A stretch of 64,000 nucleotides of DNA from Ohtaekwangia koreensis (GTDB taxonomy: Bacteria; Bacteroidota; Bacteroidia; Cytophagales; Cyclobacteriaceae), in assembly GCF_900167975.1 (NCBI RefSeq), contig NZ_FUZU01000004.1, positions 806,001 to 870,000 on the forward strand, given 5' to 3'. A program made the translations under genes and the position numbers. The notes under the pieces were generated by a model. That model saw only the letters and a list, made by a program, of their open reading frames with translations, ran no database searches and was not told the DNA's origin. Numbering within the stretch: position 1 is the first letter of the stretch; every line of letters starts with the position of its first letter. Below, piece after piece: positions 1-64,000 of this stretch.

Positions 1-359
1 TCTTCAGTCAAAATAATTTTATCACTCGCTTTGTGATGGAACGATGTAGGATACCCTATATTATCAATGCGTATACCGTGTGTAACTTCGCTGCGTGTTT
101 CCTTCAATTGCTTTAACCAATACCCTGGTGCTACGGTGTTGTCAAATTCTTGTCCGCTGGCATTGGTAAATGTACAGCCGATGCGATATGTATCTTCATG
201 ATACGGATGCATGGTGTCGTATTGTAGCTCGTCACTGATATATAGGAATATAAGAATAGCGCAGGCAAGTCCTAACGCGAGCCCGAACATATTCAGTACA
301 GCAAAGAGTTTTTGGCGTTTGAAATTTCGAAGCGCGATGAGCAGATAATTTCGAATCAT
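1..359 (-). CDS. ABC transporter permease (FtsX/MacB type), 5' part only
   Basis: The reverse strand reads open from an ATG at 359 to the window edge, giving 119 residues. It begins MIRNYLLIALRNFKRQKLF, followed by one hydrophobic segment (about residues 20-42) and a periplasmic stretch containing DELQYD. This opening is typical of the large MacB-like permeases of Bacteroidetes, which have an N-terminal transmembrane helix, a MacB periplasmic core and FtsX helices. They work with an ATPase subunit in export or in signalling of antimicrobial stress. The core and the remaining helices lie outside the window, so substrate and partners cannot be judged. Family assignment rests on the N-terminal pattern alone. 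Confidence 0.8.
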   Translation of the reverse strand, partial: MIRNYLLIALRNFKRQKLFAVLNMFGLALGLACAILIFLYISDELQYDTMHPYHEDTYRIGCTFTNASGQEFDNTVAPGYWLKQLKETRSEVTHGIRIDNIGYPTSFHHKASDKIILTE

Positions 360-449
360 GGCCGTAGGTTTTAGTATACTAAAGAAACGATACCAATGTG
401 ATAAATGGTTATCACCCACCTGGCAGGATTTTATCAGACAAAAAGTAAT

Positions 450-707
450 CTATCTTTTCTTGAACTTATCGAGCCATCGGTTGGCTTCTTTTTGTCGTTG
501 TATCTTTCCTTCAGATAAGTATTGATTCAACTTTTCGTTCATCGGCCCTTTTGATGTGAGGTGATAGTAACCGCATTCATCACATAAATATACCGACACC
601 GGTCCCATACCCGGGGCATAATCAAACGCTGTCCTTGTTTCAATCAGAACGTCCTCAGCAATTTCTTTGGAGAGATAACATTTTTTATGTGTGATGCAAT
701 TTGACAT
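450..707 (-). CDS. Small putative zinc-ribbon protein
   Basis: This 85-residue protein starts MSNCITHKKCYL and holds two cysteine pairs: Cys4 with Cys10 near the start, and a CDECGYYHLT segment in the middle. The spacing suggests a metal-binding ribbon. Similar short proteins with a conserved tail of the form CxxCxxxHxTSKG occur in many Bacteroidetes, and no function is established for them that I can name. The frame stays open to a more upstream ATG at 776, but the extra 23 residues look unrelated to the ribbon, so the ATG at 707 is preferred. It is transcribed in the same direction as the ABC permease, with 90 bp between them. Confidence 0.6.
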   Translation of the reverse strand: MSNCITHKKCYLSKEIAEDVLIETRTAFDYAPGMGPVSVYLCDECGYYHLTSKGPMNEKLNQYLSEGKIQRQKEANRWLDKFKKR

Positions 708-1094
708 ATAGGTTGCACTGATTGCCAGAAGAGATTCGAAACGCAAAGTTACAGTAAAGTATATAGCGCGCGGCATTTCTTATAAAGAAGCTATTGATAC
801 ATCGACAGCACAATCAGCCAGGTGATTCAAAAGTGGTGCACCATCTATTATGATAAGCAGATATACTATAGATATATCTGGAGTTTAAACTTTTAACGCA
901 TCCGGTTTACTCTGACTGGAAATTCTAACCATATAAACCCCACAGAAATCGATTGAAAAACCGGAATTATACCCTACTAAAAGATATTTTATACCCCTCT
1001 TCGCGTGAATGATCCGTATTCTTTAACAAAATGATCCCATCGCTCTTTTAGTCACTTTTTACCTTCATGCAAACGATTTAAACCAACGTCAAAC
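708..1094. other. Intergenic region upstream of GH12 gene
   Basis: No coding sequence is seen apart from the possible N-terminal extension of the zinc-ribbon gene up to 776. An 8-bp inverted repeat (901-908 with 958-965) flanks an AT-rich stretch. No clear TAnnTTTG promoter box was found ahead of the GH12 gene. Confidence 0.4.
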
Positions 1095-1844
1095 ATGAAA
1101 AACATCTTTGCATTTCTAATCATGGCGAGCCTCGTATTGGCATGTCAAACAGAAGAAGTTCAACCATCTAATACCGAAGTATTGGCTGCGTGGGGATCCA
1201 GCGCTCAGTACGCCACATGGTCTAATGGTGGTTATACACTTTATAATAACATTTGGGGATCGGGGGCCGGAGCTCAATCAATCTGGGCCAACTCCTATAG
1301 CAACTGGGGCGTGTGGGCTAATCACCCGAACACGAATGGAATCAAATCGTATCCAAACTGTACACGTTATGTCGGGCGCACACTCAGTTCTTTAAACACA
1401 TGCAGCACCAGCTATAATATTACAACGCCTGCTGGCGGTGCATGGACTGCAGCGTATGATGTATGGGACAGTGGCAAGCAGCACGAGATCATGCTGTGGA
1501 TGAATTATACCAGCAACCCGAACGGAAGCGGCAACATCAAGCCTATATCTTATAATTGGAATGCCAGTGGTAATCCCGTTCCTACACACACCAATGTTTC
1601 CATTGGAGGCCATACCTGGAACGTATTCCGTGGCAACAATGGAAGTAATCATGTATACTCTTTCCTGAGAACAAGCAAGACAAACTCTGCAACGATTAAT
1701 CTAAAAGATATTATGAACTGGGTGAGAGCCCGTGGGTGGTTCGGAGATATTACAGTAGGCGATGTACAATTGGGATATGAGATCACATCGTCAAGCGGTG
1801 GCCTCAATTACGTTACCAACAGTTACTCGGTTTCGTTTAATTGA
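1095..1844 (+). CDS. GH12 family endoglucanase/xyloglucanase lipoprotein
   Basis: A 249-residue protein with a lipoprotein signal (cleavage before Cys17) and acidic residues just after it, as seen in surface-exposed Bacteroidetes lipoproteins. The rest matches the compact GH12 beta-jelly-roll: YNNIWGSG near residue 50, IKSYPN near 83, HEIMLW with the likely nucleophile Glu131, GGHTWNVF near 171, and LGYEI with the likely acid/base Glu229. GH12 enzymes cut beta-1,4-glucan backbones, including xyloglucan, with retention. It stands alone, but the nearby GH9, GH2, GH43 and SusCD genes act on similar material, so it probably supports that locus from the cell surface. Exact substrate is inferred. 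Confidence 0.85.
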   Translation: MKNIFAFLIMASLVLACQTEEVQPSNTEVLAAWGSSAQYATWSNGGYTLYNNIWGSGAGAQSIWANSYSNWGVWANHPNTNGIKSYPNCTRYVGRTLSSLNTCSTSYNITTPAGGAWTAAYDVWDSGKQHEIMLWMNYTSNPNGSGNIKPISYNWNASGNPVPTHTNVSIGGHTWNVFRGNNGSNHVYSFLRTSKTNSATINLKDIMNWVRARGWFGDITVGDVQLGYEITSSSGGLNYVTNSYSVSFN

Positions 1845-1982
1845 TTCATCGCTCGTTTGATTTTCTTCATTCTATAGGGTGATCACATTCTTTGTTGGAC
1901 GGAGAATCACGCAGCGCATAACACTATGGATGTATCAGTTGTAAGGTTTTATTATCTTGCGCCCCAATTAACAAAACAGATT

Positions 1983-2426
1983 ATGAAAGCTGCAGAAATC
2001 CATACAAAAAAGGGTGTGATGAAGATTAAGTTCTTTGAAAAGGATGCCCCGAATACAGTAAACAATTTTATTACACTTGCCGAAAAAGGATTTTATAATG
2101 GATTAACGTTTCACCGCGTGATTCCAAATTTTATGATCCAGGGTGGATGCCCGAATGGCATTGGTAATGGTGGCCCGGGTTATCAAATCAATTGTGAACT
2201 GACGGGTGATAATCAATATCACGATCGTGGTGTTCTTTCCATGGCACATGCGGGAAGAAATACAGGAGGCTCACAATTTTTCATTTGCCACAGCCGCCAG
2301 AACACAGCACATCTTGATCGTAATCATACTGTCTTCGGAAAAGTATACGAAGGTCTTGATGTAATCGACCAGATCCGTCAAGGTGATGTAATGGAGAAAG
2401 TTGTGATCAGCGAAGTGGAAGAGTAA
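1983..2426 (+). CDS. Cyclophilin-type peptidyl-prolyl cis-trans isomerase
   Basis: A 147-residue single-domain cyclophilin. Visible family motifs are [13 protein letters not shown] (the arginine and phenylalanine of the active site), [23 protein letters not shown] and HTVFGKV. There is no signal peptide, so the enzyme is cytoplasmic and would speed proline isomerisation during protein folding. The start is placed at ATG 1983, where the conserved domain begins ([11 protein letters not shown]). An ATG at 1926 in the same frame would add 19 residues that do not resemble a cyclophilin. A strong terminator follows, so it is most likely a single-gene unit. Confidence 0.93.
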
Positions 2427-2444
2427 CACATTTTTCAATTCATT

Positions 2445-2475
2445 AAAAAGCCCGTGATTTAATCATGGGCTTTTT
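2445..2475 (+). terminator. Rho-independent terminator after cyclophilin
   Basis: A 14-bp stem (one G-U pair) with a 3-nt loop, built on AAAAAGCCC...GGGCTTTTT, begins 18 bp after the cyclophilin stop codon. Its A-rich and T-rich flanks would let it work in both directions, so it may also end the GH9-GH2-GH43 operon arriving from the right. Confidence 0.85.
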
Positions 2476-2545
2476 CATTTAATGGATTGGAGCTTTCGTG
2501 TACCTATCTCGCTATACTATACTTCTTGTGTCATCGTAAGTAATA

Positions 2546-3475
2546 TCACTTCAACTTATCAACCACTGTTCTTGAAACTTTAAGGGCAGTTCCATGCTTT
2601 GTTCCGGAAGGAAAATTTACTTTATCTGATATATCCGTCCATGAAATTAAATCTGACGAAGTAACTGCACCCATTTTGTTTGCGCCGTATTTATCAAAGT
2701 ATACAATCCACTGGTTATTTATTTTGAGACTTGTGGGACCTTCAACCCATTCCTTCCCTGTGATCGGCTTTCCTGGTTTGGTATACCCTTTTGTCAAATC
2801 ATTGCTTGTCGCGATACGGATGTTCTTCTGAGGCGGTTCAATGGTTTCATCTTTCAAAAACATGATATACTTTTTACCATCCACTACAATTGTTGCATCA
2901 ATTACATTAAACCCTTGGTTATATAGCAGCGCTGTTTTGCTGAACGTTTTGAAATCTTTTGTAGTAACATAATAAATGCGGTGATTGTAACCGTTCTCTT
3001 TTAAGCTTTGAGTTTCAGTAAAACGCCCGGTAATGGTTGTAGCCCAATAGATCATGAACTGCTGGCTGCGGGAGTCATATACTATCTCGGGTGCCCAACA
3101 GTTGCGTGCATCTTTCTCGTGTTCCATCACAGGTATATATTGCTGCTCAGACCAGTGGATAAGATCTTTTGAACTGGCATACCCGATTCCTTTTTCATTC
3201 CAACTCACTGTCCAAACCATGTGAAATGTTCCATCTGGTGATTGTATGATACACGGATCGCGCATCAGCTTATCTTTACCAGCCGTGGGTTTCAAAAAAG
3301 AACTGTCGTGGCGGAGCGTTTGCCAGGCATAGCCATCTTCACTATATGCTAAATGCAAACCATCTTCACCATTTCCTTTGAAATAGGAGAACAAGTATAT
3401 ATCCGCGCTAGTCGAAGATTGAGCCTGGATATTTAAACTAAAGCTGAGGAGTAAACCTAAAAATAGTTTATTCAT
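2546..3475 (-). CDS. Secreted GH43-like glycosidase (arabinofuranosidase/xylosidase type)
   Basis: A 309-residue protein with a Sec signal peptide (about residues 1-19) followed by a five-bladed propeller pattern of the GH43 clan. Candidate catalytic residues are Asp73 (MRDPC), Asp193 (VIDATIV) and Glu245 (WVEGPT); the WAPE motif near residue 127 is also typical. The family removes alpha-L-arabinofuranose or beta-xylose from side chains. It is the last gene of a four-gene unit, 3 bp after the GH2 stop codon, so it probably trims substituents of the same polysaccharide. The first blade lacks the usual N-terminal DP motif, so the subfamily is uncertain. Confidence 0.75.
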   Translation of the reverse strand: MNKLFLGLLLSFSLNIQAQSSTSADIYLFSYFKGNGEDGLHLAYSEDGYAWQTLRHDSSFLKPTAGKDKLMRDPCIIQSPDGTFHMVWTVSWNEKGIGYASSKDLIHWSEQQYIPVMEHEKDARNCWAPEIVYDSRSQQFMIYWATTITGRFTETQSLKENGYNHRIYYVTTKDFKTFSKTALLYNQGFNVIDATIVVDGKKYIMFLKDETIEPPQKNIRIATSNDLTKGYTKPGKPITGKEWVEGPTSLKINNQWIVYFDKYGANKMGAVTSSDLISWTDISDKVNFPSGTKHGTALKVSRTVVDKLK

Positions 3476-3478
3476 TCT

Positions 3479-6268
3479 TTACGGGTTTTTAGTTCCAAAA
3501 TCAAACCACAGCGTTCCGCTGATGGGAGTATAGTTCATCATGATATTCTTCTGACTTTGCGGACCCATAACTTTAGCATCCTGAAATTTGGTACCAATCG
3601 GTGCTATAGCCTGAAGAAAACTAATGTCGCCTTCCGGGAAAGGAGGATTATTAAATTCATTATATGCTCCTTTGGGTCGAAGGGGTTTGAGCATCTGCAA
3701 GAATGTATTTTCATTTTCGGTATAGATTGTGAAAGGTGCTTCCTTCGAAATCACATTAACCCAATAGAGCTTTGCATGGTACCCTTTAAATTCTGGATAG
3801 TCCCAACTTTCTCCTGTCACCGTGTTGTTATACTTTTTCTCCCATATACCAAACTGCATTCCTTTTAACCTGTTCTTCCAAACGCGATAAGGGCCTTGTC
3901 CCAGCCACTTCATTCCTGTGATCTTATCTTCAGGATACTTAAAGGAAATTCCCATAAAGTCGGCTTCACCTTTTTGAGAATAGCTGTAGTCGAGTTTCGC
4001 AGATTTGTCGGAAGCAAACGTCCACTTTACCGTAAACATGGTTTCACCTTCATATATAGGTTCTACTATATATTGACTGCCTTCCTTACGGTGATTGAAT
4101 TGCTTGAGCTTATGTGTAACACCGGCCTGCACAGGTCCCTTTGATAAAGATATCGTTGTACCTTTTTCAATTACTTTCTCCAGATAGCCTGTTGCTTTAT
4201 CAAATATATACTGCGTGTCACCGCTTGTTACCGTTAACATTGCAGATGTTTCCTGTGCCTGAACCGTTTGAACAGCCAACGCGGGAAGGACTTTCTGAAT
4301 AAATTCTGCAGGAGATTTCAACGGCCATGACCAGGTAAAGATTTCACGTTTATGAGGATCGGACGCTGTCAGGTATAGCACGTCACTATTTCGCCAGTGC
4401 GCAGGAAGCGATACCTTCAAGAACCCTTTTGTTCCTGGTGCCAGGGATATAGTTTGCGATTTCCCTTCGGAATCAATTTTCTCGCCAGTATCATTTGTAT
4501 GTGGTGAAGCAAGGGATACAAGTTTCCATCGAAAGTTGCATTTATCAAGATTCGTATAGCTATAGCGATTCTCCACCGGGATGGAGCCATCAAAATCGGA
4601 AGGCAACGATTTCACACCTATATATACCGGTGACCAGATTTCTTTTACAGCAAAAAAGCTTCCCTCCTTTTCGCGGTGTGGCCCGACAATTCCGTCTGGT
4701 GCACTGTTACTATTTGTATCTATACTATCCTGACGATCGTGACGTACGACACCTTCATCATGAAACGACCAAAGAAATCCACCTGCTCCGAAGGGATGAG
4801 ACAACATGGCACTCCAGAAATCATCCAGTCCGGCAGCATGACCACCATCGTATAAACCATGCATAAATTCTGTCGGGAAATAAATTTCATTTCCATACAG
4901 TACCGAGTTCGTCACATAATTATAGTCCGGGTAATGCTTCGTATCTGTACCTCTGAATTTTTCCCACGGGTGATAAACAAATCGTTGTTGAATATCATAT
5001 TTAGGAAAGTCATCATCCAATGCTGTATTCCATCCGCCTTCATTACCATTCGCCCATAATACTATACTTGGATGATTAACATCGCGCACCACCAATTCCT
5101 TTACGAGTTTCCTTCCTGCCTCCGTATCATATTTAGCTTGCCAGCCCGTGAGTTCATCCAATACAAAAAGTCCTAGCGAATCGCACACATCCAGGAAATG
5201 CTGATCGGGTGGATAGTGCGACATACGCACTGCATTCATATTCATATCTTTGATAAGATTCACATCGAGCAGACTAATCTCTTTGCTCAGCGTGCGACCA
5301 CTCTCCGGCCAGAAGCTATGGCGATTCACGCCTTTGAAAATGATACGTGCACCGTTAACATATATACCATCATGCTTTCGTACCTCCACCGTTCGAAAAC
5401 CAAAACGTTGGCGAATGGTATGGACAACTCCCCGCTTATCTTTTAAAGAAACAATCGCCTCATACAAGTTCGGATCTTCCGGACTCCACAGTTTTACTCC
5501 AGGGAAAACATTGGTAATTGAAACTATATTTTGTTTTGCTGTTACCTGGTTAGAAAATACGTCACCTTCTTTTTCACCATTTAATTCCTGCACTTGCACA
5601 TCTACAGTGTGGTTTGCAGATACATTTCCAGTATATACATCCATACGAAATGATCCATCCGCTTCTGCGTCAATGGCTACCCGGTCAATATAAGACGCAG
5701 GCTTTACTTCGAGGTAAACGGGTCTAAATATACCTCCCATCGCCCAAAAGTCTCCGTCAGACTCTGCATGGTATATAGATTCGTTTGCCGAGATCTTACT
5801 GACTTTTACTTCCAGCAAATTTGCTGCACCCGGCTTAATCAAACCAGACACATCATACTTGAATTGATAAAAGCCTCCCTGATGTATTGGTCCTGCAAGT
5901 TTTCCATTGACCTTTACTTCTGTATCCGTCATGGAACCTTCAAACACAATGAAGATCTTTTTTCCACGCCACTCTTTTGAGGTAGTAAAAGTATATTTAT
6001 ACAAGCCCTGCTCACCTATCTTCTTTACACCCCTGCCATAGGTATATTCACCAAAGCCTTGTAACTCCCAGTTAGAAGGCACCGGAATGGTTGTCCACTT
6101 ACCGGAGTTGCGTCCCTTGGTACAGAAAAAATCCCACGGTATAGTATGGTCCTTATCTATACCAGAGAGGTACTGGCGTTGTGTGTTAACAGTGGGCTGT
6201 GCATACAGGTTTAAACACAGCAAAATTGATAATAACGTGAGTATAGATTGTGAGCGTAAAATGATCAT
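3479..6268 (-). CDS. GH2 beta-galactosidase-like enzyme
   Basis: A 929-residue secreted GH2 protein with a signal peptide to about residue 23. The order is a sugar-binding jelly roll (about 40-190), an Ig-like domain, a TIM barrel (about 300-560) and C-terminal beta domains. The barrel starts with the FKGVNRH motif. Glu410 in GNEGG is the expected acid/base and Glu467 in PTEF the expected nucleophile. Length and layout fit LacZ-type beta-galactosidases, which would remove terminal galactose from xyloglucan or pectic galactan side chains. It lies 3 bp downstream of the alpha/beta hydrolase and 3 bp upstream of GH43, which indicates tight co-transcription. A related glycosidase specificity within GH2 cannot be excluded. 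Confidence 0.85.
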   Translation of the reverse strand: MIILRSQSILTLLSILLCLNLYAQPTVNTQRQYLSGIDKDHTIPWDFFCTKGRNSGKWTTIPVPSNWELQGFGEYTYGRGVKKIGEQGLYKYTFTTSKEWRGKKIFIVFEGSMTDTEVKVNGKLAGPIHQGGFYQFKYDVSGLIKPGAANLLEVKVSKISANESIYHAESDGDFWAMGGIFRPVYLEVKPASYIDRVAIDAEADGSFRMDVYTGNVSANHTVDVQVQELNGEKEGDVFSNQVTAKQNIVSITNVFPGVKLWSPEDPNLYEAIVSLKDKRGVVHTIRQRFGFRTVEVRKHDGIYVNGARIIFKGVNRHSFWPESGRTLSKEISLLDVNLIKDMNMNAVRMSHYPPDQHFLDVCDSLGLFVLDELTGWQAKYDTEAGRKLVKELVVRDVNHPSIVLWANGNEGGWNTALDDDFPKYDIQQRFVYHPWEKFRGTDTKHYPDYNYVTNSVLYGNEIYFPTEFMHGLYDGGHAAGLDDFWSAMLSHPFGAGGFLWSFHDEGVVRHDRQDSIDTNSNSAPDGIVGPHREKEGSFFAVKEIWSPVYIGVKSLPSDFDGSIPVENRYSYTNLDKCNFRWKLVSLASPHTNDTGEKIDSEGKSQTISLAPGTKGFLKVSLPAHWRNSDVLYLTASDPHKREIFTWSWPLKSPAEFIQKVLPALAVQTVQAQETSAMLTVTSGDTQYIFDKATGYLEKVIEKGTTISLSKGPVQAGVTHKLKQFNHRKEGSQYIVEPIYEGETMFTVKWTFASDKSAKLDYSYSQKGEADFMGISFKYPEDKITGMKWLGQGPYRVWKNRLKGMQFGIWEKKYNNTVTGESWDYPEFKGYHAKLYWVNVISKEAPFTIYTENENTFLQMLKPLRPKGAYNEFNNPPFPEGDISFLQAIAPIGTKFQDAKVMGPQSQKNIMMNYTPISGTLWFDFGTKNP

Positions 6269-6271
6269 CCT

Positions 6272-7075
6272 TTACTTTTTTTTCAGGAAAGATACTACCA
6301 GATCTGAGAAACCTTGCGATCGCGCGGTATTGTTATGATCGCCTGGAGTGCGTTTATATACTGAATTTGGAAAGAACGAAGCAAGTGTCTCCGAAGATCC
6401 GTTGTCTTCATCGCGATCACCACACAATACAAGTACTGGTTTATTTATTCTCGATAACTCCTCCACACTTGTCGAAGGTTGTGCTTTTTGCAAATAAGCA
6501 AGTGCACGCTGATCAAGCCCCGAATCTTTTACATACTTGACCATGCCTTCCAATTCCGGAACGGATTCGCCCATCAATGCTTTGTAAAACATTTCTCTCC
6601 GTGGCCACGCAGGATTTGTAAAGTCTGATCCCATACCGCCAAGCACAGCCCGCTCTATACGAGTATCGAAGACCAACAATCGTGATACTATAATAGAACC
6701 ACGTGAATATCCTACAACGCTATATTTCTTCAAACCGAGTTTAGTAGCAAGACCCATGATGTCTCTTGCTTCTGCATCTTTCTCATACGCCTCAGGCGTA
6801 TGCGGTTTATCAGACAAACCATTTCCGCGTTGATCCAGTGTGATTACTTTGAAACCTGCTACCAGCAAATCATTATAAAGCGCTGTTCGCTTCCACGATT
6901 CACCATCGACAATAAATCCATGCACGAGTATAACGGGCTCGCCAAAGCCTTTAATCTCATAGTGAATTTTAACACCATCGAAGGAAGTAAAGAATTTTAC
7001 CGAATCAGTTTTAGCTTGTCCATATACCTGTGATGTAGCGATCAACAGTATAAGACACAAAACCAGTCTGTTCAT
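6272..7075 (-). CDS. Secreted alpha/beta hydrolase
   Basis: A 267-residue alpha/beta-hydrolase with a Sec signal peptide ending near residue 20. The VHGF oxyanion loop is near residue 51, the nucleophile elbow GYSRG gives Ser124, an acidic pair lies in CGDRDE (Asp220/222) and the catalytic histidine is His247 in GDHNN. It sits 24 bp after the GH9 gene and 3 bp before GH2, so it is exported with these glycosidases. An esterase role, such as removing acetyl groups that block the glycan, is a reasonable inference from context. The sequence alone does not fix the substrate. Confidence 0.75.
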   Translation of the reverse strand: MNRLVLCLILLIATSQVYGQAKTDSVKFFTSFDGVKIHYEIKGFGEPVILVHGFIVDGESWKRTALYNDLLVAGFKVITLDQRGNGLSDKPHTPEAYEKDAEARDIMGLATKLGLKKYSVVGYSRGSIIVSRLLVFDTRIERAVLGGMGSDFTNPAWPRREMFYKALMGESVPELEGMVKYVKDSGLDQRALAYLQKAQPSTSVEELSRINKPVLVLCGDRDEDNGSSETLASFFPNSVYKRTPGDHNNTARSQGFSDLVVSFLKKK

Positions 7076-7099
7076 AGAAGCATATTAATGTGATGATCC

Positions 7100-8854
7100 T
7101 TATTTCGCCTGCAGCGCTTCTTGCGCACATACAAGATACGAGAAAGGAGCATTCCAATTAATAGCAATTTCATTAGAGGCATAAGAACAATCATCATCGG
7201 TATAAGCTTCATCCGGAACAGAAGAAGCATATTTACAATGATCCTGCATACCCGGATTCGGTCCACCTGCAATCAAGCCCGGGATCGGGTCAACAACACC
7301 ATCCGCTATAGACGGACGATGGTGAGGATGCATCGGTGTTTTATCGCCATGCCCGGTAACGAACGAATACCCGGTTCCATTTTTTCCAAGGAGAAAATCA
7401 AGATTAGTTAAAGCATAGTCGAGATACTTTTTATCATTCGTGATTTTATAGGCCTGGATCAGTTCAATTCCCTGGTTGGCCGCCACAGAAGAACTTCCCC
7501 ATGTATAGTCTTTAACAGATTTGCCCATCACAGAATTGAATGCGCGTGTATCCACACCGTTGATCAATGCATCGGCAAATTTTACCACTGAACTTTTCAT
7601 CGCTTCAACCTTTTGCTGCGCTGTTGTCGGCAGTGATGACTGAAAACGAATCAGTGTGTAATATCCCAGCAGATGAACCTGTCCCCAGGAAGGAAGCTGA
7701 ACTGCTTCTTCCGGCAAAAGATTTATACTTGGAAAGTATTGTTCATCCTTGGTGGTAGTATATAACTCCGATGCAGCCCATGCAAATTCATCTGAGAAAT
7801 TCTGATCACCATATCCACCGGTTGTTACATCAGGGTCAAAAGCACGATTCATGGCATTTTGCTCATATACTATATTTGGATTCTTCTGTGCCCATTGCCA
7901 CGCCTTTGCTGCAGCAGTCAAACATGAATCAGAAAGTCCAGGAAGTTGTTTGTCAAATTTCTTGAATACACGAGCAGCTTGTGCCGTTACCGCTGCAAAG
8001 TCCAGGGTAGCAGCCGTTCCCTTTTGTATTACATACCTGGGGCGGGTTGCTTTATCCGGCATAATCATGCCATCGAATTTTTCGTTGGTGAGTTTGTGAT
8101 ACACTCCACCATCACCAGGATCCTGCATCGTTAACATCCACCGAAGATTCCAGAGTACTTCATCGAGTACATCGGGTATATCATTTCCGCTTTCCGGAAT
8201 AGACAATGCCAATGCGTCAAAGTATACCGGAAAATCTTCATAGGCAGATAACAACGTGCCCATTGTAATTCCACTGTTCACTATATATTTATTATAGTCA
8301 CCGGCATCGAGCCATCCTTTCGGAGAAGAGATGATGGCGCCTGCTGCACGTGTATCCGAAGCTGCGGATGCATGAACGATCACTTTATTATCCGGATGCG
8401 AAAACGCCCTGTGCCACTTACCTGCATACTGCTCCGGAAGCGCAGTGGATAACCGCTGAAAATAAAATGCTTTGATCGAAGCCTTTGCAACGGCATCATG
8501 TACATGCTGCTTTATTTCAAACGAATATGATTCACCTGTTTGAGGAACTACAACGGCATAGGTACCCGGTGTAGTAAACGAAGAGAAATCTGCAATCCGG
8601 GTTTTCTTGTCGGAGAAAATTGACTTCCGGACTTCGCTTAATTTTCCGCGGTATACTTCTTTGCCTGAACCCTTCGCTACTATATAAAACTCTGTGGCGT
8701 TGTCATCAAGTACCACTGCGGATTTTGGTGCGTTCGGGTAATAACCGATCTGGTTGAGGCGGATGTTTTCTTCTGATGTTTTTTTTGCATTCTGAGTACA
8801 TCCATAGTTAACAGTTAGTATTAAAAGGATGAGGGGTAAGGTTCTTTTGTGCAT
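7100..8854 (-). CDS. GH9 endoglucanase lipoprotein with N-terminal Ig-like domain
   Basis: A 584-residue lipoprotein (lipidated Cys19) with a CelD-type Ig-like domain (about 30-120, opening LNQIGYYP) and an (alpha/alpha)6-barrel GH9 domain (about 135-580). The catalytic base region DAGDYNKY supplies Asp183 and Asp186; the acid is Glu562 in ASNEIAIN. The metal/substrate loop HPHHRPS is also present. GH9 enzymes invert beta-1,4-glucan linkages. It is the first gene of the unit that continues with an alpha/beta hydrolase, GH2 and GH43. A GH9-GH2-GH43 set with SusCD and a surface glycan-binding protein recalls the Bacteroides xyloglucan locus, though GH31 and GH5 partners are not in the window. 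Confidence 0.88.
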   Translation of the reverse strand: MHKRTLPLILLILTVNYGCTQNAKKTSEENIRLNQIGYYPNAPKSAVVLDDNATEFYIVAKGSGKEVYRGKLSEVRKSIFSDKKTRIADFSSFTTPGTYAVVVPQTGESYSFEIKQHVHDAVAKASIKAFYFQRLSTALPEQYAGKWHRAFSHPDNKVIVHASAASDTRAAGAIISSPKGWLDAGDYNKYIVNSGITMGTLLSAYEDFPVYFDALALSIPESGNDIPDVLDEVLWNLRWMLTMQDPGDGGVYHKLTNEKFDGMIMPDKATRPRYVIQKGTAATLDFAAVTAQAARVFKKFDKQLPGLSDSCLTAAAKAWQWAQKNPNIVYEQNAMNRAFDPDVTTGGYGDQNFSDEFAWAASELYTTTKDEQYFPSINLLPEEAVQLPSWGQVHLLGYYTLIRFQSSLPTTAQQKVEAMKSSVVKFADALINGVDTRAFNSVMGKSVKDYTWGSSSVAANQGIELIQAYKITNDKKYLDYALTNLDFLLGKNGTGYSFVTGHGDKTPMHPHHRPSIADGVVDPIPGLIAGGPNPGMQDHCKYASSVPDEAYTDDDCSYASNEIAINWNAPFSYLVCAQEALQAK

Positions 8855-8879
8855 GGTTCATTCATGGCTTTATCCTACC

Positions 8880-8887
8880 CAAATGTA
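8880..8887 (-). promoter_or_regulatory. Likely -7 box of the GH9 operon
   Basis: The reverse strand reads TACATTTG, an exact match to the Bacteroidetes -7 consensus TAnnTTTG, 25 bp ahead of the GH9 start codon. A clear -33 TTTG was not found at the expected spacing. Confidence 0.5.
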
Positions 8888-9018
8888 TCTAGTGTTTGGT
8901 TTGAAATAATCTATTTTTTGATGGTCGGTTACAAAACGGAACTTCATAACATGATGAATCGGAGAAACATTAGCTATATCTTCTTACATCTACGACATCA
9001 AGAAGAATACAAGCTTTG

Positions 9019-9414
9019 CTATAACGATAACTGATTCAAGTCTGCAACAACATATTTAAACTTGGAACTTAACTCAGTAGTACTAGGTATATAAGTATCA
9101 TCAGAAGTAAGCTCTCTTTTTATAATTCCTATGTCCAATGGATCATCACTTTTATACTCGGGTGTCGCAAAGGGAGGTATTTTACCGCATTGCTGAAGCA
9201 TATACAAGCTGTCGCCAGTATTAAGGTCAATGACAAAGTACACATTTAAGTAATTATCATGACCATTACACTTTGCAGCCTAAACTGACTGCAGCACTCT
9301 AACAATTGGTATATCTTCATGAAATTCGGCCTTCTTATACATCGTCAAGTCTACCGGCTTCATCCGAACGTTCTCCAAGCAACTTGTTAAAAGCACAACT
9401 ATAATAATCGACAT
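9019..9414 (-). pseudogene. Small lipoprotein gene interrupted by one in-frame amber codon
   Basis: From ATG 9414 the frame encodes a lipoprotein-like start (MSIIIVVLLTSC, lipobox ending at Cys12) and about 44 residues, then a single TAG at 9280-9282. The same frame then continues without any stop to 9019, ending in KYVVADLNQLSL. Read through, it would be 131 residues with the feel of one protein (NYLNVYFVIDLNTGDSLYML follows the stop). I do not recognise the family. It may be a recently inactivated gene, a sequencing error, or, less likely, a second start at GTG 9243 yielding a 74-residue product. It lies just left of the duplicated 80-bp block. Confidence 0.6.
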
Positions 9415-9476
9415 GTATTTAATTGAAAAATTGTAGTTTTCAAATGGATAGAGGACTAGCCTGCATTAAATTATCA

Positions 9477-9556
9477 AATTATTTCAGAACTATCCTGGTA
9501 TACAAAGTATCCTTACCAATAAGCCGCACAAAGTAAAGCCCTGGAGAAAATTTTCC
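9477..9556. repeat. 80-bp direct repeat, copy 1 (displaced T9SS tail fragment)
   Basis: This stretch is identical over 80 bp to 19086-19165, the 3' end of the GH51-like gene. It encodes, on the minus strand, GKFSPGLYFVRLI and the rest of a T9SS C-terminal domain with its stop codon. Upstream in the same frame a further 12 residues (IEHSSSYTFI) could be read before a stop, so no complete gene remains. Sequence on both sides differs from copy 2. It marks one border of the YD-repeat island. Confidence 0.9.
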
Positions 9557-9653
9557 TATGAATGTATAACTACTACTATGCTCAATTTACAAAACAGCAA
9601 AAAATTACAGTTGATTCAGGTATTTTCTGATTGGAGAGTTTTCGGCCTCGAAG

Positions 9654-9691
9654 CATCAGAGTCCTGGGAACCAGAACCAGTGACTCTGATG
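9654..9691 (-). terminator. Hairpin downstream of the YD/immunity operon
   Basis: Ten-base arms (CATCAGAGTC with GACTCTGATG) extended by CTGG/CCAG after a one-base bulge form a stem of about 14 bp. It starts 11 bp beyond the stop codon of the small gene at 9703. There is no T-run after it on the minus strand, so terminator function is likely but not certain. Confidence 0.5.
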
Positions 9692-9702
9692 GGTGTAAAT
9701 AT

Positions 9703-10125
9703 TTAATCAAATAAAAGTTTAAGTTCTTTTAACTTATTTTTAAATGCAGCGCTATTGGTGTCAATTTGGGGATTTATAAATTTTGAATTCAGACCATAAA
9801 TAAATGGGCCCGGTCGATTGCTCCAGCCAGTTTGAAAGTATGTTGGTGGATATCCTGCAATCGAACCCTCAATTAGAATTTTCTGGTTGTTAATCTTATC
9901 AATAACAACTAAATCAACACAAGGATATATTTGGTCTTCCGCCAAATAGACCCTTTCTACTATTTCATCAATAACTTTATCTGTTCCCTCTATAACATTC
10001 CCCTTATCTATACTCCACCTAAGACATACCTCAGATGGAAGCTTATCCCCAAAATGTATCTCCGCATAAACAATTAATTTGTTTAAAGTTTCTTCTACAA
10101 ATTTTTGAAACTCAATTTTATTCAT
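9703..10125 (-). CDS. Small cytosolic protein, likely immunity partner of the YD-repeat toxin
   Basis: A 140-residue protein without signal peptide or membrane segment, rich in acidic and lysine residues and more AT-rich than the glycosidase genes. I recognise no family. It begins 4 bp after the stop codon of the 1702-residue YD-repeat protein and nothing else follows before a hairpin. In Bacteroidetes polymorphic toxin systems the gene directly behind the variable toxin tip usually encodes the immunity protein, which binds and blocks that tip. That role is inferred from position and size only. Confidence 0.55.
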   Translation of the reverse strand: MNKIEFQKFVEETLNKLIVYAEIHFGDKLPSEVCLRWSIDKGNVIEGTDKVIDEIVERVYLAEDQIYPCVDLVVIDKINNQKILIEGSIAGYPPTYFQTGWSNRPGPFIYGLNSKFINPQIDTNSAAFKNKLKELKLLFD

Positions 10126-10129
10126 GACG

Positions 10130-13100
10130 TTATTTATTACCTAAGTTATAACAATTATTGTGAACTATGCCTAAAGTTATCTTGGCCGAATTAAATGCAT
10201 TTAGTTTACCTGGTTCAACATAAACGGCAAGATGTCCATCCATCGTTCGTATTTGTGCTAGTCCATTTGGACCTATTATCCTTGTAGGCACTGCTATAGC
10301 AATGGTATATGGTCCGGAAAAACTACTGGCTTGCCAAAATGATAATCCTTCTGGTGTCATCCAAAATCTTTTTACATCAGGTTTTCCACTGTTAGAATCA
10401 TATCCAAAATTGAATCCCTTTATAACGAAACTTCTCATTTCTTTATCACTAACATTTCTATACAGATAAGTGTATTTTGTCTCTTTATACTTAGTAGCAG
10501 ATTCGTCACCAGTCATTAAAAATGGCAAGACACCAATACTTGATCCTGCACCTATTGAAGTCAATATTTCTCCTAGTACACCAGCTCCAGCAGAAAGCCC
10601 CCAAGGAATTGGGAGTATAATAGGAGGCGTCCCAGCCTGCTGCTGTCCTTCATCCTTTTTCGTTGACTTAGCTTTATATCCGCTAATAGAACTCTGACTA
10701 TAATAATACTGTGTAGCGGGATCAAAGACCCTGCTATAACTATACACTGGCTGAAAATCATTAAACTTTTTGGATTCTCCCCATGCGGTTTGATTCCAAC
10801 TACTCGTAACCATTGACCATACCGCGGGACTGAAACCTGGATTGCTGAGCCCTGCACCATCGCCATATCCAGCTTGCTGCATCATCAACTCACGCATCAT
10901 CTTAGCATACGTTTCCTGATTATCGCCCCTATAGGATTCTGCACCGCTAGGATCATTAAACATTACAGGATTATTAAAACTATAATGGTAACCACTTAAA
11001 GCGGCATACTTGCTCGCTAATGGATCAACCCCCGTAAACCTTGCTATTGCAGGATCATAGTTTCTATAGAACATTTCATACCAGCCGCTGGTTTGGTTCA
11101 ACTCGGATGCGGCGTTGTAAAGAAAATTATTCTTAGAATCTTCACGTGTCCAACTCATATTCGTTTGAAGGCCGTATGGATAATACTCGTTATACTGAAC
11201 TACGTTGGTCTTAGTATGCGTGACCTTCAGGTCATCAAAATATACCCAGTTAGTACCTTCACCTTCATAGCTCAGGTATACATACATAAAGCCAGCTTCC
11301 TTAATTTTTATCGGGTCAAAGTATATTCTTTGCTTGTTCATGTTTGCTGCCTCCGGAACAGGTTTCCAACCCATGTTTAACAGCTTGTAGTTGCGATCAA
11401 GCAATATATAGTTCAGATACGCGGTAGGTCTGGCGTCACCAAGGTTACCATGACTTCCGTAAGCAGTGTAGGCCGCGTCAACTCCACTGTAAATTGCTCC
11501 GCTTTCACCTACAGCACCAGATACTCCGCCAAACGCACCGGCAACAGAAGTGATGAGCCCGGTAAGCGGCTGATTCGTTCCTCCAAAACCAGCACCACCT
11601 TCAAAATAAGAGTACACTTCCATGTCAAGTACATCGCCCGGATAAACCTTCATGCTTTTTGCCGGTCCTGTTTTATAACTATTGTTCATTCTGATAACGT
11701 ATTGACCAGAAGGAGTATTATTTGCAGCTGATTTGGGTACCCAATACATTGTACTGGAATTTATATTCGTGAATTCCTGGCTATCGGTTGTCACATTTTC
11801 AAACGCTGCTTTAGCCGGTGGCTTGGTCGGGTTAACAGAACTGAATACCACTCGAGTATTACCGAGATGGTCCGCTATAGCATACTGATACTCAAGACTG
11901 CTTCCTTTTTTCACTACTCGTCCTTCCGGTGAAGCAAAGAAACTAAGAATGCCATTTTCGTAAACAAATCCTGAAATATAGTCTGTTGTCATGGCCGGAG
12001 TTGAACTTCCTGCAGCATAAGTTTTCATGGTCAGCTTTGTACCCGTTGCATCATAGATATACTCAATTTTGCGAGTATCGCTAAAAGTAATAACGGAGAC
12101 TTTTCCTAATGTATTATAGGTTACACTACTGATCCCTTTATTCCGATCAGACGTCATACTTCCTACAGCATCGTATGTATAGTCATTCGATGTGCTGCTG
12201 CTTCCGTTATTAAATCCCGCTGAATTCCCCGTGGCATCAGTTACTCTTAATAGCTGATCGCCCAACGCTGGATTATAAAGGTACGCAAGATTGTCAATGA
12301 GTTCATAGGTATATGAAGCAATAGCCCCCGTCAACTTATGTCTTCGTTGATTCCGTGCCAATGTTGCTACATTACCGTTCAAATCATACGTCAGGTTTTC
12401 ACTGACAGAACCAACTTCCATTGACCATCCATTCCCGGTATTCATTTGAGAGATCGATGTTTTCAGGCGGTTGGCTTTATCGTAAGTATGCTTATAGCTT
12501 CTCTGATCAGCGATTCCCGATGATGCACCCACTCCTTTCCATTTCATCGCACTGATGTTCCCGTTGTAGTTTACACTGGTAGCGGCCGTCAATCCGGTTT
12601 CTACTTTTTCATATAGCATCTCCATGCCAAAGTAGTCATTCGCCTCATCGTTAGTAACCGCATCCGCTGTGAGCTGAGCGTTATTTATAGACGTTAACCA
12701 ACCTTGTATGCTGTAGCGCAGGTCGATGGACTGCAAAAATGAAGTACCGGAAGTGTTGTGCAGTTTTTTATCCACCAATTGCCCTAACTCATTATACTCA
12801 TACTGAACGACAAGTTGATCTGACGGTGCGCTGTTGTTATTCTGGTATACACGAAGCAATCGCCCCATATGGTCGTAGTCAAACTTATTGATCACTGTAG
12901 TTACTCTTCCGCTTCCGGCATTGTGGTATACTTTACTTATCTTTTGTTTGCCCTCAAAATCATATACTATCGTAGCCATGTTATCTATCGTAGCCATGTC
13001 TATCGCTGCTGAAAGATGGTTATTGCTCCGTAGTTGTATAGGACGTCCTTCAACATCATAGAACATATAGTTGTAAAGCCATGTTGTGCTTCCAAGTACA

Positions 13101-15238
13101 ATATACTTCGATCCTGTGGCTCTTCCGAAAGCACTGGACGCTGGTGTGTTCTCGCCGGCCAGGCCTTGGGAAGTATAGGTATCATTTGTTCCTTTAAAAT
13201 CAAAGTCGTAGGTGTCGTAGTAATCTACGGTTAGAATTTCAGTGGATGAAACCGGAAATGACTGATTGGTATAACCGTGCAAAGCAGCACCTCGAACTTC
13301 ATAGTACTTGTCGGTATCGAGCGCATACAGCGGATCAACAACATTTGTCTGAATAGCCGTACGAGATATATGTGTTGTGTTCTGATACAATCCCTTCATC
13401 ACGGGCCGTCCTGCACGATCATACTTTATAAAAAACCACTTATTAGCACTTCGTATATTTCCGTCCTGCATCAGCACCAATCGGTCAAGTCTATCATAGC
13501 AATAATATACCCACGCCTGTCCGGGTACTTTCTTTTCTACAAGCCTTCCCAGATTATCATATACAAATTCATGGAAATATTGATCCTTAATAGCTTGCGT
13601 AAGTGTCCACGCATTTGCTTTTAATACCGCTATACCTTTTGGAGAAACGAGGTACTTAAGCTCACCCTTGAAATTATATATACTATAGGTTTCAAGCCAT
13701 GGAACCAGGCTTCCACTAACAGTTTCATCCAGCTGTACACGTTTAAGAATTGTACGACCTGCCTTATCAGTAAAGGTTTGTACTTTTTTTCCATCCGCGT
13801 CTGTTACTTCTGCCCTCAATAATTCGTTTATGCTATAGAATTCAGTGCTTGTTCCATCCGACTTAAATAACCGTACTTCATTGGCATCATTGGTCGAATA
13901 ATTTATTAAGGTTGAGTGTCCGCCTCCTGGTTGCCATTGCTGCCCCACAGCACCTTGCTCCGTGACTAATGCAAGTGGCGATTTCTCGATTATTGATTTG
14001 GCAAAGGGAAACGCGCTATCTGCAATCTTATCGGATGTTCCATTCGCATAAAAAGCGGCTTGCTCACTTACAGGGTTCGCTTTAAAAATGCCATCGCTCA
14101 GACCAGACGTATAGGGTAAATACTCAACTGGATTCATTCCACGGTTGTCATATACGGATACCGATACTATATCTTTTTGTAATGGGCTTCCTTTCTGAAT
14201 ATTTTGTTGAATGGGTCTGCCCCATCCATCATAATATACTGTTGATTGCCTCTTTTGATCTGCACTCAGGCCATCGATAGTTGTTACGTCTGTAATACCG
14301 CGTGTGGTAACGAATTGCTCTTTGACGTAATTTTCTCCTGCAACCATGTTTTGTGACTGCACAACCTCTGTATAGGGCCTCGTCGATACCTCTACTTCAT
14401 TTGTATAAGATGTTCCAAACTGTTTCTGATCTACCAGTACTCTGAACTTTGTTGTCGCAGTAAATAAATGACTATACGTTTGTCCTGTACACGATATATA
14501 TTTCCATGTAGCACCGGCATCAGTAGAATATTCCCACCTAAGTATAGCTCCTGAATTTCCTTTTAACGTCAAAGTTGCAATGTTTCCTTCCATACAATAT
14601 ATGGACTCTATCAGGTTAGGAGGAGGAGATAATACCCCTGGCTTGAGAATTTCTATGGTGATCAAATTCGATTTATCTGAACATGTATTGTTGCTATTAG
14701 CAACAGACGTACTAAATGTTGCTGTCTCTGTAAGTCCTGAGTATGTATAGGAGGTACTTGCTCCGAGGTATTCTACAGAACCATCACTCAACTGTTTTCC
14801 CCAACCAGGCATTGTCGAATAGCCACTTGCATTAATGGTACCAGTACCACTCACTAAATGGTAACTTACAGGTTGGGAGGTACTAATTGATCCCGCTTCC
14901 ACTGCTGTATTTGCCGACACAACAATCGCATTGGTATATCCAAATCCGTTAGGACCTCTACAATATGCCCTGTATGCTTTGGTTGCCGGGGGAGTAATTA
15001 CATAATCGTAGTATGAATTAGTCGTAACAATTGTACTCTCAACCGTAAAAGTGCCATTAAACGTACCCACTTCCCACTGTACTACAAAAGCATTGCTTGA
15101 AACAAGCGTCAATCTCCCGGCCGCAGTTCCACAAACCTGAGATGTACCATTGCTTTGTATCTGATAAATCTGACCAGAACTATTAGAGGCTAAAAGACAA
15201 GCCAAGCCTGCAAAAATTATAAAGTAAAAATTTTTCAT
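10130..15238 (-). CDS. YD/RHS-repeat protein with C-terminal candidate toxin tip
   Basis: A 1702-residue secreted protein (signal peptide to about residue 22). Ig-like N-terminal sequence is followed near residue 310 by the Bacteroidetes RHS entry domain (NYVKEQFVTTRG, YYDGWGRPIQQN), then a long array of YD-type repeats (YDRLDRLV, YDHMGRLLRVY, YEYNELGQLV). The RHS-associated core ends with YRNYDPAIARFTGVDPLA and NDPSGAE (from residue 1429). After it come a hydrophobic segment (about 1539-1575) and a final domain of about 115 residues beginning YLYRNVSDKEM. Such shells normally encapsulate a C-terminal toxin. The tip could be an ADP-ribosyltransferase-like or related fold, but no catalytic residues can be named. 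It follows the other YD gene by 11 bp. Confidence 0.8.
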   Translation of the reverse strand: MKNFYFIIFAGLACLLASNSSGQIYQIQSNGTSQVCGTAAGRLTLVSSNAFVVQWEVGTFNGTFTVESTIVTTNSYYDYVITPPATKAYRAYCRGPNGFGYTNAIVVSANTAVEAGSISTSQPVSYHLVSGTGTINASGYSTMPGWGKQLSDGSVEYLGASTSYTYSGLTETATFSTSVANSNNTCSDKSNLITIEILKPGVLSPPPNLIESIYCMEGNIATLTLKGNSGAILRWEYSTDAGATWKYISCTGQTYSHLFTATTKFRVLVDQKQFGTSYTNEVEVSTRPYTEVVQSQNMVAGENYVKEQFVTTRGITDVTTIDGLSADQKRQSTVYYDGWGRPIQQNIQKGSPLQKDIVSVSVYDNRGMNPVEYLPYTSGLSDGIFKANPVSEQAAFYANGTSDKIADSAFPFAKSIIEKSPLALVTEQGAVGQQWQPGGGHSTLINYSTNDANEVRLFKSDGTSTEFYSINELLRAEVTDADGKKVQTFTDKAGRTILKRVQLDETVSGSLVPWLETYSIYNFKGELKYLVSPKGIAVLKANAWTLTQAIKDQYFHEFVYDNLGRLVEKKVPGQAWVYYCYDRLDRLVLMQDGNIRSANKWFFIKYDRAGRPVMKGLYQNTTHISRTAIQTNVVDPLYALDTDKYYEVRGAALHGYTNQSFPVSSTEILTVDYYDTYDFDFKGTNDTYTSQGLAGENTPASSAFGRATGSKYIVLGSTTWLYNYMFYDVEGRPIQLRSNNHLSAAIDMATIDNMATIVYDFEGKQKISKVYHNAGSGRVTTVINKFDYDHMGRLLRVYQNNNSAPSDQLVVQYEYNELGQLVDKKLHNTSGTSFLQSIDLRYSIQGWLTSINNAQLTADAVTNDEANDYFGMEMLYEKVETGLTAATSVNYNGNISAMKWKGVGASSGIADQRSYKHTYDKANRLKTSISQMNTGNGWSMEVGSVSENLTYDLNGNVATLARNQRRHKLTGAIASYTYELIDNLAYLYNPALGDQLLRVTDATGNSAGFNNGSSSTSNDYTYDAVGSMTSDRNKGISSVTYNTLGKVSVITFSDTRKIEYIYDATGTKLTMKTYAAGSSTPAMTTDYISGFVYENGILSFFASPEGRVVKKGSSLEYQYAIADHLGNTRVVFSSVNPTKPPAKAAFENVTTDSQEFTNINSSTMYWVPKSAANNTPSGQYVIRMNNSYKTGPAKSMKVYPGDVLDMEVYSYFEGGAGFGGTNQPLTGLITSVAGAFGGVSGAVGESGAIYSGVDAAYTAYGSHGNLGDARPTAYLNYILLDRNYKLLNMGWKPVPEAANMNKQRIYFDPIKIKEAGFMYVYLSYEGEGTNWVYFDDLKVTHTKTNVVQYNEYYPYGLQTNMSWTREDSKNNFLYNAASELNQTSGWYEMFYRNYDPAIARFTGVDPLASKYAALSGYHYSFNNPVMFNDPSGAESYRGDNQETYAKMMRELMMQQAGYGDGAGLSNPGFSPAVWSMVTSSWNQTAWGESKKFNDFQPVYSYSRVFDPATQYYYSQSSISGYKAKSTKKDEGQQQAGTPPIILPIPWGLSAGAGVLGEILTSIGAGSSIGVLPFLMTGDESATKYKETKYTYLYRNVSDKEMRSFVIKGFNFGYDSNSGKPDVKRFWMTPEGLSFWQASSFSGPYTIAIAVPTRIIGPNGLAQIRTMDGHLAVYVEPGKLNAFNSAKITLGIVHNNCYNLGNK

Positions 15239-15249
15239 AAAGACAGGCC

Positions 15250-18200
15250 CTAATATGGTTTGTGTTGATAATCATTTTTCTTAACAATGTCTCCATCACG
15301 ATTGTAAACAATCTTCACGCGTCCCATGCCATCATAGGTAGTATAGGAAGTGTTCCCTTGAGAATCTGTCTCTATAGAAGGGCCATAGGGAAAAACATAA
15401 GTGGTTGTCTGAAAGGAAGCATGAGATGGATAGAACGTCACATCATCTATATTTACTGCTACGCTAGTTCTGACTTCAACTCTAAAACCTGTACTCGTCA
15501 TTCCTGCAGGCACTGGTATGCTCACAGAATAATATTTCCATATGGAAGATGCTACGAAAGGCAATGTGGTTGTAGCAGTTACATCGCTAGTCAATGTAAT
15601 CGATAATGTACCCGATGAACCAGGCTTAAGCCAACATGAAAATATATAGTTTTGGGTTGAAAGATTCGTCACACCCGTACTAAGAAAATAAGGTCCAGTT
15701 GTACCGGTAGGTAATACTATACCCTTTGATCCAAATCTTCCTTCAACAAGACTCGGATTCCATGGAGCACTGAAACTTCCTTCTGTACCACTTGACTCAA
15801 AATCACTGAACAAAAACTCCAGAGGGTTAGCATTTCTTGCCCGAATTACGGGCACTGTTCCTGAGTAACCATATCTATTCAATTCAATAATTCTATCACG
15901 CCCAACAGATGTACCTACATTGCCATAAATATCAAAGCCCGTTAGCGTTTTTCCGAGTGTATAGTTAACCTGATCAAAAGTAAACGTTGTACCGGTCGTA
16001 GAAGACGGAGTAAAGGATGTTATACCATCTGCCGATTCAAATGTATATAGTTTGTGTGGATAAACCTTTCCACTTATGGTCTGAAAATATGTAAGATTCC
16101 CTCCGATATACTTTTCAATACCAGCATCCGTTCTGGATGACACTGTCTCAATTGGCAATCCCGTTCTATGTGCCGTTAAAAGATTGTTTAAGGCCGTTGT
16201 TTGAGCATCTGAAGGAGTGGAAATTGAATAATCTCTTACGTACTTTAAGCGAGTTATATTCTGACTCTGGTCGCTATTAGTGTTTACTATCTTTTCTACT
16301 TCCCGATGATTACCTGTGCTGTAAAAATAATCTATCGAAGTTTCTGTTTTTTTGGCAAGGTCTGATGTGGCAAAGAATGTTTCTGTTGATTTTTTCAGTA
16401 CCGTCTTTACATCTGTATTGATAGCATATTTACTATATACAAACATTTTACCATCAACATAAGCAGAACCGTTATAATAATAAGTCGGTAATTCTTCCAA
16501 GGCCAGGCCGTAAACTTTACGGATCGCAGCCGAACCGTATATGCGCTGATACTCGTATACAACTTCCTTCCGCTTCACGCCATCATCACGAAAACTACTT
16601 ACTTTCTTTAATAGTCCTCTTGCAAAAGTATAGTTAGGATTTGGTGGATAAGGGTATTGATTTATTCCTTCAGTTACAGGTCCAGTCTCATAACATAAAG
16701 ATCCTCCTGTTGAAGGCCGCGCTATTAATACATTACTTGGTTCCCATTCACTGTTGTTAGCACTGACATCTCCATGTGAGGCCGACAAATCATACTCATA
16801 AACAGTATATCCGCCATCTTTTATTTTCTCTATTACACGTTCATAAGCAACGGCGCTTCCTGCCAGCATATCTGAGTTTGAAAGCTCTTCGCTTGCTTTA
16901 ACGGTAAAATAAGAATTCAGAAGCACAGTATTTATTCCAGGATTAGCTAATTGAATATTCCTATATCTTGCTCCTGCTGTTCCTAAATATTTATCAACCC
17001 TAACACCAGGTACGCTATATAAAGGCTTATGTTGCAATTTCCCACTGGTCTCACCTGTGGCAGTAATGTATTCGTATTCCTTAACCATATCTCCACTGGT
17101 AGAAATACCATTAAATGAAACTATTTTTCTTATCCGGATCCCTGCTCCCTGAACTGCTATCGTACCGTCCTTGTAATCGTGCGGCTCATAAAAGAAAACT
17201 GAATAGCCTTTATGTGGATAAGTGACTCGTTTTAAGGTTCCTCGAGCAGCAGTCTCATGGTATAGCATATAGTTAGGACCAGGATTTAGCTTATGAAAAC
17301 TCCAATCATCTTTTTCAGTCGAATTGTATGTTGGATAAGCTGGCTCCGTTGGAATCGCTCCGCCATTATAGTCAAACTTATGGATGTACGGCGGAATACT
17401 CGCATCACCGCCATTTTCGGTAAGCACTTGCAAAAAAGTACGATTATTATAGTTACTATACTGAAAAGAAGCCAATTTGGATAACTTAAGAGTTCCATCA
17501 CGTTTATCATAAACTTCAAGTTTATTCAAAAGCCCTACAGCTGTTCCATCGTTAACGGATGAGAAAAAACGAACCTCAGTAGAAGGGCAGCTTACTTTTG
17601 ACGGAATCTTAAAAATGTAAGATCTGTTATACTCTACCTTACCATTTGCGCTAGTGGCATTTGTGAACGTTACCGGATACAAATACTTCAGCTTGTTTTT
17701 ATCCGGGGCTAAGTCATTAGTTAAAGTACTTACCGTACGATATGTGAAATCTATCGCACCATAAACTGGAGAAGTTATTTTGGTTAGTTTCCATCCAGTA
17801 AGGTAGGTTATTGAAGCTAACTCCATTTTAGATTTTCTTACCCAGTAGTATGGGTTAACAGCCTTAACCGATTGAGTAAGTCGCTCCACTTCATCAAATT
17901 TGTACTGAATGCCTTTGTTATCCGTTACGATAAATGAAGTAATAGTTCCGGTTACAGTATTAGGAGTTACTATAACATCCTGATACGGAACAACCTGTGG
18001 CACCTTATTTTCATCGAAATAAAACTGAAACGATAACCCGGGAGCGCTCACGTAAAATACATCAGGCTCTGTATCCTGATCATAATTTATACCATTAAGA
18101 AAATTATAATTAGAAATTTCATCCGTACATGTTGCCAGGTTATTATCCGTTGAAGGAGTAAAATTTTTAATGCTAGCTGGCAATGAAATCGTACTTCTTA

Positions 18201-18513
18201 ACCAACCTCTTCTGTTATCAGGACTGACGCCATAGTAATCATCTGGCAAGCTCCGCATTTGGCGGGTAATTCCATATGACTGAACGGATATATCCCAATT
18301 CTGACCAACCCAACCACCGTCATCATTAACCCTAACACCATTAGCGGTATATAATAAGGTACCAGGTACACTTACATCACCATCTGATATCGTAAAGAGC
18401 GGTATACTGACATTTAGTTTGCCGGTAAGAGGATCAACTGAGTGGCTCCCTTGCGCTAAAGCGAGGTTTGTATGCAACAATAGGAAGCATAGGTAAAGAA
18501 TAGGTTTCTTCAT
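15250..18513 (-). CDS. Companion YD-repeat-like secreted protein
   Basis: A 1087-residue protein with signal peptide (about 1-20) and a start typical of the Bacteroidetes partner of RHS proteins (SVDPLTGKLNVSIPLF, then GWVGQNWDI). The middle is beta-rich with SpvB/YD-like strands. A carbohydrate-module-like segment with an aromatic face lies at about 900-1040, and the protein ends with one clear YD unit (TYDGMGRVKIVYNRDGD). No toxin tip is seen. Its stop lies 11 bp before the start of the 1702-residue YD protein, so the two are one operon and may form a two-part shell. The function of the pair is inferred from RHS/Tc families. Confidence 0.75.
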   Translation of the reverse strand: MKKPILYLCFLLLHTNLALAQGSHSVDPLTGKLNVSIPLFTISDGDVSVPGTLLYTANGVRVNDDGGWVGQNWDISVQSYGITRQMRSLPDDYYGVSPDNRRGWLRSTISLPASIKNFTPSTDNNLATCTDEISNYNFLNGINYDQDTEPDVFYVSAPGLSFQFYFDENKVPQVVPYQDVIVTPNTVTGTITSFIVTDNKGIQYKFDEVERLTQSVKAVNPYYWVRKSKMELASITYLTGWKLTKITSPVYGAIDFTYRTVSTLTNDLAPDKNKLKYLYPVTFTNATSANGKVEYNRSYIFKIPSKVSCPSTEVRFFSSVNDGTAVGLLNKLEVYDKRDGTLKLSKLASFQYSNYNNRTFLQVLTENGGDASIPPYIHKFDYNGGAIPTEPAYPTYNSTEKDDWSFHKLNPGPNYMLYHETAARGTLKRVTYPHKGYSVFFYEPHDYKDGTIAVQGAGIRIRKIVSFNGISTSGDMVKEYEYITATGETSGKLQHKPLYSVPGVRVDKYLGTAGARYRNIQLANPGINTVLLNSYFTVKASEELSNSDMLAGSAVAYERVIEKIKDGGYTVYEYDLSASHGDVSANNSEWEPSNVLIARPSTGGSLCYETGPVTEGINQYPYPPNPNYTFARGLLKKVSSFRDDGVKRKEVVYEYQRIYGSAAIRKVYGLALEELPTYYYNGSAYVDGKMFVYSKYAINTDVKTVLKKSTETFFATSDLAKKTETSIDYFYSTGNHREVEKIVNTNSDQSQNITRLKYVRDYSISTPSDAQTTALNNLLTAHRTGLPIETVSSRTDAGIEKYIGGNLTYFQTISGKVYPHKLYTFESADGITSFTPSSTTGTTFTFDQVNYTLGKTLTGFDIYGNVGTSVGRDRIIELNRYGYSGTVPVIRARNANPLEFLFSDFESSGTEGSFSAPWNPSLVEGRFGSKGIVLPTGTTGPYFLSTGVTNLSTQNYIFSCWLKPGSSGTLSITLTSDVTATTTLPFVASSIWKYYSVSIPVPAGMTSTGFRVEVRTSVAVNIDDVTFYPSHASFQTTTYVFPYGPSIETDSQGNTSYTTYDGMGRVKIVYNRDGDIVKKNDYQHKPY

Positions 18514-19020
18514 ACAGGCAGGATTGAAAGAGTATATTTTTATTTAGTAATGATTTGTTGCTGATGAAACGTCCATTCGCTCCCAACTGTCTTATTCAAA
18601 CACCTAGGCAAAACAAACCTTTATAATTCCGTCACAAGATATTGAAATGTTACATCTGATAGTACAAATTATAAATATAATTATACTCTGAGTTATTAAG
18701 AAACTGCCCGAACAACCATATACACCTAACACAAATATATTAACACTACTTAACTACCACATCATTGGTGACTGGTGAATTTATCTTAATAAAAAGTATT
18801 TCTGAAAGAAAGATATAGCTGAATGTCGTCATCCAAAAAATAAGCGTTACGAAAAAAACACCTACCCAAAAAATTATCTATTTATTTCGCTACTCCTTCA
18901 GCTCTCAAATACAGAATTCCCGCATTATCCAGAGCACCCTTAGTTACTTACAGTTTCATTAAATCAAAATTCCATTTTTACTGTTTAGCAACTTTTTTTC
19001 AGAGAGTCTATTATCTTTAG
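18514..19020. other. Intergenic region ahead of the YD operon
   Basis: About 500 bp of AT-rich sequence without a supported gene. The reverse strand has one match to the -7 consensus (TATATTTG, 18732-18739) but no -33 box at the right distance, and it would leave a leader of about 210 nt. No RNA gene was recognised. Confidence 0.35.
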
Positions 19021-19073
19021 TTGAGGTGAGTGCATACAGTATGTTAATAACATACTGTATGCACTCACCTCAA
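19021..19073. repeat. Perfect 53-nt palindrome (26-bp arms)
   Basis: The arm TTGAGGTGAGTGCATACAGT (plus ATGTTA) is repeated in exact inverse after a single central A. It lies 15 bp beyond the stop codon of the GH51-like gene and beside the 80-bp repeat copy 2. As RNA it would make a very strong hairpin and may act as a terminator in either direction, but no clear T-run follows it on the minus strand. A protein-binding or recombination role is possible. Confidence 0.8.
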
Positions 19074-19085
19074 AAAATACTGATG

Positions 19086-19165
19086 AATTATTTCAGAACT
19101 ATCCTGGTATACAAAGTATCCTTACCAATAAGCCGCACAAAGTAAAGCCCTGGAGAAAATTTTCC
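19086..19165. repeat. 80-bp direct repeat, copy 2 (3' end of GH51-like gene)
   Basis: Identical to 9477-9556. This copy is in its natural place as the last 26 codons and stop of the T9SS tail of the GH51-like gene. Together the two copies flank the 9.5-kb YD-repeat block in the same orientation. Confidence 0.9.
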
Positions 19166-21010
19166 GGTGATCTCAAATGAAGTTTGTGATGGATCAATCG
19201 TGTCAGTCAGAATACTTTTGCCATTAACGTTCGTTATTTCAACCCTTGAAAAACCGGGAGATGGTAATTCTATAGTAAAAAAATTTGTGGCAGGGTTCGG
19301 AAATGCTTTCAAAGATCTGTTTGATTCAGATGCTATAGCCGTCACGTTGTCTCCACTTTCAACCAGTATATAACTAACGGATCGTGCCGGTGCTGTGATC
19401 TTTACTCCTGCGCCAATGAGCGCGCTCTTTGCTTTTACAGATTCTACATCAGAAGGGCCGCCAGAAGCTAATGTTGTACCCGCACCATTAACATATACCT
19501 TTCGGGAGAATTCACCATTGTCTGGTCCTCCGGTTAAAGTATATACATAATACCGACTGCCATAACCAAAATTCTGGAGATTAACAGCTACTGTTTGCTC
19601 CGAAGTACCTTTGTTAATAACAACGATACCGGATTGCCCCGATTCAAACTTGGAGGCATACGCTACCACATCACTACTTCCTGATACAGATGCGCTAACC
19701 ATATCACTTCCAAAGTATTTCTGAAAATAATACATATAATAATAAACGGGCCTTGGGTTCCACCTTACTTTATTATCGGGTTCATCTCCCTGGCTGAACA
19801 TACCATGATCATTGCCGTCTCCCCATGAATTTGCCAGGTCCCATCGACTGGCTTCACCATATTTATTCTTTATCAATTCCCCCAATACCAAGGCTGCGTG
19901 CATTCCATTTATATAGGACACTTGTTGTTTGGAGCCTTCCGCAAATATATTCCACTCGGTAAGTGCTATAGGTTTCTGTGTAACACCCGCTGTAATCATG
20001 GCATTGGTTACATATTGCATCATATCGTGTGTTACAGTGGATGCTGTAGCTAGTATCTCTGCTGCTGTAGAATTAGTCTGATACGGTGTATAGTAACTAT
20101 GAATAATATAAAAATCAGGTGTGTTTACAGATTTCTGAAATACTCCGGCATTCCAGGTTTTGTCGGTTGCAGTGGCCCAACTGGCAGGCTCTTCCTGGAG
20201 TAGTTGTGCACCTATATATATAGTGGTTCCTGTTTCGGAAGCTGCTGCCCGCATTGAATCTGCAAAGACTTTAAAATGTTCACCGTATAGGCTCCCCGTT
20301 ATAATCTGTGGCTGTCCATCTTTATTATCCGCTGTGTTAATGCGATAGCCTGCCTGCCAGGTTCCGTTGCTTTCATTACCGATTTCCCAAAACTTTGTTT
20401 TACCATTATCGTAACGAACCCATTCTGCTGCAAGATGTGCAGCTGCTGCAACAGGGTTAGCAGCCTTGCTATAGCGCGCGTATGAATAGTTTATGGTAAT
20501 GATACCGGTACTGCCGGTCATGCTCAACATTTGATAATAATTATCCAGAGTCATTGTCCAATTAGCAGTATTGCCACCATACCAGTAAGGATCCGAAGTA
20601 GTTCCTACACCGTTCGCATCCAGTATTACTTCAGGAACATCTGCAGGAAGGTCAGTTTTATCCTTGGCATTCCAAAAGTAGAGGCTGCTGATGTTACCGC
20701 CTGGAAAACGAAGAAGATTAGGAGATAATGTTTTTATATGATTGATCAATGAAGGCTGATCTACCATTTGTGACATGTATATATTTGCGTTATTACCAAA
20801 TATATACTTAGACACTGGTGCTATAATATCGGAATGGTTTACAATAACAGTGGCTGTGCTGCTTTTGGATGGTTTTTGAAGATCCTCGTAGGAAGAAGGA
20901 TTCGTTATGGACTTGGGATCTGCGTCATTCAAAAAAAACCCTTGTGGATTTTGGGCGTATGTCAAGATACTCAGCATCAGCAGAAGTATAGTCAGGCGAA
21001 TACTCTTCAT
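19088..21010 (-). CDS. Clan GH-A hydrolase, GH51-like, with T9SS C-terminal domain
   Basis: A 640-residue protein with a signal peptide (about 1-19). The catalytic barrel shows LLRFPGGNIS at about 100, WEIGNES with the likely acid/base Glu213, and ALTEWN with the likely nucleophile Glu352. These motifs resemble GH51 arabinofuranosidases and endoglucanases. A beta-sandwich follows (to about 550), then a T9SS sorting domain (FPNPATNFF to KDTLYTRIVLK). The protein should therefore be exported by the type IX system and attached to, or released from, the surface. It is fourth after SusC, SusD and the glycan-binding protein. GH79 or a related clan A family is a possible alternative. Confidence 0.75.
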   Translation of the reverse strand: MKSIRLTILLLMLSILTYAQNPQGFFLNDADPKSITNPSSYEDLQKPSKSSTATVIVNHSDIIAPVSKYIFGNNANIYMSQMVDQPSLINHIKTLSPNLLRFPGGNISSLYFWNAKDKTDLPADVPEVILDANGVGTTSDPYWYGGNTANWTMTLDNYYQMLSMTGSTGIITINYSYARYSKAANPVAAAAHLAAEWVRYDNGKTKFWEIGNESNGTWQAGYRINTADNKDGQPQIITGSLYGEHFKVFADSMRAAASETGTTIYIGAQLLQEEPASWATATDKTWNAGVFQKSVNTPDFYIIHSYYTPYQTNSTAAEILATASTVTHDMMQYVTNAMITAGVTQKPIALTEWNIFAEGSKQQVSYINGMHAALVLGELIKNKYGEASRWDLANSWGDGNDHGMFSQGDEPDNKVRWNPRPVYYYMYYFQKYFGSDMVSASVSGSSDVVAYASKFESGQSGIVVINKGTSEQTVAVNLQNFGYGSRYYVYTLTGGPDNGEFSRKVYVNGAGTTLASGGPSDVESVKAKSALIGAGVKITAPARSVSYILVESGDNVTAIASESNRSLKAFPNPATNFFTIELPSPGFSRVEITNVNGKSILTDTIDPSQTSFEITGKFSPGLYFVRLIGKDTLYTRIVLK

Positions 21011-21066
21011 GATATAGTATTTATTAAAAAATATTTTTTGAACTGATTGAATACTCTGGTAATTAA

Positions 21067-21097
21067 GAAGAGGCCGTCTTGTGAGACAAGCCTCTTC
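21067..21097 (-). terminator. Hairpin between glycan-binding protein and GH51-like gene
   Basis: Arms GAAGAGGC and GCCTCTTC enclose a second short stem (GTCT/AGAC). It lies 29 bp after the stop codon of the surface glycan-binding gene and 57 bp ahead of the GH51-like start. It may attenuate transcription so that SusCD and the binding protein are made in excess of the enzyme. Confidence 0.5.
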
Positions 21098-21125
21098 AGG
21101 AGTAAAAAAAACAGCTATTATTTAG

Positions 21126-22295
21126 TTATTTATCAACGATCCTTAAATTATCTAACGCTACATAGTGCGATGCAATCACTGTTGCATCCTCTGCACCGTT
21201 GCTGAAGTCTACACGCACATCACGGATCTTGGAGATATCACTTATTCTAACAATTGGGTCGGCCTGTGTATCGCCATTATACTTATAGAAATCAGAAAGT
21301 GGAATATAAAACGTTTTCCATCCTTCAGTTTTAAGACCCGTTGTACGATAGGTATCAGTGTCCCATGGCTTGAATTTATATTTGAAATGGTCGCCACCAT
21401 CAATACCTATATCTATTACATAATATCCGGCCTTCCAGGATTCAACAACATTTACTTCCATTTTGAAATATTTATCTTCATGCGATGCTGCCGGAAGACC
21501 GAAATCAAAATAGCATGTTGAAATTACCCAGCTTCCGTTATAACCGGTTGCTGGAAGATCAGTTTGCTTAATGCGTGAGTAGCGGCCGGAAATCACAGGT
21601 AATTCCGAATTGTCGGGATCGATCCTTTCTGCATCGCCCCAGCAAACATCAGAGCCCCAACCCGTGGCAGGTATATCAAAGTTGATAAGTCTTCCGTCGG
21701 TTTCATGTGTACGGAAAGTAGACGTAGTCTCTCCTCCTGCTCCAACAACGGTCACGGTAGATGTTGTTACATCCTGCGGCATGACAAATGTTACTTCGCT
21801 ATCTGTAAAACTTACTATCTCTGCTTCTGTTGACCCCACGAGCACCTTGGTAATCAGAAAGAAATAGCTACCCAATACTTTATTCTCTTCACCGGGTATA
21901 CCAAACTCATTATACAAAGCGGTTATTTCAGGCGGTGGTAACACAACATTAAAATCTATGCTTACTTGTTCGCCACTAGCAGTTACCAATGTTATTTTAT
22001 TGGTAACTTCTTTGGGCGCAGCATCAGGTACTGCAATGATAATGTTGTTATCGGTTACATATACCGGGCTTGGTATAACCGTTACGTCATTGAACATGAC
22101 GGCACGTACCGATCCCAGGTTAGACCCTTGTATAGCAATGGTCTGATTGAATTCTGCACCTGTAATCGTGCTATCCTTTTCTATAACCCGGATGTTGGTC
22201 ACCACGGGGGAAGCTACTTCGTTTTCTTCACACGAAAGCAGCACGGTTGCAGCAATGCACACCGTTACTATCACGTTGACTATATTTCTCTTCAT
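21126..22295 (-). CDS. Surface glycan-binding lipoprotein (IPT/TIG, SGBP-B type)
   Basis: A 389-residue lipoprotein (lipidated Cys22, followed by EENE, which favours surface display). Two or more IPT/TIG Ig-like domains (about 30-205, for example ITGAEFNQTIAIQGSNL) lead to a beta-sandwich binding domain (about 210-389, WGSDVCWGDAERID to HYVALDNLRIVDK). This layout matches the surface glycan-binding proteins coded after SusD, best known from xyloglucan loci. It would hold the polysaccharide at the outer membrane for the SusCD transporter. It starts 32 bp after the SusD stop codon. The aromatic residues W and Y in the last domain are probable sugar platforms. Confidence 0.85.
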   Translation of the reverse strand: MKRNIVNVIVTVCIAATVLLSCEENEVASPVVTNIRVIEKDSTITGAEFNQTIAIQGSNLGSVRAVMFNDVTVIPSPVYVTDNNIIIAVPDAAPKEVTNKITLVTASGEQVSIDFNVVLPPPEITALYNEFGIPGEENKVLGSYFFLITKVLVGSTEAEIVSFTDSEVTFVMPQDVTTSTVTVVGAGGETTSTFRTHETDGRLINFDIPATGWGSDVCWGDAERIDPDNSELPVISGRYSRIKQTDLPATGYNGSWVISTCYFDFGLPAASHEDKYFKMEVNVVESWKAGYYVIDIGIDGGDHFKYKFKPWDTDTYRTTGLKTEGWKTFYIPLSDFYKYNGDTQADPIVRISDISKIRDVRVDFSNGAEDATVIASHYVALDNLRIVDK

Positions 22296-22327
22296 GTTAT
22301 TCGTTATTAAAAGGAATATTCATCCCG

Positions 22328-24007
22328 TTAGTTTGCCAGTTTACTGAAATCAAAATCTACTGCTGACTTTCTAAGTGAAGGTGCTTTCACCAACTCAGCA
22401 TCCGGATACGGGAAGTAAAAATTATCCTCGGTAGCAGGGAAGAATCGTGTTATGTCCACACCATCGGCATCTTGTGTAGGATACGTAACAGTATATTGAC
22501 GAGGATTATCTGTACCTGCAACATAGTCTATAGTATATGGACCTTTATCCTGCTTGCTGATGATATCCAGGGTTCCATCGGCACCATTCATATTGAAGTA
22601 TGACAGGCGAACAAGTTCATGCCAGTATCTTCCTTCCATTGCCAGCTCGATGCGCTTCTCATTAAATATATCCATAAATGTAACCGTAGTGAGATCGGCC
22701 AGTCCGGCACGTGTACGAATAGCGTTCACATATTGCAATGCCTCCCCATCAGACGTTACTGAACTATTTCCCAAGATCGCTTCAGCATAGATCAGGTATA
22801 CTTCTGCCAGGCGCATCATATAAGTATTAATATAGGCTGTCATGAACTGACCATTTCCACCATTGTCATCAGGGCCACCAATGATATACTTCTTGATGTT
22901 TGCCACATCATTTATAGTATAGGTTACGGATGCGTCTGAAAAGTATTCCAGTTCAGGGTAACGATCACCATTAAACATGAACGTTGGCTTTCTGCGAATG
23001 TCATCCTGGTTAGCCATATAGTATTTCACCAGGTCTGCTGACGCACCGTGTGCACGTCCCCAACCATCGCCTTGGTTACCGATCAGTTCCGGGCCAAATG
23101 CCATATAGGCTTGGAAGGTATTGTTCACACCCCATGGTTCGCGTATCGGAAGCCATAGTAATGCAAACAGCGTTTCATTATTTATACTCTGTGCATTGTT
23201 ATTCGTGCTGAGGAACAGATCGCTATAATTCTGCAACAGTGTGAGTCCGCTATTCATGATCACATCCTTTGCATAATATTTAGCACTGTCGAGATCTGTC
23301 TGATTGCGTGAGCCTACACCGGCTCCTATACCTGCATGTGTCAGGAACGCGCGGGCCAGCATACCTTCTGCAGAATATTTTGTGAGTCGTCCGGGCTGTA
23401 TTGGTGTAGTCGGAAGGTTTTTTGCAGCATACCGAAAATCTCGGATAGCGAATTCCCATATACTGGACACGGTGTTCTTACGAATCGTAGTGTCGCTCAG
23501 TATCGCAAGATTGTCATAAATGATCGGTACTTCTTTCCAGATGCTGGTCAGGTATGTATAGGCGAGCCCGCGCATGAAGCGTGCTTCTGCTATAGCATGA
23601 TTTTTCACAGCAGGTGTAACGTTGGTGCCATAGCGGTTAACATTCTCGATCACCATGTTGCTTTGCGCAATAATCTTGTAGAATGAAGCATACGCGCTGA
23701 GCAACGGGCCGTCTGTTGCACTTACTGCGAACTTGTAATAATCATCGTAGTCGTTGGAGAGCATGTTACCGGCACGTGCATCACCAATACCAAACGATGT
23801 TTTATCGTTAAAATCAAACCACACAATGTTATACAAAGGCGCGGTGGCCATTATTACCTCTTCGTCTGTTTGATAGTATATACCATCCGTGAGTGTATCC
23901 ATCGGAGGTCTTTCCAAAAAGCTATCGCTACATGCTGCTGTCAGTATGCTGAGGGGCAGTGCGAATGCTATATATTTCCAAAGTCTTGCCTGTTTCATGG
24001 TTTCCAT
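22328..24007 (-). CDS. SusD-family starch-binding-like lipoprotein
   Basis: A 559-residue SusD/RagB protein with lipoprotein signal (Cys26, then SDSFLERPPMDTLTD). Helical TPR-like repeats frame the fold; the features ARFMRGLAYTYL near 145 and RLAEVYLIYAEAI near 405 are typical. It ends with the usual FPYPDAELVKAP segment. SusD proteins act as a lid over the SusC barrel and bind the oligosaccharide. The gene begins 18 bp after the SusC stop codon. ATG at 23998 (residue 4) would be an equally good start. Confidence 0.92.
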   Translation of the reverse strand: METMKQARLWKYIAFALPLSILTAACSDSFLERPPMDTLTDGIYYQTDEEVIMATAPLYNIVWFDFNDKTSFGIGDARAGNMLSNDYDDYYKFAVSATDGPLLSAYASFYKIIAQSNMVIENVNRYGTNVTPAVKNHAIAEARFMRGLAYTYLTSIWKEVPIIYDNLAILSDTTIRKNTVSSIWEFAIRDFRYAAKNLPTTPIQPGRLTKYSAEGMLARAFLTHAGIGAGVGSRNQTDLDSAKYYAKDVIMNSGLTLLQNYSDLFLSTNNNAQSINNETLFALLWLPIREPWGVNNTFQAYMAFGPELIGNQGDGWGRAHGASADLVKYYMANQDDIRRKPTFMFNGDRYPELEYFSDASVTYTINDVANIKKYIIGGPDDNGGNGQFMTAYINTYMMRLAEVYLIYAEAILGNSSVTSDGEALQYVNAIRTRAGLADLTTVTFMDIFNEKRIELAMEGRYWHELVRLSYFNMNGADGTLDIISKQDKGPYTIDYVAGTDNPRQYTVTYPTQDADGVDITRFFPATEDNFYFPYPDAELVKAPSLRKSAVDFDFSKLAN

Positions 24008-24025
24008 AGATTATATATACAGGGA

Positions 24026-27000
24026 TTAAAATTCAATTTGAAGACTGACATTATATTGTCGAGTAGTCGGATAGCGTCCATAGTCAACACCAACAAATCC
24101 GCGCCCCTGATTACCAGAGAAGAATGTACCTACTTCGGGATCGTATCCGGAATATTTAGTGAACGTGTGCAGATTCTGAACATTGGCGGCAATGCGTAAA
24201 CCATTCAGATGAACTCTGGATACCAGTGCTCTCGGCAATCTGTAGGCGAGCTGCACGTTCTTGATCCGCATAAACGATCCATCCTCTACAAACCACTGTG
24301 ATGGTCTCGAGTTTCCATTGGCATCGGTAGACGAAATGCGTTGTACGTTATGGCCGGGATTCAGAATCTGCGGATTATCGGCAGCATTATTACTGCTTAC
24401 ACGTGCATAATCGAATACAGAACTGAGTAATCCATTTCCTGTATTGCTACCATTGGGATTGCCGTTTCTGAATTTCACAAAGTTGAATATATCATTACCA
24501 GAAACACCTTGCAGGAATATCATCAGTTCAAAGTTCTTATAGGTAAACGTGTTGGTAAATCCGAAATTAAATTTAGGCCATGGGTTTCCTATGATGACAC
24601 GATCATCCTGGTCTATAACACCATCGTTATTCTGATCTTTATACTTGATGTCGCCAACCCATGATCCGTTGTCGGCATTAATCTGGTTAGATGTTGTAGG
24701 AGTCTGACGCGCGTGTCCCTCAATATCAGATATACTCTGGAACAATCCTTCTGCCTCGTATCCATAGAACTGCCACGCAGGCTGACCAACTACTACACGG
24801 GAATCGAAGCCAGGCATGAACCACGCATCATTAACAAGTGGTGTGCCGCGGTACATCTCCGTTACTTTGTTATGATCCATCGAGAACACAAGTCCACTTT
24901 TCCAACCAAGAGCGCCTTCTGTATTAACCGTATTAAGTGTTATACCAAAGCCTCTGTTCTCAAGTGCTCCTATATTGGTATAAGGAAAAGATATATATCC
25001 CGGGGAATAATTCTGATTACCTCCGGTATAATATGGCAGGTTGTTTTGCGAAATGAGGTTGTCTGTATTCTTCAGATAGGCATCAGCAATCAACTCGATG
25101 CGATTGTTGAACATATGCAGATCAAAACCTACGTTAAAGCTTTTTGTGCTTTCCCACTTGAACTCCGGATTTGAAAAGTTACCCACCAGATATCCTGTTC
25201 CCCAGGCTGTAGGTATAGCAGACAATGCTCCATAGTACGTTGCTCCACCTGCTTGTTGATTTCCAGTAAGTCCGTACTCTACTCGTAATTTCAAGTCGTT
25301 AACAGAAGAGGATATACCAGACATGAACGATTCTTGCGATATACGCCATGCAGCAGAAACAGAAGGAAAATATCCCCAACGATTTTCCGGACCGAACGAT
25401 GGCGAACCATCTGCACGCAGTGTAGCCTGTACGATATATTTCTCATTGAATACATAGTTCAATCTTCCGAAGTATGATTCCATGGCCCATGAACCCTTCG
25501 AACTGCTATTCGTTGCTGTCTTTGCATCTCCTCCTGGTAGTTCATGAACACTATTTGAAACAAATCCACTACGCGTACCGGTAAGACCTTCAAATGTTCC
25601 CTCTTGTGCTTCATGGCTCACCATAGCTGTTATAGCATGCTTGCCGATATTGAGGTTATACCGCAGCAACATGTTCCATAACCATCCTATGTTGTTGCTG
25701 GCAGTGCGTGTAGACGTAGCTGTTTCATTTTCAAAGCCACCAAAAACATAGCTGGGTTTGTAGATATAATTATTAGTGAACTGCGCATTGCCATTTAGCT
25801 CTGTTCTAAACACAAGTCCTTTCACGATATTTATATCAGCATATATACCTCCTATCGCTTGTATTCTTCGAAACTTATTTTCGTTGATCAACGCGAGAGC
25901 TACCGGGTTTGTTTGGCGGAATTGTGTTTGACTAGGGCCGCCCCATGTACCATCTATATTCTTCAACGGTACTGCTGGCGACTGACTTATCGCTATATTG
26001 ATAAGATCATCATTGGTTACCGTGAGGTCCTCATTGGTAATGCTGGTGTTGAAGTTCGTACCTATCTTCAGCCATTTCCGGGTCTGGTTATCGAGGTTCA
26101 TGCGTATACCATACCGTTTGAAAGCAGAACCAACCGCTACACCATCCTGATTGAAATATTCACCGGAAAGATAGAAGGTAGTCTTATCTGTACCTCCGCT
26201 CATCGAGAGCTGGTGCTTCATCATGGCTGCGCGCTGAAATAACTCTTTCTGCCAGTTTGTTCCTTCACCCAATAGAGAAGGATCAGAGAATTCATCCGGC
26301 ACCGTGTAATTTGCCAATACAGATTTTATATCGTTCTGATATTCGGCATACTCACGAAGGTTCATAGTAGGAAGAAACTTCGGTATATCCTGTAAGGTAT
26401 AAAAAGTGTTATAGCTGAATTTTGTTTCTCCTGGTTTACCACGTTTCGTTGTGATCACAATTACACCATTGGATGCACGCGAGCCATATACCGAAGTGGC
26501 GGATGGTCCTTGCAGAATGTTGAGAGACTCTATATCATCGGGGTTAATACCCGACAAAGGGTTTGATGTTGTTCCGTTCGACCCCATGATCTGCACACCG
26601 TCAATAACGTACATGGGTTCGGTATTACCATTGATCGAATTTATACCACGTATCTTCACAGACAACGGTGCCCCTGGCTGTCCACTGTTAGCTGATACAT
26701 AAACATTCGCAGCTCTTCCTTGTATAGCTTGCTCCAATGTTGTATTAACAGTCTTTTGTATATCAGAAGCCGTGAGTGAAACTTGTGAACTCGATAAATC
26801 GGTCCTTTTCATTTCACCGTATCCGACTACTACAATTTCCTGAAGTGTCTCAACATCCTCCTCTAACGCTACACTAAGGTTTGTTTGATTTCCTACTGGT
26901 TGTTCCACGGATCTATACCCAATGAAAGACATTACCAATACATCTTCAGCTCCTGCTTCAATAGTGAAGTTACCATTGGTATCAGAAGTTGTTCCAATTG

Positions 27001-27160
27001 TAGTTCCCTTCACTAGAACGTTAACTCCAGGCATTCCCTCGCCTGCTATATCCGTGATCCTTCCTGTTACTATCTGCTTCTGCGCATACACGCCCGTTGC
27101 AAATGCTAACAGAAACAGTATCACGGAGACTCGTAATAGTTTCCTGTAAAGTTTTGTCAT
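24026..27160 (-). CDS. SusC-family TonB-dependent oligosaccharide transporter
   Basis: A 1044-residue outer-membrane protein: signal peptide (about 1-26), carboxypeptidase-regulatory-like domain (about 30-110), TonB-box region EIVVVGYGEMKR, plug (about 120-240, with YVIDGVQI and SVYGSRASNGVI) and a 22-strand barrel that ends RQYNVSLQIEF. This is the import channel of the locus, powered by TonB-ExbBD, and forms a pair with the SusD lid. There is no anti-sigma/STN extension at the N-terminus, so control by an ECF sigma pair is unlikely; a regulator must lie elsewhere. It is the first gene of the SusC-SusD-binding protein-GH51-like unit. Confidence 0.95.
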   Translation of the reverse strand: MTKLYRKLLRVSVILFLLAFATGVYAQKQIVTGRITDIAGEGMPGVNVLVKGTTIGTTSDTNGNFTIEAGAEDVLVMSFIGYRSVEQPVGNQTNLSVALEEDVETLQEIVVVGYGEMKRTDLSSSQVSLTASDIQKTVNTTLEQAIQGRAANVYVSANSGQPGAPLSVKIRGINSINGNTEPMYVIDGVQIMGSNGTTSNPLSGINPDDIESLNILQGPSATSVYGSRASNGVIVITTKRGKPGETKFSYNTFYTLQDIPKFLPTMNLREYAEYQNDIKSVLANYTVPDEFSDPSLLGEGTNWQKELFQRAAMMKHQLSMSGGTDKTTFYLSGEYFNQDGVAVGSAFKRYGIRMNLDNQTRKWLKIGTNFNTSITNEDLTVTNDDLINIAISQSPAVPLKNIDGTWGGPSQTQFRQTNPVALALINENKFRRIQAIGGIYADINIVKGLVFRTELNGNAQFTNNYIYKPSYVFGGFENETATSTRTASNNIGWLWNMLLRYNLNIGKHAITAMVSHEAQEGTFEGLTGTRSGFVSNSVHELPGGDAKTATNSSSKGSWAMESYFGRLNYVFNEKYIVQATLRADGSPSFGPENRWGYFPSVSAAWRISQESFMSGISSSVNDLKLRVEYGLTGNQQAGGATYYGALSAIPTAWGTGYLVGNFSNPEFKWESTKSFNVGFDLHMFNNRIELIADAYLKNTDNLISQNNLPYYTGGNQNYSPGYISFPYTNIGALENRGFGITLNTVNTEGALGWKSGLVFSMDHNKVTEMYRGTPLVNDAWFMPGFDSRVVVGQPAWQFYGYEAEGLFQSISDIEGHARQTPTTSNQINADNGSWVGDIKYKDQNNDGVIDQDDRVIIGNPWPKFNFGFTNTFTYKNFELMIFLQGVSGNDIFNFVKFRNGNPNGSNTGNGLLSSVFDYARVSSNNAADNPQILNPGHNVQRISSTDANGNSRPSQWFVEDGSFMRIKNVQLAYRLPRALVSRVHLNGLRIAANVQNLHTFTKYSGYDPEVGTFFSGNQGRGFVGVDYGRYPTTRQYNVSLQIEF

Positions 27161-27713
27161 AGGTTAATTTTGGTTTAGCGGTTACTTTGTTTTTGCTTTT
27201 ATCTCTAGTCCTTTCGGAGTCGATTCTGTTTTAAAAGGAAGTTGGGTTGAGGTCTTTCACTTGGCGCGAACTGAGAAGGATTGATTTTGAGGGACGTCCC
27301 TGTTTTGTAAGATGGCTGCATCGCTTTCCTTCAAATCCAAATGGAGAAGGACAAGTATTCGCCTGAAGTGACAAAATAATATTCGATGGCTGCATTTTTC
27401 CCGCTAGATTGTTCTACACCGCAATCGTAATCCGACATAAAATTATCGTAAACGATTGCAATAAAGGTAAGCGATTCAACACCTAAGCTGAGGTATGGAT
27501 TTGTTTAGGAGTATGGGTGCAAACGTTAACAGGAGGGGCTAAAATGTATCAGAAGTACGTATTATTTGTTAACAACCCTCCAAAATATTCAAAATTCACG
27601 GGGTGGATCTAGTCCCTCTTAGTGGAATAAAATGGTGTTCCGAGTACACCAAAATGTACCGAAAAGACCTTTAACGGAAGGATGTTTAATGATGAATTAA
27701 AGGGAGATAATCA
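27161..27713. other. SusC upstream region with inverted half-sites
   Basis: No gene is seen in these 553 bp. They hold an 8-bp inverted repeat, GCAATCGT (27421-27428) and ACGATTGC (27452-27459), whose half-site resembles the LacI-type palindromes of the pectin locus, and inside it ATCGT/ACGAT (27445-27456). A second inverted repeat, TGGTGT/ACACCA, lies at 27633-27651. These are candidate operators for the SusCD unit, without further proof. Confidence 0.35.
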
Positions 27714-27812
27714 TCAAAGCGTAATGGCCAGTGATATAGAAATAGCGATTATCAGGTAGATGACCACTTCCAGAGCAAGCATCCATCTCGATTTCTTCTT
27801 AAGGTTGTCCAT
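27714..27812 (-). CDS. Small single-span membrane protein (32 residues)
   Basis: From ATG 27812 the reverse strand encodes a lysine-rich start (MDNLKKKSRWM) and a hydrophobic helix of about 20 residues (LEVVIYLIIAISISLAITL), then TGA. The positive-inside rule would place the N-terminus in the cytoplasm. An exact -7 box TACATTTG lies 23 bp upstream with a GTTG 18 bp further, giving a leader of about 17 nt, so it is probably expressed as its own unit. No family is recognised and there is no function to propose beyond membrane location. The compact promoter-to-start arrangement is the main reason to believe in it. Confidence 0.5.
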   Translation of the reverse strand: MDNLKKKSRWMLALEVVIYLIIAISISLAITL

Positions 27813-27835
27813 TAGCAACGATTGTTTGGGGTAAT

Positions 27836-27865
27836 CAAATGTACAGTCATCACCGCCTTTACAAC
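27836..27865 (-). promoter_or_regulatory. Promoter of the small membrane protein
   Basis: Reverse-strand GTTG (27862-27865) and TACATTTG (27836-27843) are 18 bp apart, close to the Bacteroidetes -33 TTTG / -7 TAnnTTTG pattern. Confidence 0.5.
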
Positions 27866-28398
27866 GTCATGAAATCGTTATGAATTAGGTGGGATTTGTT
27901 ATCTGCTTCATTATTTCAAGAAATAAATGAAGAATTGGTCATCAACCTATATCCAAGCGAAGTCATGCAATAATTATAAGTATATATGATTAAGAGGATA
28001 TTTAAGATACCAATCGTTGATTATAAAACTTTGCTCAAAGAAAAAACTAACCCTTATAAACACTAGCAGTAACACACCAGAACTATAAATAGTGAAGTCT
28101 ACTATCTTCGAGTATGTGCTATATATGTTAAGGAGTGCCAAAGGAATTGCGGGAATGTTTGATAATTCTCATTAAATGATAGATGCTCCAGCGTTGAAGT
28201 AGCCTCTTTATTAACCTAAAATCAATTCTAACTGTATAACTGCAACGGACACTCTGGTTAAAACTGCTGGAAAAAGTTAGAAATTGGTGAGAGCCATACA
28301 TACTATATTCAACAGGTATGTCCGAATATCAAAAATATGCGAAGAGAATTTTCTTATTGTCCTATCTTTCACAATCAATACATTAACATTAAAATCAG
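27866..28398. other. AT-rich gap before the GNAT gene
   Basis: No supported coding sequence or RNA gene. Close to its right end, TATCTTTC (28363-28370) could be a degenerate -7 box for the acetyltransferase gene, 28 bp before its start. Confidence 0.3.
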
Positions 28399-28911
28399 TT
28401 GAATACATCATCCGTTATAGCTGAAACAAATAATTTGGTTATCCGAAAGCTCAATGCCGAGGATGACATGTTTATCCTTAAACTGCTGAATACACCACAG
28501 TGGCTGCAGTATATTGGAGATAGAGGTGTAAGGAACGCAGACGATGCCCGAAAGTATATTCTTAACGGCCCCGTAACCAGCTATACACGTTTTGGGTTTG
28601 GTCTTTACCTCGTGGTCTTAAAAAATAAAAATACCCCTATCGGTATTTGTGGCTTGTTGAAGAGGGAGACGCTGCAAGATGTAGATCTGGGCTTTGCACT
28701 TTTACCCGAGTTCGTGGGAAAGGGATATGCCTACGAGTCTGCTTCAGCAGTTTTGCAATATGGTCGCACCGTTTTAGGGTTGAAGCGTATTGTAGCGATT
28801 ACAACGCCATCGAACAGCAATTCTAAAAGTCTCCTTACCCGCCTTGGGTTTGCCTTTGAGGAAAATGTAAAGCAGAATAATGAAGAGCTTATGCTGTTCG
28901 CAAGCAACTGA
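28399..28911 (+). CDS. GNAT-family N-acetyltransferase (RimJ/RimL-like)
   Basis: A 170-residue acetyltransferase of the Acetyltransf_3 kind: N-terminal strand NLVIRKLNAEDD, core WLQYIGDRGV near 33, LPEFVGKGYAYES near 107 as the acetyl-CoA pyrophosphate loop (variant of Q/RxxGxG/A), and the final strands TPSNSNSKSLLTRLGF. It would transfer an acetyl group from acetyl-CoA to an amine, possibly a protein N-terminus. The start must be TTG 28399: an in-frame TAA lies 6 bp upstream, and the first ATG is well inside the fold. It converges with the phosphopantetheinyl transferase gene 27 bp away. A link to the polyketide genes is not shown. Confidence 0.8.
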   Translation: MNTSSVIAETNNLVIRKLNAEDDMFILKLLNTPQWLQYIGDRGVRNADDARKYILNGPVTSYTRFGFGLYLVVLKNKNTPIGICGLLKRETLQDVDLGFALLPEFVGKGYAYESASAVLQYGRTVLGLKRIVAITTPSNSNSKSLLTRLGFAFEENVKQNNEELMLFASN

Positions 28912-28938
28912 TCTCGCTGCGCACTATACGATTAGAGT

Positions 28939-29574
28939 CTATACTATAAAATTTTCTACTCTCAAATCGTAATCATCAGAAGGTGTACATATATAACAGA
29001 TATATTCCGGAATTTCTATTTCTCTGAAAAAACCGGTCATTGATGTGTTTTCAATTCTCCCAACATTATTATGTATAGCTACCTGGTTCAGCGGAATTTG
29101 CAATCCAAAGCCGTAAGCCTTCAATAAACTTTCCTTTTTTGTCCAGAAATCAAAAAATGTTTTTTCAGGGTCATTTGCCGATGTAATTATACCCCAATCA
29201 GTAGAAGAGAATAATTCGCTATACTCCCTCCATTCGAAACTTCTGATTTTTTCAACGTCTACTCCTATAGCGCGCTGGTTCGAAAATACCGCTACAACTT
29301 TATCCTCTGAATGAGAAACGTTAAAGTCTACAGCAGCAGAAAGTTGCAATTTACCATAAGGGCCGCGATGTAAAGTTTGTAGTATATCTTCACCAAGATT
29401 TGCTTCGATCAATAAGCGTTGTAACATTAAACGTCCGATAATACTTGGAAACTTTTTATCCAAAAAGTGGTAGTCATCATCACCCAAAAAATGTATATTT
29501 AATTTATTGCTGGCAGATTCCAAGTTCGTTGTTCTTGCTACCTCCGATACCGTCGAAATCAAAACTCTGACCAT
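28939..29574 (-). CDS. Sfp-type 4'-phosphopantetheinyl transferase
   Basis: A 211-residue cytoplasmic enzyme of the Sfp/AcpT superfamily. The three family motifs are present: FNVSHSEDK near 102, IGVDVEKI near 121 (metal-binding Asp and Glu) and FWTKKESLLKAYGFG near 165. It moves the phosphopantetheine arm of CoA to a carrier-protein serine. The only carrier seen in the window is the ACP of the large synthase 1.3 kb upstream, Ser1262, on the same strand, so it is the likely activating enzyme. The genes between them include one on the opposite strand, so it must have its own promoter. Confidence 0.88.
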   Translation of the reverse strand: MVRVLISTVSEVARTTNLESASNKLNIHFLGDDDYHFLDKKFPSIIGRLMLQRLLIEANLGEDILQTLHRGPYGKLQLSAAVDFNVSHSEDKVVAVFSNQRAIGVDVEKIRSFEWREYSELFSSTDWGIITSANDPEKTFFDFWTKKESLLKAYGFGLQIPLNQVAIHNNVGRIENTSMTGFFREIEIPEYICYICTPSDDYDLRVENFIV

Positions 29575-29839
29575 GCAATGTCGCTTATATGTAATAAATA
29601 TACTTGATCTCTAAAAACTTGTCGCGCCTATAAAGGTAATGGTTTGCATAGTGCCGTAAAATTGTAGTATAGCATTACCGTTGTTTTTTCGGATTGAAAT
29701 GAATTTGCATAAAACACGAACTGAAAAAAAGTTGATTTTTATTTTATCAGTGTAACATTTTCAATGTTTAAGGTTAATATATATTCTTAGAATACCCCAA
29801 ATTGTAAAGACATTCAACACTATTAAAGTTTTAAAAATT

Positions 29840-30262
29840 ATGAAAAAGGAATTTAAAAGACCTAACGGTAAAGAAATTTACGTCACTATTACTTTCGAAA
29901 AGGCAAACGATCTGGTCTATGTTGACTGGAATGGTTTCCTTACCGTAGATCAGGTAAAAGCAGGTTCTGAAGAATTGCTGAAGATCATTAAAGAAGTTAA
30001 ATGCAATAAAGTTCTGGTAGATAACCGTAAAGTTTCAGGTCCATGGCAGGCAGCGAACGAGTGGTATCAAACGGATTGGAATCCACGTGCTGCGAAAGAA
30101 GGACTCTCTGATATGGCAGTAATTATGTCAGACAACATTTTCACACAGCTCTCGTTGCAAGGTTTTACAAAAGCTACGAAAGGCGCGTATACCGTGGCCA
30201 TTTTTAACTCTGAGCCTGACGCAAGAAAGTGGTTGAAGGAACAGGTTGCTGTAGCAAAATAG
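29840..30262 (+). CDS. STAS-like (SpoIIAA/SEC14-type) protein
   Basis: A 140-residue soluble protein. The pattern of a beta-strand carrying YVDWNGFLTVDQVKAG, a helix (EELLKIIKEVKCNKVLVDNR), a strand around VSGPW, and TVAIFNSEPDARKWL near the end fits the STAS/SpoIIAA-like family that is frequent in Bacteroidetes, where its role is generally unknown. It is the only plus-strand gene between the transferase and lipocalin-like genes, preceded by 265 bp holding an imperfect palindrome (29782-29794) and followed by a strong terminator. Its closeness to the polyketide synthase may be chance. Confidence 0.6.
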   Translation: MKKEFKRPNGKEIYVTITFEKANDLVYVDWNGFLTVDQVKAGSEELLKIIKEVKCNKVLVDNRKVSGPWQAANEWYQTDWNPRAAKEGLSDMAVIMSDNIFTQLSLQGFTKATKGAYTVAIFNSEPDARKWLKEQVAVAK

Positions 30263-30282
30263 ATTTTAAATTCAACTATATA

Positions 30283-30331
30283 CATCTCTGAAATCCTGCC
30301 GGAAGGCAATGAATTTCAGAGATGTTTTTTT
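30283..30331 (+). terminator. Terminator after the STAS-like gene
   Basis: Perfect 12-bp arms (CATCTCTGAAAT with ATTTCAGAGATG) and seven T residues directly behind. It also sits at the end of the convergent lipocalin-like gene and may serve both. Confidence 0.85.
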
Positions 30332-30767
30332 ATGCTCTCTTCCAGGTAACGTTGAATAGAATTTTCTTTCCCTGTGCATGTATAGGAGGCGTGCTCAGCG
30401 TGAGATATTCTCCTTCAATCTTGCCATATCTGATTTCATCGTGGCCAACCCAATTGGGGAACAAGCTTCCTTCCACTTCATGAATTAACTCCCCCGGAGT
30501 CCGCTCGTAATATTTACCCCAATACGCAGCGTAACTAAGATATGCATCTTTAATTTCTTCGGCAGTGCCGCCTGTTAAGGATTCGGAAACGAAATTGCCA
30601 CGTCCGCTCTTCATTAATTGGGCATTCATATATCCACTGGCATCATAAGTTAAAATGCCAACAGGGTTCTCACCAAAAAAATCAACAGGCTCGTTGTCGC
30701 CATCCAGGTATTTCCACGATATAAGTTTCCAGGTTCCTATAATTTTTTCTTTTACGGATTCTTTCAT
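30330..30767 (-). CDS. Lipocalin-like domain protein next to the polyketide synthase
   Basis: A 145-residue soluble protein with the pattern of the lipocalin-like (Lipocalin_5) family: IIGTWKLISWKYLD at residues 9-22, NPVGILTYDASGYMNAQLM near 35, GELIHEVEGSLFPNW near 92 and LTLSTPP near 123. The fold is a small beta-barrel. Such domains are often found near polyketide or other secondary-metabolite genes, where binding or cyclisation of a hydrophobic product has been considered; that is context, not proof. It begins 106 bp after the polyketide synthase stop codon with an 18-bp inverted repeat between, so it could be the second gene of that unit. Confidence 0.7.
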   Translation of the reverse strand: MKESVKEKIIGTWKLISWKYLDGDNEPVDFFGENPVGILTYDASGYMNAQLMKSGRGNFVSESLTGGTAEEIKDAYLSYAAYWGKYYERTPGELIHEVEGSLFPNWVGHDEIRYGKIEGEYLTLSTPPIHAQGKKILFNVTWKRA

Positions 30768-30802
30768 TTAATATTCTTTAGCAGTGAAACATGAATGCGT
30801 TA

Positions 30803-30851
30803 AATACAAAGTATACATGTAGTGATTACCACCACATGTATACTTTGTATT
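30803..30851. repeat. 18-bp inverted repeat between synthase and lipocalin-like gene
   Basis: Perfect arms AATACAAAGTATACATGT and ACATGTATACTTTGTATT around a 13-nt loop, 22 bp beyond the synthase stop codon. It is AT-rich and lacks a T-run on the minus strand. It may be an attenuator or mRNA-stabilising hairpin, or an operator for the downstream gene. Confidence 0.7.
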
Positions 30852-30873
30852 ACGTCAGGATTAAGAAACTAAA

Positions 30874-33800
30874 TTATAAAAGAGTTTTAACAGTTTGAAG
30901 CGTCTTGCTATAGATCTCTTCTTGCACCAGTTGTGCTACAAACACTGCGTCTTGTTCGATATAGCGGTGTCCGCCTGAACGATTTATAAGTTTAAAAGAA
31001 GCAGCCGTTTCTTTTTCCCACTCTTCCATCTGATGTCTCTTCACGCGTTCATCTTCATTTCCGTGAATAGCAACAATCGGAATGTCTAATGGCTCTTCTC
31101 TAACAAACTCATAGTGATACAGGAACTGCAAGTCGGCACGCAGTATATTAATAAGAAGACTCTGGATCTCCACATCACCAATGTTATTGATATCAAGGTG
31201 TGGATACATCTGAACAAGTTCTTCGTTGGACAACGTATAGTCTACCTGTTTTTTATCGTACGCACCAAGTCCGGAAGTTGACGAAATGAAAAGCGTTTCC
31301 GGTAAGGCAATTTTCCTTCTGCGTAACTCGCGACTAATTTCATATGCGATCATACCGCCCATACTGTGACCTAGGAATATATAGGGCTTATCCAGTAAAC
31401 CTGTAATCAAAGGCATGATGTCGGACATAAAGGTTTTGAAATCCACATACGGAGTTTCTTCCATCCTTCTACCTCTTCCTGGCATTTCTACAAGTACGAG
31501 CTCGGCTGTTGATTCATCGAGAAGATTTTCCCAACCATTAAAGAGCGATGCACTTCCTCCGGCATCATGAAAACAGAATACACGGAAAGACGCTTTCGGA
31601 TTTGGTTTCGGAATAGTAAACCAGTTATTGGCGTTGTTCTTTGGTTGTATAGTAGTTTCAGTGTGTCCATGAATCTCTGCCGCCAGAACATCCTTCAGGT
31701 AAGAAGAATAATCTTGTATACTAGGATGCGACCAGAACATGCCTACCGGTAATTTAATCAATAACTCTTTCTCCAGGAGATTACGGAGTTGTACAGCCAT
31801 CAATGAATCAACTCCCATGCCTTTAAAGGTCATCGTATTTTTGATCCGATTCGGAGAGATCTTAATTACCTTCGATACATGATGTATGATCATCTGCTCA
31901 AGCACGTGCTGCTTTTCATTCTCAGCTTTTATCGTTGCATAGTTTTCAAGGAAAACAAAACCTTCTTTCTTCTGACCGTTACTATTTGCCTTGGCTGCTT
32001 TTCGTTCAGCAATACCTTGCAAACCCGTAATGCTCATCACCGGAGTGTTATCAAAATTAGAGATGGTTATATCTGCACTGAACTGCCATGTATTTGAATT
32101 CTTCTCATGCTTCACCAACGGATGGAATACAAGGAAGCCTCTTAACTCACGACTATAATTTACAGCAGCATGCAACATTATACTGTCGATTTTATCGAAC
32201 CGTACATCCAGGAAGTTACCCTCTTCAAGTATACTGGTAAGCTGTCCATATATAGGTTGGAAGAAGCTACTCATCAGGGCCGGATGTATTTTATACTTAC
32301 TTGCCGTAAGATGAACATTCGGGTCAGCCTTGATAGAGAACAATACATTCGGGAAAGGTCTGCTTCCAACTTTATCCAAACCGGTTAATTGCTGGAAGTG
32401 CTTGCCGTAATTAAATCCGATAGAGCGGAGTAAATTATAGTATGTGATACCTTCGGTATATGCAGGTGCGTGATATTCTATTTGATCGAATATCTCTGGA
32501 ACGTGTACGGTTTCCTTTGTCACGCGAATGTTTCCTTGTGCAAGCTGGATCCATCCTGATTCCCGGTCTTCTTTTTTAAAGATATATACCTGGCCCTTTT
32601 GATTTTCATTGATCGTCAATTTAACCTGTATATCTACACGTCCGTTGTCAGACAATGTTATATAGCGGGTAAAATCAAGATCTTCTATGCGTACGGGCAC
32701 ATCGTTGAATATTTCGGCAACCGCCTCCAATACGATTTCAATATAGCACGACATCGGAAGTTCCACCCGATCCTGAACGAGACGTTCGCGCAAGTATGGG
32801 AATTTGTTCAGGCTCACAGCCGATTCCCAATAATATGTATTCGCGATGTTAGCCAGATTAATTTTACTTCCTAGCAATGGATACTTTGCTGTTACATCCT
32901 TTATAGTCTCAAGTTCTTTTGAAAGATCTTCTATCTCAAACCTCTCGCGCTGGAAAGGGTACAACGGAAGTGTAGCATCCGGTGCCTTACTTGTTCCATA
33001 GTATATCTTCCAGTTAACCGGATATCCTTTGCTATAAAGATCACCCAAGTTCTTAAGCATGGCTTCGAGCTCAGGATTATCACGCTGTAGTGATGCAAGG
33101 GTAATGATCTTCTTACGATTATACTCTGCACACTCGTTTACTGCGTTTACCAGTACCGGATGCGGATTCGCTTCTATAAATATAGTATGCTCGTCCTTTA
33201 ATAGGGTTTCAAGTACGGATGCAAATTGTACAGTACCCCTCAGGTTATTTACCCAATAGTCTGCACCCATTTCCGAGCCTTGCATTACTTTATTATATAC
33301 CGTAGATACAAATGGTATCGTAATTTCCTGTGGTACTATATCTTTCAATTCCTGACGCAGTGGTTCTTTCAACGGGTCCATCTGTGGACTGTGTGAAGCT
33401 ACATCTACTTTTACAAGCCTGCAGAATAATCCTTTTGCTTCGAGTTGTACCAATACTTCATCGATGGAGGCTTTATCACCTGCCAATACCGTTGATTTAT
33501 GACTGTTGTTAACCGCTACAGAAAGTTTACCTCCATATGTAGCGGCCACTTTCTCCGCATCCTGACGGCTTAGTTCTGTTACGGCCATTGCTCCGCCAGT
33601 ACCGCTTACCGTTTTCATCAGGCGACTACGTTCGCAAATAATTCTTGCTGCATCTTCAAGTTTCAGTGCTCCTGAAATATAGGCAGCGGCTACTTCACCC
33701 ATGCTATGTCCGACAACGGCTTGTGGTTGTATACCCCACGACATCCATAGCTTGGCAAGCGCAATTTGCATCGCGCATATAGCAGGTTGAATAACGTTGA

Positions 33801-35589
33801 TCTCGGTGAGGCGACTAGTCTCTGGTGTAGCATTGATCTGATCAATCAACGACCAGTCTGTAAACGGACGAAAAGCTGTATCACATGCAAATATAGTATC
33901 TCTGAAAACTTTCTCTTTTACCAGGAGTTCGCGTCCCATGCCTAACCATTGTGCACCTTGTCCCGGGAATACAAAAACAATTTTTGCTTTGTCAGATATA
34001 GGTTTACTTGGTATTACCTCTGATTCGTCTTCAATGAAATTTTTCAGATTGGATAACATCTGCTCAGGTGTGCTTCCTGTAAACAGCATGCGGTGGTCAA
34101 ACTCAGGCTTACGCAGCGCTGTGGCGATGCATATAGCTTTAAAAGATTCGTCATCGCCTTGCTCAATTTCTTTTGCATATGCCCGTGCATAGTCTTTTAA
34201 TGCCTGCGATGATTTCGCGGAAAGTGGCAAGCAATATATTTCAGGAGTAGCTATAGTCTCTGTGGATTGTTTCTTAACCGGACGATATTCTTCCAGTGCT
34301 ACGTGTGCATTCGTTCCTCCCCAGCCAAATGAATTTACTCCGGCTTTAAATGTTTCTCCATTGTTTACCGGCCACGCAGTTAAATCTTTTTGAACTTCGA
34401 GTTGTAATTCCTCGAATGGAATATTCGGATTTGGATTATTAAAGTTCAGGTTCGGAGGTAACGTTTTGTGTTGCATGGCGAGCACAACTTTAACAAGCCC
34501 TGCTATACCAGCCGTTGCTTCTGTATGGCCGATGTTTGTTTTTACGGAACCTATACGAAGTTTATTTCCGGTTCTGCCTTTTCCAAAGAACTGTCCTATC
34601 GCAATCGCTTCGTTCGGGTCGCCCAGCTTTGTTCCGGTGCCGTGAGCCTCTATATAATGTACGTCATGCGGATCTATACCAGAGTTGGTATATACTTTCT
34701 CGAAGAGTGATATCTGACCTTCCGTGCTGGTGGCAGGAAGTGTATCGTTGAATCCATTGTTATTAACCGCTGTGCCGCGGATTACTGCATATATCTTATC
34801 ACCATCGCGTTCAGCATCCGACAATCTCTTTAATAACAGAACGCCACCACCTTCACCACGAACAAAACCATCCGCGTCTTTATCAAATGTACTACACTTG
34901 CCTTTCAGGGATAAACCTCCAAACTGTGTAAGCTCTATATATTTGTCAGGATCAAGAATATGGTTTATACCGCCTACCACAGACATTTCCGATTCGCTGC
35001 TCAGCAGATTCTGACAAGCCATATGCAGCGCCACCAAAGAGGCAGAGCAACCAGTGTCAATCACCAGGCTTGGTCCGGTAAATCCCAATGCAAACGAAAC
35101 GCGGTTAGCCACTACGTTGGATGACATGCCGACAGCGGAGTGCAATGTAGCCTTGGCATTTTTTGCTTTCCGATAGTGTTCGAAGTCTGTCCAGATGTTA
35201 CCGACAAAAACGCTTACGTTTTTTCCTTTTACTTCATTGAATGGTAACGTTGAATTCTCAATCGCTTCCCATGCAAGTTCCAACATCAATTTTTGAGATG
35301 GACTCATCTCGCTGGCCTCCGCGGGAGATATATTAAAGAATAATGGATCGAAGTCGTGAATGTTGGATAACAGCGATGCGTGACGTTGATGTGTTTTGCG
35401 ATCTGCGTGTGGATCCGGATCGTAATATTTGTCTGCATCCCAACGCTCCTTGGGTATTTCTGCTATAGTATCTTTTCCGTTTTTAAGGAGTTCCCAGAAT
35501 TCCTGGAGAGAATTTGAATTCGGAAAGCGGCAAGACATTCCAATAATAGCGATTGATTCTTGGTCGGGAGAGTTTTTCGGAGATTTCAT
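30874..35589 (-). CDS. Type I polyketide synthase, KS-AT-DH*-ACP-TE
   Basis: A 1571-residue single-chain synthase. Ketosynthase (about 10-440): Cys181 in DTGCSASL, EAHGTGT and NIGHTEA supply the catalytic triad. Acyltransferase (about 540-850): Ser629 in GHSMGE; VASH suggests malonyl rather than methylmalonyl, tentatively. A dehydratase-like double-hotdog fold (about 905-1190) has Arg936 where the catalytic His belongs and Ser1107 for the Asp in HPALMS, so it is probably inactive or a shaping domain. ACP: Ser1262 in GVDSL. Thioesterase (about 1330-1560): Ser1409 in GHSMGG, His in GGHRYIE. No ketoreductase, enoylreductase or methyltransferase is seen. It would act iteratively or on a foreign starter to make an unreduced product. 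Neighbouring Sfp-type transferase and lipocalin-like genes fit. Confidence 0.9.
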   Translation of the reverse strand: MKSPKNSPDQESIAIIGMSCRFPNSNSLQEFWELLKNGKDTIAEIPKERWDADKYYDPDPHADRKTHQRHASLLSNIHDFDPLFFNISPAEASEMSPSQKLMLELAWEAIENSTLPFNEVKGKNVSVFVGNIWTDFEHYRKAKNAKATLHSAVGMSSNVVANRVSFALGFTGPSLVIDTGCSASLVALHMACQNLLSSESEMSVVGGINHILDPDKYIELTQFGGLSLKGKCSTFDKDADGFVRGEGGGVLLLKRLSDAERDGDKIYAVIRGTAVNNNGFNDTLPATSTEGQISLFEKVYTNSGIDPHDVHYIEAHGTGTKLGDPNEAIAIGQFFGKGRTGNKLRIGSVKTNIGHTEATAGIAGLVKVVLAMQHKTLPPNLNFNNPNPNIPFEELQLEVQKDLTAWPVNNGETFKAGVNSFGWGGTNAHVALEEYRPVKKQSTETIATPEIYCLPLSAKSSQALKDYARAYAKEIEQGDDESFKAICIATALRKPEFDHRMLFTGSTPEQMLSNLKNFIEDESEVIPSKPISDKAKIVFVFPGQGAQWLGMGRELLVKEKVFRDTIFACDTAFRPFTDWSLIDQINATPETSRLTEINVIQPAICAMQIALAKLWMSWGIQPQAVVGHSMGEVAAAYISGALKLEDAARIICERSRLMKTVSGTGGAMAVTELSRQDAEKVAATYGGKLSVAVNNSHKSTVLAGDKASIDEVLVQLEAKGLFCRLVKVDVASHSPQMDPLKEPLRQELKDIVPQEITIPFVSTVYNKVMQGSEMGADYWVNNLRGTVQFASVLETLLKDEHTIFIEANPHPVLVNAVNECAEYNRKKIITLASLQRDNPELEAMLKNLGDLYSKGYPVNWKIYYGTSKAPDATLPLYPFQRERFEIEDLSKELETIKDVTAKYPLLGSKINLANIANTYYWESAVSLNKFPYLRERLVQDRVELPMSCYIEIVLEAVAEIFNDVPVRIEDLDFTRYITLSDNGRVDIQVKLTINENQKGQVYIFKKEDRESGWIQLAQGNIRVTKETVHVPEIFDQIEYHAPAYTEGITYYNLLRSIGFNYGKHFQQLTGLDKVGSRPFPNVLFSIKADPNVHLTASKYKIHPALMSSFFQPIYGQLTSILEEGNFLDVRFDKIDSIMLHAAVNYSRELRGFLVFHPLVKHEKNSNTWQFSADITISNFDNTPVMSITGLQGIAERKAAKANSNGQKKEGFVFLENYATIKAENEKQHVLEQMIIHHVSKVIKISPNRIKNTMTFKGMGVDSLMAVQLRNLLEKELLIKLPVGMFWSHPSIQDYSSYLKDVLAAEIHGHTETTIQPKNNANNWFTIPKPNPKASFRVFCFHDAGGSASLFNGWENLLDESTAELVLVEMPGRGRRMEETPYVDFKTFMSDIMPLITGLLDKPYIFLGHSMGGMIAYEISRELRRRKIALPETLFISSTSGLGAYDKKQVDYTLSNEELVQMYPHLDINNIGDVEIQSLLINILRADLQFLYHYEFVREEPLDIPIVAIHGNEDERVKRHQMEEWEKETAASFKLINRSGGHRYIEQDAVFVAQLVQEEIYSKTLQTVKTLL

Positions 35590-35618
35590 AAAACTGGTTT
35601 TTTATTTGGGTGGTACAA

Positions 35619-35626
35619 CAAATTTA
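35619..35626 (-). promoter_or_regulatory. Likely -7 box of the polyketide synthase gene
   Basis: The reverse strand reads TAAATTTG, matching TAnnTTTG, 29 bp ahead of the start codon; no convincing -33 box. The rest of the 330-bp gap to the sensor gene holds no coding sequence. Confidence 0.45.
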
Positions 35627-35876
35627 TTCAACCCTATACTTACAGACCGTTTAATAAAGTGGAAAAGCTTACTTTGAGAAGGTTTTAATTGAAATCGTTT
35701 CCAGAAAAAACATAAATAAAAAGTTTCTGCTACATAACAGCGTACGTATGCATATAGTACGGTTTCATCTATACATGTAAAAAATAGAAAAGCGGAAGGA
35801 TATACTACTAAATTTTGTTTTCAGGTATAATCTTACATTCACGATATATGAAATATCGGTTACTTACTTTGCAAGT

Positions 35877-35920
35877 ACTATACTTTATAAAAAGTATACT
35901 TTCATCAGTTAAAGTATAGT
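35877..35920 (-). terminator. Nested palindromes after the hybrid sensor gene
   Basis: Arms ACTATACTTT (35877-35886) and AAAGTATAGT (35911-35920) enclose a perfect 12-bp palindrome AAAGTATACTTT (35891-35902). It starts 1 bp past the stop codon of the sensor gene and probably ends its transcript. The core AAAGTATAC is also part of the inverted repeat at 30803-30851 on the other side of the synthase. Confidence 0.55.
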
Positions 35921-35921
35921 A

Positions 35922-38900
35922 TCATTTCTTGATTCGTCTCTCGGCTGCGTATGCAGAAGGCAACATTTTATACTCTTCCTTAAAGTATTTAGTGAAGTAC
36001 TTAGGGTTATTGAAACCAACTTTATAGGCTATTTCTGAAACCGTAAGCTGACTTTTCTCCAGCATTTGTGCGGCCTGCTGCAGGCGGATCACGCGGATAA
36101 ATTCCAGCGGACTCTTTCCCGTTAGCGCCAACAGTTTCTTATAAAGGTGTACACGGCTCATACCGAGCTCACGACTCAGGTCTTCTACAGAAAAATTAGT
36201 ATCCGATATATTATCCTCCACGCACTTGATTGCACGCTCAATAAGTTTCTCGTCCAGTGAAGTTATGTTCACATGACTCGCCTTTATCTCAATCTGTTTT
36301 CTGAAGTCTTTCTGGAATGATTCGCGTTTCTGAATCAGATTTCGAATACGCGATTGGAGAATTTCAAAATTGAAGGGCTTGGTAATATAGTCATCCGCGC
36401 CAATTTCGAAGCCCTCCATCTTTTGTTCCTCGGTAGTACGCGCGGTAAGCAGAATTACCGGGATGTGCGACACACGTGTATCATTCCTTACTTTACGACA
36501 AAGTTCAATGCCGTTCATCTCCGGCATCATCACATCACTCACAATCAGGTCAGGCAATGCAGAGAGTGCCTGGTTCCATCCTTCTTTTCCGTTTCGGGCT
36601 TCTATAATTCTATAGTGTAGGCGAAGGTTATCCTTCAGGTAAAAACGGAAATCTTCGTTATCCTCTACTAATAAGAGTGTAGGAGCTTCCGATTGCTGGC
36701 TTTCGTCCCATACAGGAGCAACGTCTTCATTCACAACTGATGCTGTTTCATGTATAGTTACACTCTTCACTGGAATGGATACCGTGAAACAGCTTCCTTT
36801 GCCTACTTCACTTTCAACGGTGATATAGCCCTCGTGTACGCGCACAAACTCTTTGGTGATCGATAATCCTATACCACTGCCCTGGTTAACCATGCTGGCG
36901 GGCAGATCGCTTTGAAAGAAGCGTTCAAATATTTTTTCCTGTTTATCCGGTGATATACCGATGCCGGTGTCAATCACTTTTATTTCCAGCCACTTTCCTT
37001 CGGCTTGCTGAAATTCATTTACGAGTACAGAAACGCTGCCATGTTCGGGTGTAAATTTGAAAGCGTTCGACAGAAGATTGAAAAGAATCTTCTCAAGTTT
37101 ATCCTGATCAAATATAGTCTCAAGTGACTCCAGAGACGATTTGAAATCAAGCTTGATATCCTTTTTCTCTGACATATCAGAAAACGAAAAAGTTGTTTCG
37201 CTGATAAATTTGATAATGTCGCCCTCGAATGGATTGAATTTTATTTCCTGTACTTCAAGCTTTCTGAAATCGAGCAACTGGTTTACAAGATTTAACAATC
37301 GCCTGGCATTGCGATGAATGAGTTGAAACTGTGTGCGCTGATCATCACTGGCCGCCTTCATCAGTTTTTCAACTGGTGTAAGGATTAATGTGAGCGGCGT
37401 TCGAAACTCGTGACTCACGTTTGTAAAAAACTTGAGCTTCATCATGTCAAGTTCGTGCATCCGTTGTGCTTCCTGGCGCTCTTGTTCAATTATAAACTTG
37501 AGCCGCTCACGCTGTTGTATAAGCCGTCTGGTAATCAGCAACGCTGCCATCAGCAGGCATATATATACTACAAATGCAGCTCTCGTTTTCCAAAACGGCG
37601 GAAGGATTGTAATCTTCATAGACGTCCCGGCTTCGTTCCACACGTCATCGTTGTTGGACGCCTTCACGCGAAGTATATATTCACCAGGGTCAAGATTCGT
37701 AAAGGTTACGCGCCTGGAGTTTCCATCCGTTGCAAGCCACTCTTTGTTAAATCCCTCCAGCTTGTATTTATAGCGACTCTTCTCCGGAAGAAAAAAGTTC
37801 AAGGATGCAAATTCTATTGAGAAAACATTATCGCTATAGGAAAGTCGTATTTCCTTTGTGTGCGTGATGGCTTTTTCAAGGATTACATTTCCCTTTATCT
37901 CTTCTCCTATCTTTACTTCTTTGTTGAAAATCTGCAAGCCGGTAAAATGCACCACCGGTTTTTTATCGTTCATCCGGATATCGCCCGGTTTGAATATATT
38001 AAAACCGTTTGGACCACCGAAGATAAGTTTGCCTTCACGTGTTCTATAGGCTGCAGCCTCGTTGAATAATTTTCCCTGTAAACCATCTGACTCATCGTAA
38101 TTTCTAAAGCGAAATGAAGCAATGGTGCCGTCTGCATTTCGTCTAATAGTTAAATGGGACAATCCTTGTGGTGTGCCCATCCAAAGATTACCGCTACCAT
38201 CCTGTAGCAATGTAAGTACGGTGTTATGAGGCAAGCCATCTTCCTGACGAAGTACCCTAAATGTTTTCTTCTGCTTGTCAAAGAGATTTAGTCCTTCTTT
38301 TGTACCAACCCACAATGTACCATGCCCATCATCCAACATTGTAAAAACATTGTTATGCGCGAGGCTGTTTGGATTATTTACATCATTTAAATATTGCGTG
38401 AAGGTTCCCGATTTACGATCATAGAAATCAAGACCATACCCGGTGCCCATCCATAAATTCTTATCGGCATCTTCAACGATAGCCGTTACATAAGTAGAGT
38501 GAACAGAATTGACAGCGCCTGATGGATAGTGTATAAAAGAATTCGTGCTCCGGTCAAAGCGATCAGCCCCTGCGCGTAATGTTCCAATCCAAAGTTGTCG
38601 TTCAGAGTCCTCAAAAATATCCCAGATGTTGTCCTCACTTATACTCTTTGGATCTGTTGAATGCCGATAGTGTATAAACTTTTTTCCGTCAAAGCTATTT
38701 AACCCTGCGTAGTATGTTCCGATCCAAAGCTTTTTATAACTATCAAAAAGGGTACTTACAATTACATTGCCGCTTATGCTATTCGGGTTTCGGGGGTCAT
38801 GCGTATATTGTCGGAAGCGATCATTTTTCGGATCGTATTGTATCAAGCCCCCCCCATTCGTTCCTATCCATATATTACCATCATCGTCTTCGGCGAAAGA

Positions 38901-40028
38901 ATTGATATCATTAAACGGCAAACTGTTTTTGTTACCTGCTTCGTTTCGGAATAACGGGAACCTGATTACATTTTCATGATAATAATTGACACCTCTTTTA
39001 TAGGTACCAATCCAGATAAACCCATCATAATCTTTATATATAGTCTGTATGCTATTCTGGCTTAAGCTTTTATCATCATCTTTATTATGTAGTATATATT
39101 GAACAGAGAAATTCTTTTTGTTGATAATGTTAACGCCTCCATGATCGGTTGCAACCCAGATCATCCCTTCATTATCCTGCACCACCCCACGGATAATATC
39201 TGTGTTCAGTTGCAGCTTTGCAGAGCCCTTATGAAAATGATGCAGGGCCGGCTTAGAAACATCAAAGTAATATATACCTTTATTTGAATTCGTAAAGTAT
39301 ATCCACAAGTCACCATCGGCATCTGCGATCAGGTTATAATCCAAAAGCTCATTCTTGTATTGTCTGTGAATAGTGTAGTTCCGGTATACTACAGCAAGTG
39401 TTTCTCCATCGAGCTTTTCAAGTATACCATTTTGGTGCAAGATCCAGAAATCTCCAGCCTTATCATGTGCCATGGAAGCCACCCTGCTGCTGTGTATCGC
39501 GGTAGTATCCTTTTCGCTTTGATTGATGCGAATCGTTTTTTTCTGCGCAGGTATATATTTAAACAGGCCGGACGTAACGTGCATGAACCAGTAATCTCCG
39601 TTACGGTCCTTCACAATATCGCTGATCAGTCCGTCAGGAATAGTATAGTGACGAAGAAGGGGATTTACGTTACGTGTAAATTTTTCTGTTTCAGGATTGT
39701 ATACGCTTATACCGGCATATGTGGTAACCCAAATTTTCCCGGAAGGGTCTTCAAAAATTTTAAAGATGTCATTGTCTCCAATGGAGGAAGTATCGCGAGG
39801 ATCGTTTCGGAACACTTTTGCTGTGCTGCCGTCAAATCTATTCAGGCCCGAGATAGTACCAATCCAGATAAATCCCTGGCTGTCCTTCAGAAAGGCTTTC
39901 ACCTGACTGTTGGACAAGCCGTGGTTCAGATCAACGTGTGAGAATCGATATTGACCGTTTTGTGCGTACACACTGTTAAAGGCCAATAATAAAACAGCAA
40001 AACAATAAATAAACAATCTGATTGACAT
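35922..40028 (-). CDS. Hybrid two-component sensor-regulator (HTCS)
   Basis: A 1368-residue inner-membrane protein that joins a whole two-component pathway. Order: signal peptide (about 1-22), two beta-propellers of regulator repeats (about 30-670, many WIGT units), Y_Y_Y domain (about 745-810), one membrane helix (about 816-835), histidine kinase with phospho-accepting His873 in SHEFRTPLT, ATPase with NAFKFTPE, DTGIGISPD and GSGIGLSI, receiver domain with Asp1165 in SDVMMPEMNG, and an AraC-type DNA-binding domain (about 1265-1368). HTCS proteins sense oligosaccharides in the periplasm and switch on polysaccharide loci. Since it borders the ExuT-like transporter and uronate genes, a pectin fragment is the likely signal. 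Confidence 0.93.
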   Translation of the reverse strand: MSIRLFIYCFAVLLLAFNSVYAQNGQYRFSHVDLNHGLSNSQVKAFLKDSQGFIWIGTISGLNRFDGSTAKVFRNDPRDTSSIGDNDIFKIFEDPSGKIWVTTYAGISVYNPETEKFTRNVNPLLRHYTIPDGLISDIVKDRNGDYWFMHVTSGLFKYIPAQKKTIRINQSEKDTTAIHSSRVASMAHDKAGDFWILHQNGILEKLDGETLAVVYRNYTIHRQYKNELLDYNLIADADGDLWIYFTNSNKGIYYFDVSKPALHHFHKGSAKLQLNTDIIRGVVQDNEGMIWVATDHGGVNIINKKNFSVQYILHNKDDDKSLSQNSIQTIYKDYDGFIWIGTYKRGVNYYHENVIRFPLFRNEAGNKNSLPFNDINSFAEDDDGNIWIGTNGGGLIQYDPKNDRFRQYTHDPRNPNSISGNVIVSTLFDSYKKLWIGTYYAGLNSFDGKKFIHYRHSTDPKSISEDNIWDIFEDSERQLWIGTLRAGADRFDRSTNSFIHYPSGAVNSVHSTYVTAIVEDADKNLWMGTGYGLDFYDRKSGTFTQYLNDVNNPNSLAHNNVFTMLDDGHGTLWVGTKEGLNLFDKQKKTFRVLRQEDGLPHNTVLTLLQDGSGNLWMGTPQGLSHLTIRRNADGTIASFRFRNYDESDGLQGKLFNEAAAYRTREGKLIFGGPNGFNIFKPGDIRMNDKKPVVHFTGLQIFNKEVKIGEEIKGNVILEKAITHTKEIRLSYSDNVFSIEFASLNFFLPEKSRYKYKLEGFNKEWLATDGNSRRVTFTNLDPGEYILRVKASNNDDVWNEAGTSMKITILPPFWKTRAAFVVYICLLMAALLITRRLIQQRERLKFIIEQERQEAQRMHELDMMKLKFFTNVSHEFRTPLTLILTPVEKLMKAASDDQRTQFQLIHRNARRLLNLVNQLLDFRKLEVQEIKFNPFEGDIIKFISETTFSFSDMSEKKDIKLDFKSSLESLETIFDQDKLEKILFNLLSNAFKFTPEHGSVSVLVNEFQQAEGKWLEIKVIDTGIGISPDKQEKIFERFFQSDLPASMVNQGSGIGLSITKEFVRVHEGYITVESEVGKGSCFTVSIPVKSVTIHETASVVNEDVAPVWDESQQSEAPTLLLVEDNEDFRFYLKDNLRLHYRIIEARNGKEGWNQALSALPDLIVSDVMMPEMNGIELCRKVRNDTRVSHIPVILLTARTTEEQKMEGFEIGADDYITKPFNFEILQSRIRNLIQKRESFQKDFRKQIEIKASHVNITSLDEKLIERAIKCVEDNISDTNFSVEDLSRELGMSRVHLYKKLLALTGKSPLEFIRVIRLQQAAQMLEKSQLTVSEIAYKVGFNNPKYFTKYFKEEYKMLPSAYAAERRIKK

Positions 40029-40117
40029 GGAGCTTCACCTCTGAAGATGAAGTGAAATATAAATAATTAAATTTTTATACACTCCATGAAAACAAAATGT
40101 TCGTACTACAATTGTTT

Positions 40118-41503
40118 TTATAAATCTGTAATGGGTTTATACTTCGGCACCAATGCTTTCATCACGCTCCATGCGATAAGATAAGCAACGGCACAAATTG
40201 TAAACATGATTGTATAGCCGGTTTCAATATGACCGAGGGCCTTGTAATGATCGAACAATGCACCGCCCAATTTTGTAAGGAATACAGCGCCAATACCTCC
40301 GGCCATACCACCTATACCAACAACAGATCCAACGGCTTTTTTAGGAAACATATCTGATACGGTTGTAAATATATTTGCGCTCCACGCCTGGTGTGCAGAG
40401 GCACCTATACCGATCAGCAGAACCGGAAGCCAGAAGCTTAGAGTTCCCAGCGGTTGCGCTGCCAGTACAACCAATGGAATCAACGCAATCACAAGCATGG
40501 CTCGCATGCGTCCATCATATACTAAATATCCTTTGCGGATAAAGTACATGGGAAACCAGCCGCCCATAACGCTGCCCACCATCGCCAAAGTATACAATAA
40601 AGCAAGTGGAAGCACGATGGCCTGATCAACTATACCATACTGTGCTTTGAGATACGCTGGCAACCAAAAAAGAAAAAACCACCACACACCATCCGTCATA
40701 AATTTGCCAAAGGCAAACGCCCAGGTTTGTTTATAGCCTAACAACTTTACCCACGATACTTTCTGTTTTATAATTTCTTCATCTACAACGGGTGCTTCAC
40801 CATCTTCATCGCTGTTGATATACTTGAGCTCAGCAGCTGAAAGTTTTTTCTGTTTCTCCGGTTTCTCATAAAAAAATAGCCAGAAGAATAACCACAAAAA
40901 TCCGATAAATCCAATAACGATGAAGGCAGCTTCCCATCCCCAGTTTCTGTAAATCCAGGGCACCGTGAGTGGTGCCAGAATAGCTCCTATATTTGCACCT
41001 GAATTGAAAATACCGGTAGCAAAAGAACGCTCGCGCTTCGGAAAATACTCAGCAGTTGCCTTAATCGCGGCCGGAAAATTACCGGCTTCACCTATAGCAA
41101 GTAAAGCTCTTGAAAACATAAACCCTGCGACAGAAACGGAAATCGCTCCTATACCCAGCCATCCAACCAAAGCAGAAATACTTTCGCCCAGGGGTATAGC
41201 AACAGCATGCACTATAGCTGCGGCAGACCAAATGATAATTGCCCATCCGTATCCCCACTTGGTATCAAGCTTATCAATAAAGCGCCCTGCAAAAAGCATG
41301 GAGAGTGCATAGGTAAATTGAAATACAGCGGTGATGTTTGCATAGTCGCTGTTGGTCCATCCGAAAATTTCTTCGAGCCGTGGCTGCAGAAGACTTAACA
41401 CCTGGCGGTCGAGGTAGTTAATGGTGGTTGCAAAGAACACCAAAGCACAGATCGTCCATCGATATTTACCAATCGCCTGGCTTACGTTTTGAGTTTTTTC
41501 CAC
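40118..41503 (-). CDS. MFS hexuronate transporter, ExuT-like
   Basis: A 461-residue permease with about 12 hydrophobic spans. The first reads WTICALVFFATTINYLDRQ, the signature of the anion:cation symporter branch (ExuT/UhpT relatives). The central cytoplasmic loop is charged (KKLSAAELKYINSDEDGE). It would carry galacturonate, glucuronate or unsaturated derivatives across the inner membrane with protons. It starts 54 bp after KDPG aldolase in a row of uronate genes, which supports that substrate class. The exact sugar is not visible from the sequence. Confidence 0.85.
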   Translation of the reverse strand: MEKTQNVSQAIGKYRWTICALVFFATTINYLDRQVLSLLQPRLEEIFGWTNSDYANITAVFQFTYALSMLFAGRFIDKLDTKWGYGWAIIIWSAAAIVHAVAIPLGESISALVGWLGIGAISVSVAGFMFSRALLAIGEAGNFPAAIKATAEYFPKRERSFATGIFNSGANIGAILAPLTVPWIYRNWGWEAAFIVIGFIGFLWLFFWLFFYEKPEKQKKLSAAELKYINSDEDGEAPVVDEEIIKQKVSWVKLLGYKQTWAFAFGKFMTDGVWWFFLFWLPAYLKAQYGIVDQAIVLPLALLYTLAMVGSVMGGWFPMYFIRKGYLVYDGRMRAMLVIALIPLVVLAAQPLGTLSFWLPVLLIGIGASAHQAWSANIFTTVSDMFPKKAVGSVVGIGGMAGGIGAVFLTKLGGALFDHYKALGHIETGYTIMFTICAVAYLIAWSVMKALVPKYKPITDL

Positions 41504-41557
41504 AGTATAAGGGTTTGGGTTGTTGAATCGTTTTAAGGTTGATGAATTACATTGTTA

Positions 41558-42229
41558 TCAAAGCGTTTCGCCTCTTAATCTCTTTACTATACCTAATATC
41601 TCCTGTACATTGTTTTCGAGTTGCTTCCAATTCTTTTCTGCAAGAATTTCTTTTGTAAAAAGTTGTGAGCCCATTCCAACACACATGGCTCCTGCTTTAA
41701 ACCAGGCCGACAGATTTTTTTCATTGGGTTCTACTCCTCCGGTGATCATCAATTGCAAATCGGGAACAACCGGCATAATGGAAGAAATAAACCCTGGGCC
41801 GAGTACAGAGCCTGGAAATACTTTTATAACCTCTGCGCCATTTTCTTTTGCGGTCACAATTTCCGTTAGCGTAGCACATCCCGGCATCCATAGTTTACCA
41901 TGCGCGCGGCAAACTTCTGCCATCTCCAATTTCACAATGGGAGATATAATGAAGTCAGCACCAGCATCTATAAATTTCTTTGTAGTGGCTCCGTCCATCA
42001 CCGTACCGATGCCAATCATAAGTTCCGGGTAGTTACTCCGTTGTTTCAGCAGGTGAACAAATACATCGTACGAATTTTTCTTACGGTTGGTAAATTCAAA
42101 TACGCGTACACCACCTTTATAGGCAGCCTCTACTACACGCTGCGCTTCTTCAGCATTATCATGCGTAAACAAAGGCACCACCCCTATACGCTTCATCGTA
42201 TCTACTATCTGCTGGTTTGTAAATTTCAT
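41558..42229 (-). CDS. eda: KDPG/KHG aldolase
   Basis: A 223-residue class I aldolase of the Eda family. Glu45 (VFEFTNR) and the Schiff-base Lys136 (VIKVFPG) are at the positions expected from E. coli Eda; IGIGTV, PGCATLTE and MITGGV complete the pattern. It splits 2-keto-3-deoxy-6-phosphogluconate into pyruvate and glyceraldehyde-3-phosphate, the last step of uronate breakdown. KDG kinase lies 81 bp upstream and the ExuT-like transporter follows. Compared with its paralogue at 45423-46133, this copy is the one with intact active-site residues. Confidence 0.92.
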   Translation of the reverse strand: MKFTNQQIVDTMKRIGVVPLFTHDNAEEAQRVVEAAYKGGVRVFEFTNRKKNSYDVFVHLLKQRSNYPELMIGIGTVMDGATTKKFIDAGADFIISPIVKLEMAEVCRAHGKLWMPGCATLTEIVTAKENGAEVIKVFPGSVLGPGFISSIMPVVPDLQLMITGGVEPNEKNLSAWFKAGAMCVGMGSQLFTKEILAEKNWKQLENNVQEILGIVKRLRGETL

Positions 42230-42310
42230 CTCAAAATATTTTTATAATTCTATACTATATTTAGTCCAGGCTTCAATCCAGTTTTATACTTTGGTATTGA
42301 ACCGCTTAAA

Positions 42311-43309
42311 TTACCTCAACAACTTTCCAACATTCTCGCCTTTTACCAACTGCTCAACCTCATCTACCGTTACAGTATTTACATCGCCTTCTATCGAATG
42401 TTTCAGTACGCTCGCTGCGGTTGCAAACTCTAAAGTATCAGTATCGGTTTTAGAAGTTAACACGCCATAGATTAAGCCCGCCATAAAAGCATCACCTCCC
42501 CCTACACGATCTACTATATGCGTCATCTCGTATTGCTGCGATTGGAGTAACTCTTTGCCATTCCACAGGAGACCGGTAAGTCTGTTATGAGATGAGCTTA
42601 CCGAATCGCGTAGTGTAGTTGAAATTTTCGTTGTATTGGGATACGCTTGCTTGAAGGCTTTGCAGGCGGCTTCAAATGTATCGCCAGATATACCAACACA
42701 GTTCTCCATATCTGCTATACCGGCAATGATCACGTTCGTTGACTCGATCAGCGATGGCATTATATCGCGTGCAGTCTTTCCATACTGCCACAGATTTCTG
42801 CGATAGTTTATATCACCGGAAATCGTGAGGTTCAATTTCTTTGCAGCCTGTATAGCTTCTTTACAAACATCGGCAGCACCTTGCGAGATAGCCGGAGTAA
42901 TACCGGTCCAGTGAAACCACGAAGCATCTTTCAATACTTCAGACCAATCAATCATTCCAGGTTTGATGTGGGAAAACGCTGAGTTGAAACGATCATATAC
43001 AATACGCGAAGGGCGTTGCATAGATCCATTCTCCAGAAAATATATACCCATACGCTCGTCACCATATATAATATAGCGCGTATCTACACCATATCGTTGC
43101 AAGGTTTGTGTTGCCGTTTTACCAAGATCATTTTCGGGGAAACGTGTAACATGGGCTGTATCAATTCCAAAATGACTTAGCGATGCTGCTACGTTAGCTT
43201 CCGAGCCGGCATATAAAGCTTTAAAACTTTCGGCTTGTGTAAACCGCGCGAATCCCGGTGTTGAAAGCCGAAGCATAATTTCTCCGAATGTGATTACTCT
43301 TTTATTCAT
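42311..43309 (-). CDS. kdgK: 2-keto-3-deoxygluconate kinase (PfkB family)
   Basis: A 332-residue ribokinase-family sugar kinase. The opening ITFGEIMLRLSTPGF and the GSEANVAASLSHFG segment are typical of KDG kinases; the ATP site and catalytic Asp lie in DRVGGGDAFMAGLIYG near residue 265. The enzyme phosphorylates KDG to KDPG for the aldolase coded next. The start is 234 bp from the stop codon of the SDR gene, and that gap carries the short inverted repeats at 43330-43405 and 43503-43543, so it may have separate control or a structured message. Substrate is inferred from motif resemblance and context. Confidence 0.87.
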   Translation of the reverse strand: MNKRVITFGEIMLRLSTPGFARFTQAESFKALYAGSEANVAASLSHFGIDTAHVTRFPENDLGKTATQTLQRYGVDTRYIIYGDERMGIYFLENGSMQRPSRIVYDRFNSAFSHIKPGMIDWSEVLKDASWFHWTGITPAISQGAADVCKEAIQAAKKLNLTISGDINYRRNLWQYGKTARDIMPSLIESTNVIIAGIADMENCVGISGDTFEAACKAFKQAYPNTTKISTTLRDSVSSSHNRLTGLLWNGKELLQSQQYEMTHIVDRVGGGDAFMAGLIYGVLTSKTDTDTLEFATAASVLKHSIEGDVNTVTVDEVEQLVKGENVGKLLR

Positions 43310-43329
43310 TCCTCTTTCGTGTTGTTGTT

Positions 43330-43405
43330 TTTATAGTCCGGAAGTCCGAAAAGTCGGAAAGTCCGGAAGTATGTTTATAGTCCGGAAGTCCGAAAGTCCG
43401 GAAGT
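43330..43405. repeat. Tandem GTCCGGAA-type intergenic repeats
   Basis: Two direct copies of a block beginning TTTATAGTCCGGAAGTCCGA (43330 and 43375), each built from 7-8-nt units (AGTCCGGA, AGTCCGAA, AGTCGGAA). The inverted counterpart lies at 43503-43543. Confidence 0.8.
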
Positions 43406-43502
43406 AATGCACTTAATATTTATGCGTTAGTCTTATAAAAAGGATATGCTATATCTCAAAATATACCCTGCCACACTCAAGTCGTCACCACCATCCTCTT
43501 CC

Positions 43503-43543
43503 CGACTTCCGGACTTTCCGTCTTTCGGACTTCCCCACTTCCC
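43503..43543. repeat. Inverted copy of the GTCCGGAA-type repeats
   Basis: Contains GACTTCCGGACTTTCCG and CTTTCGGACTTCC, the reverse complement of the units at 43330-43405. It ends exactly at the SDR stop codon. The two blocks could pair in the message between the SDR and kinase genes. Confidence 0.8.
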
Positions 43544-44365
43544 TCAAACCCCGGTAAACGCACTAAACCCCCCATCCACGGGTACTACTATTCCAGATAC
43601 AAATCGTGATGCATCGGAACAGAGCCAGAGTAATGTTCCATTCAGTTCATCGGCTGCACCGAAGCGGCCAAAGGGTGTACTGCGTATAATGGATTCACCT
43701 CTTGCTGTCAGGCTTCCGTCAGCATTGGTTAATAGCGTTTTGTTTTGTTCTGTTAAAAAGAATCCCGGTGCAATTGCATTTACGCGAATTCCTTCGCCAA
43801 ACTTCTTCGCCATTTCAACCGCCAGCCACTGCGTTAGATTATTGATAGATGCCTTTGCCGCAGAATATCCGACAACACGCGTCAAGGGACGAACCGATGT
43901 CATCGATGATATATTTATAATTATACCTTTCTTTTTGGCTACCATCACTTCACCAAATACCTGCGATGGCAATACCGTTCCGGTTAAGTTCAAGTCCACT
44001 ACTTTTTGAAAGTCATCGATTTTGAGATCGAGAAAATTCTTGTCGGGAAGAATCGTAGCTCCAGGCATATTTCCTCCTGCACCATTTACCAGTATATCAA
44101 TTGTTCCGTACTGGTCGAGTATAATTTTCTTTGCTTCTTTTAACTGCTGTTCATTCAATACATCGGCAGAGACTCCAATTGCTTCGCCTCCAGCTTCTTT
44201 TATCTCCTTTGCTAATATGTCTGCAGCTTCTTTTCTTCGTCCGAGGATAACCACTTTAACACCAGCTTTTGCCAATGCTTTGCTCATGGCACTACCCAAT
44301 ACTCCGGTTCCTCCGGTTACAACGGCTACCCTATTGCTCAAATTGAATATATCTTCAATATACAT
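43544..44365 (-). CDS. SDR-family oxidoreductase of the uronate pathway
   Basis: A 273-residue short-chain dehydrogenase with the Rossmann motif GGTGVLGSA, NGAGG, catalytic Ser in INISSM, YSAAK and the tail PVDGGFSAFTG. An insertion NMPGATILPDKN after the NGAGG strand recalls the SDR-type fructuronate reductases (D-mannonate oxidoreductases) of Bacteroidetes. KduD (KDG 5-dehydrogenase) is the main alternative. Either would feed KDG formation, and the neighbours support this. It starts 11 bp after the Gfo/Idh/MocA gene. NAD(H) or NADP(H) use cannot be told with confidence. Confidence 0.75.
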   Translation of the reverse strand: MYIEDIFNLSNRVAVVTGGTGVLGSAMSKALAKAGVKVVILGRRKEAADILAKEIKEAGGEAIGVSADVLNEQQLKEAKKIILDQYGTIDILVNGAGGNMPGATILPDKNFLDLKIDDFQKVVDLNLTGTVLPSQVFGEVMVAKKKGIIINISSMTSVRPLTRVVGYSAAKASINNLTQWLAVEMAKKFGEGIRVNAIAPGFFLTEQNKTLLTNADGSLTARGESIIRSTPFGRFGAADELNGTLLWLCSDASRFVSGIVVPVDGGFSAFTGV

Positions 44366-44376
44366 GGATGTGATGT

Positions 44377-45426
44377 TTAAAATTTTATCGCTTGTCTCGT
44401 ACGGTTACTTTCATAGCATGCTTCAATCAAGCGAATAACTTCACGTGATTCTTCCGGTTTTACTGCCAGCGGTTTATTCTCTCGAATGACTTCGTATATA
44501 TTGTTGTAGAAGTCCATATAATCACCTGGCAGGGTTTCGATAACACCTTCCACATGTAATCCATCAACGGTAGTATTCAATTTTCCCCAGTATTGTTTTT
44601 CTTCTGTGCCCCAGCCCGTTGTACCAGGTATCTTCTCTTCTTTCAATGCTTGTTCCTGTGGATCTATACCATACTTGATAAACGATCCTTCTGTGCCATG
44701 CAATATATACTGTGGTCCTTGTTCACGAACGAGGTAACTTGATTTTACAATGACATGAAAATCGCTATACTGTAACCGTATATCATAGTAATCATCTACT
44801 TTACCTCCGGGACGCTGTATGCCGATGCGCGCATCAATTTCCCTTGGAAAGCCAAACAGGTTTATAATCTGATCAAGCATGTGAGAGCCCAGATTATATA
44901 GTATACCTGTGCCTTTACCGGTTTCTTCTTTCCAGGTGTTGGGCTGTATATAATTTCGGAAGCGGTCGTAATGCACTTCCAGTTCCGCTATCTTCCCTAC
45001 TAATTTATTCGCGATTATTTTTTTTACGGTAAGAAAGCCTCCATCCCAACGCCTGTTTTGAAATACAGTAAGGATCTTGTTTTTCTTTTTTGCCAGTGCA
45101 ATCAGTTGATCCGCTTCTGCTGCCGTTACGGTAAAAGGTTTTTCAACGATTACATGTTTGCCAGCTTCGAGCGCACGCGTCACATAATCTACATGTGTAT
45201 CATTGGGAGTATTTACTACGATCAGTTCAATTGCAGGATCTTCAAATACTTTTTCTACGGTGTTAACAATGCGTGCATCAGGATAGCGCTTGCTCGCATG
45301 TGTACTCTTGCGTTGAACGATGGTATGCAAGTTAAAATGTGCGTGAGCCGCGATGAGCGGAGCATGGAATACTTCACCTGACATTCCATACGAAAGTAAT
45401 GCTGTTACAATTGGTGCTGAGGTCAT
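44377..45426 (-). CDS. Gfo/Idh/MocA-family oxidoreductase
   Basis: A 349-residue NAD(P)-dependent sugar oxidoreductase. The nucleotide-binding half starts VTALLSYGMSGEVFHAPL, and the family lysine lies in EKPFTVT near residue 97; the C-terminal alpha/beta half holds GSHMLDQIINLFG, in which the His is usually catalytic. It resembles the YdgJ-like group that acts on inositols or sugar derivatives. Its ATG overlaps the stop codon of the preceding aldolase-like gene by 4 bp (ATGA), so the two are translated together. A role on a rare or methylated pectin sugar or a uronate is plausible, without direct evidence. Confidence 0.82.
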   Translation of the reverse strand: MTSAPIVTALLSYGMSGEVFHAPLIAAHAHFNLHTIVQRKSTHASKRYPDARIVNTVEKVFEDPAIELIVVNTPNDTHVDYVTRALEAGKHVIVEKPFTVTAAEADQLIALAKKKNKILTVFQNRRWDGGFLTVKKIIANKLVGKIAELEVHYDRFRNYIQPNTWKEETGKGTGILYNLGSHMLDQIINLFGFPREIDARIGIQRPGGKVDDYYDIRLQYSDFHVIVKSSYLVREQGPQYILHGTEGSFIKYGIDPQEQALKEEKIPGTTGWGTEEKQYWGKLNTTVDGLHVEGVIETLPGDYMDFYNNIYEVIRENKPLAVKPEESREVIRLIEACYESNRTRQAIKF

Positions 45427-46133
45427 TCGGAGATTGTGATCGAATTGGTTCTTAGGATAGACGTTTTTATTTGCTTGATCCCCTGAAGTGCTCTGTAAAC
45501 ATTACCTTCAACTTTCACCCAATCCTTCACAGCCACATCTTCGCGGGTAAACAATGATTCACCTAACCTAACACATAAAGCCCCTGCATCAAACCAGCCT
45601 TGCAGATTATTTTTTACAAGCGTAACACCACCCGAGGGTATAAAAGATATTTCAGGGTGAACGTTTACAACCTGTTTCAGAAAAGCCGGACCGAGAATAT
45701 TACCCGGAAGAATTGTAACCAGCGATGCTTGCAATGCTTTTGCCTCTGCTACATCGTGAAAAGTAGAGCAGCCCGGTATCCATACTACATTGTTTTCATG
45801 ACATACCCGTGCTACATCTGCATGCAGAAAAGGTGATGCTATAAAATGTGCGCCTGCCTGAATAAAACGATTCGCTTGCGAGGCATCGAGTACTGTGCCT
45901 GCACCTATAATTATATCGAGTTCTTTTGCTTTTTCTGCGAGCCATGTAAACATGCGTAAACCGCGTGCATCGCGCTGATGTGTGAATTCAAACACATTAC
46001 ATTCACAGCGTTTCAGAATCTTCATGACTTCCAAAACACGGTCTATATCCTGGTGATAAAAAAATGGGATGACACCATTTGTATTCAACGTATTAGAAAG
46101 TTTGGAGAGTGTCGTTGTTACCGTGCGGTGCAT
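45423..46133 (-). CDS. Eda-like aldolase paralogue lacking the Schiff-base lysine
   Basis: A 236-residue member of the Eda fold aligned end to end with the enzyme at 41558-42229. The glutamate is kept (Glu49 in NVFEFTH), as are IIGAGTV and IPGCSTFHD, but the stretch equal to VIKVFPG reads LVTILPG: Thr140 (codon 45714-45716) replaces the lysine that forms the Schiff base. It therefore should not act as a normal class I aldolase. It could bind a keto-sugar acid, carry out another lyase step, or regulate. It is first in the row toward the transporter, divergent from altronate dehydratase, and overlaps the oxidoreductase gene by 4 bp. Confidence 0.8.
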   Translation of the reverse strand: MHRTVTTTLSKLSNTLNTNGVIPFFYHQDIDRVLEVMKILKRCECNVFEFTHQRDARGLRMFTWLAEKAKELDIIIGAGTVLDASQANRFIQAGAHFIASPFLHADVARVCHENNVVWIPGCSTFHDVAEAKALQASLVTILPGNILGPAFLKQVVNVHPEISFIPSGGVTLVKNNLQGWFDAGALCVRLGESLFTREDVAVKDWVKVEGNVYRALQGIKQIKTSILRTNSITISE

Positions 46134-46156
46134 GATTAATTATATTAATTTCGTCC

Positions 46157-46187
46157 TTTGCTTTAAAATTAAAAGTGTGTAAATTGC
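46157..46187 (+). promoter_or_regulatory. Promoter of altronate dehydratase
   Basis: TTTG (46157-46160), 19 bp, then TAAATTGC (46180-46187), one base off the -7 consensus. The -7 box overlaps the LacI-type palindrome by 4 bp, as expected for repression. The leader would be about 27 nt. Confidence 0.6.
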
Positions 46188-46203
46188 GCAATCGATTGCG
46201 CAA
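46184..46203. promoter_or_regulatory. LacI-type operator in the divergent uronate promoter
   Basis: A perfect 20-bp palindrome TTGCGCAATCGATTGCGCAA, with the CG centre typical of LacI-family sites, between altronate dehydratase and the aldolase paralogue. A second possible promoter points left: reverse-strand TTTG (46226-46229) and TATCTTGC (46200-46207), 18 bp apart, also touching the palindrome. A KdgR/UxuR-like repressor is the inferred ligand sensor. Confidence 0.75.
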
Positions 46204-46221
46204 GATACGTGATTTATCAAT

Positions 46222-47868
46222 ATGTCAAACAGATTTCTAAAAATTCATCCGTCTGATAATGTTTATGTAGCATTGACAGACCTCAAAGCCGGAGAAAAAT
46301 TATCCCTCAATGGAGGATCGCTCACGCTGGTGGACGATATTCCGGCTAAACACAAGTTCCTTGAAAAACCCTTACAGCCAGAAGAGGAAGTTATTATGTA
46401 TGGAACTGTGGTTGGTAAAGCACTCTCCCCTATTAAAGAGGGTGGTGTTATCGGCACGCACAACATCAAGCATAAGGCTGCTCCTTATTCCGGAAGAACG
46501 AAAACTTACCAGTGGACACCTCCCGATGTATCGAAGTTCAAGGAGAAAACCTTTCTCGGTTATCACCGCGCAGATGGTCAGGTAGGAACTGCGAATTACT
46601 GGCTTGTTATACCTTTGGTATTTTGCGAGAACAGAAATGTTGAAGTAATCAGTAAGGCATTTATCGAAGAGCTTGGTTTTAGCAAGCCTGATGCTTACAA
46701 AGATTATGTTCACGAATTGGTAAGTCTATATAAAGAAGGAAAGACCGATAAACTCTCGTCTGTTTCATTTCAACCTACCACAGCGAATGGCCATTCACGC
46801 ATCTTCAAAAATATAGATGGTATAAAGTTTCTAACGCATCAAGGTGGTTGTGGTGGTACCCGTCAGGATTCACAAACCTTATGCGCTTTGTTAGCAGGCT
46901 ATATTCACAATCCAAATGTAGCCGGTGCCACTATACTTAGTCTCGGTTGTCAGAATGCAGAGATCAAAACACTGCGTGAAAGATTTCAAGCGCTTGATCC
47001 AAAAGGTTCAAAGCCCGTTATCATTCTTGATCAGCAACAGTCCGGCACAGAACAAGAGTTACTAACACAAGCTATACAGAAGACATTTATAGAGCTGATC
47101 GAAGCGAATAAAATAGAACGCAAGCCTGCTCCGCTTAGTAAACTTGTTGTTGGCTTGAAGTGTGGCGGCTCCGATGGATTCTCTGGTATATCTGCAAACC
47201 CTGCTATAGGGCATACATCAGATCTATTGGTAACACTTGGAGGCAGTACAATTCTCTCTGAGTTTCCCGAGCTGTGTGGTGTTGAACAAGAGTTGATCAA
47301 TCGTTGTGAAGATGATCAGGCAGGTGAACTCTTTATTAAACTGATGCGCACATATTCCAACGCTGCTGAAGCGGTTGGTTCAGGTTTCGATATGAACCCG
47401 TCACCTGGAAACATTAAAGATGGTTTAATCACGGATGCTATAAAATCTGCTGGTGCTGCTAAAAAAGGAGGAACAGCTCCAGTAGCAGATGTACTGCAAT
47501 ATGCAGAGTATATCAAGAAACCAGGACTCAATTTATTATGCACCCCGGGTAATGATGTTGAAAGTACAACAGGAACTACAGGATCAGGTGCACAGATTAT
47601 TCTCTTCACTACAGGACTTGGTACTCCAACGGGCAACCCGGTATCTCAAGTGATTAAGATTGCTACTAATTCTAAACTCGCTCAGCGAATGCCTGACATC
47701 ATCGATTATGATACTGGTGGAATTATTTCAGGTGAAAAAACGATCGAGCAAGAAGGCGAGGATATCCTCGATTTCATTATCGATGTTGCCAGCGGCAAGA
47801 TTACTGCTAAGGCTGTTGAATTAAATCAAGACGACTTTATACCTTGGAAAAGGGGAGTATCTCTATAG
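46222..47868 (+). CDS. uxaA: Altronate dehydratase
   Basis: A 548-residue member of the UxaA/GarD family. An N-terminal SAF domain (about 1-95, IHPSDNVYVALTDLKAGE) precedes the large catalytic region, with FLGYHRADGQVGTANYW, THQGGCGG, GLKCGGSDGFSG and TPGNDVESTTG. It removes water from D-altronate to give KDG in galacturonate breakdown, using iron or another divalent metal. Start ATG 46222 agrees with the SAF domain beginning. It is divergent from the other uronate genes with the operator between them, and a strong terminator follows, so it is a single-gene unit. UxaC and UxaB partners are not within the window. Confidence 0.93.
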   Translation: MSNRFLKIHPSDNVYVALTDLKAGEKLSLNGGSLTLVDDIPAKHKFLEKPLQPEEEVIMYGTVVGKALSPIKEGGVIGTHNIKHKAAPYSGRTKTYQWTPPDVSKFKEKTFLGYHRADGQVGTANYWLVIPLVFCENRNVEVISKAFIEELGFSKPDAYKDYVHELVSLYKEGKTDKLSSVSFQPTTANGHSRIFKNIDGIKFLTHQGGCGGTRQDSQTLCALLAGYIHNPNVAGATILSLGCQNAEIKTLRERFQALDPKGSKPVIILDQQQSGTEQELLTQAIQKTFIELIEANKIERKPAPLSKLVVGLKCGGSDGFSGISANPAIGHTSDLLVTLGGSTILSEFPELCGVEQELINRCEDDQAGELFIKLMRTYSNAAEAVGSGFDMNPSPGNIKDGLITDAIKSAGAAKKGGTAPVADVLQYAEYIKKPGLNLLCTPGNDVESTTGTTGSGAQIILFTTGLGTPTGNPVSQVIKIATNSKLAQRMPDIIDYDTGGIISGEKTIEQEGEDILDFIIDVASGKITAKAVELNQDDFIPWKRGVSL

Positions 47869-47892
47869 ATTAAACACGCTATTTATGCTATT

Positions 47893-47925
47893 GAAAGGGG
47901 ATTATAAATTAATCCCCTTTCTTAT
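47893..47925 (+). terminator. Terminator after altronate dehydratase
   Basis: Twelve-base perfect arms GAAAGGGGATTA / TAATCCCCTTTC with a 5-nt loop, followed by TTATTTG. Confidence 0.85.
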
Positions 47926-47957
47926 TTGTACTTATTCTAAATAGAATCCTACATTTG
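47925..47957 (+). promoter_or_regulatory. Promoter of the TonB-dependent receptor
   Basis: TTTG (47925-47928), 21 bp, then an exact TACATTTG (47950-47957); the start codon is 27 bp further. No Fur-like palindrome was recognised. Confidence 0.6.
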
Positions 47958-47984
47958 AGCTGTTTATAATAAGTCTAAATTACT

Positions 47985-50360
47985 ATGCCACTTTTTACCC
48001 GATTCCCTGCCATTTTAGTCTTTATCCTTGCTAGCGCGACTGCGTTTGCACAAAGCGGTTCTATTAAAGGTGTTGTAAAAACCAGTGATGGACAAGCAGC
48101 TCCATTTGTAAACGTAGCACTGAAAGAAATCAATAAAGGAACTACGACTTCCGAAGATGGTTCTTTCGTCCTGAAAAATATTAAGGCTGGAAGCTATACG
48201 CTCATTACTTCTTTTGTAGGATTTCAACCACAGGAAAAACAAATTGATATCGCTGCAGGTGAAGTAACGGTTGTTGATTTTACATTATCCGAGAACTCGG
48301 AACAACTTCAGGAAATTGTGATCAGTGACTCACGAAGTCTGAATGAGAAGACTGTTGAGATCGGTAAAGCAGGAATAAAACCGATGGATCTTCCCCAGAG
48401 TTTGATTGTTATTGACAAAACAGTTTTGGAAAATCAACAAGCTGGTCGCTTAAGCGATGTACTGGTAAACACCAGTGGTATATATCTGATGGGCGCAACG
48501 GGCGGAGTACAGGAAGAAATAGCAGGACGTGGTTTCAGCTATGGTAGCAACAATACATTTAAGAATGGTGTACGCTTCAACAACGGAGTGATGCCTGAGA
48601 TCAGCTCACTGGAGCGCGTTGAAGTATTGAAAGGAAGCGCTGCTATACTATTCGGTAATGTTACAGCAGGTGGTGTACTGAACCTGGTGACCAAGAAACC
48701 AAAGTTCCAGGATGGTGGTGAACTTTCCTTCCGCACTGGAAGCTATGATTTTTATAAACCATCGCTTGATATATACGGATCTGTAAACAATAGCAGTAAG
48801 GTAGCGTATCGTATGAATACGAGCTATGAAAATGCACGCAGCTTTCGCGACAATGTAACTTCTGAAAGAATATACTTCAATCCATCGTTCATCATAAAGG
48901 CTGGTAAGAAAACTGAAATTCTCGTTGAAGGAGATTACCTGAAAGACAATCGCACACTTGATTATGGAACAGGTGCTGTTAATTATGAGATTGCAGATGT
49001 ACCACGCAGTCGTTTCCTAGGAGCGAGCTGGTCTTACTATAAAGCAGAACAAAAAAGTGCAACGATCACAATCAATCACGCGCTAAATGACAATTGGACA
49101 CTGAATGTTTTGGGATCATACCAGGGATTCTACAATGATCAATACGGTACTACGCGTCCGAATGCATCGAGTCAGTTTGTTCGAACCGATGGACGTTGGG
49201 TACGTGGATTACAACGAAGTGGTACCGATCAGGATTACTACATTGTACAGGCTAATCTCACCGGCAAATTCTCGACCGGCTCTATAAAGCACCAGGTATT
49301 GTTTGGCGCTGATAACGATAAGTATGAAAATACAGCGCAAGCGTATGCTTATGAAAATCCCGCCATCACAGGCAACAACAAGAATGTTTACGATACGATC
49401 AATGTATATAATCTTTCTCTCTATCAACAGCGCACGGATATACCGACTATGCGCCTGACCAGTACAACCGAAAATCCTTCACAACGCGTGGGTGTATATG
49501 TACAGGATCTGATCAGCATACTTGAAAACGTAAAACTTTTGGCGGGCATTCGCTATAGCTATATGGAATCAGGAACGGATAAGACAAAGACCTACGATGA
49601 TGCGTTCAGCCCTCGTCTTGGTATAGTATATCAACCGCTAAAAGAGATGTCTGTATTTGCCAGTTATGCGAATTCATTCACACTCAACACAGGACTTGAT
49701 GTTAATAATGAGCGCCTGGCGCCTTCTGTTATCGATCAATATGAAGTCGGTATCAAAAACGAATTCCTCAAAGGGTTTCTTTCAGCAAACATAACTGCAT
49801 ATCAGATTGTGAACAGCAACCTGGCACAATCTGTACTCCCTATACCTGATGATGCTATCAATAAAAGCAATCCACAGGAATTGGCCGGTGAAGTCACCAG
49901 CAAAGGTGTAGAGTTGGACGTGATGAGTAAACCAATCAATGGAATATCGATAATCGCTGGCTATAGCTACAACGATACAAGGTATACCGAAAGCTCACAG
50001 TATATTAACAACAGCCGTTTACGCTATAATCCTTCACATACTGCCAATGCCAGCGTATACTATACGTTCAGCAACAGCTTCCTGAAAAATTTCAATGTAG
50101 GATTTACAACATTCTATATTGGTGAACGTGTTGCTGGCAGATCTACACGTACAACGGTAGCCAATGATACTTACAAACTGATGGCGATTCCGAACTACTT
50201 TCTGTTTGATCTCTCAGCAGGATATTCATTTGATCAAATCTCTGTACGTGCGAAAGTCTCTAATTTGCTCAATGAGCTCAGCTATAACGTACATGACGAC
50301 AACAGCGTGAACCCGATCGCACCGCGAATGTTTACAGCGACACTATCCTATAAATGGTAA
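47985..50360 (+). CDS. TonB-dependent siderophore-type receptor
   Basis: A 791-residue outer-membrane receptor: signal peptide (about 1-22), carboxypeptidase-regulatory-like domain (about 25-105), plug (about 130-245: DLPQSLIVIDKTVL, RVEVLKGSAAILFGNVTAGG, VNLVTKK-like LNLVTKK) and a 22-strand barrel ending FTATLSYKW. The plug and the two-gene pairing with a PepSY protein are typical of ferric-siderophore uptake (FhuA/FecA relatives) rather than of SusC transporters. It has its own promoter and a hairpin behind it. Iron-siderophore import is inferred from family resemblance. Confidence 0.87.
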   Translation: MPLFTRFPAILVFILASATAFAQSGSIKGVVKTSDGQAAPFVNVALKEINKGTTTSEDGSFVLKNIKAGSYTLITSFVGFQPQEKQIDIAAGEVTVVDFTLSENSEQLQEIVISDSRSLNEKTVEIGKAGIKPMDLPQSLIVIDKTVLENQQAGRLSDVLVNTSGIYLMGATGGVQEEIAGRGFSYGSNNTFKNGVRFNNGVMPEISSLERVEVLKGSAAILFGNVTAGGVLNLVTKKPKFQDGGELSFRTGSYDFYKPSLDIYGSVNNSSKVAYRMNTSYENARSFRDNVTSERIYFNPSFIIKAGKKTEILVEGDYLKDNRTLDYGTGAVNYEIADVPRSRFLGASWSYYKAEQKSATITINHALNDNWTLNVLGSYQGFYNDQYGTTRPNASSQFVRTDGRWVRGLQRSGTDQDYYIVQANLTGKFSTGSIKHQVLFGADNDKYENTAQAYAYENPAITGNNKNVYDTINVYNLSLYQQRTDIPTMRLTSTTENPSQRVGVYVQDLISILENVKLLAGIRYSYMESGTDKTKTYDDAFSPRLGIVYQPLKEMSVFASYANSFTLNTGLDVNNERLAPSVIDQYEVGIKNEFLKGFLSANITAYQIVNSNLAQSVLPIPDDAINKSNPQELAGEVTSKGVELDVMSKPINGISIIAGYSYNDTRYTESSQYINNSRLRYNPSHTANASVYYTFSNSFLKNFNVGFTTFYIGERVAGRSTRTTVANDTYKLMAIPNYFLFDLSAGYSFDQISVRAKVSNLLNELSYNVHDDNSVNPIAPRMFTATLSYKW

Positions 50361-50386
50361 CGTATTGCGATATCAGATTATTCACG

Positions 50387-50418
50387 AGCCACCTGGAACA
50401 CAGGTGGCTTCTGTGTTT
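50387..50418 (+). terminator. Hairpin after the TonB-dependent receptor
   Basis: AGCCACCTG / CAGGTGGCT arms with a 5-nt loop and a TTCTGTGTTTT tail. It probably lowers read-through into the PepSY gene. Confidence 0.65.
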
Positions 50419-50458
50419 TAAATCGCAAAGTATATATACATCCTTGTAACAATATTTT

Positions 50459-51724
50459 ATGAAGAATTTCTGGAGAAACATTCATCTTTACCTGAGCCTG
50501 GCAGCAGGAATAGTGATTATGATCGTCTGCTTTACCGGAGCCACTCTGGTCTTTGAAAAAGAATTACAGATGTCCATTTACCCGGAACGGTATACTGTAA
50601 CCCCTGGCGAGAAACGCGTAGACCTCGATGCCGCAGTTGCTACTTTGAAACAAAAGGTCAAAGGCGCTTCGATATCCAGCGTGAAAGTATATAGTGACCC
50701 GGAACGTTCGCTGGAGCTAACGTATAGCGAAGAAAAGAAACATGCTGAAGGTGGTGAACACCAGAAGATGAAAGAAAAAAAATCTCCCGAAAAAGGTGAT
50801 CACAAAAAAGAAGGCGGCAAAAAGCCGGAAGCGGGTAAGGGCGGTGGTGGAAGCCAGGCCTTCTTCAATCCATATACCGGAGAGCTCATCAGTTTATATA
50901 CTCATCGCAATTCATTCTTCTTTACTATGTTTTCATTGCACCGCTGGCTGCTGGCGGGCGATGTTGGCAAGTTGATAGTAGGCATAAGCACCTCTATTTT
51001 CCTGTTCATTATACTCACGGGCTTAATTCTCTGGTGGCCAAAGACAAAAGCAAAGCTAAAGCAACACCTCACAGTAAAGTGGGCAGGTTGGAAGCGTATC
51101 AACCATGACCTGCACATTGTTATTGGTTTTTATACCTCTATATTTCTATTTGCTTTTGCATTTACGGGATTGGCATGGTCGTTTGAATGGTTTAACAACG
51201 GTATATATTGGGTAACAGGTACAGAGAACAAACGTCCTGAACCTCCTGCTTCGATCGCTGCTGCTACTGCTCCTGTTACGATGGAGCAAATTCTCGCTGC
51301 AGCAAAACAACAGGTTCCGAATGCAGTATATTATTCTATTAATAAACCTAAAGATTCCATCGCCGCGTATGCCGTAACGGTTATGCCTTTGGATCCCGTT
51401 CATGAAAAGGCATCCGACCAATATTACTTTGATCAATATACTGGCAAACTGTTAGGGACTTCACTCTATACTGATCGGAATTTAGGACAACGCGTTCGCG
51501 GAATATTTTATCCGATTCACGTTGGTTCAATTGGTGGACTGCCTGGAAGGATCATAGCATTTCTTTCATGCATAGCAGGTGTTACATTTCCGATAACCGG
51601 TTTAATCTTGTGGATCAACAGACTCAACAAGAAGAAAAAGAAACTTAAGAAGTCATTGAAAAAAGAAGCAGCTTCCGCGATTCATCTGAAGCGTAAAGAC
51701 ACTGCGACTGTGGCTAACGGCTAA
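50459..51724 (+). CDS. PepSY-associated transmembrane protein (iron-uptake reductase-like)
   Basis: A 421-residue inner-membrane protein with four hydrophobic spans: about 8-32, 155-200, 215-245 and 358-385. It is of the PiuB/PepSY_TM family, which accompanies siderophore receptors and is thought to help reduce or release iron. Conserved His residues are seen in RNIHLYLSLAAG, SLHRWLLAG, HDLHIVIGFY and YPIHVGSIGG, suitable for haem binding. The outer loop at about 95-140 is unusual: a run of Lys, Glu, His and Gly. It follows the receptor by 98 bp on the same strand. The C-terminus is very lysine-rich. Confidence 0.82.
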   Translation: MKNFWRNIHLYLSLAAGIVIMIVCFTGATLVFEKELQMSIYPERYTVTPGEKRVDLDAAVATLKQKVKGASISSVKVYSDPERSLELTYSEEKKHAEGGEHQKMKEKKSPEKGDHKKEGGKKPEAGKGGGGSQAFFNPYTGELISLYTHRNSFFFTMFSLHRWLLAGDVGKLIVGISTSIFLFIILTGLILWWPKTKAKLKQHLTVKWAGWKRINHDLHIVIGFYTSIFLFAFAFTGLAWSFEWFNNGIYWVTGTENKRPEPPASIAAATAPVTMEQILAAAKQQVPNAVYYSINKPKDSIAAYAVTVMPLDPVHEKASDQYYFDQYTGKLLGTSLYTDRNLGQRVRGIFYPIHVGSIGGLPGRIIAFLSCIAGVTFPITGLILWINRLNKKKKKLKKSLKKEAASAIHLKRKDTATVANG

Positions 51725-51762
51725 AGCGAATGGCCGTCATCTGATAACGATTAACAATTGCT

Positions 51763-51791
51763 AAACCGGGCTATATATAGTCCGGTTTTTT
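51763..51791. terminator. Bidirectional terminator between PepSY and esterase genes
   Basis: AAACCGG / CCGGTTT arms enclose CTATATATAG, itself self-complementary, and six T residues follow. It serves the convergent ends of both genes. Confidence 0.75.
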
Positions 51792-53757
51792 ATTCAATCG
51801 TGAGAGAAACGCCTTTATTCTTTACGTGAGCTATGAGGTTGTCTACATCGTAATGTACGAGCACGTTGGGGATGCAATAGGAATACCAGTTCAATAGTGT
51901 AGGATTCGAATATATATTTTCGAACGAAGTCAGATTCTTTTGTAGTGTTAGCTTGGTAAAACGGTTATCAACTACTGCAGCATGCAAAGCCGATAGAGCT
52001 GCAACGCCCCTCGCGTTAATATGAATCGATGCCTTTGACAATTGGCTGTCGTTCTTCACAAAATCGATTAATGATAATACATCCAGTGTCCGTTGCCCTA
52101 TCAACGATTTACCGATGTGCAGCGATATCATGGCATTGCGATACTCTTGGTTATAGTATTTTGGATCATTGAAGGAAGCGGGGTCTTTCATCTCTCCCAG
52201 CCCACGCAGGTCGGCCATCACAACGGCCTGGTTATGCTCCAAGTATTGTTTCAATAGCGCGACACTGTCTGCTATCTTTTGCTTGCCTTGTTCATGAAGC
52301 CACAAGACAACTTCCGTTACTTCACCTTTTGGATATAGCGTCAGCACCGGCAAAGGAATGTCACCGTCTCTTCGTAGAATACTTTTATATATAGTATACT
52401 CCGCGCTAGCAATAGTCCCAACGGATTCCACTTTTATAGGTCGCTGGCTCAGATCAATTCGTAGGGCGGTCTTTACTTTTTCTGTAAGATCGCTTGTAGC
52501 ATTACGCTTTTGTTTTAGCACTTCCGCGGTTGCAGCGGACCGCGCTATATCATTTACTTCATCCTTAAATGCAGCGTTTACCTGGCCGGCAGTTGTACAA
52601 CTTAATTCCTTCACCGAAAGCGTTGGAAGCTTTTCTTCTTCTTTTACCAGAACATCTTTACCCTTGAGCCATTTGTGAAACCACATTACGGCTGCTTCAC
52701 GTTTTGGTTTAGATATACCATGTCCGTCATCCACTGTAAACAAGCTAACTTTTTCGGGAGCACCCAAACCGGAATAAACCTGCTTGAGCTCGGCATAAAC
52801 ATCTTCCGCTCCGATATAGTCTACAAAATCATAACGTCCGGCAAGAATGAGCAAAGGCTTTGGAGCGAACATGATCAGAAAATCACTGATCTCCAATTGC
52901 TCGGCACCTTCATAAGGTATATGCTGGCAGCCATCACTGGCGCCAATCAATTCCAGGTTACGTTCTCTTCGCGCTATATAACTGCAAGGTGCAGCAACTT
53001 TAATGCGATCATCGAAACCTATATAATATGCTGCCTGCGTTCCACCCCCAGAATTGCCCAGACAACCGATTCGGTCTTTGTCTACTTCAGGGCGCGTTAC
53101 CAGGTAATCCAATCCCCGTACATTATCCCACAACTCATAGGCTACTGCACCACTTCCAACCAGGTTAGCAGCACTATTCACCAAAGTATGCTCGGTAGTT
53201 CCGCCACGTGTAAGCGGCTTCCCTCCTATATCTGTCAGCTGATATCGCTCTCCTTGTGAAATGGGATCAATCACCAGTACCACAAATCCATGCTGCGCAA
53301 AAAGAATAGCCGTCTTTTGATACGACTCCGTTGCTTTTGCATCGGCTTCATGTCCGCAAAACAACAACACGGAGGGAAAAGGCCCTTTGCCTTCCGGGAT
53401 ATATAGATTGGAGGTCACATGATGATTCGGTATACTTTCGTATATAACCTTCTCTACTCGATAGTGCTTTTGCTGAAGTATACCGGTGACCTTCGCATTC
53501 AACGGTGTCACCACCGGTAAAGCATTCAGTATTTTTTTGTAACGTGCTTTACAGGCATCGCGATAAGCCAGCAAGGCTTCGCGTGACTGAAGTGCTTTCT
53601 GCAACACAGTTCTCCGTTCGTCATACTGTGCATGCATTTGCTGAAGCAAGTATGCATTTAAAGTAGCTTCAGCCTTCCAGTCAAAAACACTATACTGCTT
53701 TTGCCCGGCAACAGACAAGCTATAGAGACAAATAAGTATAGCACTTGTAAATCGCAT
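51790..53757 (-). CDS. Secreted alpha/beta-hydrolase esterase of the pectin locus
   Basis: A 655-residue secreted protein (signal peptide about 1-18). An N-terminal helical part (about 20-95) precedes an alpha/beta-hydrolase domain (about 105-370) with nucleophile Ser in GCLGNSGGG, acid probably in AGRYDFVDY and His in DDGHGISKP. A second, less clear alpha/beta-like part follows (about 420-640). Related proteins are often called acetylxylan esterases. Because it lies 1 bp behind a KdgF-like cupin gene among pectin enzymes, a pectin acetyl- or methylesterase role is likely; the size recalls the CE19 pectin methylesterase group, but this match could not be tested. Confidence 0.7.
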   Translation of the reverse strand: MRFTSAILICLYSLSVAGQKQYSVFDWKAEATLNAYLLQQMHAQYDERRTVLQKALQSREALLAYRDACKARYKKILNALPVVTPLNAKVTGILQQKHYRVEKVIYESIPNHHVTSNLYIPEGKGPFPSVLLFCGHEADAKATESYQKTAILFAQHGFVVLVIDPISQGERYQLTDIGGKPLTRGGTTEHTLVNSAANLVGSGAVAYELWDNVRGLDYLVTRPEVDKDRIGCLGNSGGGTQAAYYIGFDDRIKVAAPCSYIARRERNLELIGASDGCQHIPYEGAEQLEISDFLIMFAPKPLLILAGRYDFVDYIGAEDVYAELKQVYSGLGAPEKVSLFTVDDGHGISKPKREAAVMWFHKWLKGKDVLVKEEEKLPTLSVKELSCTTAGQVNAAFKDEVNDIARSAATAEVLKQKRNATSDLTEKVKTALRIDLSQRPIKVESVGTIASAEYTIYKSILRRDGDIPLPVLTLYPKGEVTEVVLWLHEQGKQKIADSVALLKQYLEHNQAVVMADLRGLGEMKDPASFNDPKYYNQEYRNAMISLHIGKSLIGQRTLDVLSLIDFVKNDSQLSKASIHINARGVAALSALHAAVVDNRFTKLTLQKNLTSFENIYSNPTLLNWYSYCIPNVLVHYDVDNLIAHVKNKGVSLTIE

Positions 53758-53758
53758 C

Positions 53759-54097
53759 TTAACTTAGAAATTCTTGTCGGATGGGATTGAAACTATCAAT
53801 GAGGCGGACATATTTTGTAAGCAGCTGTATAGTATGTTTCTTATTAGAAGGAACGCTGAACATATCGCCTGCTTTCAATCGCTGATCAGGCTCTCCTTCA
53901 CAAAAGAAAATAATTTCGCCTTCCGCAACGTAAGTTGTTTGTTCGTGTACGTGGTAATGTGGAGGCTCCGGCTCACTCCATGGTCCACTGCTGAAATCGA
54001 TCACGACCATCATCAAGTCATTGGTATGGATGAGACGTCTTTCAACACCATCCTTCACTTTCGTGATTATTGCATCTTCTGATTTTAAAACTGGCAT
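53759..54097 (-). CDS. kdgF: KdgF-like cupin
   Basis: A 112-residue single-domain cupin. The metal site is PHYHVHEQ (His47, His49 or His51, Gln53) with His88 in NKKHTIQLL. The HEQ pattern, the EGEIIFF strand and length match KdgF, which opens 4,5-unsaturated uronates to linear ketones after polysaccharide lyases have acted. Lyase genes PL1 and PL9 upstream on the same strand supply that product. It has no signal peptide, so it works in the cytoplasm. The esterase gene follows at a distance of 1 bp. Confidence 0.75.
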   Translation of the reverse strand: MPVLKSEDAIITKVKDGVERRLIHTNDLMMVVIDFSSGPWSEPEPPHYHVHEQTTYVAEGEIIFFCEGEPDQRLKAGDMFSVPSNKKHTIQLLTKYVRLIDSFNPIRQEFLS

Positions 54098-54155
54098 CGG
54101 TTATATAGAGGTTCTATTGTTATACTTACAAACTATAAATTCACGAATCACTTTC

Positions 54156-55127
54156 TTACTTATGCTTACCATCTTTCACTATCCAATCTCGAAAAATATT
54201 TTCCAATGTAAAAGTCTTCATCTCTTCATCGCTTAGCTGGTGCGACCAGTTGACGCGCGCTTTGTCATTGGCTCCGGGACCTCTCGATTTATACTCCGCA
54301 TAAAAAGATGTAGACTCGGCATCTTTCTTATCCCAGTTATGCCAACCCTCAGGCTTGATCTGCTTATCAAGGTAGCAATTTATAAAAACAGTTTTAGCAA
54401 AAGGTCTCCAGGGGCGCCCCAGGTAAAACGAATTCGCAGGAGCATCACCAGTAATTTTGCAATTGATAAATACAAATCCATAGCGAACGGTGTCCAACGT
54501 AGAGGCTGCTGTAATATATCCGTTGTTTTTACAAAACACTGTGCAATTATCAAATACTGCTGTTGACCATCCAAATATAAAATCAACAGTTCCCTCTATA
54601 TAGCAATCTTTATAGTACTGCCTGCTTTTCTCTCCATGTGGATAAAGGGTATCCTGATTCCCAAGAAATCTACACTTGTTAAAAGTTACGCGATCGCCAT
54701 CAATGCGCACGGCAACAGCCTGTCCGACCGGACCAGCGGAGTTTTCAAAGGTTATATTCTCAGCTGAGAAATCATCACCGAAGACAAAAAAAGTCGAAGA
54801 GCCGGTGGTGCCCATTTCTTCACCAAAACGATTTTTCTTTTGCGCGAAGTCGTCATTCGTGATAATTGTTTTCATGGCATCTTCGCCTATGAATTTCACA
54901 TTGGTCTTTGAAGTTGCCAGTATGAGTTTCTCTTTATATACACCGTTCTTAACAAAGATGATAGTTTGATTCTTCCGGAAGTCAGGAACCGCATTGATTG
55001 CTTCTTGCACAGTTTTAAAATTACCTGTCCCATCTTTCGCCACAACAAAGTCATACTTTACCTGCGCCTTCGTTATGAAGGGCACTACAACGAAAGCCAG
55101 GATTGAAACTATATATTTGATTTTCAT
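54156..55127 (-). CDS. Pectin methylesterase (CE8), copy 1
   Basis: A 323-residue secreted CE8 enzyme (signal peptide about 1-21, MKIKYIVSILAFVVVPF). Family motifs: GTGNFKTVQEAINAVP, SAGPVGQAVA (Gln of the oxyanion site), FLGNQDTLYP (acid/base Asp), GTVDFIFGWS (nucleophile Asp) and YLGRPWRPFA (substrate Arg). It removes methyl groups from homogalacturonan, so pectate lyases can cut it. The start at 55127 is chosen over 55145 because it fits the signal peptide and makes an ATGA overlap with the stop of the preceding CE8 gene, a sign of coupled translation. The right-handed beta-helix length is normal. Confidence 0.9.
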   Translation of the reverse strand: MKIKYIVSILAFVVVPFITKAQVKYDFVVAKDGTGNFKTVQEAINAVPDFRKNQTIIFVKNGVYKEKLILATSKTNVKFIGEDAMKTIITNDDFAQKKNRFGEEMGTTGSSTFFVFGDDFSAENITFENSAGPVGQAVAVRIDGDRVTFNKCRFLGNQDTLYPHGEKSRQYYKDCYIEGTVDFIFGWSTAVFDNCTVFCKNNGYITAASTLDTVRYGFVFINCKITGDAPANSFYLGRPWRPFAKTVFINCYLDKQIKPEGWHNWDKKDAESTSFYAEYKSRGPGANDKARVNWSHQLSDEEMKTFTLENIFRDWIVKDGKHK

Positions 55128-56080
55128 TTTGCTGTCAGATTCCATTCATCACTTCCTTTTAAAACATTTCTGGATGTATACAACTGTGATTCTTTCTTTG
55201 TCAATTGATGCGACCAGAGTACACGCGAAGCAACATTGGCACCGTTACCTGTTGAATTATATTCCGCATAAAACGTTGTCTTCTCTGCATCGGGCTTACT
55301 CCAGTTATGCCATCCTTCGGGAAGGATATGGCTTCCTAGTTCACAATTAACAAAAACAGTTTTTGCGTAATTTCTCCATGGCCTACCCAGGTATACTTTC
55401 GTTGCTTCCGGACTGGCGGTAAGTTTACAATTCAAAAATACATATCCGTATTGCTTACCTTCCGTAGTGGAAGCCGCTGTTATATACGAATTCTTTTTAC
55501 TGTGAATCGTACAATTCTCAAACACAGCGGTTGCAGCTCCAAAAATAAAATCAGTGGTTCCTTCTATATAGCACTCCAGAAAATACTGGCGACTACTATC
55601 GCCTCCGGTATAGATGGTATCCTGATTCCCCAGGAAACGACAATTCTTAAAAATGCAGCGGTCACCCTCCACATGTAACGCAACAGCCTGCCCCACCGAA
55701 CCTGCCGCATTTTCAAAGGTTATATTTTCGGCGTAGAAATCATTTCCCAATACTTTAAAGGTATAGGAGGTAAATGTATTGTGAGATCCCTTGCCGGAAT
55801 AATCATCGTGCGATATAATTGTGGTATTCGCATCTTCACCGATAAGGGATATGCGATTGGTCCAGGAATATACCTCCACCTTTTCCTTATATATACCGGG
55901 TTTGATTTGGATCACGATCCTTTTATCAGGAAAAACCTTGCAGACGTTGATAGCTTCCTGTAAGGTTTTATAGTCACCACTGCCATCTTGCGCCACAACA
56001 TATTTATCCTTATAGACCGTCTGTGAAAACGAATCGCTTATCGACAAAAGAAGAAATGTAATTAAAATGATCCTTCGCAT
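55124..56080 (-). CDS. Pectin methylesterase (CE8), copy 2
   Basis: A 318-residue secreted CE8 enzyme (signal peptide about 1-19), clearly a paralogue of the next gene. It keeps GSGDYKTLQEAINVCK, SVGQAVALHVEGD, FLGNQDTIYTGG, GTTDFIFGAAT and YLGRPWRNYA with all catalytic residues. The tandem pair may differ in pH optimum, processivity or location; nothing in the sequence decides that. It lies 42 bp after the GH43 gene and its stop codon overlaps the second CE8 start by 4 bp. Confidence 0.9.
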   Translation of the reverse strand: MRRIILITFLLLSISDSFSQTVYKDKYVVAQDGSGDYKTLQEAINVCKVFPDKRIVIQIKPGIYKEKVEVYSWTNRISLIGEDANTTIISHDDYSGKGSHNTFTSYTFKVLGNDFYAENITFENAAGSVGQAVALHVEGDRCIFKNCRFLGNQDTIYTGGDSSRQYFLECYIEGTTDFIFGAATAVFENCTIHSKKNSYITAASTTEGKQYGYVFLNCKLTASPEATKVYLGRPWRNYAKTVFVNCELGSHILPEGWHNWSKPDAEKTTFYAEYNSTGNGANVASRVLWSHQLTKKESQLYTSRNVLKGSDEWNLTAK

Positions 56081-56122
56081 AGCTCGTTACTGTATATATC
56101 CCTATCCAAATTAATTTCATTG

Positions 56123-57772
56123 TTACCGAACCGGCTCTACTCTGAACCAGTCGAAGTCCGCGTATCCGGAGTCGTTAATCTGCGTAGCACGTGTACAAAA
56201 AATCCCGGCCTTGGCACCAATCCATCGCCCTGCCTCCGCCTGGAAATCTTCTTTTATACTTTCAAATTTCCGTCCATCGGTACTATAGCTAAATTGACAC
56301 TTCGCTCCTTTCCGGACTGTGACTCGCGTGTATATAGTCTTGTCCTTTAATTTCATTATAACCGTTTCAGTTTCCGCTTTTCCCTTTGCGGCATCTTTAC
56401 AGGTTACATATATAAGTTGCATGCCTTCTTTTGTACTTTTCAGTGCGAGGTATGCATAACTCTGCCCCATGACAACGAAGCCTGCCCGTTCATTTTCAAG
56501 TTTTTCATTGGGGGTGAAAGTATATTTGGTAGTCATCATAAACTCCTCGGCTGGAAACTTCTGCAAGAGTATATTTGGAACATCCCAGTAATTCTTTGCT
56601 TCATCCGAAACTTTATCAGAATATAAACGGAGTGATCCGTTCGCTACGTTCATGAATGACCATGTAGCTTTTGGATTTGCCTGCCATTGCCACTGACGGC
56701 CGAGTGCATTCCCATTGAACTCATCGCTTTCCATCGGTGTCACGATCGGAAATGTTTTTGTCATGGCTGGCTTCTTATAGGTGAGCACCGGCTCGCCTTT
56801 ACCATCGCCATCTTTATCGATGCCGATCACCGGCCAATCATTGATCCACTTCATAGGCTGAAGATGCACCACACGGCCATACGCTTCCTTATCCTGAAAA
56901 TGCAAAAACCAATGTTCACCGGAAGGTGTATCGACCCAAGCACCCTGATGCGGGCCGTTGATCTGAGTTGATCCCTGATCCATCACCACCTTGCGCTCAT
57001 ATGGCCCATATATACTCTTCGACCGGAGTACAAGTTGCCAACCGGTAGCAACTCCACCTGCAGGGGCGAAGATATAGTAATAACCATTTCGCTTATAGAG
57101 CTTCGGGCCTTCAATGGTGGGATCGAGCTCGTGGCCATCATATACCAGCTTGCCCTCATCTAATGTTTTTGTGCCCTCTGCATTCAGTTGCTTTACAGCG
57201 ACAATGCTTTTTATACCAGCGCGGCTCCCGGCATACGCGTACCCGAGATATACTTTTCCATCGTCATCCCACAACGGACAAGGGTCAATTAATCCTTTAC
57301 CACCTTCAACCAGTACAGGTTCACTCCACGGACCCGTTGCAGTTTTTGATTTTGTAACATATATCCCGAAATCCGGATCGGGATAGTATATATAGAATTC
57401 ATTATCATGATAGCGGATGGCGGGTGCCCATACACCATTACCGTGTTGTGTCTTTTCAAAATGCTCGAAAGGTGGCTGGCGTTTTAATGCATGACCAATG
57501 ATGGTCCAATTGACAAGATCTTTGGAATGAAGTATAGGAAGCCCCGGTATACCATCAAAACTGGAAGCAACGAGGTAAAAGTCTTCGCCCACGCGACACG
57601 CATCGGGATCAGAATAGTCTGCATTCAATACTGGATTCTTGTACGACCCATTACCCAGATCGGATACCCACACTTTAGAGATGTAATTACTACCTTCTGA
57701 TGATTGCGCCTGCACGTTAAAAAAGAGAGTCGTGCAAAAAAATAAAAGCTTAATCCTGTAAATCAACTTCAT
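56123..57772 (-). CDS. GH43 glycosidase with C-terminal concanavalin-like domain
   Basis: A 549-residue secreted enzyme. A five-bladed propeller (about 35-345) carries Asp in NADYSDPDA (base), Asp in GLIDPCPLWDDD (pKa modulator) and Glu in PTIEGPKLY (acid). A beta-sandwich of about 190 residues follows (DEFNGNALGRQWQW to YADFDWFRVEP), as in two-domain beta-xylosidases and arabinofuranosidases. The start is set at ATG 57772, where a signal peptide begins (MKLIYRIKLLFF); an upstream start at 57826 would put 18 odd residues before it. In this locus it probably trims arabinan or xylosyl side chains of pectin. Confidence 0.86.
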   Translation of the reverse strand: MKLIYRIKLLFFCTTLFFNVQAQSSEGSNYISKVWVSDLGNGSYKNPVLNADYSDPDACRVGEDFYLVASSFDGIPGLPILHSKDLVNWTIIGHALKRQPPFEHFEKTQHGNGVWAPAIRYHDNEFYIYYPDPDFGIYVTKSKTATGPWSEPVLVEGGKGLIDPCPLWDDDGKVYLGYAYAGSRAGIKSIVAVKQLNAEGTKTLDEGKLVYDGHELDPTIEGPKLYKRNGYYYIFAPAGGVATGWQLVLRSKSIYGPYERKVVMDQGSTQINGPHQGAWVDTPSGEHWFLHFQDKEAYGRVVHLQPMKWINDWPVIGIDKDGDGKGEPVLTYKKPAMTKTFPIVTPMESDEFNGNALGRQWQWQANPKATWSFMNVANGSLRLYSDKVSDEAKNYWDVPNILLQKFPAEEFMMTTKYTFTPNEKLENERAGFVVMGQSYAYLALKSTKEGMQLIYVTCKDAAKGKAETETVIMKLKDKTIYTRVTVRKGAKCQFSYSTDGRKFESIKEDFQAEAGRWIGAKAGIFCTRATQINDSGYADFDWFRVEPVR

Positions 57773-57861
57773 TCTACTGACTGTTTTATTTTTGAAGAAA
57801 TGAAGATATAGGATTTTTACCCACACAGCATCCTATACCTCCATTTCTATTTTTATCCAGT

Positions 57862-57898
57862 GATCATTCTCATTGGCTTTACTACACAGAGAATGATC
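57862..57898 (-). terminator. Hairpin between PL9 and GH43 genes
   Basis: Perfect 10-bp arms GATCATTCTC / GAGAATGATC, extended by CAG/CTG after a bulge, 11 bp beyond the PL9 stop codon. Without a T-run it may be an attenuator. Confidence 0.5.
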
Positions 57899-57909
57899 CT
57901 GAAAATAAT

Positions 57910-60405
57910 TTACTCAACTATTAATCGCTGACGGCTTGTTTTCTGTCCGTGTTTCAACGTCATTATATAAACACCTCTCGAGTTGCCTATATTCAGGTTC
58001 ACTTCATGTGTACCGGCTTCATATATTGCTTCTGGTGAGGTAACCTCTGTTTTTCCCAACGTATTGTATACCGCTACGCGTACAGGGCCTGCTTGCTTCA
58101 ATTCAAATTTCAAAGTAACCAGTCCGTTGGAAGGATTGGGATACACCTTCATATTCAACGCATTGAATTCGGAACCATCTTCCGCTACCGGAGAAGCAGA
58201 CCGTGCACTCGATCCGCATGATGCTGCAGCAGGGCTGTTTCCGGTTACTTCCATCCAGTCTATATTTGCAAACTCAGCGGCTACGCTTGTCTCCAATCGA
58301 ATCGTATTCACACCGGAATTTAAACTCACTGTTGCTGTCGCAGTTGTCCACGTACTCCACGAACTTGTTTTTGGAAATGAGACACTGGAAAGCATAGTAG
58401 AGCCATTGACCAATACCCTTCCCGTTGTAGCACTGGTGGAACCGGCATTCGCATATCTCCAGGTTAATGTATAGCTGCCACCGGAAGGTGTGCTTACACT
58501 CCAGTTAACACCTTTTGAAGCCGAGTTGGAAAGATTTATATAGTACCCATTGCTTGCGCCTGTATATGAATTTTGCCGTGAACCATCCGCACTGCAATAT
58601 CCGGATGTAGGCGAAGCTGCATCTTCGAGGCGAATCGTGGTTGTACCGCCTCCGCTTCCCTGTGGTGTTGCCTGCGCAGCATTTGAATTATAAGAGGTCG
58701 AACTGGTGATTCCTTTTATCCAGTAATAGTATGTAGTTCCATTTACAGGAGTTGTATCAGTATAAGTTCTTGCACTTGTAGCGACCGTGGCTATACGCAC
58801 GCGACCCGCAGGATCAGAATCTGTATCACGATATACTTCCTGGGCGGTGAGTGTGATGTTACTGACTGTCCAATTCAATGCAACTTGTGCGTTTCCTGCC
58901 GTGGGTGTTAAAACAATCTCTGGCGTTCCGGTAGAAGCTGTGAATGTAGCAGTCACTGTTTGATTCGCATTCATCGTTACAGTGGTTGATGTTGCTGTGC
59001 CGCTTGCACCACCACTCCATCCGGTAAATGTAAAGCCGCTGGCAGGCGCTGCCGTAAGCGTTACCACGGTGCCTGCCGTATAGGTTGTGTTGTTCGGACT
59101 TTTTGTAACACTGCCACCCGCTGTGGGGGTAATGTTGACGGTGAGGGTATACGTTGTAGGGGTCGTTGTAGTGCCAGATTCAATGGCCCCTATATCTGGT
59201 GCTGATCCGTTATAGGCAATGCCGGTAGAGGTCGCCCCTGCATTGATCAGATCACTTCCTGAAGCCAGGTTTAAAAAACCATTTGCAGTAGGGCTACCGT
59301 TAGCACCAGGCGTAAGACTTACAAAGTCTGCGCTGTTCACAGAGAAATTGGCAGTTGCGTTATTGGTCCAAAAACCATTGGTAGTTCCAGACTGTGTTCC
59401 TACAATGCGATCATTGGTATGTGAACTTGAAAAATAAGACAGGTTGTTTTTAAAAGTAGAAGTACCGCCATCAAAATTAAAATTACGTTCAGTGTTATTA
59501 TAGCCAGTGTTGTTCGTCATTTCGATTGTACCCAAATTACGATTATAGGTGAAGCCATGCTTGCCATTGTTAAAGGCTATACATCTGCGTACCATGTGAT
59601 TCACAGAAATATCTTCACCTCCCAATTTAAATCCGTTTTTGTCACCATTACCAGAAGTACCACCGCTGGTAAGTGTACCATTGCTATGAGCTATACAATT
59701 TTCCAATAGTATAGGGCCTATCGGTCCCGTATCGGTCTTAGTATACAAATCCCATCCGTCATCTATATTATGATGTGATACACAATTTCTAAACACATTG
59801 CCCGTACCACTGGTGAGTTTGGCAGCAAAGCCATCAGCATCCTCATTGTCCGGATCTTTGTTATCATATGCTTCACAATTCAGTATAAGATTATTGGCAG
59901 GCCATTGACTGATGCTGGTATAGGATGTATTATACCGGCTGAGCTGAAGACCGCTATCATTGTTGCTGCGAAAAATGCAACTCTCTACGGTGTTGTTGTT
60001 CCCGGAAAGTAATATACCATTGTCACCGGCTCGTTCAACGATCAATCCCTTCAGATGCCAGTAAAGCGCATCGAGCACTATACCTCTGTTGGATGTTGTT
60101 ACGGCTTGTCCGGAAAAATTCAATACAGGCACTTCACTGTTATAGGCAAATATCTTTTTGGTTGAACCAGAACTTCCATCATTACCGCGTGCGATAACAA
60201 TGGTGGCGGAGTAATTATAGGTACCACCACGCATATATATAGTACCGCCTGATGTGACCAACGTTATCGCTTTTTCCAATGTAGTAGGCGAAGCAAGCGT
60301 ACCAGGATTACTTGCTGAACCTGTGGGAGCAACATAAAGTGTTGACTGTGCAAATCCTTGATTCGCTATCAACCAGAAGATGAGAATGATAAATTTGTTT
60401 TTCAT
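57910..60405 (-). CDS. PL9 pectate lyase with CBM35-like module and T9SS tail
   Basis: An 831-residue secreted protein. After the signal peptide (about 1-19) comes a right-handed beta-helix of PL9 type (about 20-410): DADGFAAKLTSG, NIDDGWDLYTK (calcium Asp residues) and KNGFKLGGED, the segment in which PL9 enzymes carry the catalytic lysine. It is followed by an InlB-type repeat (TLTVNITPTAGGSVTKSPNN), a fibronectin-III domain, a CBM35-like module (about 600-730) and a T9SS sorting domain (VYPNPSNGLVTL to RQRLIVE). It would cut polygalacturonate outside the cell in a calcium-dependent way. A LacI-type operator lies 121 bp upstream of the start. Confidence 0.88.
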   Translation of the reverse strand: MKNKFIILIFWLIANQGFAQSTLYVAPTGSASNPGTLASPTTLEKAITLVTSGGTIYMRGGTYNYSATIVIARGNDGSSGSTKKIFAYNSEVPVLNFSGQAVTTSNRGIVLDALYWHLKGLIVERAGDNGILLSGNNNTVESCIFRSNNDSGLQLSRYNTSYTSISQWPANNLILNCEAYDNKDPDNEDADGFAAKLTSGTGNVFRNCVSHHNIDDGWDLYTKTDTGPIGPILLENCIAHSNGTLTSGGTSGNGDKNGFKLGGEDISVNHMVRRCIAFNNGKHGFTYNRNLGTIEMTNNTGYNNTERNFNFDGGTSTFKNNLSYFSSSHTNDRIVGTQSGTTNGFWTNNATANFSVNSADFVSLTPGANGSPTANGFLNLASGSDLINAGATSTGIAYNGSAPDIGAIESGTTTTPTTYTLTVNITPTAGGSVTKSPNNTTYTAGTVVTLTAAPASGFTFTGWSGGASGTATSTTVTMNANQTVTATFTASTGTPEIVLTPTAGNAQVALNWTVSNITLTAQEVYRDTDSDPAGRVRIATVATSARTYTDTTPVNGTTYYYWIKGITSSTSYNSNAAQATPQGSGGGTTTIRLEDAASPTSGYCSADGSRQNSYTGASNGYYINLSNSASKGVNWSVSTPSGGSYTLTWRYANAGSTSATTGRVLVNGSTMLSSVSFPKTSSWSTWTTATATVSLNSGVNTIRLETSVAAEFANIDWMEVTGNSPAAASCGSSARSASPVAEDGSEFNALNMKVYPNPSNGLVTLKFELKQAGPVRVAVYNTLGKTEVTSPEAIYEAGTHEVNLNIGNSRGVYIMTLKHGQKTSRQRLIVE

Positions 60406-60525
60406 AACGATTTATTTTTGTGTGGGTCGTAGTCATCTTGATACGCGGCATTTACATGCAGCTTCGGACATAACTCTCCTTCACTTTATCATTTACATCT
60501 ATTGAATACAGGTAAATAGCATAAC

Positions 60526-60541
60526 GTGCAATCGATTGCAC
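60526..60541. promoter_or_regulatory. LacI-type operator upstream of PL9
   Basis: Perfect 16-bp palindrome GTGCAATCGATTGCAC. Fourteen of its sixteen bases equal the matching positions of the palindrome at 46184-46203. It suggests the same repressor controls PL9 (and genes behind it) and altronate dehydratase. Confidence 0.72.
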
Positions 60542-60573
60542 AATCAGTCTTTAAAAAAAGCAACGCCGTAAGG

Positions 60574-61896
60574 CTATTGCTCTGTCAGTTGATTCAAATA
60601 TACTTCCAGGTTTGTATAGGTCTTTTCCAATGTATAGTATATATTATCATTTGCATTCGCAGGATCAAGCTTATGCTCAACCTCCCATGCATCCGGTATA
60701 CCATCACGATCTGTATCGGCACTAGGCGGTGTTGATTTCAATATAGGCCACCCGCCAACATCATTCTGGGAATCTATAATACCAGTCTTATCTTTTCCCA
60801 TGGTTGACTTACCGGTTTGTACTTCTTCAACAATCCTTGCGTCAACTATATCTCTTCTGAAACTTGCACCCGCGTTTTTTAATACCAGCTTATAAGCACC
60901 CTCAGCCGATTGCTCTTCTATAGGCTCTACTGCAAAAGGCTGCGATGCTCTTGCCGAATCGGGATGTTCCACTTTTACACCGCCATTCCAGTTGTCTTTT
61001 GCTATCGCTATATTTCCTTCCAGGCAATTACCTTGTACATAAAATTTACCAACAGGAGAGGTTGGATTAATCATCCATTTCTTTTTTGAAGATGTTGCCG
61101 GACCAGGTTTATAGTAGTTGTTAACAATGTTATAGCGGCCTTTCTCACCACCGTAAGTACTGTTGAGTTTCCAATTGTAGATTACGTTGTTTCTGAAATC
61201 CACCAGCTCATCAGGAGGATTCGGTGTTGTGGATGATCCGCTGAATCGTGGCAAGCGATTGGTGTGACTCGCAATCAGATTGTGATGAAACGTTGCCTTC
61301 TCTCCTCCCCAAATCCCGCCATAACCATGATCACCTTTCTGATGTATAGATTGATTTAAACTCTCCGACACTATACACCACTGAAATGTAAAATTCTTGT
61401 TGCGATAGAAAGACGCACACTCATCGGTTGACCAGCTTATTGAGCAGTGATCGATAATTATATTACGTTTACCCTTCGTTCCTCCGAAGGCATCAGCCTC
61501 CTGCTTTTTTTCATCACCAAGTCTGAAACGCATATAGCGTACAATAACATTATCCGCTTGGATGCTTATAGGATAATTCCGCAGACATATACCATCACCC
61601 GGAGCAGACTGGCCTGCAAGGGTTACATTTCCTTCATCGATACTCAGTGGAGATTCCAATGCGATTGTTCCAGAAATTGCGAAAAGTATAGTACGTGGAC
61701 CTTTTTTGTCAATCGCTTCACGCAAACTGCCAGGTCCCTTGTCGTTTAAGTTGGCTACTATATATACCTTTCCTCCTCTTCCGCCCGTGGTAAATTTTCC
61801 AAATCCTTCTGCACCGGGAAATGCCAACGAAGCATCTTGTGCAAAGGCTCCTATACTTATCAACACCAAAATGATACTATGGTAAAACTTCATCAC
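60574..61896 (-). CDS. PL1 pectate lyase
   Basis: A 440-residue secreted lyase (signal peptide about 1-20). The beta-helix starts FPGAEGFGKFTTGGRGG and shows PGSLREAI, GQSAPGDGI, IIIDHCSISWSTDE (calcium-binding region), YGGIWGGEKATFHHN and SHTNRLPRFSG with the likely catalytic Arg. A calcium-loop motif ADTDRDGIPDAWE lies near the end (about residue 400). This is the PL1 subgroup common in Bacteroidetes pectin loci. It follows another PL1 gene by 8 bp, and the two are recognisably related. It gives unsaturated oligogalacturonides for KdgF and further enzymes. Confidence 0.9.
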   Translation of the reverse strand: MMKFYHSIILVLISIGAFAQDASLAFPGAEGFGKFTTGGRGGKVYIVANLNDKGPGSLREAIDKKGPRTILFAISGTIALESPLSIDEGNVTLAGQSAPGDGICLRNYPISIQADNVIVRYMRFRLGDEKKQEADAFGGTKGKRNIIIDHCSISWSTDECASFYRNKNFTFQWCIVSESLNQSIHQKGDHGYGGIWGGEKATFHHNLIASHTNRLPRFSGSSTTPNPPDELVDFRNNVIYNWKLNSTYGGEKGRYNIVNNYYKPGPATSSKKKWMINPTSPVGKFYVQGNCLEGNIAIAKDNWNGGVKVEHPDSARASQPFAVEPIEEQSAEGAYKLVLKNAGASFRRDIVDARIVEEVQTGKSTMGKDKTGIIDSQNDVGGWPILKSTPPSADTDRDGIPDAWEVEHKLDPANANDNIYYTLEKTYTNLEVYLNQLTEQ

Positions 61897-61904
61897 TATT
61901 CTTT

Positions 61905-63401
61905 CTATTTGTTTTGAGACTCTGTTATCGAACGAACAAGATCGTTCATATATACTTCGATATTATCGTATGCTGTGCTAAGGTCCCTGCCGTTCGCCTG
62001 AGACTTTGCGGGATCCAGCTTGTGGGCTATTTTCCATTCGTCTGGTATGCCATCGCCTGCAGTGCTAACAGGTACCGGAGTTGAATTCAATATTGGCCAG
62101 CCACCAACATCGCTTTGTGTGTCGATGATACCATTCGTACTTCCATTCGAGCCGGGAAACGAAAACGTTCCCTTTCTCACATTATCAATTACGCGTACAT
62201 CAACAGCATCACGTTTCAGTGATGCACCGCTATAATACAATACGCGCTCGTAAGCCAGTTGTGCAGTATGGGTTGTTACTGCATTGCTGATCACATGTGG
62301 TTCCGATTTTCGCATGGCAGCTTTATCTGCATCGGACACCGTCCCATAACTTCCGTGAAATTGATTATACACTCCGTATGTCCAGTTATCCGCAGTAGCT
62401 TGTGGGCTACCTTCCACATAATTTCCGTTGATATAGTATTTACCCCAGATGTTATATACCTCTGTTCCTTCATTCTTATTTTTATCGATGGATACAATGC
62501 GCTCCTTCTTTACCGTGGCCGGGCCTGGTTTATAGTAACAGTTTACGATATTCACGTTCATCGCTTCACCACCGTAGCAACTGTTGTTCCCCCAGTTATA
62601 GAGTACATTATTCCGAAGATCAACCAGGTCCGTTAATGCAAAAGCCTTACCAGCTTCTTCGCCTAGCCTGGGGTTGCGACTGTCGTGGTGCGCGATCAAG
62701 TTATGATGAAACGATGCATTTTTACCGCCCCATATACCACCGTAGCCATGCGCGCCTTTGCCATGCACGGAGTTCCGAAGGCTTTCCGAAATTATACACC
62801 ACTGCAGCGTTGTGTTTTCATTGGCATATATAGATACACACTCATCGGTTGACCAACTCATAGAGCAGTGATCTACAATTATATTCTTATGAAATCTTCC
62901 CCCTATAGCATCGCCTTCCTGTTTTGCTTCATCGCCCATTCTAAAACGCATAAAGCGAATGATGACATTATCAGCACTGATACCCACCGGGTAATTTTTG
63001 AGACATATACCATCGCCAGGAGCGGTTTGTCCTGCAATCGTAATATCACCATTGTTAATGTTCAGCTTTGATTTCAATTCGATTGTACCAGACACTTTGA
63101 ATACTATATAGCGGGCGCCTGCCGCCTGAATCCCTGCGCGTAAACTTCCTTCTCCTGCATCGTTCAGGTTGGTAACGAAGAGAACTTTACCTCCGCGTCC
63201 ACCCGTAGCGTTACGGCCAAACCCTTCTGCGCCCGGAAATGCATACGCGTCTTCTGCAACCTGCACAGGCTTATCAGCATCGGGATTACTGTTGTTATCG
63301 GGCTCCGCTTCCGAGCTGCTACAACTCGGAATCACGATACCCAGCGACAACAATACCAACGTCACCACCACACGCACAAAGGAATGTATATATAGCTGCA
63401 T
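61905..63401 (-). CDS. PL1 pectate lyase lipoprotein
   Basis: A 498-residue paralogue of the next gene, but with a lipoprotein signal (VIPSCSSSE), so it should stay attached to the membrane. Motifs: FPGAEGFGRNATGGRGG, GQTAPGDGI, IIVDHCSMSWSTDE, YGGIWGGKNASFHHN and HHDSRNPRLG with the likely catalytic Arg, and DGIPDEWK near the end. ATG 63401 is chosen because the signal peptide begins there; a GTG at 63434 would add 11 residues. It is 47 bp behind the truncated gene at the window edge and 8 bp before the second PL1. Membrane-bound and free versions side by side suggest stepwise attack. Confidence 0.9.
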   Translation of the reverse strand: MQLYIHSFVRVVVTLVLLSLGIVIPSCSSSEAEPDNNSNPDADKPVQVAEDAYAFPGAEGFGRNATGGRGGKVLFVTNLNDAGEGSLRAGIQAAGARYIVFKVSGTIELKSKLNINNGDITIAGQTAPGDGICLKNYPVGISADNVIIRFMRFRMGDEAKQEGDAIGGRFHKNIIVDHCSMSWSTDECVSIYANENTTLQWCIISESLRNSVHGKGAHGYGGIWGGKNASFHHNLIAHHDSRNPRLGEEAGKAFALTDLVDLRNNVLYNWGNNSCYGGEAMNVNIVNCYYKPGPATVKKERIVSIDKNKNEGTEVYNIWGKYYINGNYVEGSPQATADNWTYGVYNQFHGSYGTVSDADKAAMRKSEPHVISNAVTTHTAQLAYERVLYYSGASLKRDAVDVRVIDNVRKGTFSFPGSNGSTNGIIDTQSDVGGWPILNSTPVPVSTAGDGIPDEWKIAHKLDPAKSQANGRDLSTAYDNIEVYMNDLVRSITESQNK

Positions 63402-63448
63402 CGTAATGAAGAGGTGTGACTGTATAAAAGTCACACCATTAAAGTAAA

Positions 63449-64000
63449 TTATAGTTTAGCACGCCAGCGCGGATCACCACTTGAATATCTGCCTGAGAAT
63501 CCGCTATCCTTGAAATTGAAATTATTTTTGGCAGGATCAGTCCAAAGAGCATCTTGTCCACTTGTATAGTTACCCAGTGGAAACCCAGCAATTTCGTAGG
63601 TAGCGATGAATGAGAAATCAGAAGTGCTAAAGGTACTCACCACTTCGATCGTAGTATTCGGCAATCCTTCCTTGCCGCGGACCGCGTATGCCTTCGTTCC
63701 GGCTTCATCCCATCCGTGGCCGAAGATCGAGTTTTTAATTACGATTCCACCCGTTACGTCATTATTGCCAGCACCACCTCTATATCTGAATATATAGTTA
63801 CTGCTGCCTGCTTGTACTAAATTTGCAAACGTACATGCATCAATCACGATCGATTGAGAATTATTTCTGGAAGTAATCCCCGCCTGCAGTTTATTGAATG
63901 TACTGTTTTGCAACAATATATTATTAACACGTGCCGTTGGAGTAACTGCATTCGGGTCGGTATCTGTAGTAAATATACCATAGCTACCCAGGCTGTCCAC
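63449..64000 (-). CDS. C-terminal part of a pectin-locus surface protein (DUF4957/DUF5123-like)
   Basis: The frame is open to the right edge, so only the last 183 residues are seen. They show beta-helix-like rungs (NNILLQNSTFNKL, IVIDACTFANL, IVIKNSIFGHGW) and the ending SGDPRWR. This ending and the rungs resemble the lyase-fold surface proteins coded after SusD in Bacteroidetes pectin loci (fibronectin-III, DUF4957, DUF5123). Binding pectin at the cell surface is the usual idea; no catalytic residue is recognised. Its position suggests SusC/SusD genes just beyond the window. Confidence 0.6.
   Translation of the reverse strand: MDSLGSYGIFTTDTDPNAVTPTARVNNILLQNSTFNKLQAGITSRNNSQSIVIDACTFANLVQAGSSNYIFRYRGGAGNNDVTGGIVIKNSIFGHGWDEAGTKAYAVRGKEGLPNTTIEVVSTFSTSDFSFIATYEIAGFPLGNYTSGQDALWTDPAKNNFNFKDSGFSGRYSSGDPRWRAKL

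Follow-up and report, generated by a model that had tools for sequence, protein, structure and literature searches.

A ketoreductase-less type I polyketide synthase of Bacteroidota, probably non-reducing, with a constantly linked lipocalin-fold partner

The mycobacterial synthase Pks13 has the domain order ACP-KS-AT-ACP-TE, while fungal non-reducing polyketide synthases (NR-PKSs) such as PksA and CTB1 follow the order SAT-KS-AT-PT-ACP-TE/CLC and carry a His-Asp dyad in their product-template (PT) domain. In bacteria, one report describes the actinobacterial orsellinic acid synthases AviM and CalO5 (KS-AT-PT-ACP), of which AviM lacks a TE and both keeps and needs its catalytic His, and the AviM-like enzymes found there, 56 among the top 100 hits, came without exception from actinobacteria (PMC9135731). 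The double mutant H949A/D1104A of AviM behaves like H949A and yields tetraacetic acid lactone through spontaneous O-C closure (PMC9135731). Release of a pyrone by a TE is described for venemycin, where a triketide pyrone leaves through the VemH TE (PMC10204065). Finally, the fungal hispidin synthases are presented as a PKS lineage that lacks the KR/DH activities of its orthologues and makes an unreduced styrylpyrone, their DH domain being entirely absent; removal of the KR and DH from the orthologues was by itself not enough to yield the pyrone (PMC9866795).

The window analysed here (the whole stretch of 64,000 nucleotides from Ohtaekwangia koreensis) contains an open reading frame with an ATG start that encodes a single chain of 1,571 aa, KS-AT-DH*-ACP-TE, where DH* denotes a dehydratase-fold domain without its catalytic pair. 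The gene, its parts and its neighbours are as follows.

30874..35589, reverse strand: putative non-reducing type I polyketide synthase KS-AT-DH*-ACP-TE (ORF and Pfam)
34441..35559, reverse strand: ketosynthase, aa 11-383, catalytic C181, H316 and H355 retained (Pfam, alignment)
33040..33978, reverse strand: acyltransferase, aa 538-850, motifs GHSMGE and VASHS (Pfam)
31999..32880, reverse strand: DH* dehydratase-fold domain, aa 904-1197, without the catalytic pair (Pfam, predicted model)
32782..32784, reverse strand: codon CGT of R936, at the catalytic His place of HxxxGxxxxP (alignment)
32269..32271, reverse strand: codon AGT of S1107, at the catalytic Asp place of HPALLDA (alignment)
31906..31992, reverse strand: DH*-ACP linker, aa 1200-1228, where KR-bearing relatives have about 500 extra residues (KR region)
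31696..31881, reverse strand: acyl carrier protein, aa 1237-1298, DSLMA serine retained (Pfam, alignment)
30946..31584, reverse strand: type I thioesterase, aa 1336-1548, GHSMGG serine and GGH histidine retained (Pfam, alignment)
30330..30767, reverse strand: Lipocalin_5 protein, 145 aa (Pfam)
29840..30262, forward strand: SpoIIAA-like protein (PF11964, 23.2 bits, below the Pfam cut-off of 25)
28939..29574, reverse strand: Sfp-type phosphopantetheinyl transferase, PPTase (Pfam)

The matches to KS, AT, PKS_DH_N (904-1005), PS-DH (1049-1197), PP-binding and thioesterase all lie above their own curated Pfam cut-offs, the third and fourth together forming DH*, and KR, ER and MT are absent from the 13 Pfam families matched in the synthase. 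The ORF and Pfam results bear out the initial annotation, which had read one such chain without ketoreductase, enoylreductase or methyltransferase. The best 25 of 30 NCBIfam models, led by PKS_plus_SDR, Pks13 and Pks2, all fall far under their cut-offs for the synthase. In the host genome (7.2 Mb, six contigs) the PKS_DH_N family is matched once, by this gene, and a 99% identical locus exists in a contig of 'uncultured Bacteroides sp. isolate Bacteroidetes_sp_nbed49b3'.

With the full protein as query 59 of 59 genomes matched somewhere, many through a housekeeping KS; within the genus the same order was found only in G005 (99% identity), G004 (83%) and G001 (82%). The DH* region, a query that misses KR-less synthases without a DH such as that of L109, matched 45 of 390 family genomes at 1e-10, and six frames of 1,561-1,588 aa were recovered from the family (the window, G005, G004, G001, G158 and G327), so that the survey for same-order homologues proposed in the initial annotation yields six KR-less synthases in three genera. 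At 1e-15, 8 of 291 genomes in the order sample and 2 of 395 in the phylum sample matched, the window alone being KR-less there by frame length; the family, order and phylum samples overlap. The same order in five relatives (60-99% identity), together with the low dN/dS described below, indicates an arrangement that is not due to chance.

Longer homologues of 2,033-2,087 aa, 46-50% identical over KS-AT-DH, occur in G002 and G003 of the same genus and in G019 and G025 of the family, and in all four Pfam finds a KR. A KR profile made from these four KRs was applied to an alignment of 54 synthases (the window and 53 relatives), and it matched 48 of the 48 other rows, its four seeds counted, and none of the six KR-less rows. 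Relatives' loci had been fetched in three sets of 20, 20 and 12 stretches. Left out before counting were L038 (G009), a broken frame split into several pieces at a contig end inside the TE; L109 (G453; other gene orders); L029 and L047-L050 (partial or of other order); and L022, which shares a contig with L031. The loci fetched come from all but eight of the 45 family genomes that matched (G059, G080, G129, G140, G152, G173, G176 and G209), and G176 may be a clade member.

In the KS-AT tree (882 columns; a quick IQ-TREE run with SH-aLRT, and no bootstrap, as support) the six KR-less rows form one clade (SH-aLRT 100) within a 34-row clade (SH-aLRT 100) whose other 28 rows all bear a KR, and a single change accounts for the KR character when the tree is rooted on three KR-bearing rows. 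The DH tree recovers the same KR-less clade with support 100; in the TE tree five of the six KR-less TEs group together and that of L082 stands apart (2 changes, weak support), possibly reflecting a TE replacement. As judged from these trees, the KR-less synthases arose from a KR-bearing enzyme by a single loss. The KS, on whose placement the initial annotation had made its non-reducing reading depend, hence lies inside a largely KR-bearing group, the KR having been lost once within it.

Pks13 appears among both the model and the solved-structure matches of the synthase, which has one KS, one ACP and a terminal TE, and in the deep relative L109 the second of its two PKS genes encodes nothing beyond KS-AT-ACP-TE. 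These features would suit a single-round, Pks13-like condensing enzyme instead of an iterative NR-PKS, in which one acyl starter and one (methyl)malonyl unit are joined and the TE frees a β-keto acid that maybe decarboxylates to a ketone. We regard this as unlikely: the N-terminal ACP of Pks13 is missing (the one PP-binding match is at 1237-1298), another ORF >1,100 aa occurs in only 3 of 33 clade loci, and synthases that mostly stand alone would fit iteration better. Two of the large ORFs in those three loci are the neighbouring regulator, and L096 has two. At the G453 locus itself (L109:4580-16604) a 2,366-aa PKS gene with matches to one KS, two AT, two PP-binding, DH and KR precedes the KS-AT-ACP-TE gene and then a Lipocalin_5 gene, and we read the locus as a relative of assembly-line type whose final module is non-reducing.

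All six KR-less rows retain the catalytic KS residues C181/H316/H355, the AT Ser and His, the ACP Ser, and the TE Ser and His. Although two catalytic residues and one domain have been lost, the retention of these residues, the low dN/dS of each synthase domain between the window and G005, and the retained gene cassette make a decaying synthase without a product a near-negligible prospect. The KS motif DTGCSASL, put forward in the initial annotation as distinctive, is indeed present; DTGCS, however, is common to 34 of 34 clade members, the KR-bearing ones included, and to 0 of the 20 other rows (which have DTACS), and is ruled out as a marker of the non-reducing form. The SAS that follows DTGC is seen in 6/6 KR-less versus 1/28 KR-bearing clade rows. 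In the KR-less rows 7 of 195 KS columns are changed clade-specifically, with S183A, L356T and A359T near catalytic residues; 14 control groups give 0 to 18 such columns, a range in which these changes are unexceptional. The best matches of the AT among solved structures are the DEBS (erythromycin-synthase) ATs, which have YASH where this synthase has VASH; YASH is a methylmalonyl mark and HAFH a malonyl mark (PMC6164871). A methylmalonyl extender is possible by this comparison, the motif of the AT being mixed (GHSM with VASH).

The predicted model of DH* is a double hotdog with the bacterial dehydratase fold. Its DH profile scores 229 bits with the CurF DH versus only 23.6 bits with the PksA PT, the profile being made mostly from DHs; the profile, and the alignment behind the model, were built from 47 rows that include five KR-less ones (all but L033), and lean towards DH. 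The catalytic His is replaced by Arg in the window, G005, G004 and G001 (4/6 KR-less rows) and remains unchanged in G158 and G327; the Asp is gone from all six, five of which have Ser at this position and one, G327, Asn. By contrast, both residues are retained in 26 of the 28 KR-bearing clade members, and also in the 20 rows outside the clade. The two exceptions, L113 and L114, read Lys and Glu at the His and Asp positions though a KR is present, and therefore DH loss need not follow KR loss; their KR matches are weaker (110 and 119 bits, versus 178-354 in the other 26), and theirs is a separate inactivation. Deposited structures of CurJ and CurK DHs mutated at either catalytic residue are titled inactive.

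DH* is under purifying selection, its dN/dS being low in the window-G005 and window-G004 pairs, the only ones usable for this domain; L033 has a run of N within its DH* codons and is without a DH* value. Such selection is what would be expected of a scaffold, the role we infer for the domain. The stem of DH* is long (1.67 in the DH tree versus 0.25 in the KS-AT tree), and a comparable one in the L097 group (0.99 versus 0.11) rules it out as unique.

Judging from these residues, DH* should neither dehydrate nor act as an AviM-type cyclase. A new product-template-like cyclase giving an aromatic ring is very unlikely: in the window and its three congeners Arg has replaced the His that AviM cannot do without, the fungal PksA PT becomes inactive upon loss of the Asp alone (PMC9135731), and the DH profile, though built mostly from DHs, matches the PksA PT far more weakly than the CurF DH. 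The initial annotation had drawn a parallel with the dehydratase-like fold that shapes the polyketone in fungal synthases; a dehydratase fold, of the bacterial kind, is borne out, and the product-template residues are gone (R936/S1107).

Reduction in trans, by FabG/FabZ or another SDR, with a reduced product, could draw on the 41 KR-family hits among the SDRs of the genome. The best of these, however, reaches 77 bits versus 191-195, and a PKS-type KR was not found elsewhere in the genome; by reading, the ORFs of the L081 and L082 loci include no KR- or SDR-like gene; the sole SDR noted on reading the window, at 43544-44365, is some 8 kb away amid sugar-acid genes; and DH* lacks its catalytic pair. 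We consider this explanation highly improbable, and the fixed KR partner in trans that the initial annotation had named as a possible objection did not turn up in the genome's SDRs or those two loci. With no cis KR, no PKS-type KR elsewhere and a DH without its catalytic pair, unreduced β-keto chains are therefore to be expected.

The Lipocalin_5 homologue adjoins the PKS in all 33 fetched clade loci and the window (34/34) and in 0 of the 20 other rows (of these, 19 offer 4.6 kb or more of downstream sequence and L045 only 50 bp), as searched by blastp with the window's protein at E 1e-3, which divergent lipocalins would escape. It is also found beside the KS-AT-ACP-TE gene of L109, outside the 54 rows, and no signal peptide was seen by eye in the window's protein. 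This lipocalin-type partner may handle the product; small and constant, it offers a tractable candidate for some still unassigned step of bacterial polyketide assembly. A SpoIIAA-like homologue is present in 29 of 33 fetched clade loci. The adjoining PPTase, called dedicated in the initial annotation, is indeed there, separated from the PKS by the Lipocalin_5 gene and the opposite-strand SpoIIAA-like gene; its homologue occurs in 17 of 33 fetched clade loci besides the window, some stretches ending early, and the host genome has two further ACPS-superfamily genes, so that a dedicated role is only half borne out.

Further out, a pectin/hexuronate region (46222-60405 and 35922-46133) flanks the cassette, with two pectinesterases, a GH43, a pectate-lyase-like β-helix protein and an altronate dehydratase by Pfam. 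Inspection of the ORFs adds a KDG-kinase-like gene and aldolases, together with a hybrid two-component regulator immediately upstream of the PKS; altronate-dehydratase-like and KDG-kinase-like genes were also read near L081, in another genus. Next to the PPTase lies a SusC-like gene (24026-27160), 94% identical to that of G001 (L031:16322-19540); its G005 counterpart shares only 44% identity, although the G005 PKS is 99% identical, and we read this as SusC/D having been swapped locally between close relatives. A 1,702-aa protein with DUF6443 and RHS repeat matches (10130-15238) lies between glycoside hydrolase and SusC/D-like genes.

Taken as a whole, the synthase is in our judgement probably a single-chain, likely iterative, non-reducing type I PKS derived from a Bacteroidota KS-AT-DH-KR-ACP-TE synthase after KR loss. 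Once the KR was lost no β-hydroxyacyl substrate would be formed, and DH function would have been lost in turn, the Asp first and then, in the window's genus, the His, with the double-hotdog fold kept on as a scaffold. The ACP would be armed by the PPTase, between one and a few rounds of condensation would run on AT and KS, and the TE would release the unreduced β-keto chain, most likely as a 4-hydroxy-α-pyrone by O-C ring closure, or as a β-keto acid; the TE could also act by simple hydrolysis. The lipocalin-fold partner would bind, ring-close or shield the hydrophobic product. The fungal KR and DH deletions (PMC9866795) and the DH loss beside a kept KR in L113 and L114 tell against this reading. 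By analogy with AviM, whose double mutant at the matching positions gives a pyrone, an α-pyrone or β-keto acid is more likely than an aromatic ring as the short unreduced product. The initial annotation had offered either an aromatic or a pyrone; the pyrone is favoured by that analogy and the aromatic made less likely by the DH* residues.

Although rather unlikely, a staged reading may be entertained, whereby KR deletion with loss of the DH Asp and retention of the His (G158, G327) would have left a possible His-only product-template cyclase (cf. AviM D1104A), and, with the His lost in the window's genus, ring closure would pass to the lipocalin partner, a new polyketide cyclase or chaperone that would serve the clade's synthases of either type, reducing or not, with a second bacterial origin of non-reducing chemistry. 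Independently of that reading, the clade forms a natural before-and-after series of 28 KR-bearing synthases, two KR-less ones with the DH His and four without it, which lets the reducing to non-reducing change be tested, a step that fungal domain deletion failed to reproduce (PMC9866795).

Literature searches found no published description of the Lipocalin_5 clade synthases, KR-bearing or KR-less. The 28 KR-bearing members (KS-AT-DH-KR-ACP-TE) share with the window's synthase common descent, KS/AT/ACP/TE, DTGCS, the same family and order, the Lipocalin_5 gene and mostly the SpoIIAA-like neighbour, and differ in having a KR and a DH whose His-Asp pair is complete in 26 of the 28. Pks13 is likewise a non-reducing single chain with a TE, but its N-terminal ACP is missing here, and a DH* is present. 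The parallel with fungal NR-PKSs drawn in the initial annotation holds for the KS-AT-(hotdog)-ACP-TE order and is best read as convergent, the KR-less rows nesting among KR-bearing synthases: a SAT is lacking (the KS starts at aa 11), R936 and S1107 stand in place of the dyad, and DH* scores higher with bacterial DH than with fungal PT by profile and fold. By bit score the KS is nearer to bacterial modular KSs (PikA1 434 bits versus fungal CTB1 253), and fungal kinship was set aside on KS bits, DH profile and DH fold, comparisons by score or report, the trees holding no fungal or AviM rows. The hispidin synthases resemble this lineage in having lost their orthologues' activities with an unreduced product, and differ in being fungal. 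AviM and CalO5 are alike in their non-reducing order and in the DH-like fold between AT and ACP; compared by reported residue positions, outside any common alignment or tree, L081 and L082 retain the AviM-type His position, where the window and its three congeners have Arg. Because its sister group is KR-bearing and the AviM-like enzymes reported are all actinobacterial, the window's clade appears independent of the AviM type, and we can point to it as the second bacterial origin of non-reducing type I PKSs: unlike AviM, its synthase has lost His and Asp, possesses a TE (aa 1336-1548) and descends from KR-bearing Bacteroidota enzymes.
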